64,000 nt of DNA, taken from Arenicola marina (lineage: Eukaryota; Annelida; Polychaeta; Arenicolidae). Position numbers and translations under genes: made by a program. This document shows, piece after piece, positions 1 through 64,000 of this stretch. Every line of letters starts with the position of its first letter. Within the stretch, counting starts at the first letter, position 1. Location of the stretch: positions 9,989,574 through 10,053,573 of the forward strand of contig OZ025248.1 of assembly GCA_964019135.1 (NCBI GenBank), given 5' to 3'. The notes under the pieces are model-generated. The model saw only the letters and a program-made list of their open reading frames with translations, was not told the origin of the DNA and made no database searches.

Positions 1-317
1 GTCAGAAGTATGTTTTATCATCATCCTTCTTCTTCTACCATTCTAGCAATCTATAATATGTTTTATAGCAGGCTTTATGCGGTTGTGACCTGTCCATGAG
101 AACATATACTAAACTGTTGCTAAATACACCACGAGTAAGTTTCTTGAACACTCACTACATGTCAGAAGTACAATGTATGTTTTATCATCATCCGTCTTCT
201 TCTATCATCCTAGATCTATACAATTTGCTACCAATGTAATATTGGTATCTCTCACAAAAAATGTTTTTAGAAAGTAAACATAAAAAAAGATAAGTAAACT
301 GGGCATATGTTACCAAA

Positions 318-400
318 TTTCCAGTGTATAAGTCACACCCACCGATTTTGAGAAATTATTAGACTTGAGCCATAGATAAGTCGCACCAGTGTATAAGTAA
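318..400 (-). repeat. Dispersed GTGCGACTTAT-type repeat, copy 1
   Basis: The reverse complement reads GGTGCGACTTATCTATGG, then GTCTAATAATTTCTCAAAA and GTGTGACTTATACACTGG. A diverged copy in the opposite orientation lies at about 4338-4420. The two copies show a dispersed repeat family. I cannot name it from sequence alone. Confidence 0.5.
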
Positions 401-604
401 AATGAAGTAAACTGACCATATGTTGCCTATTGCCTATTTACCGGTAGACACTTTTACATGCTAAACCCTGTTTATTATGTATACTTGGTATCTCTATTTG
501 AAAGTAATACTACTTGAGTAGGAGTAGTCCAGACAGTTTTCTGATCCTCAAAATGGTACACATTTGTGTTGCTTATCAATATGAACTACTAAAACCGTTG
601 TTTC

Positions 605-785
605 AGTAATTGTTGCCTTTTTTATTAAACTTTTAATTCAATAATTGTTGTTTTTTTCTATTAAACTTTAAATCCAATAATTGTTTTTTTTTTATTAAAC
701 TTTTAATTCAATAATTGTTGCCTTTTTTATTAAACTTTTTATTAAATAATTGTTGCCTTTTTGATTAATATTTTAATTATTTGTC
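605..785. repeat. AT-rich ~35-bp tandem repeat, five copies
   Basis: The motif TAATTGTTG recurs at 607, 642, 678 (shortened), 712 and 747. It is followed each time by a T-run and ATTAAAC. Spacing is 34-36 bp. Confidence 0.75.
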
Positions 786-1284
786 AGCAAGGGGATGTTG
801 ACAATACAAAGTACAACCATTTTTTGTGTGAATATACTCAAAGCTTGACATTTTAAGAGGGGCTGTTTAGTTTCGGGAAAAGGGATTTCATTCAATATTT
901 GTTAAACTGTTGATATCCTAGCTATATTTTTGCCAGTGATATGTTTAAATTTCATGCCCAAATAGACTGGAAATGAAAATATTTGTATGTGCTATATTGT
1001 TTTGTGATGGTTATCTAGATCTATATGTGTCTGGCAGGGAAACCAGTTTTTGACATTTGACATGGAAAATGATTGTATTGGGACAATTTTAAACTTAAAA
1101 TGTTGCTTTAAGGGTAATAAAATATATAATTCTGCATTTGATTAAAAATCGTAATAATGGCATTAATTTAAATAAGTTATATAGATTAAAATCATTTGAA
1201 AATTAACAAAAATAGCCCCGAAAAACAGCTATTTTTTCAAATCATAGATGAGTGATATGGTTGTGAATAAATCTGAATTATCCT

Positions 1285-1786
1285 GGGGTGTCAAAAGTAG
1301 GCAAAATGTGTCAAAAAAAGGAAATAGTAAGTCATGTGAACGATATATAATAAAATATTCTTAAAATATTTACAGTTTTGGTTTTAACTCCTGTTTAATT
1401 TTTCTCAATTAAACTCTTCAAATTATATATTTCAGGGGTGGAGGCATTTGAAATATAGGTTTGGAGTCTAGAAACCAGAATTAAATTGTTATATTTAAAA
1501 AGACAAAAACTGCAGCTGAAATTTTGATGTCCTAGATATATGTGTCAGAATTAGGCAAAATGTGTCAAATGTTAGGAAATAGTATAGATCTATGAACAAT
1601 ATATACCGGTAATAAAATATTTACAGTTTTTGTTTAAAAACCTATTTAATCTGTCTCAAATAAACTCTTCAAATTAGAGCTATATATATTTCATGGGTGG
1701 AGGCATCTAAAATATAGGTTTGGAATCATAATAGAGACCAGAATTAAATTGTTATATTTAAAAGGGCAAAAACTGCAGCTGAAATT
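1285..1786. repeat. Tandem direct duplication of ~250 bp
   Basis: Segments of about 1285-1525 and 1552-1786 align along their whole length. Shared landmarks, in the same order, are GGCAAAATGTGTCAAA, AATAAAATATT, AAACTCTTCAAATTA, GGTGGAGGCAT, AATATAGGTTTGGA and AAAACTGCAGCTGAAATT. Divergence is moderate, so the duplication is not recent. Confidence 0.75.
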
Positions 1787-1966
1787 CATATGGAAAATTT
1801 AGTGTTTACCCTACCTACTTTTTAGTTTTACAGTCACAGACAGTGGTTTAAAGCCAAAGGCCCCAATTGGCCCAAAATAACTCGGTCTAAACATGATTCC
1901 AAAAACATCAAAGTAAAATCTGCATTCCAAATAGCAATAGGCCTACTTCTGTCAGGGTAGCCTGAA

Positions 1967-2094
1967 CGTTCAGACGCTACAGTCCTGACACTTGTTCTTG
2001 GTGACTGTCAGGACTGTAGCGTCTGAACTTTCAGGTACAGTCACCAAGAACAAGTGTCAGGACTGTAGCGTGTGAACTTTCAGGCTACTGTCAG
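1967..2094. mobile_element. Fold-back (palindromic) MITE-like element, copy 1
   Basis: The two arms start AGCCTGAACGTTCAGACG and end in the inverse TGAACTTTCAGGCT. The interior contains CAGTCCTGACACTTGTTCTTGG and its reverse complement. Most of the element can form one hairpin. A diverged relative lies about 100 bp downstream. Confidence 0.6.
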
Positions 2095-2196
2095 GGTCAC
2101 TGACACTGGTGTTGACCACAGCTATGCTTGTTCTTTCAACCAGTCCAGATTGATTTCATCAGACATTCCTGTTTCCCTGACCATATCCATATGATA

Positions 2197-2301
2197 TCTA
2201 GCCTGAATGTTCAGACGTTACAGTTTGACAGTCTGATGCTTACTGTTACAGTCACAAGAACAAGTGTCAAGACTGTACCGTCTGAACATTCAGGCTAATC
2301 T
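2197..2301. mobile_element. Fold-back MITE-like element, copy 2
   Basis: It starts TAGCCTGAATGTTCAGACG and ends in the inverse CGTCTGAACATTCAGGCTA. It shares the arm sequence and the ACAAGAACAAGTGTCA core with the element at 1967-2094. This supports a small inverted-repeat family and not a chance palindrome. Confidence 0.6.
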
Positions 2302-2984
2302 ATGACTATCTGACTTGTTTTAGCTTGGGCTAAAACTTTAGTTCAAGATCAAAATTAGCCAAAGCTGTCAAGTTAGATGGTTTTATATCAAAATACCAAC
2401 CTTCAGTCTCAACAAAACGTACTGACAAGTAGACGTCAACAAATCAACGACTGAGTCAGTTATTTGTCTAATTTGACCAGGGTTGACACAGTGACACGAC
2501 AGTTTGACAGACCGACGCGAAGACGACACTCGACTTGGTCACTTGGGTGACTTAAAAAATTGACAACCAGGGGCTGAAATATTCATAAAAAACTTTCATA
2601 GCAATCAGTTGAAATAAAAAAAATAATAAAAATAATACACACCTTGTCTAAATTTCTTATCACTTATGCCAAACAGCAAAAACAAACAAAAGTTTGAGTC
2701 GAGTTTCGAACGCGTTCGCCAGGGTTCGCATTTTCCGGATGTTAGCATCAATGTTCCAACAGAGGGCGTTCCGCTAGTAGCCGGGAGAAATGGTGAATAA
2801 AATCCATGTTTTATAGTTTTCATAATCATAATCCTTCATTATTCAGACAAATAAAGCAATAAAATAATAATTTTAGACGTATATTCTGTTATATAGTCTG
2901 GAACTTTCTGAAATGGCTCCTATTGTCGCCTTCATTCTCGGCCATGACGCGCGGCCGACGTTTTTTGAATTGGCAATGTATGGC

Positions 2985-3043
2985 AAGCCAAACATTTTTT
3001 TTTAATTTAATTAATTTATTTATTTATTTATTTATTTATTTAT
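2985..3043. repeat. TTTA/TTAA microsatellite
   Basis: A run of TTTA tetranucleotides follows a TTAATTTAATTAATTT stretch directly before the long-inverted-repeat element. Confidence 0.85.
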
Positions 3044-3046
3044 TCC

Positions 3047-3647
3047 CTTCGTATACGTTACCATAATAGCTCGCTAGAGCTCGCTATTATAATGTGTGCT
3101 CGAATAACCATGGTGGTTATATACATTATTCTATCATCTGACATCAATGAAGTATGTCGACACTAGGTTGTTTCGGTTATATTTTCGTGAAGAAATGTTG
3201 GAGCACACAACAGTTCCCGACCAGACGTCCGTCATATTTGTTTTTGGCGGATGCTGGTACCTGTGAATGCGACTTGGTTCCTCCTCGCCATTAGCATATG
3301 ACTCTCTGCTAGATGGCCTTGTCAGTCGTTCACTTTGAACTTAAGGACACCAGCAGCGCCCGCTTTCACAGGTCACTGACTGTTACAAAGTTTGGGACCC
3401 AGGCTACAAATGGTTCAAATGGTGGCGGGATTTGCCAGGTGGCGCTGCATACGCATGGCGGTTGGTAGGGAAAAGTTGCATGCTCCAACATTTGTTCGCG
3501 AAAATATGACTGCAACTATCTAGTGTTGACACACTTTCTTGATGTCAGAAGAACAAGGTATATAGAATACGTAAGCACTATTATTGTACGCACCCACATT
3601 ATAATAAAAGCTACAGTCGATTCCCTACTAACGTCGAAGGATTTTAA
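3047..3647. mobile_element. ~600 bp element with ~180 bp imperfect inverted repeats
   Basis: The left arm (about 3047-3232) and the reverse complement of the right arm (about 3483-3647) align over most of their length. Shared landmarks are CCTTCG, TATTATAATGTG, TCTGACATCAA, CACTAG, ATATTTTCG and AAATGTTGGAGCA. The centre is not palindromic. No transposase is visible, so this is a non-autonomous inverted-repeat element or an old hairpin duplication. A short open frame at 3523-3771 lies across the right arm and is not a credible gene. Confidence 0.6.
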
Positions 3648-4337
3648 CATTGTCATTGTTACCGTTGTGCCCCCAGAGAAGCGGGCTTGCCTGGGGGCAC
3701 TTGCGCCAATGTATAACTATAAGTCACACCTTGCCTCTGAGACTGAGGGCTGCAACTTCTATATGAACTAAGTCAAAAGTTGCTGTGCAACTTATGTACA
3801 CTTGTTCACTCTCATGTGATGGACCCCCTCCTCCCTCTCATGTACTTATGACCCGCTCTGTACTTTCTAGCACACCTACCTATTACAATCTGCTCTAAAC
3901 CTTCCAGCATTCTTGCCTATCACAATCCCATCTGGTCAGTTGCTCCAGATCCAATTGTAGATATACAGTCGTAACAATTTCTGGTAAAAACAGTCATCTC
4001 TCTGTATCTACCATCTCATCTCTTACCAAGTATGACTTAGCTAGCTCTCTTAACTTAAATGTTTATGACTCATTGTTGTGTCTTCCCAATATCAATGTTC
4101 TATCTGGTCCACATGGTCTAAGATGGCAGCTGTATCAAATTCTGATTATACCATCCAATGCCATTTCTCCAGCGGTGCAGGCTCCTTTATATTAAAATCA
4201 GTGGTTTCCTTGATCATGCGATGCATCAACCACCTGTAAAAATACTGTTTAATTGCTATAAATTGCTAAATTTTAAACCACCTGAACTACGCTCAGAGTA
4301 CACATCAAACTAATATGCATGTAAATCTCACACCAAT

Positions 4338-4420
4338 GGTGCAACTTATACACGGGTATGACTTATATGGCTTAGTCTAATATTTCTCAAAACTGGCTGG
4401 TGCAATTTATATCATAGGTG
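4338..4420 (+). repeat. Dispersed GTGCGACTTAT-type repeat, copy 2
   Basis: It reads GGTGCAACTTATACACGG, ATGACTTATATGGCT, then GTCTAATATTTCTCAAAA. It matches the copy at 318-400 on the other strand. Confidence 0.5.
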
Positions 4421-5619
4421 CAACTGCTATAACCATTACCAAAATCAAATGGGGTTAATGTAAGCTATGCTATGACTATGGAGTGGAAGGGGGATGGAAG
4501 TTTGGTTACAGTACATTGCCAAGTTTGGGAGGGCTTCACTAGGATAGTATTGTCTAAAAATTTAAACAATAAAATTTAAACACTTATCCTTATAGGAGAG
4601 GCATTAGTCTGTGTCAATCAAAAATTATATACTATAAAACTATAGATAACTATGGGAGCTGTCAGCTCCTATAAGCTATAAACTGAACCTATCTATCTCA
4701 GAAAGATATTGACTAGCCAATAGCAACAGCGGCCTAGCAGCAGGATTAGGAATTTAAAAGCCTAGCCCCAATCTTGTGGTGTTGCTGAAATCTGTACAAG
4801 GCTACATAAGAGGCCAGCCTATATTTTGTCATATTTTGCTAACAGTTACATGTTGATTATAATCATTTTGTTATATATATCTGATATATGCAGACTAAAT
4901 TAGCTATGCTTCCTTCATTGAAAATAATGTTAAAATGAAGGAAGCATAGGTAATGACTTGCAAAGGTTGATTATAGTCCCACATAATGTCACTATAAGGT
5001 CGATTTGTATAGCTGCATTTATGTTGGTTAAAAATTTGGACCATACTATAGTACAAACTAGAAAGATCACAGTCAAAGGGGAAAAACTAATATTTATAAA
5101 TAAAATATTCCCTTGCAAGCCAAAATATGAGAGTTTTAATATGTTAGAAAATTTGAATGAAATGTGGGCTTGTGTTTGTTACTTAGCCTAATATCTTTCC
5201 ACATAGTTTAGCTATGTCGAGGGGTGACCATGTAAATACAAGAGCAGTTGGAGCTAACTGTCTGCTTGGTTACAAGAAAGTTTTATGAAATTTAAGGTGT
5301 GATATGTGTAGATAATATCTGACCAGTGATGGTCTCATCATATTCTATGGCATTAAGTTATACACAAATATTCCATGTGAACTCTATGGAAGGAGAGGCA
5401 AATGCAGTTCAGTGAGTACAGTAGAACCACCCTAAAAATATTCCATGTGTACTCTTTGAAATTAGAGGCAAATGCGTACAGTGAGTACAGTAAAACCCCC
5501 CTAAAGTTCTGCTGTGTATATGCAATTTGTTTTAACTTGTAACCTATGTACCAGTAGATCTTTATTATATGCATTTATACATACATTATCAAGATATGCA
5601 TTTTGCTGGCTATTTTCAG

Positions 5620-8600
5620 ACCCTATGGTTAAATTGCTCCTGGGGGCCTTAAAGAGTCACAAATGGTAAGTTATGATATTTACAAATTATGTCATTATGC
5701 ATGGCATTTGTATTTAGATTGTTAATTGACTGTCTAAAAGAGATATTTGAACAAGGGATATATTAATAAAAAGTATATGGTAACTGTTGCCAGGTACAGA
5801 GAGTTTCTTATGAACAAAAACAGTGTGGCAATTGTTTATAATTTATAATTGTTTTATTTCTTATTTGTTAGTATTGTTTTATATTGTAACGTTTCTTTCT
5901 AATGGCCGTTTCGTTCTTGTTTCGTTTATCGTTTGTGATCGACTATAACACACTTAAGTCCACTTTTCTGTCCTTTATTCCATCGTATCTGTTTCCTTCC
6001 AAGCATGCGTATAACATCGACATATCCAATCAGCCATTGCAGCTTAATCCAAGTGACTCCCTAACCAACTGCCACCAACTAACTTACTGACCGACCGACT
6101 GACTCCTGACTACTCTCCCTTATCCCAAATTCCCCGCCTTTATATACCTCATCCTGCATCGTTATTGCCCGCTAGTTTTAGCTGTCTTGGTACCCCAGAC
6201 TTCTCACCACCCTCTACATAACCACCCGAAACCTCGCACCACCCCCTGCTTGACCACCCAAATATCGTACCACCCCCTCCTTGACTAGCTAATCCTTTAC
6301 TTATGGTTCCGACTGCTTCGGTCGGTACCCCAAATAACGTACCACCCCTCCTTGACCACCCCAACCTTTGCACCTCCCCTTCCTTGACCACACCAAATAA
6401 CATACCACCTCCTACTAAACTAGCTAATTCTCCACCGGTTGTTTCTCGCTAGTTCTGACCCCCAGATATCGCACCACCCCCTCCCTGTGTCGCTGACCTA
6501 CTACCGGCCGCGCAGCCACTTGACCTACTGCCGCACCCGAGATACATGCCAGACACCTACGGCGACCGCTGCTATATGATTGCCACAATACATATAAAAA
6601 CTACTCACTAGACATTCTACAATATACTCACTAATTCAACAAAATGTAAACACGCGAACCGACAGAGCCGCCTCAACTGTATATACCTATGCTCATTAAT
6701 CTTAGGATAACTGATAATGATCGAGGATTTCTCTTGAGAAGTCACTTTGGAAAGACCGCATTCAAGTATGGGTTGCTGCCATCAGTAAAAAAACCCAAAA
6801 ATAATATAATTGCCCAATCAGGAATTTAACTATAAGCAGAAGTTCGCTGTTCTAACAACTGAGCTATCCAGCTTCATGGCCCCCGTCATGGTGACCAGTG
6901 ATGTTGGAGTGTGCCTGCTTCTGAACCAATTTCTGAAACCCTTCCCACCTCGTCCAATGTCTACCTTTTGTTGAAATACCGGGTAGTAACTTTAAACATA
7001 TGAAGAACTGAATCATACAGATATATATGTGTGTGTGTGTTGCAACAAGCTGTTTGATTTATCTGAGCTTATGGTTGAATTTATAGCCCTGTAGACGTCA
7101 CACGGCACGTGTCTTGTGAGGACTGCTACTCCAGGGTGAATGGAGGCTTCGATCCAACAACAAACCAGGTCTGTGATGATAAGCTGTATGCCAACAACGT
7201 CTCCAAGACTACGATATCAATTACATTTCTATGATGAATCAATCTCCATGGTGAATAGACACTTTATTTGAGCTCCAAATGTGGTGTGTACTGTATACAG
7301 AATAAAAGTCAAATAAACGACTCATTTTCCTTAACTGTATAAAAATTATATAAGCTATTATACACCAGTACTGTTTTTGGAAAGTACATGCTATAGAAAT
7401 ATTAATCCATTTAATGACAATGGTATGTACATGAATTGTGAGGAAAATGGATCTAATAAACATATGTATTAATAACAATATCAACAGATGTAAATAAAAA
7501 AAAAAAAGCTTGTCTGTATATCAGTGGTAACTGGCCTGTTTTTCAAAAACGGATGGCGTTCAAATGTTACAACACACAAAACAAGGATTTACTGCACCGA
7601 TTGTTGAGAAACATGTGGAATTTACATATACTGAATCGCGGAATGCTTTCAATCTCGAACCAGCGACTAAACGTAGGGGACAGCGATGAGTATCTTTATG
7701 TTATATGTCCCTTCGGTGCTGTGTTCAATCAATTTAATCCATTTGCGCCTGACCCGCAACAGGTGGTGGTGTGTCAGAACAACTCAGCCAGTCGCCCTGT
7801 AGCCTGCAGCGTGCTTGCTCATGAACTCATCCACATGTTTGACTACTGCCGGGCCAAAGTGGACTTCACCAATCTGGAACATCTGGCTTGTACAGAGGTA
7901 ACGTTTCCTAGTCCTTACACAAAATAAGTGGCTAAACTTTCGTGAAATTCGTGAAACTCTGTATGAAACATAATCTGTTGTCGTCCATATGATGATAGGA
8001 TGGTATGATTTGGATTGTACAGAGGGAATCTCGATATTGACGTAATCATGTATTTGTGCCAGAATGTCTTGTACAGAAACATCTTCTCTTTTATTTGATG
8101 GGGTGGCCATAGATCCATGTTGCAAGTCCTCGTATTATTAACTGTAGTAACCTACCGGTAGTATATATATATGGCGTGACAAGCATCCTTGCACTGAAAG
8201 TATCTATGAAGTGTCGTAGGGCAGCGGGTATTTAGAGATGTAATGATATTTTGTGGATGCTACTTTCTGTTTGCAGATTCGCGCGGCCAGTTTCATGCAC
8301 TGCTCCTTTATGTCCGCCATGGTAGACGGAGATGCTTCCATCTTTACTCGAAGCAACAGACACATGGTGAGTTGTAGCGCGACGGGTGTTTCCTTGGTTA
8401 TAAACTGGAGATCATTGTTCCCCTGAAGGATGGTACTGTAAACATGATATGCCTGAAACAGTGGTTATTCCGTACATCCAGTATGCCTTACATGATCACG
8501 CGGAAACGCGGTTTTCGTTTATAATAAATTACTTGCTTGATTTTTATGCGTGGAGATATAAATTCGAAGTGCTTGTAACAACACGTAGATGGTGTATGCA

Positions 8601-8998
8601 TTTTTGCCATTATGACGTGTAGTCATGTACATGTCTCTGCGCCGGTCACAAAAACAATATTCTCATTACCTTGAAGTAATTACGATAAACCACAGAAGAT
8701 AAAATAACAGGACAAAAATGCTGAAATAGATTTCTATAGTTAACGAGCCTAGTATTTGCAAGAGACAATGACGCTATGTATCCCACTGTTTCAGGAGTGT
8801 GTTAAGAGAAAGGCTCTGATGTCGGTGTTAATGGTGCGCAACATTGATTTGGTCGAGGGCAAGCGCGTCGTAGATAAAGTGTTCGACAAATGCTACAACG
8901 ACTTGGAGCCGTTCGGCAGGATTCCCCGCAGGAACTCTCGCGATCCAGAGAAGATGCTGGCCGAGGGATACCTCTTTGGTTACTCAGACATCAGATGA
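5620..8998 (+). CDS. ATP23: ATP23, mitochondrial inner-membrane/intermembrane-space metalloprotease (5' exon(s) not found)
   Basis: Five exons join in phase: 5620-5665, 7087-7168, 7763-7897, 8277-8366 and 8795-8998 (stop TGA 8996-8998). All junctions are GT-AG. Together they give about 185 residues that match the C-terminal three quarters of the ATP23/XRCC6BP1 family (peptidase M76). Visible motifs in order are PMVKLLLGALKSHKC, SCEDC, VVVCQNN, the zinc-binding HELIH at 7820-7834 (HExxH) followed by FDYCRAKVD, LACTE, then KALMSVLMVRNI and FGRIP. Human ATP23 is about 246 residues, so roughly 60 N-terminal residues are missing. The first exon found starts with the last two bases of a codon, so at least one exon lies upstream. 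In yeast the family processes Atp6 and helps ATP synthase assembly. The gene is convergent with optineurin. Confidence 0.93.
6846..6876 (-). repeat. tRNA-like fragment, probably a tRNA-derived SINE remnant
   Basis: The reverse complement contains GGATAGCTCAGTTGTTAGAA, a good match to a tRNA 5' end and A box. Downstream, GTTAAATTCCTG is only a weak B box, and I cannot fold a proper anticodon stem. It therefore looks like a decayed tRNA-derived repeat inside the ATP23 gene and not a working tRNA. Confidence 0.35.
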
Positions 8999-9041
8999 TG
9001 AAAGTTCTTATTAGCATTTAATAATTTACTTCATTTATAAT

Positions 9042-9047
9042 AATAAA
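9042..9047 (+). terminator. ATP23 polyadenylation signal AATAAA
   Basis: A canonical AATAAA lies 44 bp after the ATP23 stop codon. Confidence 0.6.
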
Positions 9048-9059
9048 GTACATGTATTT

Positions 9060-11060
9060 CTCTAAACAGTGTATTCTGTTCTGTTTTGTTTGCATGGAAC
9101 GACAAATGTTGGTTGTAGCTCCACTAGTTCATAACGGAGGAAGTGCTCACAGTGCGAGAACGCCATGCGTTCGCCTCGATTCCGTGGCGCCAAACTGTCC
9201 CGTCGTTAGCTACCATATTGCTATGCTGTCGCCGCCCTTGCCACAACTTCCATAGCTATGGCGAATGCTCTCAATTAACCTGGCTCATCAGGAATTGTTA
9301 TATCAATATAATATTGATGGGTATCAATGGAACTGATCTGATATTGCGATAGCCGTGAAACTCTGGTCAAGCGAAATTAGGTAGTGGGCAAATGGACGGA
9401 AATGGGTGGCCGGGGGCGGCGTCCGGGTCTAGAGTTATTTGTTTAAACGCAGAATCTCTGGAACTGCCTCACATTGGAGTCATTATTACGATAATGCATT
9501 GTGTTCATATTTGCATTGGAGTAACTTTAATAAATAGTACAGCCACGAGATTAGTTGATTTGTTACACACCTCATTCTGGAATAATTACAAACGACATTA
9601 CTGCAGATTCTAAACTGTTTACCAGATTGTTCTTACGGATTCCGAAAAGTAAGTTCCTTATGCAAAGGACACACTCCGCCTTATTAAACGATGAACAGGA
9701 AATTCACTACTACAAACCGAAGTATGAATTAAAACAATTGATCAAGTGACCAAAGTTATAAGCACATGATTCGCAGTTATTTATCGATTGAAACATTGAT
9801 AATGACCAAAGAATACGAGCGAATGATCTAGTTACGAATAGTTTTGTTATCCGGACAGACAAAAAAGTGGGACAAATAACAATTTGTGTATACGATTTGA
9901 ATTGTATGGTTAGTTTATTCACCATTCTTGCATTTGCGTGGAATAAATTACATTTCGCCAGGTTTGCTTATGGAATCAAGGACCAATCTACAAGCCACTT
10001 GTTAATCAAGATCAGCTGGAGCCAAGAGAAATGTTTTTTATTGTCCGTATATATCACACGTGTTTCAGGCATGAACATGTATTCTTATCTTTTTAACAAT
10101 ACATCTAACACTGAGATTTATAATTCAATGCAATAATAGACGTTCGTAACAATTCACAATCCACTCTTCAGACACATAAGAAGTTATCTTAAGCATAGTG
10201 AAGATGTTCTCTTAAGCAGTGAAGACCTGCTTCATTAGGACAGAATACGTCCTTCGCTAGGACAGAATAAGTCCTTTGCAAGGACAGAATACGTCCTTCG
10301 CTAGGACAGAATACGTCCTTCGTTAGGATACATAGGACTGGTCTCCCTAAGGATACAGCTACACGACGTTCATCTTAATGATAGACGTTTTCTGAAGATT
10401 ACTAAACACGTTCGTACATAAGTTACAGAAGACGTTCCTTTCAAGGACATAGATGTCCTCTTAATGATACAGCATATACTTCTGAAGGATACAAAAGACG
10501 TTTTGCATGAGCATAATACAGAATTGTTTAGGATACAACATGCATTCTTTCGGGATCAGAGGTTCCTCTTATGGTTATCATTGGCAGTTACGGCAGTGCC
10601 ATAGACTACTTATTCAGTTATATATATTGATCTGAGGAACGGATTAACTGTAAAGCTGATCATATGCGATATTAGTATTAAGTCAATTCATCGTATCAAA
10701 ATTAAAACTTGAAATCATGTCTATCGGGTACATTGAACAATATCCTGTTAATATTACAGAGTGAACACAATAACCCGAGGATGCCTCTGACACAAACGCA
10801 CAACATATTAAAATGCGTGGGTTCAAGGGGAGTAATTCAAGCTGTTTACAGGTGGTTCTATTACAGTTCATTTCCAATCGGAGACTTGATGTATGTATGA
10901 CAAAACTGAACAACTAGTTTTTAAAAAAACCCATGCTTCTCACGCAAAGAACTGAATTATTTTATGGTAATCATGTCGGCTACAAGTGTAATACAGCTCC
11001 TTAGTACCGGTTTTGCAGGGAAGGTGGCTTAGATTCAGTCAAATTAGAAAATAGTCAAAC
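9060..11060. other. Intergenic region between convergent ATP23 and optineurin
   Basis: It contains no recognisable exon. Small open frames are unlike any family I know. The region holds the two tandem repeats listed below and, presumably, the 3' UTR of optineurin on the minus strand. No clear AATAAA was found for that gene. Confidence 0.5.
10237..10330. repeat. 22-bp tandem repeat, about four copies, each internally palindromic
   Basis: The unit AGGACAGAATACGTCCTTCG starts at 10237, 10259, 10281 and 10303. Each unit has GGAC ... GTCC arms. Looser relatives with TTCGT and ACGTTC words continue to about 10560. Confidence 0.75.
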
Positions 11061-11072
11061 GGGCCATAGCGG

Positions 11073-11162
11073 CTATCTTACACATTCAGCAAGATGAACG
11101 TGCAAGCTGTCGAGATCCGGAAACACTTCATTACACCTTGGGCAGCAACAGGGTTGGGACAT
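11073..11162 (-). CDS. OPTN: Optineurin last exon: C2HC zinc finger and stop
   Basis: This 90-nt exon follows an acceptor TATCTTCCAG and encodes 29 residues ending LAECVR. It is too short to stand out as an open frame. Zinc ligands are the Cys pair of CPRC, the His of VHL and the Cys of AEC. Their spacing is the same as in the NEMO and optineurin C-terminal fingers. The exon is phase 0 and joins the preceding exon (11603-11677, DMTYATYP ... ADLHE). Confidence 0.92.
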   Translation of the reverse strand: MSQPCCCPRCNEVFPDLDSLHVHLAECVR

Positions 11163-14100
11163 CTGGAAGATAGAGAATAATTATGCAAACATAGGTCGCT
11201 CCATAACGGAATTCAGGATACAAACGGTTTTACAACAATTCTACACCGCATAGACATGACTGAAGTACCAGGTAATAACAAATGAGAATCTAGTGCTTAT
11301 GTCAGGCAGGTTTACCTAGTAGTGTTTTCTCTTTCATATGATTTTATTCCAGAGAATCTAGTGCTTATGTCAGGCAGGTTTACCTAGTAGTGTTTTCTTT
11401 CTCATATGAAATTGACAGCGAAGACAAGACGAGTATTAACATTGTACAGTAAACTACCAACTGGAGTGCTTTAACAGTATACTGAAGATAATACCGAAAA
11501 CATGTCACTGGGTGTTATTCAATAGTTGTTCAATGCATGAGGGTCTCGATTTATTTCTTGCAAAGGCATAGTTAGAGGTGGCATATCGCCTGGACCCCCA
11601 ACCTCGTGTAAGTCCGCCTCGTCATGTTCTCCATAGTAGTCTCGTCTGTTTCTCGGGTATGTCGCATATGTCATATCCTGATGAACCACCTTCGCAAGCA
11701 CAAAACGCAAGAGTTATTTCCTACTGCTATTACTATTGCTATATCCTACTACTACTTATTACTGCACCATGGTTACCAATATTAAAACATACCATTGCTG
11801 ATAGATTTTATAATGCGATGAATAAATAATATGGGAGACTTGTCAGATTCTGATAACTGTTTTTTAATGTTATGTGGGATGATTCAGCTAACGGACACCG
11901 TTTCAGTGATAACAATAGTCATTCGTTTTAGTGATAACAATTGTCATCGTTTCCGTGCCCAGTTTTCTTCCCTGCAGTATCTTTTAACCAAAGCCCGACT
12001 ATTCGCTTCCTTCAAGGACGACTATAATCAGCAATACGTTGAGATACTGCACAATATACTGATACAGGTAACGACTGTTGGCTGTCGATATTCACCAACT
12101 TTGTCTCCAGAATATTAAACATGTGGTATCCGATAAACTTTATATTACATAGGATAGATACATTATATTACAGAAGTCAGGTCACATAACGCCTTTCATT
12201 CATATCTATAGATATATACCATAACACATGTATGTCTTGAAGAGCTGACTACCACTAGCTAGATCAGACGACGCGTCCAGTTTTTGTATGTTTTTTTTCC
12301 TTCATTAAAAGTTTATTATGTTATTAAATATATTCATTTTGGCTGTTGCCATTTGATTCAGATATTTTTTTATTTTTTATTTATTTATTTCCTAAAATGG
12401 CACTTTGGCAATGACAATGGCAATGACAACGCGTCTGGTTAAGTGGTAAGGAAACCAGTTTGAACGTAGAGGAACACAAATACAGCTCTAGAAAGTCCCA
12501 CCTGATGGTTTGGTTGTCGCGTGCCGGGCCCTCCCAGCGACGCGTCAACGTGACGACGCTGCAACTCGGCCAGCGGATGGCTCGTGAGGTTTCCGATTTG
12601 TTCCTGAAGCTGTTGAATCGTTGCCCGCAACAGGTCCATCTCCTCTAACAGTTTGCTCTTCTCGGTTTCCGAGCGCACGCGGGCATGGTGCTCGGCCTCG
12701 AAATCCATCTTGTACAGATCGGCCTGTCATTTAAAGTGGCGAAAACCATGAGGAGTTACCGTGAGTATAAAGCAATGAAGCGCATATATTACGGTCGATA
12801 ATTAAACAAAACCCCGTCCTTCTTATAGTGGCATCCGCCCGTCCGTCCGTTCGTCCAACCTAACAATATGGACCGGCTATCATTGTAGTTCACTGATTAT
12901 CTGGTTAAGTATAGTACGAGGAGATAGCTGATGATCAGCTCGATTAGAGCGCATCAGAGCGCCATTAATCTTCGAAATGAATTACTAGGCAACACACGTT
13001 AATGATTGTCTAGCCTGGAATACGGGTCAGACAATTACTTCATCAGATAAACATATATGCCAATGTATATCAGCTAGAAGAGCAAATAACGAATACGCAG
13101 ACTTACCAGTCTTATCGAATTCAGTACTCAACCAAGTTATTACAAGATACATACCTAAGTATTTTGAAACGGCCCTTAAATTTAAGCTTTCTGAAAAGAG
13201 TACCACGCTGGACCATCCCTGAACCATTAGGTTTGCCGCAAAATTCTAATTGTTGTCATAACATCTCTAACCTGAGCCTGTAGCACAGGGACGGTTTCAA
13301 CATCGCTCTTTATTTGCTGGATCTTCAATTTCAGCTGCTGTATTTCGTCGTCTTTGCCACGTGCGGTATCTTCGGCGCCCATCAGCTTCGCCATGTAGCT
13401 ATCCACAGTCTCTTGCAGGTCGCGCATCTGCGCAGGCCCGACGCCACGGTTTGTCTGGGCAATCTTGTTAGGAAAGTACATTAAAAACAGTTAGCTGGTC
13501 GTTCATAGCATATTGTATTTTTTTTCAAAGTTTCACGGTATATACTATGACTGCGAGTACACAAGTTATAATATGGGTTTCACCAGACAAGTTAGAATAA
13601 TCAATTTACTCATCCTACATAATATCCTATGGTTAATTATTGGTGACCTTTTGACCTTCTGACCAAGGCAAGCATTAAACTGTTAATCCATATGATATAA
13701 AGCCCCTACTATGTTTCATCCCATTCTTGGATAATACTACCTTAGTCTCTTCTAGTTGCTTTCTGTACTCCTCATTCTTTGACGTCAGTTGACGCGCTTG
13801 GCTCACGACCCTGTCCATTTTCGTCCTGTATTCCTCCAATTTTTGCCTATATAATAAAATAATTATGATGATTACTGCTGTGACTGAGCACGCGATTTCT
13901 ACTAAAATGCACACGCAGCTAGGATTGCAAAGAATTGATTATCGCTACCAGCTCGTTTTTTTTTGTACGAGGCTGGACTGGAATAAAATGTGGTGTCAAC
14001 TCATTGATGTAGCATGAAATGATTGGCTCATTGAGGAGGTAGCATTGGGTTACTATTTAGAGCAACAAAGTCTTCATGTGATGGTACGCTAAGCCTAGTG

Positions 14101-17100
14101 GTCCATCGGCTATCAAGGACTGGTTACAATACCTCTCAGACCCTTATAGACACCAGCCCCACCCTGTCTTGGTGGTCTTACCTCTCACTAGCCAGGACAC
14201 CCTTCAGACCCTTATAGATACCAGCCCACCATGTCTTGGTGGTCTTACCTCTCACTAGGCAGGACACCCTCCAGGTCCTTATAGACACCAGCCCAACCCT
14301 GTCTTGGTGGTGTTACCTCTCACTAGCCAGGACACCCTCCAGGTCCTTATTGATACCAGCCCCACCCTGTCTTGGTGGTGTTACCTCTCACTGGCCAGGA
14401 TACCCTCCAGGTCATTATAGACACCAGCCCCACCATGTCTTGGTGGTCTTACCTCTCACTAGCCAGGACACCCTCCAGGTCCTTATAGACACCAGCCCCA
14501 CCCTGTCTTGGTGGTCTTACCTCTCACTAGGCAGGACACCCTCCAGGTCATTATAGACACCAGCCCAACCCTGTCTTGGTGGTGTTACCTCTCACTAGCC
14601 AGGACACCCTCCAGGTCCTTATTGATACCAGCCCCACCCTGTCTTGGTGGTGTTACCTCTCACTGGCCAGGATACCCTCCAGGTCATTATAGACACCAGC
14701 CCCACCCTGTCTTGGTGGTCTTACCTCTCACTGGCCAGGATACCCTCCAGGTCCTTATAGACACCAGCTCCACCCTGTCTTGGTGGTCTTACCTATCACT
14801 AGCCACGACACCCTCCAGATCCCTAACAGAGGCTCCAAGAGTACTGATCAGCTGGTCATCACGATTTCGCTGGTCGTCCTTTTCTTTGTGGATTCGATTC
14901 AATCTCTCTTCCAGTTGCTGATTTCTGAATATAGTAGAACATCTATTTGAAGGTAGGAGTCTAGAGCGTGATGGCGAGGCGAGCTGTCAACTAGAAATAC
15001 CTGGTTTCATCAAAATCAGTACACAAACTTCTATGTTTCTAATTGCGTTTGGTGACGAGATAAGAGTAATATCATATGGAATACTTCACACCCAGAAGCG
15101 TCTGAATGACTCAGCTCAACAAACAAGCGACGTAAGATAAAACAAGGGGCATATAGCCCCACCACTTACGATCACGCATAAGCTAACAGAGAATTGTAAA
15201 TATCCCTACATATTTAATTGCCGTTTTGTCCGTAACTTCTTAGTTTGTTATTGTTATATTTGAAATGATTACCTTTGGTTTTACAATTATGAGAGAATCA
15301 TACCATATTTATATACACCTATACAATATAATTTCGATACCTTCGATTCTATCGAAGATTTTGTTCTGATAACATTATTAAAGCTGCCTATATCGCGCTC
15401 TTTCCTGCCAAAACTAAAGAGGTCAAAATACAAATGAAAATCAGTCCTTGAATCCCCCGAAATTTCTTAGCCTTGCCCGTGATATAAATTTACCACAGGT
15501 TTTCATCTCAGTGGTAATCGTCATCAGTGTTTGGGCTTCGCGATGCTTTGTTATAAGTAGAGCGGTGTCCCGGAATAAAAAAAATTGCCATATCACAGCT
15601 GACATGGCGATGTTTATTGGGTTTCTGAATTTATAAAATGAAACAATCGACTTTTCTGCAAATCGTGATACATATATCTGTCGCTTAGCCTTAGTTTTTG
15701 GCGGGAAAAGCTCGACAAGCAGCTTTCAAAATTACAGCCGGTGAAATAGTTTCACGCGTCCAACCTATAATCCACAGAGGAGTGGAGCTGAGTTGTCTGT
15801 ACAACACTGGAACGCTACCACCAACCCCCCCCCCCCCCATGTTGTCAAAATAAATAAATATATTAATGCTTACTTTTCGTGCAAGCTATCTGCCTCCTTT
15901 TTGGCTGCGGTTGCTTTCGTGTTCGCCTCCTGAAGCTCATTGACGAGTGACAGCACCTGTGCCCTGGTGTTCTGGAGCTCCTCCTCGGCATACTGGGCAT
16001 ATCAAGAAAAGACATGAACTGCCTTGGAAACAACACAAATATGAATAGCATTTCCAACTCCGGACCTATTTAGGACACGATCCCTAAATCAGTTATTGCG
16101 TTATGTCAAATAACGGCGTTGTGTATTATTAACAGTAAAAGTAGTGAGTCTTCAGCTGTCCTATAAAACGACACGCTGTTCATACGTCATACAATCACCT
16201 TACACGCTGGTCATACGTCATACAATCACCTTACACGCTGGTCATACGTCATACAATCACCTTACACGCTGAACATACGTCATACAATCACTTTACACGC
16301 TGGACATACGTCATACAATCAACTTACACGCTATTCATACGTCATACAATCACTTTACACGCTGGACATACGTCATACAATCACCATACACGCTATTCAT
16401 ACGTCATACAATCACTTTACACGCTGGACATACGTCATACAATCAACTTACACGCTGGACATACGTCATACAATCACTTTACACGCTATTCATACGTCAT
16501 ACAATCACTTTACACGCTGGTCATACGTCATACAATCACCTTACACGCTGGACATACGTCATACAATCACTTTACACGCTGGACATACGTCATACAATCA
16601 ACTTACACGCTGGACATACGTCATACAATCACTTTACACGCTGGTCATACGTCATACAATCACTTTACACGCTGGACATACGTCATATAATCGCTCTACA
16701 CGCTATTCATACGTCATACAATCACTTTACACGCTAGTCATACGTCATACAATCACCTTACACGCTGGACATACGTCATACAATCACTTTACACGCTGGT
16801 CATACGTCATACAATCACTTTACACGCTGGACATACGTCATATAATCGCTCTACAAGCTATTCATACGTCATATAATCGCTCTACACGCTATTCAGACGT
16901 CATACAATCACCTTACACGTATTCATACGTCATACAATCACTTTACACGCTGGTCATACGTCATACAATCACCTTACACGCTGGACATACGTCATACAAT
17001 CACTTTACACGCTGGACATACGTCATACAATCGTTTTCACGCTGGACATACGTCATACAATCACCTTACACGCTGGACATACGTCATACAATCACCTTAC

Positions 17101-20100
17101 ACGCTGGACATACGTCATACAATCACTTTACACGCTGGACATACGTCATACAATCAACTTACACGCTGGACATACGTCATACAATCACTTTACACGCTAT
17201 TCATACGTCATACAATCACTTTACACGCTGGTCATACGTCATACAATCACCTTACACGCTGGACATACGTCATACAATCACTTTACACGCTGGACATACG
17301 TCATACAATCGTTTTCACGCTGGACATACGTCATACAATCACTTTACACGCTGGTCATACGTCATACAATCACTTTACACGCTGGACATACGTCATACAA
17401 TCACTTTACACGCTGGACATACGTCATACAATCAACTTACACGCTGGACATACGTCATACAATCATTTTACACGCTATTCATACGTCATACAATCACTTT
17501 ACACGCTGGTCATACGTCATACAATCACCTTACACGCTGGACATACGTCATACAATCACTTTACACGCTGGACATACGTCATACAATCAACTTACACGCT
17601 GGACATACGTCATACAATCACTTTACACGCTGGTCATACGTCATACAATCACTTTACACGCTGGACATACGTCATATAATCGCTCTACACGCTATTCATA
17701 CGTCATACAATCACTTTACACGCTAGTCATACGTCATACAATCACCTTACACGCTGGACATACGTCATACAATCACTTTACACGCTGGTCATACGTCATA
17801 CAATCACTTTACACGCTGGACATACGTCATATAATCGCTCTACACGCTATTCATACGTCTTATAATCGCTCTACACGCTATTCAGACGTCATACAATCAC
17901 CTTACACGCTATTCATACGTCATACAATCACTTTACACGCTGGACATACGTCATACAATCAACTTACACGCTGGACATACGTCACAATCACCTTACACGC
18001 TGGACATACGTCATACAATCACTTTACACGCTGGACATACGTCATACAATCACCTTACACGCTGGACATACGTCATACAATCACTTTACACGCTGGTCAT
18101 ACGTCATACAATCACTTTACACGCTGGACATACGTCATATAATCGCTCTACACGCTATTCATACGTCATACAATCACTTTACACGCTAGTCATACGTCAT
18201 ACAATCACCTTACACGCTGGACATACGTCATACAATCACTTTACACGCTGGTCATACGTCATACAATCACTTTACACGCTGGACATACGTCATATAATCG
18301 CTCTACAAGCTATTCATACGTCATATAATCGCTCTACACGCTATTCAGACGTCATACAATCACCTTACACGCTATTCATACGTCATACAATCACTTTACA
18401 CGCTGGACATACGTCATACAATCAACTTACACGCTGGACATACGTCATACAATCATTTTACACGCTATTCATACGTCATACAATCACTTTACACGCTGGT
18501 CATACGTCATACAATCGTTTTCACGCTGGACATACGTCATACAATCACTTTACACGCTGGTCATACGTCATACAATCAACTTACACGCTGGACATACGTC
18601 ATATAATCGCTCTACACGCTATTCATACGTCATACAATCACTTTACACGCTGGTCATACGTCATGCAATCACCTTACACGCTGGACATACGTCATACAAT
18701 CACTTTACACGCTACTCATACGTCATACAATCGTTTTCACGCTGGTCATAGGTCATACAATCACTTTCACGCTGGTCATACGTCATACAATCGGTTTACC
18801 TGCTGATCTTGCGAGCGAATATTCTTTTGGAGCAATGCCATCTGGCGTGTCAAGTCGTCCTCACGCTCCTTGTGACTTCTGATGAGTCCGGACAACTTGC
18901 TCTGTGCCTCGACCAATTCAGCTTCATTTTGTCGTAGATCACTCCGCAATTGCTCAACCTAAGGTAAGAATAACATAATCCTCATTAATGGGTTTGACTA
19001 GACTTTACCGCAGTTCAAGCTATAGATGGCCATGGTAACTAGCCCTCAGTATGATAGAGCTTTTATATAACCGGCATACCATATTATTCTGGGGAAAAAA
19101 TCAAATATATCTTAAAATATTTTCTCTTCAGACGTAAACTAATGTCTGGTCCCATAACAGAGGCCACAAAAGTAACCTACTAGCAATACAGGGTGTGATT
19201 TGAGAGGCAACATAGGCTTTATTACCAATAGATCCGATTGACGCCGCGCATTCTCCACCTGCATCTTTTCTTCGCGTTCGACACGCAATTGTATGAGGAG
19301 GTCGCTCACGGCTCCCTCGTGCTTCACTTTAATGTTCTCGCGAGATGTCCGCGGGGTCGACGCCCCCTCTGCCGCCCGCAGCGTGTCCGCACGCTCCTCC
19401 TCTTCTGTCTCAGTGGCAATGACGTCACTTCCGGATGCTGTACGTCCGGAACCCGCCGCGCTAAAATCTCCGCCAGGCGCGCTCTTCAGCAGGTTGACCT
19501 GGACGAAGCCAGCAGCCGCCTCGTCCTCATCCATTCCGTCCACGGAGGAGTGATCTAGGGAGCCGGTGGGCGACGCCATCTTGTACACGTGGAGCTGGGA
19601 TTGCAAAGAATTGTTTATTGCCACCAGCTCGTTCTTTTCTTGCGCCAGGCTGGACTTGATACTCGTCAGCTTTGTAAGCTGGTCCTGCAGGTCATTGACT
19701 CTGGACTCCAGCTCCGTCCGTCTCTGGTGTGTCTGGAGGACCTCCTGGTTGGCCTTGCTGCAGCGGCCCCGCAGATCCTCAGCGTCCGACCTCAGCGCCG
19801 CGTTCTCGTTGCTCAGATGCTGCCGCTCGAGTTTCTCCCGCTCCAGGTCAACAAGGAGGTGGCGAACCTCCTCTTGCATGGACGCCGTGCTGTCCGCCTC
19901 GCCATCACGCTCCAGACTCTTCACCTTAAAGTATAGTATATTACTTCCATGAAAATCCTAGATATTAAGTATCATTTACGGACGGATTATGAGCAATGTA
20001 AAGTCACGGATGACAACAATAGCCGGATAATCAGTGCACAGTCAAAAGTGGGAATGCGTAAGGTTATGTCTTGACCCATGATTGTGACGATATAATTTAG

Positions 20101-21120
20101 CTATAGGCGGATCTTAACTAAAAAATTAACCCCCGCAAAAATCAAATAATCCCCGCCGGAAATGTTAAAGATGTGATGCTAACCCCTGACAAAGGCAAAT
20201 TGTGTATCAAATTCAGTGAGCGAATGTAAATAATGGCCCAACCTGGTCCAGTTCCTTTTCCAAGGCCTTAATTCGCAAGTCTTTCTGGTCACATTCAGTC
20301 TTGAGCTCCATAACAACAACGCGTGCCTCTTCATTCTTGGCGCGCACTTCATCTCTGTCCCTCTCCCACGCTGACCTCATTAACATGAGCTGGTCGTGTG
20401 CCAACCTTATGGCGGTATTGTTTCCCCGAATGGTATCTGTAAGTGGAGTTTTATTATTGGTACAACTCAACGTCCTTAAGTAGTGTGTTAAGCTTAGGTG
20501 GTCGTTTCATACGTGTAAAAGCTATTAGCATTTTAACAAAGTATGCTTCGGTTCTCTTTTATATCAACAATTTATATTCTTGGTTTTAATCACATACGTT
20601 GGTTGCACACACATCTTTCGATTACTAATTATAGCAGAAAGACGACTTGCAACCCTTGTATCAGAATTGTATGTGATACAGAAGGTGGAGAAGCCAGAAC
20701 ATGTACGACCGGTATTGTCATTATTATTATCTGTTTTCTCATATCTGACCAACCTTTTAATTCAAGATTCTCCCTCCCCAGCTCCTGTACACGGGAGAAA
20801 GCCACTTCCAGGGATACATCAGCCGATGATACCATGGAGGACTGCCCCACCTCACTCATTCTTCTGCTTTCACACGGCATTGAGGCTTTGGGAAGGCTCA
20901 GAATGGAGATATCCGCCGAACTTCCATCGGACGAGGGGGTTTGCATGCCACTGGGGGGAGATTCGCCGCTTTCTGGCGACCTTGCTGACTGCGAACTCTT
21001 ATCACGATCGGCGTTGATTAACTCATCCAATCTGCCTTCACCCTGGGGGATAACCGCCTCTGCTGTATAGCGAGCAGCAGTGCCTTGTGCGGAGAAGACA
21101 CAAGTGCCACTCGCCTCCAT
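11073..21120 (-). CDS. OPTN: Optineurin-like ubiquitin-binding autophagy/NF-kB adaptor, complete coding region
   Basis: Eleven coding exons join in phase in transcript order: 20754-21120, 20243-20436, 19226-19924, 18800-18958, 15874-15992, 14793-14924, 13741-13846, 13272-13454, 12502-12723, 11603-11677 and 11073-11162. They total 2346 nt, 781 residues plus TAG. The start ATG (21118-21120) lies 8 bp after an acceptor, so a 5' UTR exon lies upstream. In order the protein shows: a Ser-rich N-terminus; a NEMO-like N-terminal coiled coil (ENLELKDTIRGNN); an acidic LC3-interacting motif DEDEAAAGFVQV (F about residue 327); a second coiled coil (SLVNELQEANTK, close to vertebrate optineurin); a UBAN region (ETVPVLQAQ then ADLYKMDFEAEHHAR); and a C-terminal C2HC zinc finger CCPRCNEVFPDLDSLHVHL. 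NEMO shares coiled coil, UBAN and finger, but the LIR and exon-5 similarity favour optineurin. Vertebrate optineurin is about 577 residues; this one is longer mainly at the N-terminus and middle. Two introns carry minisatellites that overlap 5' splice sites. Confidence 0.93.
11287..11408. repeat. Tandem duplication of ~65 bp
   Basis: The segment starting GAGAATCTAGTGCTTATGTC and ending near CATATGA occurs twice in a row, almost identical. The last bases differ (CTCTTTCATATG versus CTTTCTCATATG). Confidence 0.85.
12502..13454 (-). CDS. OPTN: Optineurin UBAN exons (13272-13454 and 12502-12723)
   Basis: The exon pair encodes DEIQQLKLKIQQIKSDVETV, then PVLQAQ and, across the junction, ADLYKMDFEAEHHAR. 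This is the UBAN/CC2-LZ motif that binds Met1- and Lys63-linked ubiquitin in NEMO and optineurin. Against human NEMO numbering as I remember it, V300, Y308, K309, D311, F312, E315 and R319 are kept. The positions equivalent to R316 and E320 are His and Val. The intron between the two exons is about 550 bp and splits the motif. Confidence 0.9.
13908..13985 (-). pseudogene. Decayed copy of part of optineurin exon 3, inside an intron
   Basis: The minus strand here reads as KNELVAIINSLQS, stop, LRVH. Real exon 3 (about 19580-19655) encodes KNELVAINNSLQSQLHV. The DNA matches from TCCAGCC through GAGCTGGT and CAATTCTTTGCAATCC. A CAG to TAG change and an A-run expansion break the frame. The fragment lies 62 bp upstream (transcript sense) of exon 13741-13846, in the intron after exon 14793-14924. 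Confidence 0.8.
14128..14830. repeat. 68-bp minisatellite overlapping an optineurin 5' splice site
   Basis: About ten copies of a 68-bp unit are marked by CTGTCTTGGTGGT every 67-69 bp. On the minus strand each unit carries GACCTGGAGGGTGTCCTGG and then AGTGAGAG|GTAAGACC. This is a near copy of the end of exon 14793-14924 plus its donor site. The exon's real donor (GATAG|GTAAGACC at 14793/14792) lies in the first unit of the array. The forward open frames across this block are by-products of the repeat. Confidence 0.9.
16165..18809. repeat. 31-bp minisatellite, about 85 copies, overlapping an optineurin 5' splice site
   Basis: The unit is 31 bp with core CATACGTCATACAATCA and a variable ACACGCTGGWC or ACACGCTATTC part. 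On the minus strand the unit reads CAGCGTGTAAAGTGATTG followed by TATGACGTATG. The junction of exon 18800-18958 reads CAGCAG|GTAAACCGATTG and then the same TATGACGTATG. So the first unit spans the exon end and its donor. Marker variants (GCTAGTCATACG at about 16733, 17722 and 18184; ATTCAGACG after each) show higher-order repeat blocks. Confidence 0.92.
19496..19531 (-). other. Predicted LC3-interacting region (LIR) in optineurin exon 3
   Basis: The codons give DEDEAAAGFVQV, with the core F-V-Q-V at 19496-19507. It has the [WFY]xx[LIV] pattern with acidic residues just before. Vertebrate optineurin has a Ser-rich segment followed by FVEI at the matching place between the same two coiled coils. 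Here the upstream acidic cluster stands where vertebrates use a TBK1-phosphorylated serine. Confidence 0.75.
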
Positions 21121-24100
21121 TGTCTGACCTGTTAAATATAAACAAAGATATAAAAAAGCATAGAAGAAATATCCGGCTGAAAAACAACTGTGGTACATAT
21201 ATCACTCCAAAATACCTTATCCGGAATATTACAGGAGTTTATCCCATTGACTGATTGAATAGCATTAACTGGCCCTTATTACTGAGAAATATGCCAATAT
21301 TCTATTTCAAAATGTACTCATAGCTATAGATATGGAAACATATAGACAGCACTTTTCATGACAAATACTATTGCAAACAACACTAGTCAGGAATATGTGA
21401 ATTCCTTTTGCAAAAGGCTGTTCTACCAAGATAAGTAAAACCCTTGTTATACAACATATTTATAGAAAACCTGCTCAATTTCATTGATTTGACATTCTTA
21501 TACACTTAACATAACATAGTTGTTATGTCTCACACATTGCCATCCTGCTACTTAGGCAATGTAGCTACATATAAAATTGGAGGTAGGGGTTAGCTATCAT
21601 ATAAACCTTGGATTTATTGTCTGATACACTATTCCCACGTACCAGGACTCAGCTGATGTGAAATAAGTCAGAAAGTCAGGTTGACTAGGTCTGTGGTAAC
21701 TACCGGCAACCACTGCCTCCATGGCCAGCTTAGTACCTCACATTCTACTTAACTATTTACCAGAGCTACAAACACAAGAATACTATAGTTATTACAGTTT
21801 CCGCCCTAAGGTTATCCATGTGATGACTGAGAAAAACTTTTTGTCATCAATCAATTATCAGGAAGAAAATAATCACTGATTTCAACTACATCTGGCTCTT
21901 TTATCTAGAAAAGTATCCCTGGTGACTAATGAGTATATGTAGAGCAAAGTGAAGTTTTCCCTCGTTATATCCATTGTCGGTAATCGATGGGATAGGGATG
22001 TATATAAGTTAATTATACTGCTTATGGCCAGAGTGAGTGAAAGGATGTCAGGGATTTGAACAGGATACAGGGCACTTACAAGAAGCTATTAATTGGTAAT
22101 TAGGAATGGTTACAGGTTAGCTGGCATATAATTGTTTAAGGGGAGGTGGAGCTTGTTTTAGTCTAACATTGTAAAGTGTAACATGGACTTTGGAAACACT
22201 TCAGCAGCACCCCTAGTTTCAGACGTCTGCTGCAGGTTATATCTTGATTGCATAGCTTCTAGCTACACTTTAGGAAAAAAAACACTGATCACTACATGAC
22301 ACTAAAAGAAAGCCATATAAAGATAATTATAATAGTTGCCACTTATAACTTATACCTGTATACCACACTAATAATGCTTTGTCCCAACTAAATCTATCCT
22401 GTAAGCATAATGTAGTACCGTTAAAAAAAAAGTAAAAAAAAAAAATTCTATACTATTAATATAAAAAAGATCACTGACACTTGATTTATGAGCTGGATGT
22501 CTATATTTATAACTTGTATATTGATATAGCATAGACACATTGGCCTATGTATTAAGCCAAAACATTTCACTACTTTCCTAATCATTACAAATAACAATTA
22601 CGTTGTGCTGAGGTCATGGTAAAACAGGATATTTGACTTGCTTAATAGGTGGTGAAAATATAATAATTGTGAGCTGATATAGACGTATGACAAATGAACG
22701 ATCGATCAGGCTCTGGCAAATTGTATTGGTGCGCCATACAAATAGTTGCAAGATTTATTCATACAGATCCATACAAATAGCCAAGTTATGAAAAGTACTA
22801 TATAACTTTTAGTATGCAATCACTGATCTACCTTCTAATTTTTAACACACTGAAAATCACTGATGTGAGTAAGCCATACATGACCATTTTAATGATAACA
22901 AACCTATGATTGTGCTGCAATTGTATATATTTTTATGATTTATTCACATAAATAATATTTCTTCATGTTAATGCCTAAAGCTCCACTGCCAGCAGGCACA
23001 CTGTCGCAAATAGACTTAATTGCAGACAAGGAAGTGAGATAGTCACCATGATATGCACTTAGCCAGTGCAAATATAAGAGTGTGTATTGTTTAGATGAAA
23101 TATATGCCATGCCAACGATAGTCAGCACATAAAATATTTGCAACCTCATTTTCTAATTTGACAAGAAATATTTCATTGACAAGTTTATTTATATTGTCAG
23201 CTGCAACCACAGATAATTTTAATCTTGACCCAAGATAATATTTAGATCGGTCGCTGAAAATATGGGCTGACATATCATGTTCAGACTATAGGCCTAGTCG
23301 TAAAGAGTAAAGTCTAAAATATTATTTCTGTGTTAGGCCTAGCTGGTTAGAAAATACACAGTTGAGAAATAATTTATTGTTTGATCATAAGGAAAGATAA
23401 AATAGAAATATAATCGTAAGTTTGGTATCATTAAAATAGCTTCAGTGGATTATAGATCGATCACAGAAAATATAAGCTGAAGCGTCACATTTAGACTAAA
23501 GGCATTTAGAGTAAAGTCTATAAAGCTAGCCAACAATGAAACCCAGAATACTGCAGAAAACTTGTTTTCATCTGAAATCTCATGTCTGTAGCTGCCAGTC
23601 TGTGGGAAAGGGTTGGGTTGGGTTGAAGGATTACTGGTCGCATTGGCACAAATGCCACTTGCGCCAACCGGTCGCATTGACATGGCTAGCTAGTGAAGTA
23701 AGGCAGGCGTTGGCACTTGGGAGGAGAGGGATATCAGATTAAGTACAGGCAGGTTGGGGATTTAGGGTGGAGGGTGATGCAACAAATAACAGCCCTCGAC
23801 AGAAGTAGATCTATATTTTTATAGTCATATAACATATCTCAATGAAATGGACACTAAATAAGTTCAATTTTCGTTTACAGCTTTAAATCAAAAAAGTCTT
23901 TCAGATCACATCGATTATATATATATGTACCCTGGTACCTACCACTGTCTGCGCTACAAAAACCCTTTTTCTGGCGATTCCCCGTTTTCTTCCGCAGTAC
24001 AGTAGGCCTATTCCGGGATTGACCAATCAATTTGACAATATTTATTTGTGTCTGTTAGAACTTAGGTGTCAGGACTGGGTGGTCTGTGCCTGTGGTCTGT

Positions 24101-24314
24101 CATTCCATCAAATATGTAAGGAATAACAAGACTCCTTAGATTCGAGCTGTCTACGAGCGACCCACCAGAATAACCGGGCCCAGCCGAAAAATGCGTAACG
24201 TGACAGCCTGACGAAAATATGCAAAGGTCGACTGAACAGCTCAAACAGATGCGGAAATCCCATCTGCTGATGGTTGGGAAATCCCAGTGACTATGTAAAG
24301 ATCTCCACTCTTAG

Positions 24315-24327
24315 GCACCAGAGGGCG
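24315..24327 (+). promoter_or_regulatory. CTCF-core-like motif
   Basis: GCACCAGAGGGCG matches 12 of 13 positions of the vertebrate core CCASYAGRKGGCR. This is sequence similarity only. Confidence 0.25.
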
Positions 24328-24364
24328 CTCGCATATATGTTTCGCTGGTACCACACTCTGCCAA

Positions 24365-24779
24365 CAGGGCTGCGTACCGGAGCACGATCGACCGCCGCGA
24401 ACATTTTTGGTCACTCGGAACTTGCTACGGTACGACATTGGTCATATCGAACTATTTCTATATGTTGCGAGGATAACCACCAAATAATTATCATTACTTT
24501 GGAAATAGCAGCACAATGTAAATGGTGTAAAATATTGATAAATAAAAGATAATTATAAAAATTCGATATTTACGGGTTATCCCCACGTATATGAGAAGAA
24601 TCGTCGTTCAGAATTTAATATTATCATCCGGGACTGCTCTTGATCGTGGCCAACCATACCCCACTTGCGCTTCAAAATTGCACGTGTCCTTGACCAATCC
24701 GCCAAGTTCAATTTCTTATTTGTCGTACCGTAAGGAGTGCGACTTATCGCGATCGACCGTGCTACGGTACGCAGCCCTG
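24365..24779. mobile_element. 415-bp inverted-repeat element with CAGGGCTGCGTACC ends
   Basis: The left end CAGGGCTGCGTACCG and the reverse complement of the right end agree exactly for 15 bases. Degenerate pairing continues for about 80 bp (GAGCACGATCGACC against TAGCACGGTCGATC; then TACGGTACGAC on both). The CAGGG terminus resembles hAT elements, but no convincing 8-bp target duplication is visible. Confidence 0.55.
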
Positions 24780-25772
24780 GGATGCTCGTTCCTTCTACCG
24801 GAAGATCGCTGGTTATTTTGTGGTGAAGGTGGCGTAGGAAGTTTTTTTGTCACTGGGGTGCGGTGGTTTTAGTTTCGGTTTTTCGGTATCGGTACCAAAC
24901 ATTGTAGGAAGCTTATAATATATCACAATCTTTGTCGGTAATCACCAGTGACAAACTTCGGCACTTACTCTTCTTCCTCCTAGGCTACTATTCTTTTCCT
25001 CGTGTTTTAGTGATATGTAGTCAAACAGTATATGACATCTCTCGCACATAATCCTACGTTTGTACTAGATCTATACCTAATAATCGTCAATATATGCAAA
25101 TATCATTTCGTCAGCTAAAAAGGTTGACAAAGCAGACGAATCAGAGGGAGTTAGTGTGTGGGGGCATTTGAAGGCGTTCACACATAAAAGTGATTGTGCA
25201 CTATGCACCCACAAAACAAAAAGGAATCTTGGAAATGGGTGTAAACGGCTGCAAATCCATCGTCTTTCACAGACGGACAGATGCCAACCATGTTATAGAT
25301 GTACCCTTTTGTTTGGTCATTATTCGAATGAGATACGCGACAAAAATGACCAGCGAATCATTGAAATCTTAATTAACGCAGTTGGCACACCAATACAACT
25401 TTAGCTCGGTCTTTTTATGTGTTTACCCATGTTGTACCAAACTTAGATTCTGAACGTCCCTTGCCATTACCTAACTCAACGAAAAACGTTATCAAGCACA
25501 CCACCCTCGACAAATCGACAAATACCTGGCTTCAATCTAATGGCATCAGAAACTAGAGTAATCTATGAAAAGAGCTCATCGGCAATGCTCCCAGAAGCAA
25601 ACAGGCCGAACGTATGTTTTGCTAGTTTAACCAATGCGTTTTTAGGGATTTTATCAAATAAAGACTGTTACTTGTTACTGAAATACAGTCTTATTTGTTA
25701 GACTGTTGTTCACTAGACAAAGTAAACTTCGGACTCACTAATTAATAACGTGGCAACAAGACTCTAACTTAC

Positions 25773-26367
25773 CACTTGGAGGTGATGCGGCGTGCTCCTG
25801 ACGATGCTGAGTATTTCGCAGTTCATTGTCATCGTCGTGACTATGATTGGCTTCATTGCAGTGACTGTGGCTGGCCACATCGTCTACGTCATTGACATGA
25901 TCGGCCGTGTCATTACCACCATGAAGCCGGCTGTCAGCTTGTTCGGTGTTACCGCCATTGTTTCCGTGTCCAGTGTCACTGCCATTGTCTCCGTGTCCAG
26001 TGTCACTGCCATTGTCACCGTGTCCAGCGTCACTGCCATGGTCTCCGTGTCCAGCGTCACTGCCATTGTCTCTAGGGCGCCCACTGTCGCTGGCGCCGTC
26101 GATGTCACTATGGCGTACATCACCGCCATGGCTACCAACGTGACTGGTGGCACAGACGTCGTTGTCAGCGTCATTGGTGTCACGGCCATGACTGCCACCG
26201 TCTTGGACATCAATGCGACTAGCGTTACCAGATTGACAACTGATGCCGGGCCCAGTTGCACTAATGTGTGAGGGGGATCCGCCTCCCGACTTCGACATGC
26301 TATTGACACTGATCGCGGTGGGAACATGCAGAAGGTGGCTCGGGACAGTGTCATCGGGTTCTGTCAT
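25773..26367 (-). CDS. First coding exon of an unrecognised His/Asp/Gly-rich protein
   Basis: From ATG at 26365-26367 the frame stays open for 198 codons, then reaches a strong donor (AAGTG|GTAAGTT at 25773/25772). An in-frame TGA lies 9 bases upstream of the ATG, and an acceptor TTTTTGCAG lies at about 26407. So this is a first coding exon with its own 5' UTR part. The product is low-complexity, with about five copies of DNGSDxGHG in the middle and a His/Asp-rich tail (SHSHCNEANHSHDDD). The repeat is in frame (24-bp unit, about 25955-26085). I recognise no domain and cannot find the next exon. His-rich loops occur in metal-binding and zinc-transport proteins, but that is not evidence here. 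Confidence 0.5.
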
Positions 26368-26440
26368 GATCTCGGATCAACTCTAGGCTGAGTTCTCGCA
26401 ATGACTGCAAAAAGACATATTCGGGCACGGTAAACTACCC

Positions 26441-26638
26441 GCGTAAATAACGGCGGACCCAGGGGGGTGGGGGTGGTCCAGGAGGTCGCCCCCCCCCCTT
26501 TTGAGGAAGATTGCCGTTTTTCAATGCAAAAATTTAGGCCATCTGAGCGTGCCCCCCCCCCCCCCCCCCCCCCACCCGGTCGCAAGTTTGGACCCCCCCC
26601 CCCCTTTTTCAACTTCCTGAATCCGCCCCTGCGTAAAC
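26441..26638. mobile_element. 182-bp hAT-like MITE with 8-bp target-site duplication
   Basis: The element (26449-26630) starts AACGGCGGACCCAGG and ends CCTGAATCCGCCCCT, an imperfect 15-bp terminal inverted repeat. It is flanked by GCGTAAAT (26441-26448) and GCGTAAAC (26631-26638), which differ at one of 8 bases. An 8-bp duplication is the hallmark of hAT insertion. The interior is dominated by long C and G runs. No transposase is encoded. Confidence 0.75.
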
Positions 26639-26880
26639 TTACAGTAACTAGAAAATTAGTTCCTTTGTCCCTCTCGTTTTCACGCATACTTTTTCGAACG
26701 CCTGGCCCCGGACACTAACGTCGTGTCGCCATGCGGACCGATGTTCGGTGTATCCGCTTAATGGGTAGATAGTTTTTTGTTCTCCAAACACCTTGGGCTG
26801 CACCTGTTTGTGGCCTCTCCTAATCTTTCCGAGCTCTGAAGTTACAACATCGTAAGGCGGTTTTCGAGTGGAGAGCTTAC

Positions 26881-26908
26881 CTGGCAACATGGCTGACAGC
26901 ACACCCAC
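26881..26908 (-). other. Candidate upstream exon end with short ORF
   Basis: The minus strand reads ATGGGTGTGCTGTCAGCC, then ATGTTGCCAG|GTAAGC, a strong donor. If spliced to the acceptor near 26407, its frame runs to a TGA that overlaps the ATG of the His/Asp-rich exon (ATGA). It could be the 5' UTR exon of that gene with an upstream ORF. The link is inference. Confidence 0.25.
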
Positions 26909-28209
26909 TCTGTATCGGACTGTGCCCTAAATTTTCCTCTTATGAGCCATGTACCTCGATCGTCGCACTAGTGTAATGGTTGTATTCTGTCGAATTGTCC
27001 AATTCAAGAGTCAATTAAGAGGCAACGCGCCCAACTATACACCAGCCGTCCATTTTACTAGTCTGCCTATTGAGAGAGTTTTAAAAGTACACAACGAGAA
27101 GTCGAGATTGAAGGATAGGCAAAGGTACGGTGCATAGGGATATATAGGCTACGTCCATCGCACCGGTCACGCTACCCCTTAGTGTATAATATATAATACT
27201 TTTCTCCATGGCTGCGTTTGTGTTTGCCATATATATTTGCAATTTGGACCAATGTATCTATATAGACTCCCCAGTGTCCCTGCCAGAGACCCTAACAAAT
27301 AGAGTGAAATATGGTTAAAGACACATTATATGGTCGTGAATACCTGGGCGAAATATTCAGCATTCTCGCAGCATTCTCACACATAATTCTTACCGCAGAA
27401 TGGAGAAATTTAAGATTCCTTGAAGCATGTGAACACAAAGAATATCAACATGATAAAGGCGGAAAATAATAAGGCGGTGAGGTGGGGGGGGAATCCCCTA
27501 AAAATGAATCCCAGGAACCAGACTAAATACCGAGCGACCCATTTGCAGGCGTTAAACCAAAAAGTGTCATATCACACTCTGTGGCTGGACTGCAATTGAG
27601 TCCCTTGTCGCGCGTGTGGCGGACGCTAGTCGATCGGCGCCACTCACGATGCCATTCTTTGCCAAAATCCAAACTCAATAATATCAGAGATTTTGTAAGG
27701 TGGCAATAGCTATACAATCTCTGGTAATATACTCAGTAATATACTGATTATACTTGACTGAACAATCCAGCTTTGATCTAATTTTCTGGTTCCCCTTTGT
27801 TCGCACACTAAAATAGGAGAACTTGAATTTGAAATCCGAAAGATATAAAGAGGGGGGGGGGGGAGTTCGTCTTCCCAAATCACGAAAAAAAAATCTTTAT
27901 TCTCAGGTCACGATGAAATAAATGGAAAACTCCCCGCATACAATATAAGGGGCGGATACATTATATAAATTGGCGAATTCCCAATTGACGGTTATTTAAT
28001 ATGAAGATTCTCAGTTCGTGATAAATGAAAATCCTTGATCATGTCGTCGATCGGATCCCATATATCCCATTCCCAGTTCACGAAGAATTATTTTTTTCAT
28101 TCTCATGCAGTTCACAGCACGTTTAAAAAAAATTAAAAGCCGATTACCGAGGAACGGAAATACCCCTTAATTGCCCGCTTCCTATAAAGTATCCGGGAGG
28201 ATGAATCCA

Positions 28210-28555
28210 CTAATTTTTTTGCGCCCCCCTCCTCCCCATGTTCCTTAAACCACGTAGATCGGTAATCCCATGCTAAGCTAAGGAGACACTTGGTCATGTC
28301 TGTATTTAACCCATGACACCATGCCCCCCCCCCCCCTTCTCATGTCCCTTAAACCACCTAGATCGGTAATCCCATGTTTAGCTAAGGGGACAATTGGTCA
28401 TAGGTGTATTCAGCCCATGACAATGTGCCCCCCCCCCCCCCACCTCTCTCAGCATGTCAGTCCCTTGACCCACATGGATCGGTAATCCTATGCTAAGCTA
28501 AAAGGAAACCTGGTCATAGCTATATATTCAGCCCATGACAATGTGTCCCCCATAA
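28210..28555. repeat. Three tandem copies of a ~115-bp unit with poly-C tract
   Basis: Each copy contains GATCGGTAATCC, ATGCTAAGCTAA (or ATGTTTAGCTAA), TTGGTCAT or CTGGTCAT, CCCATGACA and a terminal C-run of 5 to 17 bases. The C-run length differs in each copy. Confidence 0.8.
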
Positions 28556-29139
28556 CTAGTGTCTTGGCCCGCGCGTATGTCATGGGGGAACAGCTGGCCA
28601 TGTAAAACTGGGTAGTAAAATTAATCTCTTTCCATTATCATAATCTCGCGTGAAACATAGAAAATCACCACTTAGTTGTCTGGCCGCCAGCACATAGTTA
28701 TCTGTAAGTAAAGAAATGTCATCCCGTGGCGCCAATGGGCTTCCGTAGAACTCCATGCCTCCGCTCAAACCATACACCATTAGTAGAGGGGGGGGGGGGG
28801 GGGGTTCCCGCCTGATCAAAGGCATATGGATACTGGTCGGCGTGGGCAAATCGGAGATCAACAATTTAGAGCTGTCCCAATGGGAGTGAGTCCTATCGGC
28901 TCAGATATTTCGAGCATACGCCCTCATACTTTCCACTCGTGTGCGGATCAATAGACCGATCAATACTCCGACACTAAGCCCCGCCCACGATTGAATTCTT
29001 TTTCCTCACAAGTGAGAAGTAGGCCTACTCATCCCTCAAACTGACAACAAAGTGACATGCTGCTTTGTTTGTCCGACTTGTTTATCCGACATAACGCACG
29101 TGGAAAACCTTTTTTCACCACATGGTTGTATCCATTCTG

Positions 29140-29152
29140 CCAGTAGAGGGCG
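29140..29152 (+). promoter_or_regulatory. Exact CTCF-core match
   Basis: CCAGTAGAGGGCG matches all 13 positions of the vertebrate CTCF core CCASYAGRKGGCR. It sits inside repeat-derived DNA, so function is uncertain. Confidence 0.3.
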
Positions 29153-29204
29153 CTCGTTCCTCACATCACCTCACTCTGCCGGCAGAGAGAGCTCGTTCCT
29201 CACA

Positions 29205-29950
29205 TCACCTCTGCCCCACGTCACCGCCCACCACACAGTTGACCCCAACGGTCCTGGGGTCACGAATGGTTTTAGAGGGTTTCTTAGATTGAATATTGAA
29301 TTTTCGATGCAGAATTTAAAAAATGTAGACATTCCGTTGTCGAATAATCACAATGGGAGTGTTAAGCGAAAAAATATTTCAAAATAACACGGGGTCAAAG
29401 TTCGAAACGCTTCACGCCTTTGACCTCGACCGCACTAAATATAGTTAGAAAGTAACATGGCTTCAAATTAATCAAACTCAAATGCATTCGTCACGTATGG
29501 TACCAGTGGCACAGTAAATGCTAAACAGTGGTGTATTTGATGCCACACTGCGAACTTATCTTCGATTAGATTAATTTCAGTTTTCGCGTATGAAGGATAA
29601 TTCTGATGGTTAAATTTCTTGTGGGGCAGAGGGACTATGGCGCAAGCGTCACGCCCTCTGCCGGGAGATCGACATCACGTCTGCCCTACGTCACCGCCCA
29701 CCTCACGGTTGACCTCAACGGTGTTGGGGTCACGAATAATTTTACAGGGCTGTTTTTATCGAATATTGTATTTTCTATGCAGAATGTGAAAAATATGAAC
29801 ACTCCGTTGTCGAATGGTCACAATGGAAGAGTTCAGCGAAAATATAGTTCAAAACTACCATGGCTTATCATTAATCGAACTCGAATGAATTCGTCCCTGT
29901 ACGGTACCAGCAGCCCAGTAAAGTGGTGTATTTGATGGCAAACTGCGAAT
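29205..29950 (+). repeat. Dispersed repeat: one fuller copy and one shortened copy in tandem
   Basis: Segment 29205-29352 (CACGTCACCGCCCACC ... CACAATGGGAGTGTT) recurs at about 29680-29845. The downstream part 29352-29655 recurs shortened at about 29845-29945. The part 29352-29655 also has a full-length inverted copy at 41795-42112. Landmarks are CACGCCTTTGACCTCGA, GGTACCAGTGGCACA, GGTGTATTTGATG and GCAGAGGGACTAT. Confidence 0.8.
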
Positions 29951-30867
29951 CTTGTTCGGTATTCTTTGTGATGTCGACCGCGGCTCGCTAGGACGTCCGC
30001 GCGCGATAAACTAGTCCGAGCAGTTTTATGTTGAAATTGTTGTTTTACAGACTCAACGAGATATAAAACATATATGCATCATAGATTTGAGATACTTTCA
30101 GTCTTGATTGCAAAATGTAAAAAGTCTAAGATGGCGTATGTAATTAGGCTGCTTTAAGGTCCTGGAGTAAAATGTACTAGGTGATCGCGCTACCGGCGCA
30201 CAGATCGGTGTACTGCATTTCAACATATATCTAAATACTTGCACATATGTCGAAATATTTACACCTATCATCAGTGTTTACGCATATGTTGAATTGATTA
30301 AACTTAGCAATGATGGGTAGCTGATGAATACATTATAAGACCCATAGTGGCATATTTCCGGCCCATTAAGACTCGTTTTCACATTGCCGGAGGTTTTACT
30401 CCATTGCCCATCCCCCCCTACCCCCACCCGCTGGACGCCTAAGCCTTATGCCCGGTATAGACCTTGTATATAAAGGTGGCCTACGCATATGCTTTCTAAT
30501 TTCGGTCCATGCGCCATGCCGTCCGGCCTATATTTGTATTTGGTGTAACAGGTTCCGGCAGGCGCGGATCCATGGACAGAAACAAAAACCGTCGGGGTCC
30601 ACTTTGGGAAAGCAGTGAAATAGTACCGGGGGGGGGGGGGGGGGGCTGAAACGGGGATAGTGGAAAACCACACTTGGAACGACGTAGAGTTTGCATTGAA
30701 ACGGACATCCTCGCTCAAAAGGGAGTGTCTGTGCATGTGTGGGTGGGTGGACGGGGGTAGGGGGGATCCGGACCCCCGAGACCCCGCCTCTTGGATCCGA
30801 TGTCCACTTACGTCCCCAACCAAGACTGCCAGGGTCTTTCACGATATCGGCAATAGCATTCTCAGCG

Positions 30868-33800
30868 CCACAGAGCTTTCACCGCCCGGCCAACCTTGCG
30901 AGGCAGGGCCACAGAGCTTTCACCGCCCCGCCAACCTTGCGAAGCAGGGCCACAGAGCTTTCACCGCCCCGCCAACCTTGCGAGGCAGGGCCACAGAGCT
31001 TTCACCGCCCCGCCAACCTTGCGAGGCAGGGCCACAGAGCTTTCACCGCCCCGCCAACCTTGCGAGGCAGGGCCACAGAGCTTTCACCGCCCCGCCAACC
31101 TTGCGAGGCAGGGCCACAGAGCTTTCACTGCCCCGCCAACCTTGCGAGGCAGGGCCACAGAGCTTTCACCGCCCCGCCAACCTTGCGAGGCAGGGCCACA
31201 GAGCTTTCACCGCCCCGCCAACCTTGCGCAGCAGGGCCTCAGAGCTTTCACCACCCCGCCAACCTTGCGAGGCAGGGCCACAGAGCTTTCACCGCCCGGC
31301 CAACCTTGCGAGGCAGGGCCACAGAGCTTTCACCGCCCCGCCAACCTTGCGAGGCAGGGCCACAGAGCTTTCACCGCCCCGCCAACCTTGCGACGCAGGG
31401 CCACAGAGCTTTCACCGCCCCGCCAACCTTGCGAGGCAGGGCCACAGAGCTTTCACCGCCCCGCCAACCTTGCGAGGCAGGGCCACAGAGCTTTCACCGC
31501 CCCGCCAACCTTGCGAGGCAGGGCCACAGAGCTTTCACCGCCCCGCCAACCTTGCGAGGCAGGGCCACAGAGCTTTCACCGCCCCGCCAACCTTGCGAGG
31601 CAGGGCCACAGAGCTTTCACCGCCCCGCCAACCTTGCGAGGCAGGGCCACAGAGCTTTCACCGCCCCGCCAACCTTGCGAGGCAGGGCCACAGAGCTTTC
31701 ACCGCCCGGCCAACCTTGCGAGGCAGGGCCACAGAGCTTTCACCGCCCCGCCAACCTTGCGAGGCAGGGCCACAGAGCTTTCACCGCCCCGCCAACCTTG
31801 CGAGGCAGGGCCACAGAGCTTTCACCGCCCGGCCAACCTTGCGAGGCAGGGCCACAGAGCTTTCACCGCCCGGCCAACCTTGCGAGGCAGGGCCACAGAG
31901 CTTTCACCGCCCCGCCAACCTTGCGAAGCGGGGCTACAGAGCTTTCACCGCCCCGCCAACCTTGCGCAGCCGGACCTCAGAGCTTTCACAGCCCCGCCAA
32001 CCTTGTGAAGTAGGGCCTCAGAGCTTTCACAGCATCGCCAACCTTGCGCAGCAGGGCCTCAGAACTTTCACAGCCCCGCCAACCTTGCTCAGCAGGGCCA
32101 CATAGCTTTCACCGCCCCGCCAACCTTGCGAAGGAGGGCCACAGAGCTTTCACCGCCCCGCCAACCTTGCGCAGCGGGGCTACAAAGCTTTCACCACCCC
32201 GCCAACCTTGCGCAGCGGGGCTACAAAGCTTTCACCGCCCCGCCAACCTTGGGCAGCGGGGCTACAAAGCTTTTACCGCCCCGCCAACCTTGTGAAGTAG
32301 GGCCTCAGAGCTTTCACAGCCCCGCTAACCGTGCACAGCAGGGCCTCAGAACTTTCACAGCCCCGCCAACCTTGCGAAGGAGGGCCACAGAGCTTTCACA
32401 GCTCCGCCAACCTTGTGAAGTAGGGCCTCAGAACTTTCACAACCCCGCCAACCTTGCGCGGCAGGGCCAAATAAGGTATGTAAGTGACGTCACAGACAGC
32501 GCGCGCTCACCTCTAGAAACAACCATTCTGGGTACAACGAGTCAGCGGGTCCCTATACTTTACTATGGGCGTCAAACTAGACTCGGTGATGTTTTGGATA
32601 TGAATGCACTGTTAGAGTTGAAAACCATGTGGAGTAAATGTTTGGGGCTGTACCTCCATACCATACTAGTTTTAAATCGAACGACGCTGGTTTTTTTGTG
32701 CGTTTCACGCAATTACAAAGAGCTCCCCGTGTTATGTATATGGGGCGGTGAAGTGTCATGTACCCAAAACCGGATTCGCTGGAGGTGAACGCGCGCTGTC
32801 TGTGACGTCACTTACAGACCCTATAGCTTTCACCGCCCAGCCAACCTTGCGAAGGAGGGCCACAGAGCTTTCACCGCCCCGCCAACCTTGCGAAGCGGGG
32901 CTACAAAGCTTTCACCGCCCCGCCAACCTTGCGAGGCAGGGCCACAGAGCTTTCACAGTCCCGCCAACCTTGCGAGGCAGGGCCACAGAGCTTTCACCGC
33001 CCCGCCAACCTTGCGCAGCCGGGCCTCAGAGCTTTCACCGCCTGGCCAACCTTGCGAGGCAGGGCCACAGAGCTTTCACCGCCCGGCCAACCTTGTGAAG
33101 CAGGGCCTCAGAGCTTTCGTCGCCCCGCCAACCTTGCGAGGCTAGGCCACAGAGCTTTCACCGCCCCGCCAACCTTGCGAAGCGGGGCTACAAAGCTTTC
33201 ACCGCCCCGCCAGCCTTGTGAAGCAGGGCCACAGAGCTTTCACAGTCCCGCCAACCTTGCGAAGCGGGGTTACAAAGCTTTCACCGCCCCGCCAACCTTG
33301 CGAGGCTAGGCCACAGAGCTTTCACCGCCCCGCCAACCTTGTGAAGCAGGGCCACAGAGCTTTCACCGCCCCGCCAACCTTGCGAAGCAGGGCCTCAGAG
33401 CTTTCACAGTCCCGCTACCTTGCGCAGCAGGGCCACCGAACTTTCACAGCCCGGCCAACCTTGCGCAGCGGGGCTACAAAGCTTTCATCGCCCGGCCAAC
33501 CTTGCGAGGCTAGGCCACAGAGCTTTCACCGCCCCGCCAACCTTGTGAAGCAGGGCCACAGAGCTTTCACAGTCCCGCTACCTTGCGCAGCAGGGCCACC
33601 GAGCTTTCACAGCCCCGCCAACCTTGCGCAGCGGGGCTACAAAGCTTTCATCGCCCGGCCAACCTTGCGAAGCAGGGCCACAGAGCTTTCACCGCCCCGC
33701 CAACCTTGTGAAGCAGGGCCACGTAGCTTTCACCGCCCCGCCAACCTTGTGAAGCAGGGCCACAGAGCTTTCACCGCCCCGCCAACCTTGTGAGGCAGGG

Positions 33801-36130
33801 CCACAGAGCTTTCACAGTCCCGCTACCTTGCGCAGCAGGGCCACCGAGCTTTCACAGCCCCGCCAACCTTGCGAGGCAGGGCCTCAGAGCTTTCACCGCC
33901 CGGCCAACCTTGCGAAGCGGGGTCTCAGAGCTTTCACCGCCCCGCCAACCTTGCGAAGCGGGGTCTCAGAGCTTTCACCGCCCCGCCAACCTTGCGAGGC
34001 AGGGCCACGTAGCTTTCACCACCCCGCCAACCTTGCGCAGCAGGGCCACCGAGCTTTCACAGCCCCGCCAACCTTGCGCAGCGGGGCTACAAAGCTTTCA
34101 TCGCCCGGCCAACCTTGCGAGGCTAGGCCACAGAGCTTTCACCGCCCGGCCAACCTTGTGAAGCAGGACCACAGAGCTTTCACAGTCCCGCTACCTTGCG
34201 CAGCAGGGCCACCGAGCTTTCACAGCCCCGCCAACCTTGCGCAGCGGGGCTACAAAGCTTTCATCGCCCGGCCAACCTTGTGAAGCAGGGCCACAGAGCT
34301 TTCACCGCCCCGCCAACCTTGCGAGGCAGGGCCACAGAGCTTTCACCGCCCCGCCAACCTTGTGAAGCAGGGCCACAGAGCTTTCACCGCTCCGCCAACC
34401 TTGTGAAGCAGGGCCACAGAGCTTTCACAGTCCCGCTACCTTGCGCAGCAGGGCCACAGAGCTTTCACAGCCCCGCCAACCTTGCGAGGCAGGGCCTCAG
34501 AGCTTTCACCGCCCGGCCAACCTTGCGAAGCGGGGTCTCAGAGCTTTCACCGCCCGGCCAACCTTGCGAGGCAGGGCCACAGAGCTTTCACCGCCCCGCC
34601 AACCTTGCGAGGCAGGGCCACGTAGCTTTCACCACCCCGCCAACCTTGCGCAGCAGGGCCACCGAGCTTTCACAGCCCCGCCAACCTTGCGCAGCGGGGC
34701 TACAAAGCTTTCATCGCCCGGCCAACCTTGCGAGGCTAGGCCACAGAGCTTTCACCGCCCGGCCAACCTTGTGAAGCAGGGCCACAGAGCTTTCACAGTC
34801 CCGCTACCTTGCGCAGCAGGGCCACCGAGCTTTCACAGCCCCGCCAACCTTGCGCAGCGGGGCTACAAAGCTTTCATCGCCCGGCCAACCTTGTGAAGCA
34901 GGGCCACAGAGCTTTCACCGCCCCGCCAACCTTGCGAGGCAGGGCCACAGAGCTTTCACCGCCCCGCCAACCTTGCGAGGCAGGGCCACAGAGCTTTCAC
35001 AGCCCCGCCAACCTTGCGCAGCAGGGCCTCAGAGCTTTCACAGCCCCGCCAACCTTGTGAAGCAGGGCCACAGAGCTTTCACCGCCCGGCCAACCTTGCG
35101 AAGCAGGGCCACAGAGCTTTCATCGCCCGGCCAACCTTGTGAAGCAGGGCCACAGAGCTTTCACCGCCCGGCCAACCTTGCGAGGCAGGGCCACAGAGCT
35201 TTCACAGCCCCGCCAACCTTGCGAGGCAGGGCCTCAGAGCTTTCACCGCCCCGCCAACCTTGCGAAGCAGGGCCACAGAGCTTTCACAGTCCCGCTACCT
35301 TGCGCAGCAGGGCCACCGAGCTTTCACAGCCCCGCCAACCTTGCGAGGCAGGGCCACAGAGCTTTCACCGCCCCGCCAACCTTGCGAGGCAGGGCCACAG
35401 AGCTTTCACCACCCCGCCAACCTTGCGAAGCAGGGCCACAGAGCTTTCACAGTCCCGCTACCTTGCGCAGCAGGGCCACCGAGCTTTCACAGCCCCGCCA
35501 ACCTTGCGCAGCGGGGCTACAAAGCTTTCATCGCCCGGCCAACCTTGTGAAGCAGGGCCACAGAGCTTTCACCGCCCCGCCAACCTTGCGAGGCAGGGCC
35601 ACAGAGCTTTCACCGCCCCGCCAACCTTGCGAGGCGGGGCCACAGAGCTTTCACCACCCCGCCAACCTTGCGAGGCAGGGCCACAGAGCTTTCACAGCCC
35701 CGCCAACCTTGCGAAGCAGGGCCACAGAGCTTTCACCGCCCCGCCAACCTTGCGAGGCAGGGCCACATAGCTTTCACCACCCCGCCAACCTTGCGAGGCA
35801 GGGCCACAGAGCTTTCACCGCCCCGCCAACCTTGCGAGGCAGGGCCACAGAGCTTTCACCACCCCGCCAACCTTGCGAGGCAGGGCCACAGAGCTTTCAC
35901 CGCCCCGCCAACCTTGCGAAGCAGGGCCACAGAGCTTTCACCGCCCCGCCAACCTTGCAAAGCAGGGCCACAAAGCTTTCACAGCCCCGCCAACCTTGCG
36001 AAGCAGGGCCACAAAGCTTTCACAGCCCCGCCAACCTTGCGAAGCAGGGCCACAAAGCTTTCACCGCCCCGCCAACCTTGTGCAGCGGGGCCACAGAGCT
36101 TTTACCGCTCCGCCAACCTTGCGCAGCCGG
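30868..36130 (+). repeat. GC-rich 41-bp minisatellite array, ~120 copies, interrupted by a MITE
   Basis: The unit contains GCCACAGAGCTTTCACCGCC and CCGCCAACCTTGCGAGGCAG in series, 41 bp in all. Units before 32470 are almost uniform. Units after 32826 are more varied, with a 40-bp variant (CAGTCCCGCTACCTTGCGCA) recurring about every 240-370 bp, which points to higher-order repeats. Because 41 is not a multiple of 3 and the unit has no forward stop, all three forward frames are open for hundreds of codons with the same peptide. The reverse strand is not open. I do not call these frames genes. Confidence 0.95.
32474..32822. mobile_element. 349-bp MITE inserted in the 41-bp array
   Basis: Ends are AGGTATGTAAGTGACGTCAC and the inverse of AGGGTCTGTAAGTGACGTCA. 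The inverted repeat continues through CAGACAGCGCGCGYTCACCTC, about 40 bp in all with three mismatches. ATA flanks both ends (32471-32473 and 32823-32825), and removing one copy restores an array unit of the CATAGCTTTC type. The interior has no open frame of note. Superfamily is unclear; a 2-3 bp duplication would fit Tc1/mariner or PIF/Harbinger types. Confidence 0.8.
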
Positions 36131-36134
36131 GCGC

Positions 36135-39100
36135 CGGGGATTGCCGCGTCTGTTTCTCCTTGGCCGTCAAGGCAACTCGACGCTGAAATAGCTCACTCGC
36201 GTGATCACAATTTCAATGCGTCATTGCATGCTAAATAATGGATTGAATTGTGTTTCCCTCTGGGTTTCTCTTTATCAATCAATGAGACCGAAGCAACCTG
36301 CCCATTTTGATCAACCATGATCACTGGGCGGGTAAAACATGGCCGCTACTGTTCCAACCATGAATAAAATGCGTATCTAGGACTACGGTGTCATGAACAC
36401 ACTGGGTTTGTTCCAATATAACAGCAATAATGATTATTCGATTGAAAAGTATCGATGTGTGCACCCCGCCCCCCCCCCCCCCCGCCCCCGGTCTTCCTGC
36501 CATGCCCCCACCTGATCATCGGCTTGGGAATTGTCCAATAGTATCATTTCTGGGGTGGATTTCAGAAGGGAGAGCGGAGACAAGCACGAATGGCATGAAG
36601 TTCTTCGCAAATTATTCAGCATATCATTAATTTGAATTGTATAATGTTTATGGCGTTTTGGCAAGCTAAATGCAAACATCACGCACAGGCTTATAATACA
36701 AACGTGCCACAGCTTGCAACAATCGTAGAGCTCTTGAACTGCACTTAGGTCTACATCTCACTTGCACTTAGGTCATGTTAAGTTTGTTAATCAGATCGGT
36801 GTTCGATAGGATATCTACCACATGTTATATAATTGTAAATTAGCAAAGACAAATTTAGTACTGCAAAGATACTTGTTGCAAAATTATGGCAATTTCAATA
36901 CCATGCGTTGTATCATTAATGTGCTCAAGACTGGTCTAATCGTGGTTGTCATGTTGTGGCGTCACAATTGGATCAAAGATGGTCTAGAGTATGGACGCCA
37001 CGGGTACGCTATCAATGACGATCGACAATATTTGGCTGTTGACACATTCTCAAGGTCACGAGTCTCACCGAAGGGCTATTTGTAGGTCAATGTATTTGGC
37101 ATGCCAACGGTTACCAAGGCCCTAGATTCACAATCATCGTATCGTGGCAGAGAAGGTCGCCCCAGCTCCGTAAACTACGATAACGAACTTTATGGATCGA
37201 TAGCTTAGGCAAGTTGCCGTCGATATATTTGCGTGCTCACTCTCGCCTTGCACAGATGCACTCCGCATAATTAATTTCTTTCCTCACGCAACTATTAAAA
37301 TGTCACCACCTCAGTGGTCTTGCCCGTTTAGCAAGGAATGCAATTTTTTTCACTTCTTATCACCGCTGTTTTGTTTCGAGGTAGGTGTTAGGAAATGCAG
37401 GAGGTGAGGGCGCGGAGGGGGGGGGGGGGGATCAATACGACACCCAGTCATGCGAACAGCGTTTGTGATTTGATTTGATTTCTACTATCTTTATTGGGGA
37501 ATTTTAATTTTAGCTTCTACGCGTGACAGTTAGGTTGGGATGAGGCGCATAGTAGCCAAACTTTTTAAAGTATCAGTACATATAGGATATGCCATATAGT
37601 GATCAACGTTATAAAGCAGCCAAAGGTTACGGGGGTTGCTATGCACCATGACAACAAAATGCATGTATTCAATATTATGGTATGAAGCAGAGGAATGATG
37701 AACCTTAAACAAGACGCTGCACGCCAAGGGCAAAATATTGCCCCTGTAGTTAGATCACCTGCCTGATGACTCGAATCAATATCTCTGAATGCTTACATCA
37801 AGTCTTAGCGGGGAACGAGAGGCTGTACCATTCCACCCTACCCCCCCCCCCCCTCCCCCGACCTCCCTCGCTTTCTCGCTCTTTCTCTTGAGACGCCAGC
37901 GGACAAGAAGGTAACACTCGCCAAATCAAGTCAGCCTGATTAATATATAATGCGGGTCCTGCGATGAGATGCCAAAGGCAAAAGCCATCATGCAGATCGG
38001 AAGCAAGCATCCGGCAGAGACGGAACCTGGGTAGGACGAATAACTCATAACGGCACTCACGTGGCGAAAGTGATATATATTATCACAACGGTACTTAAAT
38101 GTCCGTCTTATATATCGAATTGTGGGCTTAGCTTGATCCCCAACAAATGGAAAATTAGCGGAACCGGAAACGACAAATAACAAATTGACGAATAGAATTT
38201 GACATAGCCAAGAAAGTATGCATGAAGGGATGTTCGGAGTAAGTTGGCTTCGAATAGAATAACGCCTTCTTCGATCGAAAAATCGGATATACGGATATTT
38301 ATTAGAAGTACAGTTTTGGTCCCGCCGCGTCCCGTCGCCAAGCACTCAGTTCGCCACGTGTCACGGATTTTTGATTTTTGTTAGGAAACTATATCAAGAA
38401 AACAACTACGATATGGTAAGCATCTTACGTTCAATATGCGCCATTGCTCTTACTCGAAATTGAAGCCGTTTTTCAACCATTTAAAAGCTGTGTGTACATA
38501 TATTGGCGATATATCGGTGAACATATAGTATCAGATAGGTTCTCTGTTATTACGTTAAAATGTAGAGAAGGGCTAATCCTCATGTTTATCCTGCTAATTA
38601 TGCAATGTACAAATCGTAACAAAAATTTTAAATGTATCTTTCGTAACACTTGTATAAATCGATTACAAAGAATAAATATAGAATATATCTATAAGTGATA
38701 GCTTTACGAGTGTAGCAGGCTGTTAGGGCAAACTTCCGTGATCTATAAGATGCAGTTTTAACTGAGCCGACATTGGGAGGTCCGTCAGACACGATAGGAC
38801 CACAGACTGTTCCAGAGGTGCAAGCACAATCTTTAGACTGTTCGCTCCCCTCATAACCCACCAGGGCTGCATGCACTGATTGTAATAACATGGATGCACT
38901 TAACTTTGGCAATATTGCTTCCAAATATCAGTTATTCCGTTGCTTGTAATTATGTGTGTGTATCCAATAAGCCCGGGGACCTTGGGGACCCCGCGGACCC
39001 CGGTGGGACAATGGCTGTGTTATGGAAACGTTATGTCATGGCAATGTCCATGCTTTGGCGGCCTTTCCCGTTCGGCCCATTCAACGGCTCTTAATCAATA

Positions 39101-39350
39101 GAGCCTTTGCTCGCTGGTCCAGTTAATGATCGACAGGTTCCGGGCCGATCAAAAGCATAGCTATATGTGTCAATTTTCTCTAGCGAACATGCAGAATACC
39201 ATTGTTAGACAATCGAGACTTGCCAGTCGACTACTGCGACTTTCGCAGGATATAGTTCATAAGAAAATGACTTGTAAGCAATATCATTGTTATGTAGCAT
39301 TACGTATGCCTGTAGCCTACGCGTGAAGCTTTTTGTATTACATGTAAAAT
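36135..39350. other. Non-coding stretch, no recognised exon
   Basis: It holds single-copy-looking DNA with G/C homopolymers (36465-36490, 37417-37430, 37841-37858). Open frames are short and hydrophobic or basic without family resemblance. Confidence 0.45.
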
Positions 39351-39354
39351 GTAG

Positions 39355-39765
39355 GCTTCCCCCTAGATATTAAGTCGATCCCCTTAGATAATAAGTAGGG
39401 CCCCTTAGATAATGAGTATGGCCCCCTAGATTATAAGTCGATTCCCCAAGATGATATGTAGGGCCCCCTAGATAAAAAATAGGGCCCCCTAGATAATATC
39501 TCGCGTTCTCGCTATCTCGCCCTCGCGTTCTCACCCTCGCGTTCGATAATAAGTCGATCCCCCTAGATAATAAGTCGACCCCCTGGATAATAAGTAGGGC
39601 TCGCTAAATAATAAGTCGATCAACCTAGATAATAAGTCGACCCCCGTAGATAATAAGTAGGGCTCGCTATGTATTAAGTAGGGCTCGCTAGATATTAAGA
39701 CGATCCCCATAGATAATAGGTCTATCCCCTGAGATAATAAGTAGGGCGCCCTATGTAATAAATCG
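39355..39765. repeat. Degenerate ~20-bp tandem repeat (CCCCTAGATAATAAGTMGRY)
   Basis: About 17 diverged copies of CCCCTAGATAATAAGTCGAT or AGTAGGGC variants run head to tail. They are broken at about 39500-39545 by a CTCGC-rich insert. Confidence 0.8.
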
Positions 39766-40290
39766 GGAGACTTTAAAAAAAGAAGGATGAGTTCAAAGTG
39801 TTGTACCTATGTCTCCAGGATGCTTCCGTACCTTCCACTCGTACAACCACAATAGTTTTCCTTTATTTGGGTTGACATATTTATTACATATATATTGTAC
39901 TTTTAATTATGTTCCAATATCATCTGGTAATAAAAATGGCACAATATTTTAGCAATCGTATATTATTGAAAATAAATTAATTAGCATCAATTATTGGATA
40001 TCTATAACCTGGTTTTGGTATAGGTTCTAAACGTAGAGTTCGTGCTTCCATCTCGCATACTATGCACATGCCACAACCAGAGACATTGCCGTGTCTAACA
40101 CGAAAAGGTAACTTGTAGGTAAAAGGTAACGCCCACAACGAACTCATTATTCATGCTATACTGGAAAAGTTTGTTAGGCTGCTAGATGTTACATCGGCTT
40201 CATATGCATGTTGATCCATTTCAATCTTGCTGATAGACATGCAATGACAGGTCTCAATGATATCTTTCAGGCGATGGATAACTTCTGGTA

Positions 40291-40345
40291 ATGGCGACTT
40301 TGCTTCTAGTCCTCCTGTGCTACAGCATCGTCACAACAGTGGAAG
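40291..40345 (+). CDS. Candidate first coding exon with signal peptide
   Basis: After an acceptor (ATCTTTCAG, about 40270), ATG at 40291 opens 18 codons, MATLLLVLLCYSIVTTVE, then G|GTAGGC. The peptide has a typical signal-sequence core (LLLVLLCY) and the exon ends in phase 1. Phase 1 is what the EGF exons from 58419 need, so this could be the start of that gene across an ~18 kb intron. Intervening exons were not found. A five-codon upstream ORF (ATG GAT AAC TTC TGG TAA) overlaps the start as TAATG. Confidence 0.45.
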
Positions 40346-43300
40346 GTAGGCCGTTTTTGAAATGAAATATCCGTACCTTTGCATATATTCTCGCGCAGGG
40401 ACTGGCCTGCCCTATTGTAATTGCAAATAGTCCAGAGGCTAGAATAATGTACTCAGAGAAAAATAGGAGTACATCCTTTGCTTTATTATCGACCTCAGTT
40501 AACATATCGGCACAACTAATGGAATAAATGGCGATCATGAAACCCGATATCTTGCTGGCATACAAGACGAATTGACATAGTGAGGAAGCGATAATAGCCC
40601 AAACAAAGGCCAAGCAATAGAAGCCGCACGGCACGTGGCAATTTGCAAGCGCTCGTTGACAACGACGCGGAGAATACCTGTATAATATATAGACTGGTAA
40701 CGAAGGAGTGGATTCCGGACTATTTTTGTATTGTCAATGTTCCTTAAGGCCAAGGGCGGCAGACAACCCGAAAAAATAAAAATCGATAGATTTATTTCAA
40801 TTTTGTTTTTCGTATTGCATATCAGGCGGGCTATCGAAAAATGCAATAAAACAGATACGTCACCGTGCTTACTTTTCTGTATTTAAGCATTTATTATCCA
40901 AGAAAATAACATTGACCATATGGGAAAATTAGCCAAAATTCAGGTTATTTCACCAATTTTGTGCCTCAGAAAAAAACTGTTCGATAGAAATACCTCAAAA
41001 ACTTTCTGAATGTTGTCCATTTGTTAGTAAACATAATGACTGAATAATATGTGGGGGTCACCGTACTAATTATGTCACTATGATTTCCCAAAACTGCCGC
41101 CCCCCCCCCCCCCCGCCGTACCAATATGACTGAAAATGGGATCTTCCTCACAAGGTACATATATAGATAATACTTTTTGCCCAAGTTTCACTAGATAGAT
41201 TTCTCTCAAATTCTCTGATTAGTAAATCTCCCTTTTTTTCGCATTAGGCGCCTGCCTGCGTGCTCCTCCATTTTCCTTGATTATCGCTCACAAGTTAGTT
41301 CCAGTTCTACTCGCTAGACGCTCATCAGTAGTACATAAAACACTCGCTTGGCACCTGCCGCACTTGGCCTTAACCGACTTTTGTGGCGCAAGTCCGTCAG
41401 ACTATTTCCTTTGTCAAGTTTTAACCGTGTACCTCGGCCTCCAGTTCCCCCAGTTGATAGATTATTTGCGGTTATTTATTTCAAGATTTAATCTTCTGAT
41501 TAGTCGTAGAGTCACAGATTAAGACTGAGTATTTGTTCTTCGAAAGCTTTAAGAGAAAACAATATGTGCCGGCTCGAATGGACTATCCTACGATCAACTG
41601 CCTGACGCTTTACCGGTTGAACTTCATAGCGCAAGGTATGAATTTAGGTAAATGTGCGGTCCAGCAGATGAGACGACTTCGCAAATCATAGTTCAGCGTT
41701 CCACTGCGAGGCGCCAATGCATGTGCAATGCATTCTGGGTATTATTTTGGTCTTTGTGAGATGTCAAGATGGGGGCATGGCATGTAACGGAAAAGTAACG
41801 TAATCTGGGGCGTTCCGCTTACGCTATAGTCCCTCTGCCGCGCGTCAAATTTAACCACTAGCATTATCCTTTACACGCGATAATTGAAAATGAATCTAAT
41901 CGAAGATATATGCGCAGTTGGTCATCAAATACACCATTTTTTAGCATTAAATGTGCTACTGGTACCTTACCGGATGAATTCATTCTATTTAGATTAATTA
42001 GAAGTCATTTTACTTACGAACTATGTTCTCAAGTTCGATCGAGGTCAAAGGCGTAAAGCGCTTTGTAATTTGACCTTGTGTTATTTTAAAATATTTGTTC
42101 GCTTAACCCTTGGCTTAAACATATTTATTTAACGAGGATACCCCGAATAACCTACGATGGGAACATGGGGCTCCCTAAAAAGCTAACTTTTACAATGTAA
42201 AACAAAATATGCAACAGTACAATTGCGAGGCAAGTTTGATCACGTATGACGGTACATGAAGAGATACATGAAGAGGCAAGGGGGATAGCCCTAAAGGCTT
42301 ATTCCAGACAGACTCTTGGTATCTGAAACGATGAGGTTTCAGCTGGACGCTCGTGGCCACTGACGTTTCCATTGTTCACAGTGCTTGAAAATCATTTGCA
42401 ATTCTGCAATCAAATGTCATAGATCTATAGCCGTATAATAGGTTGTCAATCTAAAATTTCGTCCTACATATTTCGATGAAAGAATTCAATTTTTTTTTTG
42501 ATGTTCAGTCACTGAAAAGTTTCTTTTCTTTCTCAATGTACTGGATCAGTACACCCCTCCCTCAATTGCCGATTTGCCCGCCCCACCGTCATCTACCTCA
42601 ATAATGTAAATAATATCAAATTGATTAAATAAATTATGAAATTGTGGAATCAAATGTGGCTGCCATTTGCAGTTCGCATCGTGGAAACGGCGTTTTCTTC
42701 GGACGAGGATCACCTTTTCAAGAAAAATCTTTGATCTTATGGAAACGTATATGGAAACGCATATGGAAAGAGTTATAAGGAACATCAGTTTTTTGTTTAA
42801 CATTTGGCGAATAAAAAAAATGCAGGTTTTCCTGCACTTTTTAAAATGGAGGATACCCGTTATCAGCGGTCTGTTTCGGACAAGCAGGCTGGTTCTCAGC
42901 GAATCAAGAAATGTATTCTTCTTCAGCCATGGCAGTGCGACGCTAACTTAGTGACGAAGACATAGGTTAAGGGCAGTAAGGTTGTTTCTGCATATTTCTA
43001 CTGCCGACCATATTTGTTTCTCACTCTCTTGACATGTTTATCGCTTAAATACCTGATTGTCAGAAGGCAGTTCTGCGATGTATCGGCTAAATGGGCCAAC
43101 CGTTACATATGCAAATCTGTGACGTCGTATCCTGCTGCGGCCATTACCCGGCAGAATATAAAAAGTCCCTCCGTCATAGGAGGCCATTTTTGTAGCACTC
43201 TTGCGCAACCTCGTACAGGTGGCACTAGTAGCTGCATATGAGATGGGTTAATAGTGAAGATGCAGGTTGTTGAATAATGAGTCGAATGCGGGAATGCCAT

Positions 43301-46300
43301 TTTTTACAGTTGAGTCACAGAATGAGCCATGATTTAATATCTTGGAAATGGCACGTGCCAGTCGAAGGGGAGTAGGCCTATGAAATAATTTGGAACTTGT
43401 GGAATGGCAGTGGCAGGGGCGCTTCTAGTGAGGGGGGGGGGGTGCAAAAAAACCGTGCTTATAGCTGCATAATTTTTAACAGTTTATCATAGGTAAACAA
43501 AAAAACGAAAACCCACGAAACCCACTTTAAAAATAAATATCTTGACTATCAAATAATACCATATCTTAGGAACGAAATGGAGGCCTAAAAGCCGAGAAAA
43601 CAACTGACATAAATGCCAAACGGCGAATGTAATGACTGTCAATAGGGCTATAAAGTCTCGTTCGCCTAGACTTCCGGTTTACTCATTTTGGGGACAAACA
43701 AAAGAAGCACGTGTTCGGAACGAGTTTAGAATCTCTGCGCACAATGGTATCCTGACTATCTGTGGGGTAGGCGTGACGTGTATGTTACGCAAAAAGAGAG
43801 ACTGGGAACCAGACTACCTGCGCAAAAGCCAGACGCCGAGGGGTGGGTCCATTGCGGAAGGCCTAGCGATATGATTAAGAATATTTAAGAAATATAGCTT
43901 CACAAAACGGATAGATGACATATTTTTTATTCGTTTGCGCCATCGCAATGACGAATATTTGTTACGACGGGACCCTACGACTAAGAAACTAACGTTTCTT
44001 TTGGATTTCCTACGAAAACGAGACATTATGACGTCACACAGATTCTCCCAGGTAACAACGTTGGCGCAACGCTTCAAGCAGAAAACTTACAAAAATGAAG
44101 AAACTTGGTCTTTTCGTGATCTAAAAGTGATACGAAACCATCCAACTGGTCTTATTTTATCTTTACCATGTGGCTTAATGACGCACCCCTGTATTGTTAC
44201 TCCATGCACTGCACATTTTGACAGCGGAATGGTTAAGTCGATTACTTGCTCTCGCCATTTTTGTTACCGCGGAGGCACGCGAAGCTCTGTGACGTCACTC
44301 GCTCTTTGGTGAACTTGCGGAAGCCCCGGTGCAGGGCTAAATTTAGAACGTTATTTTTAGCTTTCGAGTGTTCCGAAAACGGATTTTTTCTTGTATATTC
44401 CCGAAGTTCTGCGCTTCATCGCCTCCAAATATTTTAACGTATCTCTCCCATAGCCATGTTTAGTGAAATGGTACTCATAGTCTTTAGAATAAACCTGGAG
44501 AGAAATTGACTTATGGCTGCCTCTACTTCAACATGGAGCACGTGTTTTTGTTTGTCCCCAAAACTGAAGTCTCGCGGCCCGGTAAGGTCTTTGCTGTAAC
44601 TACATGTAGCATTCGCCTTATTCACGGAATCGCCATATTGACGCCAAAACGAGGCTGTGCCTGCAAACACAAACTGCGTGACTTGCCCAACGCGTGAAAT
44701 CTAATGGGAGACACTGCAGCGGGTTCGCTGCGAAATAGCTCCCGGGTGATTTCAGTAATAAAATGACCGATTTCAGGCAGATGAAAAGGGTGTGTGGGTT
44801 CTGGAGCAAGTACATGTGAAAAAAGAGGGTCTTTTGGGGCGATTATATTTGAAAAAAGTGGGGCATTTCCCGCGGCATGCAGCAAGGGTCAATTGACATG
44901 AAAGCCCCCCTATATTATTTAACTCACTTTCCACGTCAGCTAGGATCTTTGTGCTGTGACATATTAGTCTATGAACCCACTATTGTTTTTGCTTTTATTA
45001 TGAGTAGAGCTATTTTTTTATTGAGTATTGAGTGAATCCTATGACCAGGACATTCTTTGCCTACTACTCATATGATAGACCCACGTGAAATGGCACGATA
45101 GGCATATAGCCTTACAAGTTACAGGCTGAAAGTGCCGTTAAACCCAAATCAAACGACGTGAAAACGTGCACACAAGCGTTGTTGAACCCCGTGTTTCACC
45201 CGGGGAGATATTATATGCTGGGTATATGGAATTATGCTGACATATTTTATCTCATGAAAGGACCAATGTGGCAATAATTCTAACCACCCCCCCCCCCCAC
45301 TCCATACACGTATTGATTGGCTGTGCCTGTGCCGTTGCACGAACTAATCGGTCTAATCCTAAAACAGTGATGACCACTTTTATGGGAGAATGTGGTTGTT
45401 GCACGAAATGCAGGGAAAAAAATAATTGCACCGCTCGAGAAATGAACGCACGACCCCAGTTTCAAAATGGAAACGCAACGTTACGCAATGCGTTTCAGTG
45501 CGTCATATTGTACCTCCAGCAACCATTCCCTGCAAAGTTTCCAATAAAAACACCATTAACGTTTGATTTAATTTGCCGTTAAACATATAGACCTTAGCTA
45601 TCTTCCACTAAGCAGATAAGCTCTGTTGAAGTGATAGCATCCCATTGCTGGTCGTACAGCGAATGGTGGAACATGCGTCATCATCCATCACCTACCATTT
45701 ATAGCAATATTTGTAGAAACCCGAATATTATGGTATCTTGTTGGGACACAAACAACTAAGTTGTCTTCACGTACTTGTTTGTTGGTTGCCAAGTTAATAT
45801 TGTATATGATTAAAAGGCATAGTTGCATGGTTTGGATCTGGATCACATGATATAATATCATGGGGTGCTATGAGCGAAGCGTTCGCACTTTACTTTTTGC
45901 GAAGAGCTTTTCAACTTTTATGGTATACCTTTATTTTATGTATATTCCAATGCATGCAGAGTGTTCTTCTGCCCCTGATCGTTATGTGGATCAGCAAACT
46001 GGCCTACTCACCCGACAATTACCATGTTTTCAACAACAAATAATTCAAGCATCGAGGCAACTGAACTTGAACTGAGACGGGCAGATATATATATGAGTTT
46101 TCGTTAATGTAGTGAGCGTGGATCAAATATTTGCAAAGTTAAATATGACTTAGGAGATGGACTTCAAGCTGTGCCGAGTGGCCAGGAGGAGGGGTGGAGG
46201 AGGGGATGGCGAAAGCAAACTGTAGGTCTACGTGGCGCAAGATTGGCCCATGATTGATTGATTTTATTCATTTCCGCCATATGCTGAAGGGTTACTGTGA

Positions 46301-46320
46301 CTGTCATTGGCACGAACAAT
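40346..46320. other. Non-coding stretch, possible intron
   Basis: No exon recognised. It holds one inverted copy of the dispersed repeat, a single hAT-like end at about 43416 (CAGGGGCGCTTC followed by a G-run), and other homopolymers. If the exon at 40291 belongs to the EGF gene, this is intron. Confidence 0.4.
41795..42112 (-). repeat. Dispersed repeat, inverted copy of 29352-29655
   Basis: The reverse complement starts GGTTAAGCGAACAAATATTT and aligns for about 300 bp to 29352-29655. Shared words are TACGCCTTTGACCTCGA, GGTACCAGTAGCACA, AATGGTGTATTTGATG and GGCAGAGGGACTAT. Confidence 0.8.
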
Positions 46321-46328
46321 TCCTTAGC

Positions 46329-46432
46329 AGTGGCGGACCCAGCGGTGGGGGGGGGGGGGGGGTTACTACGGCTTAACCCCCCCCCCCACCCATTCAAGCT
46401 TCCAAAGCCCCTAAAGTCTGGATCCCGCCCCT
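46329..46432. mobile_element. 104-bp hAT-like MITE remnant with poly-G/poly-C core
   Basis: It starts AGTGGCGGACCCAG and ends CTGGATCCCGCCCCT, an imperfect inverted repeat closely related to that of the element at 26449-26630. The interior is mainly a 16-base G run and a 14-base C run. A target-site duplication is not clear. Confidence 0.55.
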
Positions 46433-46591
46433 AGCTGCTTAGGGCGAACACGTGTCGAACATTTCCCGAAGGTGACGCAGTTTCACTCGTACTTCAGAGC
46501 TTTGCTCGTATGTTAATTATACTTAAACAAATGCACGTGTGACAGCGATGGGTTCTCCCAGGATAACATGGGATAACATGGCGACCAGCGA

Positions 46592-48004
46592 GTGAAAAGT
46601 CAAACGTTTGGGTGCTCTCGGAAACAACCTACGTTCCACGGAATTCAAACAGCTTTGGCGAACAAGAGACACGCCAAACTCATGGGCAAACACAATAGAA
46701 AGCGAAACAGAACTTGCAGCGGGGACTCTCGGAGCAAAAAACTCAATTTTGCATCTGAATTAAAGTCACCAAAAGTATCCATGGGCGATAATGCAACCAT
46801 AATGGAGGATACCTCGCAAGGTGACTGTGCCTCACAAGCCGCCCAGGACTCAGCCGCGGCCCCTGACGTGCTGCTCAAGATCAACTCGAAACTGGAGTAC
46901 ATTATATCTCAACTGGAAATACAACATACAGATGTCCACGGTACAGACGGCGTACTCGATCAGCTTGCTTTTGCAGCCAAAGAGCAGGGCGTCAACTCTG
47001 GACAGATCGCAACACACCAAGAAGAGATTGCGGATTTAAGAGGTGATGTAGCAACTCTAAAGGCAATCGTTATGAAGCAGGACACACAAATTCGAAATCT
47101 GAGGGATGAATGTATCGACCTCAAATATCGTTCAATGAAAAATAATGTGCTTCTTCACAACGTGCCTGAGCATACGTCGGTCCAGGGTGCACAGCCACGG
47201 GAGGACTGTGAGACCAAACTCAGACAGATATTGCACCAGAACGGGTTTAACGGTAATCCCACCATTGAGCGATGCCACCGCCTGGGACCCAAGATAAGCG
47301 ACACCCATGTCCGCCCCAGACCCATAGTGGCCAGAATACTTTGTCAAAAGGACGTAGACAATATGCTGGAGTTCTCCAGACGACATCTTCAGAAGGGTAA
47401 GGACTCTGTGAAGTTCACCCCCCAATTTCCAGCCGAGATACAGGAACGCCGCCGAGAGTATGGAGAGAGGGCACAGGCCGCCAGGGATCGAGCAGCCCCA
47501 CATCCAGTCAACACGCGTGTAACGAACGACGCGCTCTACATTAACAACGAGCGACAAAGAGACCTCCTTCCAGCTGTATCGGCACAGGACATCCTGACTC
47601 TCTCTCCACGAGAAAGAAAAGACGAAAGATTAGCTCTACCGGAAGTAACGCAAGGGGAGGTGATCACCCAGACCGGGGCTAGTGCCTTTGCGACAGTGGT
47701 CCCCGCCAAGACCTTGCAGGACGTCAGGAGAGTGTATCACCAACTGCTGCTTGCCCCCGAAAGGGCCGGGGCCATGCACAACATCATCGCCTATCGCCTC
47801 TCGGCCGACCAAGATGGATGGCAGGATGATGGCGATTATGGCTCCGGACGGCATGTGAGATACCTTCTCAAGCGCCACAACTTAGAACACATCGCAGTTG
47901 TCGTCACCCGCCGCTACACCGACCTCCACTCCAAGACTGACAGATACAAGCTCCTGGGGAAGGCCGTAGAATCTGCGCTGAAACAGCATAAGCCGGCCTC
48001 ATAA
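46592..48004 (+). CDS. LINE ORF1 protein with coiled coil, RRM-like domain and C-terminal IMPACT-like domain
   Basis: The 470-residue frame is intact. The N-terminus is basic (KHNRKRNR, nucleic-acid binding). Residues about 95-170 look like a coiled coil. Residues about 178-285 resemble the L1 ORF1p/Transposase_22 RRM and C-terminal parts (KNNVLLHNVPE, ERCHRLGP, RPIVARIL, FTPQFPAEIQERRREY). Residues about 362-468 resemble the IMPACT/UPF0029 (YigZ) fold: MHNIIAYRL, DDGDYGSGRHVRYLL, IAVVVTRRYTDL, then KLLGKAVESAL. In IMPACT proteins the same order is H-N-C/A-Y, DDGE-GTAG, VVV-RYYGG, A--AL. The GG after RYY is not kept here. ORF1p binds RNA and chaperones retrotransposition. The role of an IMPACT-like domain in it is unknown to me. 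An 884-bp spacer separates it from ORF2. Confidence 0.8.
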   Translation: MKSQTFGCSRKQPTFHGIQTALANKRHAKLMGKHNRKRNRTCSGDSRSKKLNFASELKSPKVSMGDNATIMEDTSQGDCASQAAQDSAAAPDVLLKINSKLEYIISQLEIQHTDVHGTDGVLDQLAFAAKEQGVNSGQIATHQEEIADLRGDVATLKAIVMKQDTQIRNLRDECIDLKYRSMKNNVLLHNVPEHTSVQGAQPREDCETKLRQILHQNGFNGNPTIERCHRLGPKISDTHVRPRPIVARILCQKDVDNMLEFSRRHLQKGKDSVKFTPQFPAEIQERRREYGERAQAARDRAAPHPVNTRVTNDALYINNERQRDLLPAVSAQDILTLSPRERKDERLALPEVTQGEVITQTGASAFATVVPAKTLQDVRRVYHQLLLAPERAGAMHNIIAYRLSADQDGWQDDGDYGSGRHVRYLLKRHNLEHIAVVVTRRYTDLHSKTDRYKLLGKAVESALKQHKPAS

Positions 48005-48888
48005 CTCAAATCGTTCGGATTACAAAGCAACCCACGCAATTCCAAGTGTGTATGTTTGCTATTCATGCTATTATTCATATCGTATGGATACCCTTGGAGA
48101 CACTTCTGTTGACTTTTGGCAACTTTTCTGCCTGTGCGATCCGCAAGTTCAGTGTTTTGTTCTGATGTCATGGTGTCCTGCGTTCAAGTGAGTACAGCTC
48201 AAAAAATTAGGCCAAACATGCCAGTATTGTTTCGGATTGCTCAGACCACTCACAAGGTATGTAGGTACAACTCAGGGGCTTGTTGTCACTATGTGTCCCT
48301 GACCCGTGTGTACCGGCACTATGAATTGGGCAGTGTTAACGTGCATAATACCTACCACCTCACTCACCCCTTAATCCTGATTATAACCGCCCTGTTTGCT
48401 TCGATAATTGTGCTTTAGGCCTGTTTCTAAGACACTTGATAAATTTGATACTCTGATGAACAACCGCCCTTGCAGTTACTGGCATATTTGTTACATCATG
48501 TTGACATTAAATGCCATAGCAATTGATGTCATGGGACCCCGTCCGTCATGCTGACGGATCTCTGACAACACAGAGATTTGTCTTTCTTCTCGTCTCGTCT
48601 CCGACGTATCATTGACCCCTCCCCTACTCTACCTCACGTGTTTAACGTTAGTATTATGCCTTTCTCGCCGCTTCCATGCACACATATCACCTCTCTGCAC
48701 TCTATCTTTCAACCCCTCTTCTTCATCACGTCTTTCTTTTTATTTTTTGCACCTATGTTGCCTTGCGCTGTTACAAATTTCATTATAGATTATGAACAAA
48801 GTATTTGGTACCGCGAATCTGAAACTGACTGTACTGCTGCAAATATGTACTGCTGTATATTTGTATCTTCTGGCTGCATTCTGCCATT

Positions 48889-50085
48889 ATGTGCTACTCT
48901 GACGAAATGGCGGTATCCCTACAGGAAAACGTCTTGAAACACTTTGGTGGTCTGACGAAAAACTCTCTGTCTGACTTGCTGAATTTTGCTGGGGAAGGAG
49001 ATAATGAAATGTCTGCTGAACCAGATTTGTTTATATGCTCTCCTTATTATAAAAATGATGATATAATAGAGGGGTTAACAGGCTGCAGAGACCGTTTATC
49101 TATTCTAAGTTTAAACTGCTGTTCATTAAACGCAAAATTTGATGAGATACAAATATTCCTGGATACTCAACGTAAGCAGGGAAATGAATTTGATATTATT
49201 TGTTTACAGGAGAGCTGGCTTTCATCAGACTGTGACATAACTCGCTTTATTTTGCCAGGCTATAATGTTATATCACAGGGTAAACTGCTGTCCAATCACG
49301 GAGGTCTTGTAACTTACATGCGTGATGACTTTGTTTATAATACTGTGATCTACCCTGGAGAGTGTACCGTATGGGAGTCGCAGTTTGTCCAAATGACACA
49401 TAAGTCCTTCAATAAGAAAGTAATTGTAGGCAATATCTACAGGCCACCTAGGGATGTGAACGAAAACTACAGAATCTTCACAGATGAATTTACCCAAGCA
49501 GTAAAATACTTTGAAAAACAAAATGCTGAGGTAATAGTCACTGGTGACTTCAATATAGATTTATTAAAGTTGAATGAAAAACCAACGGTAGCAGATTTCT
49601 TTGATGCGGCTATGACGCATGGTTTTATACCAAAGATCACTCTCCCAACTAGGTTGTCTAGAACTCGAGCATCACTGATAGATAATATGTTCTGTAGGCT
49701 CTCCCCGAAGATTATAGAATCATTTGGTGGAATATTTCTAAATGCCATATCTGATCATTTTCCCTATTTTATATCTATGAACGTTGCTCTAACCGAGGTG
49801 CAGGCTCCTAGGTTCATAAAATTGAAAACAACAGATCCAGAAGCTCTAGTTAATCTAAAAAAGGAGCTACTCTCTCTAGATATTTACGGCAAACTTGATA
49901 AGACAATGTTATTAGATCCTAATCTAAACTACCAAATCATAGAAAATGAGATATCTCTGCTCAAAGACAAGCATCTACCATTAAAAACAGTTAAATACAA
50001 TAGACGTAAACATAAAAAAGCCAAGTGGATAACGAATGGAATCATTAAATCGAATCATTTCGTGATAAACTATACAAAAAGCTAA
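48889..50085 (+). CDS. LINE ORF2, endonuclease part (frameshifted at its end)
   Basis: From ATG 48889 this frame carries the APE-type endonuclease: LSLNCCSLNAKFDEI (metal-site Asn), ICLQESWL (catalytic Glu), NIYRPP, VTGDFNIDLL and the terminal ISDHFPYF (Asp-His). All catalytic motifs are present. The true frame changes at about 50056: the next bases read FRDKLYKKLKE in the frame of the reverse transcriptase. A one-base deletion would explain this. The last ~10 residues of this frame are therefore off-frame. Confidence 0.85.
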   Translation: MCYSDEMAVSLQENVLKHFGGLTKNSLSDLLNFAGEGDNEMSAEPDLFICSPYYKNDDIIEGLTGCRDRLSILSLNCCSLNAKFDEIQIFLDTQRKQGNEFDIICLQESWLSSDCDITRFILPGYNVISQGKLLSNHGGLVTYMRDDFVYNTVIYPGECTVWESQFVQMTHKSFNKKVIVGNIYRPPRDVNENYRIFTDEFTQAVKYFEKQNAEVIVTGDFNIDLLKLNEKPTVADFFDAAMTHGFIPKITLPTRLSRTRASLIDNMFCRLSPKIIESFGGIFLNAISDHFPYFISMNVALTEVQAPRFIKLKTTDPEALVNLKKELLSLDIYGKLDKTMLLDPNLNYQIIENEISLLKDKHLPLKTVKYNRRKHKKAKWITNGIIKSNHFVINYTKS

Positions 50086-52052
50086 AAGAAACGTCCCCTA
50101 ATACATTGATACATCACACATTAAAAACCAATTTACACACATATAACAAGATACTGAAACGTAACATTGAAGCCGCAAAAAAAAAATACTTTTTTGGAAT
50201 ACTTGAATCTTGTAAAACTGATATGAAGCAAACTTGGAAAGCGCTTGGAGAAATAATCAATAAGTCAACAAACAAAAGGAAATTTCCTGAATGTTTTTTA
50301 ATTGATGGTCAGCAAACAAGAGATAAATCAAAAATAGCTAGTGGCTTTAATAATTTCTTTACCAATATCGGCCCTAGTTTAACCAAGACATTAAGTAAGC
50401 AGACCAGTGGCTCGTTTAAAACTTATTTGAGGAACCCCTGCTTGAATCAACTGCATTTAAAACCAATCGATATATCTGAAACGAATAAAATAGTTGATGC
50501 TTTAAAGCCTAAAACAAGTTGTGGTCATGATGATATATCGGTGAAGCTGCTCAAAGCTATCAACCAGGAAGTTAGTGCCTCCCTTACACTAATAATTAAT
50601 CAAGCGTTGTCAACCGGTATTTTCCCTGATTCGCTAAAAATAGCAAAGGTGGTTCCAATTTTTAAAAGTGGGAAAAATGATGTATTTAATAACTATAGAC
50701 CTATATCAATACTACCAGCCTTTTCTAAGATTTTTGAGAAAGTTATCGCTAATCAACTTTATTCACATTTTGATGATAACAAATTATTTAATAACAGCCA
50801 ATACGGTTTTAGACCAAAACATTCCACGGAACTTGCCTGCCTTGAACTAATTGATCAGACTCTACAAAAAATGGATAACGGGGAAATTCCGATAAGTATA
50901 TATCTGGATTTGTCTAAGGCATTCGATACAATAAATCATGATATACTTCTACATAAACTAAAGCATTATGGCCTGAATTCAACCTCTTTAAAGCTCATTA
51001 AAAGTTATCTCTGCGACAGAAAACAATACGTGCAACTTGAAGATACCAGGTCTAATAATTTAAATATTCACACTGGCGTTCCACAAGGCTCTATTCTAGG
51101 TCCTCTTTTATTTATAATATACATAAATGACATAACATCCGCCAGTGACATTTTTAAATTTATTATATACGCGGATGACACAACCCTTCTGAGCACATTA
51201 AACGCCAATTTACCAATATCATCTCATGAGACTAGTGCGGAAATGCTAAATGGAGAATTGAGCAAAATTGGCCAATGGCTGGCAATAAATAAATTGGCTC
51301 TGAACCCTAATAAATGTAAATTTATGCCCTTTTACATGCCGGGAAAAAAAATTGATATTCCCAAACTTGTGATTGGTACAACGTCTATCGAATGTGTGGG
51401 CGAATTTAATATGCTCGGGTTAACTATAGAGAAAACCTTAAAATGGAATAGCCATATAAATAAAATAGCAACTAAAGTATGTAAAGTAATTGCAATCATG
51501 AGCAGATCTAAGTATATCCTTCCGCAACATACGCTGTTATCAATTTATAAAACGCTTCTGTTACCACACTTAAACTATTGTATCTTAGCCTGGGGTTACC
51601 AAACACAACGATTGGAAAAGCTACAAAAGAAAGCTGTGCGGATCATAACCGGCAGTAAATATAACTCACACACGAATCCTTTGTTCCAAGATCTTAAATT
51701 ACTAAAAGCTAAAGATATTCATCGATTGCAAACTCTAAAATTTTACTATAAACTAGTAAATAAAAAACTTCCAATATACTTTGAGCAAATACCACTGGCC
51801 CAGCTTTCAAGTGTACACTCATACAACACCAGGGGTAAATATTTGGTTCAAACAACCCGTGCACACCATCAATATGCTACTAAATGTATAAGACATAGTT
51901 TAGTATATGTAATAAATCATGAACCTAAATCCATCTTAGATAAAATCTACACACATCGTCTACAGGGATTCTCTCAATTTATTAAACAAATTATGATAAA
52001 TGACTACCCAATAGAGTGTGATATACAAAACTGTTTTGTGTGTCAAGCATAG
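50058..52052 (+). CDS. LINE ORF2, reverse transcriptase part
   Basis: This continues ORF2 after the frameshift (the first ATG of the frame is at 50106). Reverse-transcriptase blocks are in order: KVVPIFKSG, NYRPISILPAFSKIFEKVI, QYGFRPKHST, SIYLDLSKAFDTINHDIL, GVPQGSILGPLLFIIYIND and the active-site FIIYADDTTLL. Then follow GEFNMLGLTIE, a thumb and a C-terminal region ending CDIQNCFVCQA. The core is intact apart from the upstream frameshift. Confidence 0.9.
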   Translation, partial: FRDKLYKKLKETSPNTLIHHTLKTNLHTYNKILKRNIEAAKKKYFFGILESCKTDMKQTWKALGEIINKSTNKRKFPECFLIDGQQTRDKSKIASGFNNFFTNIGPSLTKTLSKQTSGSFKTYLRNPCLNQLHLKPIDISETNKIVDALKPKTSCGHDDISVKLLKAINQEVSASLTLIINQALSTGIFPDSLKIAKVVPIFKSGKNDVFNNYRPISILPAFSKIFEKVIANQLYSHFDDNKLFNNSQYGFRPKHSTELACLELIDQTLQKMDNGEIPISIYLDLSKAFDTINHDILLHKLKHYGLNSTSLKLIKSYLCDRKQYVQLEDTRSNNLNIHTGVPQGSILGPLLFIIYINDITSASDIFKFIIYADDTTLLSTLNANLPISSHETSAEMLNGELSKIGQWLAINKLALNPNKCKFMPFYMPGKKIDIPKLVIGTTSIECVGEFNMLGLTIEKTLKWNSHINKIATKVCKVIAIMSRSKYILPQHTLLSIYKTLLLPHLNYCILAWGYQTQRLEKLQKKAVRIITGSKYNSHTNPLFQDLKLLKAKDIHRLQTLKFYYKLVNKKLPIYFEQIPLAQLSSVHSYNTRGKYLVQTTRAHHQYATKCIRHSLVYVINHEPKSILDKIYTHRLQGFSQFIKQIMINDYPIECDIQNCFVCQA

Positions 52053-52953
52053 GGGTTTTATTTTATTTCATTTTTTATTTTTCAATTCAATTCAATTTTT
52101 CAATTATGTACCAAATGCTTTTGTACGTTTTGCTTTGTATGTTTGACCATCAAATAACGCAAGTTGTTATTTTTTTTTTTTTTCCTAGCCTATTCCTGTC
52201 GTTTTTTTTTCTTGTTTTTTTTCTTTTTTTCTCTCTTAAATAGGGTCATCATTTACCAAATTTAATTTATTAGGTGGCTCTAGTGCCAGCGGCTATCACG
52301 GCCTTAACTAGAGTCTCCTCGACTAAGTGTGATACTTATACAAACATCGTTCGGTTAGTCTTATTATGTAACACTTTGTTGAATAAACGAATCCATCCAT
52401 CTCCATACTTTGTGTGAGTTATAGTAGGCCCTAGGGTTGTGCTATGTAGCAGTTTCAGTTCATTAGCATATTGTCGTATTTTCGATGAGAGCTATTTGTG
52501 TAATGCGTTTGTGCTGCCTGTCCAATCGTCTTGTTCTGATTAGCGTGTTGTGGTCCACCCCCCTTAGACAGGCTTAGAGAGGCCCAGTACAGGCTCCATG
52601 CCTCTGTAGGTAGCATTATCCGGTCCGTCATGAGTGCTCATCGTGATTGATTCGCCATCGTACGTCGTGATTGTTGAATGATATTGCTCGTCCAGTTGCC
52701 GGCTGGACCAGCGACTCTGATTGCTCATGGCATCAATGCTCATCAAGGAGACGAGCAGGCCCACAGGATCTCGCCACTCGTTACGGTCCGGAAAATCACG
52801 TCCTTATTGACGACGTCATATCCAATGAAGAAATAAATAATCTTTGTTTATCATAACGCGCTCCCAAAATGACTCTGAACGTAACAAGTGACGACATCCT
52901 GAAGGCATGCCCACTATGGCAGGCGTACCGTGTCTGATGAACTGTTTGTGCAC

Positions 52954-53157
52954 CATGAGGGCCATTAGGGTCACGTTTGACATTGAACGCGTAAGTCGCC
53001 TGTCACGTTCGATATTGAACGCGTAAGTGGCACTGAGACGTTCAATATTAAACGCGTAAGTGGGCTTTTACCTTCGATATTTCACGCGTAAGTCGGCTTT
53101 CACGTTCGATATTGTACGCGTTCAAACGTCGACTTTTGACCCTAATGGCGCCTCATA
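52954..53157. mobile_element. ~200-bp fold-back MITE with internal ~38-bp tandem repeats
   Basis: The outer arms are ATGAGGGCCATTAGGGTCA on the left and the inverse of ATGAGGCGCCATTAGGGTCA on the right. Between them, TTCGATATTGAACGCGTAAG and variants repeat about five times. Confidence 0.6.
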
Positions 53158-53159
53158 GC

Positions 53160-56100
53160 GCACGTGCATTTGGGAACTTGCTTTGTCGTAGTCGGTAGTG
53201 CCTTTCACTCGCCGGTGTCTCCTGTCGCTCTGTGTCGACCAGGGGAGCGATTCTCTCGCTTTGCCAAGTGAGTGGAAATTTGTAGACTGCACTTGAAAAT
53301 AATTTAGCACCTGTATAGGTACCCGTTTGACCCCTTAATGTCGCAACATTTCGGTTTTCTGGTCTACCGAGTGGATTATTAATGGTAGGCCCCTGTTACC
53401 AGGACTTCAGTAAGACGAAGTAAGTGAACACCACATCTGGTCGTGCACAATTTTTCACTAAAGGATGTGACCATTCCTTCTAAAGCGTCGATATGCGATT
53501 TGTGTCCAGTGTAAATCATGGTAGAATATGTAATTAAGCCTCCTAATATCAGTAAACCCACGGATGACTGTGTGTGTGAAGGTAAAATACCGGTTAAATG
53601 AGAGAGAGACCTACAGTGCGTCAGCAGCGAAACTTAACAAGGGAGGGTGTAGCCCCAAGTCGCCCAATTCAAGGAATAGGGCCACAAGTCCCTCCATGCT
53701 AATTTCTCACATGAAATATAAAACTTATGGCAAGAGGTTTCTCATTAATGGCAAGAGCTTGCTATAATAGTACACTACCTGTTTGTCCAGTAAGTTTAAA
53801 CTAATTCATGATCTGAAGGTACAGAATAAGCAATTTTTCAACTTGAGCTGGTCTGATTTAGCAAAACGGAAGTCCTACCTCATTTTGAACCCAAAGTTCT
53901 AAACACCGAAAATGTGTTGCACACATGACAAGTACAAAATGTGTGGAATATTATGTCAGCACCCAAATTTCACAGAGGGAGTAAACTACCACTGTGAAAG
54001 ATAATCAAACAAAAGGGTTGACTGAAAATGTTACAGATATATTTGAAGAGTGAACTTTTCTTTGTTTTTCTGACCAGGGAATTCAGGGCCCTCCACACCA
54101 CATGAAGATGGTGTGGCTACATCCGTATTTTTCGGTGTTTGGTAATTCATGATGGCCGCGAGAGAGCGGGAAAAACTTCAGGAAAACGTGACAAAAGTAG
54201 AAATTAGGGGGTTATATCAGCAAGGTGTGCATCTTGAGCACCAGAATTAGATGAAGTTAGTTTTTGAGAAGCAATGTAATAAATTTACATGCTGTAGCTT
54301 CTAACGGGAGTCAGTCGCCATCTTCTTTTTAAAATGTGTCCAAAATTTACATGGTCGGCAACGTGACTGTTTTCCCTAGAAAACGTCACACGGGACTAGG
54401 GAGGGTGGTTCCGTTGTTAAGTTGTTTCGGTTGTGGGCTAGTTGTTCATGATCAGAGACATTGTCATTGTTAAGGGTAAAGGAAAACAAGCTGGCGTCAG
54501 TATGTTCTCTGTGTTGTTGACCGGTATTGGTCTTCAAGATGTATGGCCTTTCAGTTAGAATACTGATTAGTTCCATACATTGTTAAATAACCCTGCTATC
54601 ACCCCTTTTCTAGCGAAACGTTTCAAAATTAGCGCTTGCGGCCTCCGCTGTCAACCATGTTCGGTCACGTGACTCTGTGGTGGCGTCGAAAATACGGAAT
54701 ATCTCTACAAACTGAAACGTGATTGAGGCTCATTCATCTTACTGCGCAATCGACCTGGCATTTAGAAATTCATATATCTCGCCGATTATTTACTTTTGGA
54801 GTATGGCAATAGTCTCTGGAAGTATGTATCTTACAATTTACGTTGTAATTTTGGTTAACGTCTCTGCTATTACAACGGTATCATTTGTTGTGTTGTCGAG
54901 CCTGCAGACAGCCCTGTCCCCACCGCCATCTTTCCCACCCAGTGGAGAATTTGCGCATGCGCACAATCGTCAAAACAACACCATTCGCTTGGTGGCGCTC
55001 CGTAAACCCAGCCATTCACGCGCAATAAGCCAAACGCCACCTGGCGCAAGCCGCGGTTGAAGAATGACCAAATACAAAATGGCGCGATGAATGACACGAA
55101 ATTCAAATCTCAACTGACTTGATAAGAAATCGATCACTTTCTTGGTTCATATGCATGCCGGTTTTACGGCAAATATGAAGTACAAATATCATTTAGTACA
55201 AAATGACAATGGTTTGATGGATCGTACCGTGAAAAACACTTAGTCGCTCACGCAAACAAATCTTCCACTCTCTTTCTTGCCTGCGGATTTGAGGCATATG
55301 AGACTGATGTGTGGAGCAACAACTGTCTCGTGGGACTAACGTCTTCCAAGCACACATCTTCACGGCTATGTATTAACAGTCGCGTAAAGAATACGGATAA
55401 TAACGATATTAAAATAACACCTGTATCCCATGACTCAAAGATCGCGAACCATGCATTTTCGTATTTTCAAGGTAAAGCGAATCCGTACGTTGCAAAACTG
55501 AACGATCACGTGACATAACTCAGTATAAACAAGTTTTCTAGCGTGCGGTTGCCGCTTACTGAAGATGGTCTGTGCAATAAACTGCCTGAAAGTCAGTTGT
55601 TCAAGCGTATACCGGCTTGTGAATTATAGAAATTGACAGGTGATTGGATCACCTCTGCATAGAGTGAGATAAAGCTAAGTTTGGAAGGTCAAAAAGGTGA
55701 CTTTGTGGACTCCCAAGTTTCCGCCCCGATTTCACGGCGGAATCTTGGTTCGAGAAAATGAGCTTCCCCAAAGACATCATAGCAAGGTCTTTGGCTTCCC
55801 GTACGAAACCTTGTTGGCGGAGCGTGCGGAGCCACTACTAAAAAAAAAAAAGGTTTCGGAGATGGAACTAGGGGGCTCCCTAGGGTGAAGGGGTCCTTCA
55901 TTTCCATCAATGGCTAAGAGAGTGCACATGCCTATACGCCTGTACGTAGTGAGGATATATCTTATAAGAAAGATACCCATCAGACATGAAATGTACCGCA
56001 CAGAACTGATGTTTCACACGAATGCCAACGCCAGTAAATTTGTTCGAGTTCTGTCATAGAGGCACACAGCGGTGTCCGTAGGCGTAGAGCGGGTTTGCTT

Positions 56101-56890
56101 GCAAACAAACAAACCAAGCAGACTTGCATGGAAATGTGGTGTATGAATCGCAAACAGATTGGTAAACCTTCAAGCGGAAAACAAATGGGGGGGAGGGGGG
56201 TGCTTACGCGGAACACGCCCGAACCTAGCGACCCAAGTACCCAAGCGGGGTTGGAGAGAGATGTGACCTTCATGGGTAAAAACTCCATATAGCTGCCCCC
56301 ATAATTTAGACTACTCCCCGACGTCACCAATTCCCTTTCTTAACAGTTCAAAATTGTACACATAATAACTCCATGCAATCCCAATTTAAAGACATGGCAT
56401 ATACCCCATACCCTGGGTGTAGCAGCTTCAGCTAAACCGGCAAGATTGAACGTTCATTGTTATTCTTGTCATAATATCAATCAATTTTTTTTCTTCTATT
56501 TGTTGGCTGTTATAAGGTTTCGTTAACAATAGTGGATGTGCTATCCCGGGTCTTTTACCATAGCATGCGTTAATTAGTTAAACCATATACACACAGATAC
56601 TGGCTATTTTCAGAAATTCGTGAACAATTTAAATGCCGTGCTAGAGATCCATTCCGGTCGGTAGTTGGTTGCTAACGTTTCATCCCCAGACGAAATGTAC
56701 TCCGATTGACGTAGGACGCTTTACTTACTTTGGCCCACAGAACGTTTATAATACGAGGGCATCCGTCCACCCCTGCTTCGGCCACCAATAATAAGTCAGC
56801 GGGGATATCGGGGTGGGTGCGCGGGGGCCAAACACGTGGTTAAATTTGTTCTAGTCCATTCAGGTGAAGATCATGATGAACTGCGGGGTG
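53160..56890. other. Non-coding stretch, possible promoter or intron
   Basis: No exon recognised. Around 54.9-55.1 kb it has promoter-like features: an NRF1 palindrome and ATGGCG/GCCATC-type words. No coding exon could be tied to it. Confidence 0.4.
54953..54962. promoter_or_regulatory. NRF1-type palindrome GCGCATGCGC
   Basis: It is an exact match to the palindromic NRF1 consensus core, found in animal promoters. A GCCGCCATC-like (YY1-type) word lies about 30 bp away. The promoter role is inference. Confidence 0.35.
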
Positions 56891-56896
56891 GGTGGA

Positions 56897-58290
56897 GGAA
56901 TGAATGAATGAATGAATCTCCTTTATTCCACCACTTCCTGGTGAGCATTAGAACATGTCAAAAAACAGAACAAATAAAAAAAAAAAAAAAAAAAAAAACG
57001 GTCGTCAGCAAAATTTTAACATTTTGTCGTATGACATTCTTTGCCAAGCGTTGGCACATATTTGGGTTAAAAGGCTAAGCTGCTCTAGGGTGGCTTCAAT
57101 GTCAGGAGGCTTGCCTAACATTACTCGAGTTAATTCGATCTCTTCAAGATTGTATAGATACGCGCTTATTGGCACTTCACATGTATTTACAATTAGTGCC
57201 CAGAAGTATTCACGGGCCTCACGGTACGCCACGCAATGATGGAAAAGGTGATTGAGAATATCAGTATATGCATGGTCACAGTGTGTGCATGCATATGTCT
57301 TGGTGTCGTGTACGACACAGTTCAAACGAGCTAGGTCACGAAGGTGTTGCCTTCGACCACGCGTACGGTGTTCTAAGGTCCATATGGCGTTTACGCCCAA
57401 AACTCCCCCTCTAATCATTTCAAGGCGTCTGTATTTTGGTTGGGACAATTTGGTGGTTAACAGTTGTTCCGACCAGCGCCGCACGGCCGTTCTCACCAAC
57501 TTTTTCCAGTCGCCTTTGCTAGGAAAGTTGCTGTTATCCATGAACCTAAAAACGATTCCTTCTAGATTATATTTCTTCAGGATCTCTATGATGTCCCTAA
57601 TATACCCAAACTTTGGCCCTGGGCCCTGGGATTGATAGAGACGTTCCACAAATATGCGTTTCGCTAATGCGGTATTTTTTAGCCGACATAATCTGCCCAG
57701 AATTGTTAGCTTCTTTTTATTAATTTCTTCCACAAGAGACATTTCGTTAACCATACTGCGGGCAATGGTCGCACTGGAGCATTTTGGAAAATGTTGAATA
57801 CATCGTATGGCGCCATTGTGGGCCGCTTCAAGTTTCGCTAGGTGGTTGTGTGTCAGATGATACCATAACTCAGCACCATAGAGGGCCCGCGGAATGACAA
57901 TACATCGATACAGTTTCAAAGCGGTGAGACAACTCATGCCGGCATTCTTTGTGTTGACTGACAGGATGCTCATTAAGCCCCTCTTAAGCTTTTTAGTCGC
58001 CTCCTCCACCGCCCATGTTGAGGAAAGATTGACATCGAGGTGAATTCCCACATGTTTGTATACCTGGACTTCTTCCACACGCTCGTTATATAGCGCAATC
58101 TGACATGCATTTGCCTTTTTAACTCTTCGTAATTTGCTATCAAAAAACATTACCTTCGACTTGGTTGGATTATATTTAAATTGCCACCTTCGGCTGTAGT
58201 TTTTGCAGACGCTTACCAGTGCCTGCAAGGCAGAATTCGTTAGAGCACATACGGAAAAGGATTCGAAATGAAACCCTCTAACCGGCATCA
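56897..58290 (-). mobile_element. 5'-truncated LINE fragment (C-terminal reverse transcriptase part)
   Basis: An open frame at 57005-58288 encodes the region after the RT active site: NPTKSKVMFFDSKLRRVKKA, VYKHVGIHLD, LYRCIVIPRALYGAELW, then a C-terminal Cys/His group CTHCDHAYTDILNHLFHHC. The YADD core is absent, so the copy is 5'-truncated. The minus strand then has a ~23-base T run, AATAAAGG (56920-56927) and a tail of ATTC repeats (56897-56917). It differs clearly from the LINE at 46.6 kb. The 427-codon frame is intact, so the insertion is fairly young. Confidence 0.85.
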
Positions 58291-58390
58291 GCCGCCCACA
58301 ATTAGATAATCAAAGAAAGAATAAAACTAAATTGTTCATTAAGTTCATTAGAAATGCATACGAAACGTTTGCTACTTTCCACAGGCATGA

Positions 58391-63880
<5,490 letters not shown>

Positions 63881-64000
63881 GTGAGTTGGAGTTTGGTGGC
63901 AAATAAAACCTTTTCCGGCGTAGCGCGTAACCTTAGACAGCAATAACCATGGAATACCTCTCTCCAGATGCACCATTCGCTCATCGGATATTGTTGATGA

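Follow-up and report, generated by a model that had tools for sequence, protein, structure and literature searches.

The window analysed here is a 64,000-nucleotide stretch of the genome of the polychaete annelid Arenicola marina (contig OZ025248.1, positions 9,989,574 to 10,053,573). It contains, on the minus strand, a gene that on sequence grounds very probably encodes a NEMO/IKK-gamma-like protein of immune signalling. Two tandem arrays, detected with TRF, occupy two of its introns, each on the intron side of a 5′ splice site (donor), as the preliminary description had claimed. The features are, in window coordinates:

11073..21120, minus strand: NEMO/IKK-gamma-like gene, coding part, 11 exons, 788 aa
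20754-21120, 20243-20436, 19226-19924 (exon C), 18800-18958 (exon D), 15874-15992 and 14793-14924 (exon F), minus strand: first six exons
13741-13846, 13272-13463, 12502-12723, 11603-11689 and 11073-11162, minus strand: last five exons
14793..14924, minus strand: exon F, true donor TAG|GTAAGA at 14793/14792
14142-14822, minus strand: array 1, 68 bp x 10.0, 92% matches
18800..18958, minus strand: exon D, true donor CAG|GTAAAC at 18800/18799
16171-18799, minus strand: array 2, 31 bp x 85.1, 89% matches

Nine exons of the gene model were assembled manually when no protein match was yet known, and the last two were located using pieces of P0001, the nr entry “inhibitor of nuclear factor kappa-B kinase subunit gamma-like protein [Arenicola marina]”. 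The product of the model and P0001 (Arenicola marina, Annelida) have the same length and are identical at 783 of 788 residues, so that all ten introns are, at the protein level, removed at the same places. P0001 fits normal junctions at 10 of 10 introns and is consistent with the exon-proximal donor at both array sites, and the exon F junction agrees with it. We regard the gene as NEMO-like because the model matches a protein named IKK-gamma-like with the same junctions. Pfam recognizes in P0001 the CC2-LZ domain (PF16516, 3.1e-16) and a C-terminal zinc finger (zf_C2H2_10, PF18414, 1.3e-07). Optineurin is a relative of NEMO, and the gene had initially been described as optineurin-like; this identity was dropped, since a PDB comparison of the window’s translation (NEMO best at 2e-10, top optineurin at 4.2e-4) and the nr name both favour NEMO. 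A protein search for further annelid NEMO proteins, with which the exon end could be dated, returned P0001 alone.

Array 1, whose low end reaches 14132 by BLAST, covers the last 30 bases of exon F (14793-14822), the donor, and approximately 650 bp of the 946-bp intron. The exon F end is the same as the unit consensus, derived from eight units, at 27 of these 30 bases. Across the nine-exon coding sequence, such a match occurred in 1 of 2160 windows, the exon F end itself, and the remaining eight exon ends tested matched the consensus at no more than 13 of 30 bases. On the minus strand, nine further units read ...GTGAGAG|GTAA(G/C)ACC, and exon F reads ...GTGATAG|GTAAGACC. BLAST of exon F against the window recovered seven of the nine copies (E values from 9.9e-07 to 5.1e-04). 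One of these matches, in a distal unit, is 38 bp long, and the array may accordingly share nearly 40 bp with the exon. The array 1 unit thus carries both exon and intron sequence over a real junction, which is the anatomy of the amphioxus repeats known as mirages that are discussed below. The end of exon F could in principle have been derived from the array, which is the reverse direction.

Array 2 takes up 2629 bp of a 2807-bp intron and adjoins the exon D junction, its edge falling exactly at the donor; segmentation gave 85 units, with the donor inside the first. The match on the exon side is weak, at 7 of 13 bases for the majority unit, rising to 8 of 13 when the second most common variant is compared. 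These two forms differ in the bases preceding CAGC/TAGC, which were TC in 42 and AC in 21 of the 81 units counted. The 8 of 13 obtained with the AC variant was reached in 20 of 2177 coding windows, and in a 24-base comparison the observed 12 was reached in 21 of 2166. The bases right before the GT are CAG at the exon D donor versus CGT in the array unit. Since the exon overlap is this weak, array 2 may have originated immediately within the intron instead of across the junction. The initial view that each unit spans an exon end therefore holds for array 1 and only in part for array 2, and the related idea that donor sites seeded the arrays gains support in the case of the 68-bp array and is plausible in that of the 31-bp array.

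Both arrays contain long exact internal repeats, of 156 bp at a spacing of 272 bp (four units) in array 1 and of 378 bp at a spacing of 989 bp in array 2, which shows block duplications in each; these would fit the length instability of mirages. Identity to the chosen consensus in array 2 averaged 0.90 in the six exon-proximal units, compared with 0.93 both in units 6-78 and in the six at the distal end, a small difference confined to one edge.

Two segments of exon C were also found displaced within the gene, on either side of exon F:

13908..13982, minus strand: direct copy of an exon-C segment (19582-19659), in the intron of array 1
14944..14981, plus strand: inverted copy of 19895-19933, at the 5′ boundary of exon C, within the intron that precedes exon F

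The direct copy matches exon C at 85% over 67 bp (BLAST, E 3.4e-15). The inverted copy, which joins nine intron bases that include the acceptor to the opening 30 bases of exon C, matches at 87% over 39 bp (E 2.3e-06). These copies show local copying in this gene, away from donors, and their resemblance to templated insertions is a hint of template-switch repair.

We scored donor-like sites with a vertebrate position weight matrix (PWM), with U1 pairing energies alongside. Array 1 contains nine decoys, namely five GAG|GTAAGA sites, which at 10.16 score above the true donor (9.5), and four GAG|GTAACA sites at 6.41. In array 2, 84 further units are in register with the donor, of which 79 carry GTA (27 GTAAG, 41 GTAAA, 10 GTAGA and 1 GTATG) and five GTGAAA; CGT|GTAAAG, the sequence at 39 of the 84, scores 2.28 with a U1 energy of -1.7. 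Splice signals are thus repeated in the copies of both arrays, as they are in mirages. The earlier tally of about ten strong and about 85 weak decoys was nearly right for these sites, and missed 18 AAG|GTGATT sites that array 2 contains out of register, which score 8.48 compared with 7.55 for the true donor and are weaker than it in U1 pairing (-6.7 versus -8.3). No site in array 2 scored 9 or more.

Readthrough past exon F meets TAA at offset 1, as the first complete codon beyond the split one, and for exon D the corresponding stop is at offset 21. Splicing at a decoy one or more units downstream would consequently add an in-frame stop and truncate the protein before CC2-LZ, and RNA mis-spliced in this way would be expected to be lost by nonsense-mediated decay. 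Two weak GT sites (+12 and +19) precede the stop in array 2 and lie outside this statement on truncation. The best reading of the sequence is that the outermost donor still yields the normal mRNA: the exon-proximal copy retains the true donor and the remaining copies would leave with the intron, so the message would be unchanged. In classical splicing work, competition between equal sites is often won by the intron-proximal donor. Use of the outermost donor therefore needs an explanation, for instance limits on exon length.

Minisatellites at the 5′ ends of amphioxus introns had been mentioned in the preliminary description, rightly in kind, since such repeats are the mirages, but an amphioxus origin of this gene was dropped because its one protein match carries the Arenicola marina label. 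Amphioxus globin genes are reported to carry minisatellite-like duplications of exon-intron boundaries, both 5′ and 3′, following earlier cases in Adh3 that are called “mirages” (PMC3087553). According to that paper, many of the copies contain splice signals and regular splicing is undisturbed, the repeats show length and somatic instability, and mirages are proposed as a source of new introns. The Arenicola arrays are likewise tandem repeats at exon-intron boundaries, with boundary crossing clearest in array 1, and their 31- and 68-bp units are bracketed by the 10-72 bp of the Adh3 units. They differ in occurring in an annelid rather than in cephalochordates, at donors only, and with up to 85 copies. 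In lancelet PGBD5, repeats of 60 and 108 bp are found at splice sites (PMC3902484); it resembles the Arenicola gene in having two arrays that abut or overlap splice sites, although in this cephalochordate gene 2-7 copies are reported, unlike the approximately 10 and 85 found here. For amphioxus, a paper on VCBP also mentions exon copies that lie in introns and carry splice sites (PMC2632668).

More distant parallels exist. In human segmentally duplicated genes, variable minisatellites with units averaging 30 bp occur at exon-intron boundaries, where they lengthen introns and activate cryptic splice sites (PMC2812944). Unlike the Arenicola arrays, these repeats average about four copies and vary between the paralogues of recent primate duplicates, and the available portion of that paper does not describe a unit that repeats a 5′ splice site. 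Repeat expansion gave rise to new introns in Cryptococcus CNN00420 (PMC2395259), and intron gain via tandem duplication of AGGT sites has been proposed (Rogers 1989, cited in PMC3087553). These cases share tandem splice-site copies produced by slippage or unequal exchange, but they yield new introns, whereas each Arenicola array enlarges one existing intron. Among annelids, intron 1 of an earthworm metallothionein gene contains large variable minisatellites, although splice-site crossing is not described in the accessible part of the source (PMC12783039). The available part of a huntingtin paper (PMC2206037) contained no mention of repeats at splice sites. In the literature reached, where coverage of subscription journals is poor and a negative weighs little, we found no annelid case of splice-site-crossing repeats. 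By analogy, then, the arrays apparently have the anatomy of mirages in an annelid. As far as we have seen, what is new is the phylum, a single gene that holds two cases and reaches 85 copies, and the occurrence of decoys with higher scores than the true donor.

We conclude that the arrays are probably mirage-type minisatellites, in which a junction segment was tandemly duplicated and then expanded and the normal mRNA is made from the exon-proximal donor. A short segment across (array 1) or at (array 2) the exon-intron junction would have been duplicated in tandem, presumably through replication slippage or microhomology-mediated repair. The extra intronic copies would then have grown by unequal exchange and block duplication to approximately 10 and 85 units, possibly under neutral tolerance. 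These copy numbers depend on the assembly, and the exact 378-bp blocks in array 2 are the kind of place at which assemblies err in copy number. It is nevertheless very improbable that collapsed or expanded repeats account for the arrays as such, which contain many unit variants and meet unique, open exon sequence at clean junctions; at most the copy number would be wrong.

It is also possible, if somewhat unlikely, that arrays arise anywhere in introns and that by chance two of them lie against donors, with exon bases included in one. We scanned the ten donors and ten acceptors of the gene for direct repeats with a partner within 400 bp (score out of 30), against a null of 600 random positions in the gene from which positions within 430 bp of the arrays were left out. 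Only the exon F and exon D donors exceeded the 95th percentile (28 and 22, respectively, compared with 19). None of the other eight donors scored above 16 and none of the acceptors above 18, so that no further mirage was found at these 18 sites at the 95th percentile, which argues against chance. In favour of chance, neither array donor exceeds the 99th percentile of 29 (maximum 30), a high value for which further local repeats in this gene are presumably responsible. Four sites taken by eye in the M76-peptidase gene (7.5-9.0 kb) scored 19, 16, 14 and 14 of 30, the highest equalling the 95th percentile. Two of the three TRF rows within the gene touch donors, which speaks against chance, as does the true inclusion of exon sequence in array 1, but the third row and a two-copy repeat are mid-intron:

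11899-11957: third TRF row, mid-intron
11284 and 11352: two-copy repeat, mid-intron, exact run of 47 bp, spacing 68

When the gene was reduced to 6837 bp by collapsing the arrays and 31- and 68-bp segments were placed on it at random, both spanned a donor with p 0.004 and any splice site with p 0.017, and p was 0.008 if only partly intronic segments survive; these crude values are post hoc, count array 2 as spanning, and are weak after the picking by hand of one locus, chosen as striking, with two cases in a single gene. A candidate third case at 41-bp arrays (30863-36132) was rejected, as no gene model supports an exon there; the high end of these arrays reads GCGCAAG|GTTGGC on the minus strand, beside a short open stretch.

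A mutational mechanism linked to donors, in which, for example, breaks at RNA:DNA hybrids or at forks that stall close to the 5′ splice site are followed by template-switch repair that leaves tandem copies, appears doubtful as an explanation for this gene. Two independent arrays at donors would fit it, as would the two displaced exon-C copies that flank exon F, one of them inverted and spanning an acceptor in the manner of templated insertions. On the other hand, those copies lie away from donors, the number of events is tiny, nothing connects them with splicing or transcription, and amphioxus mirages are reported at 3′ boundaries as well (PMC3087553). We consider it improbable that the arrays are kept for the benefit of extra U1-binding sites, whether through stronger exon definition or through telescripting, the suppression of premature polyadenylation by U1. 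Donor-like sites scoring at least 6 are indeed dense: array 1 has 16 within 645 bp and array 2 has 28 within 2623 bp, compared with six in 4391 bp of the gene’s other intron sequence. However, repeating a donor automatically yields dense decoys, and those in register in array 2 are often weak.

Under the mirage reading that we prefer, two arrays in one annelid gene would add a distant lineage to the cephalochordate mirages that have been tied to intron gain. They also raise the question of how the spliceosome selects one donor when nine copies follow it at 68-bp steps, five of them higher-scoring. A birth mechanism linked to donors is a good, testable hypothesis. Its broadest form, in which 5′ splice sites are recurrent minisatellite birthplaces across Bilateria, through duplication and template-switch repair near donors whose products are tolerated by splicing and nonsense-mediated decay, is one that we put forward as speculative and rather unlikely. 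If it were true, intron growth would start at the 5′ end, and the copies could later supply material from which new introns are carved.

The 68-bp donor-linked array of the NEMO/IKK-gamma-like gene (minus strand) overlaps the donor end of exon 14793-14924, and both introns flanking this exon carry displaced copies of parts of the large exon 19226-19924: a direct copy at 13908-13982 on one side and an inverted copy at 14944-14981 on the other. A direct repeat of two copies (11284-11410; 68 bp spacing, exact run of 47 bp) lies in the last intron of the same gene, away from the splice sites, and has no TRF row. A gene on the plus strand (7460-8998), which encodes a Peptidase M76 (ATP23-like) domain, is convergent with this one.

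ORFs resembling a non-LTR retrotransposon occupy 46577-52052:
upstream, ORF matching UPF0029
48829-50085, endonuclease ORF
50049-52052, reverse transcriptase ORF

A tandem cassette (383 bp x12.6, 96%) extends from 59161 to the end of the window at 64000, and every unit appears, by eye, to contain an EGF-like exon together with its own intron.

At 30863-36132, a 41-bp repeat of ~120 units is interrupted near 32470-32825 by a stretch of ~350 bp, perhaps a small transposon, whose ends appear by eye to be inverted (GTGACGTCAC). At its minus-strand edge, a short open stretch is followed by GCGCAAG|GTTGGC, and the array is possibly a third donor-linked one, alongside the 68-bp and 31-bp arrays of the NEMO-like gene.
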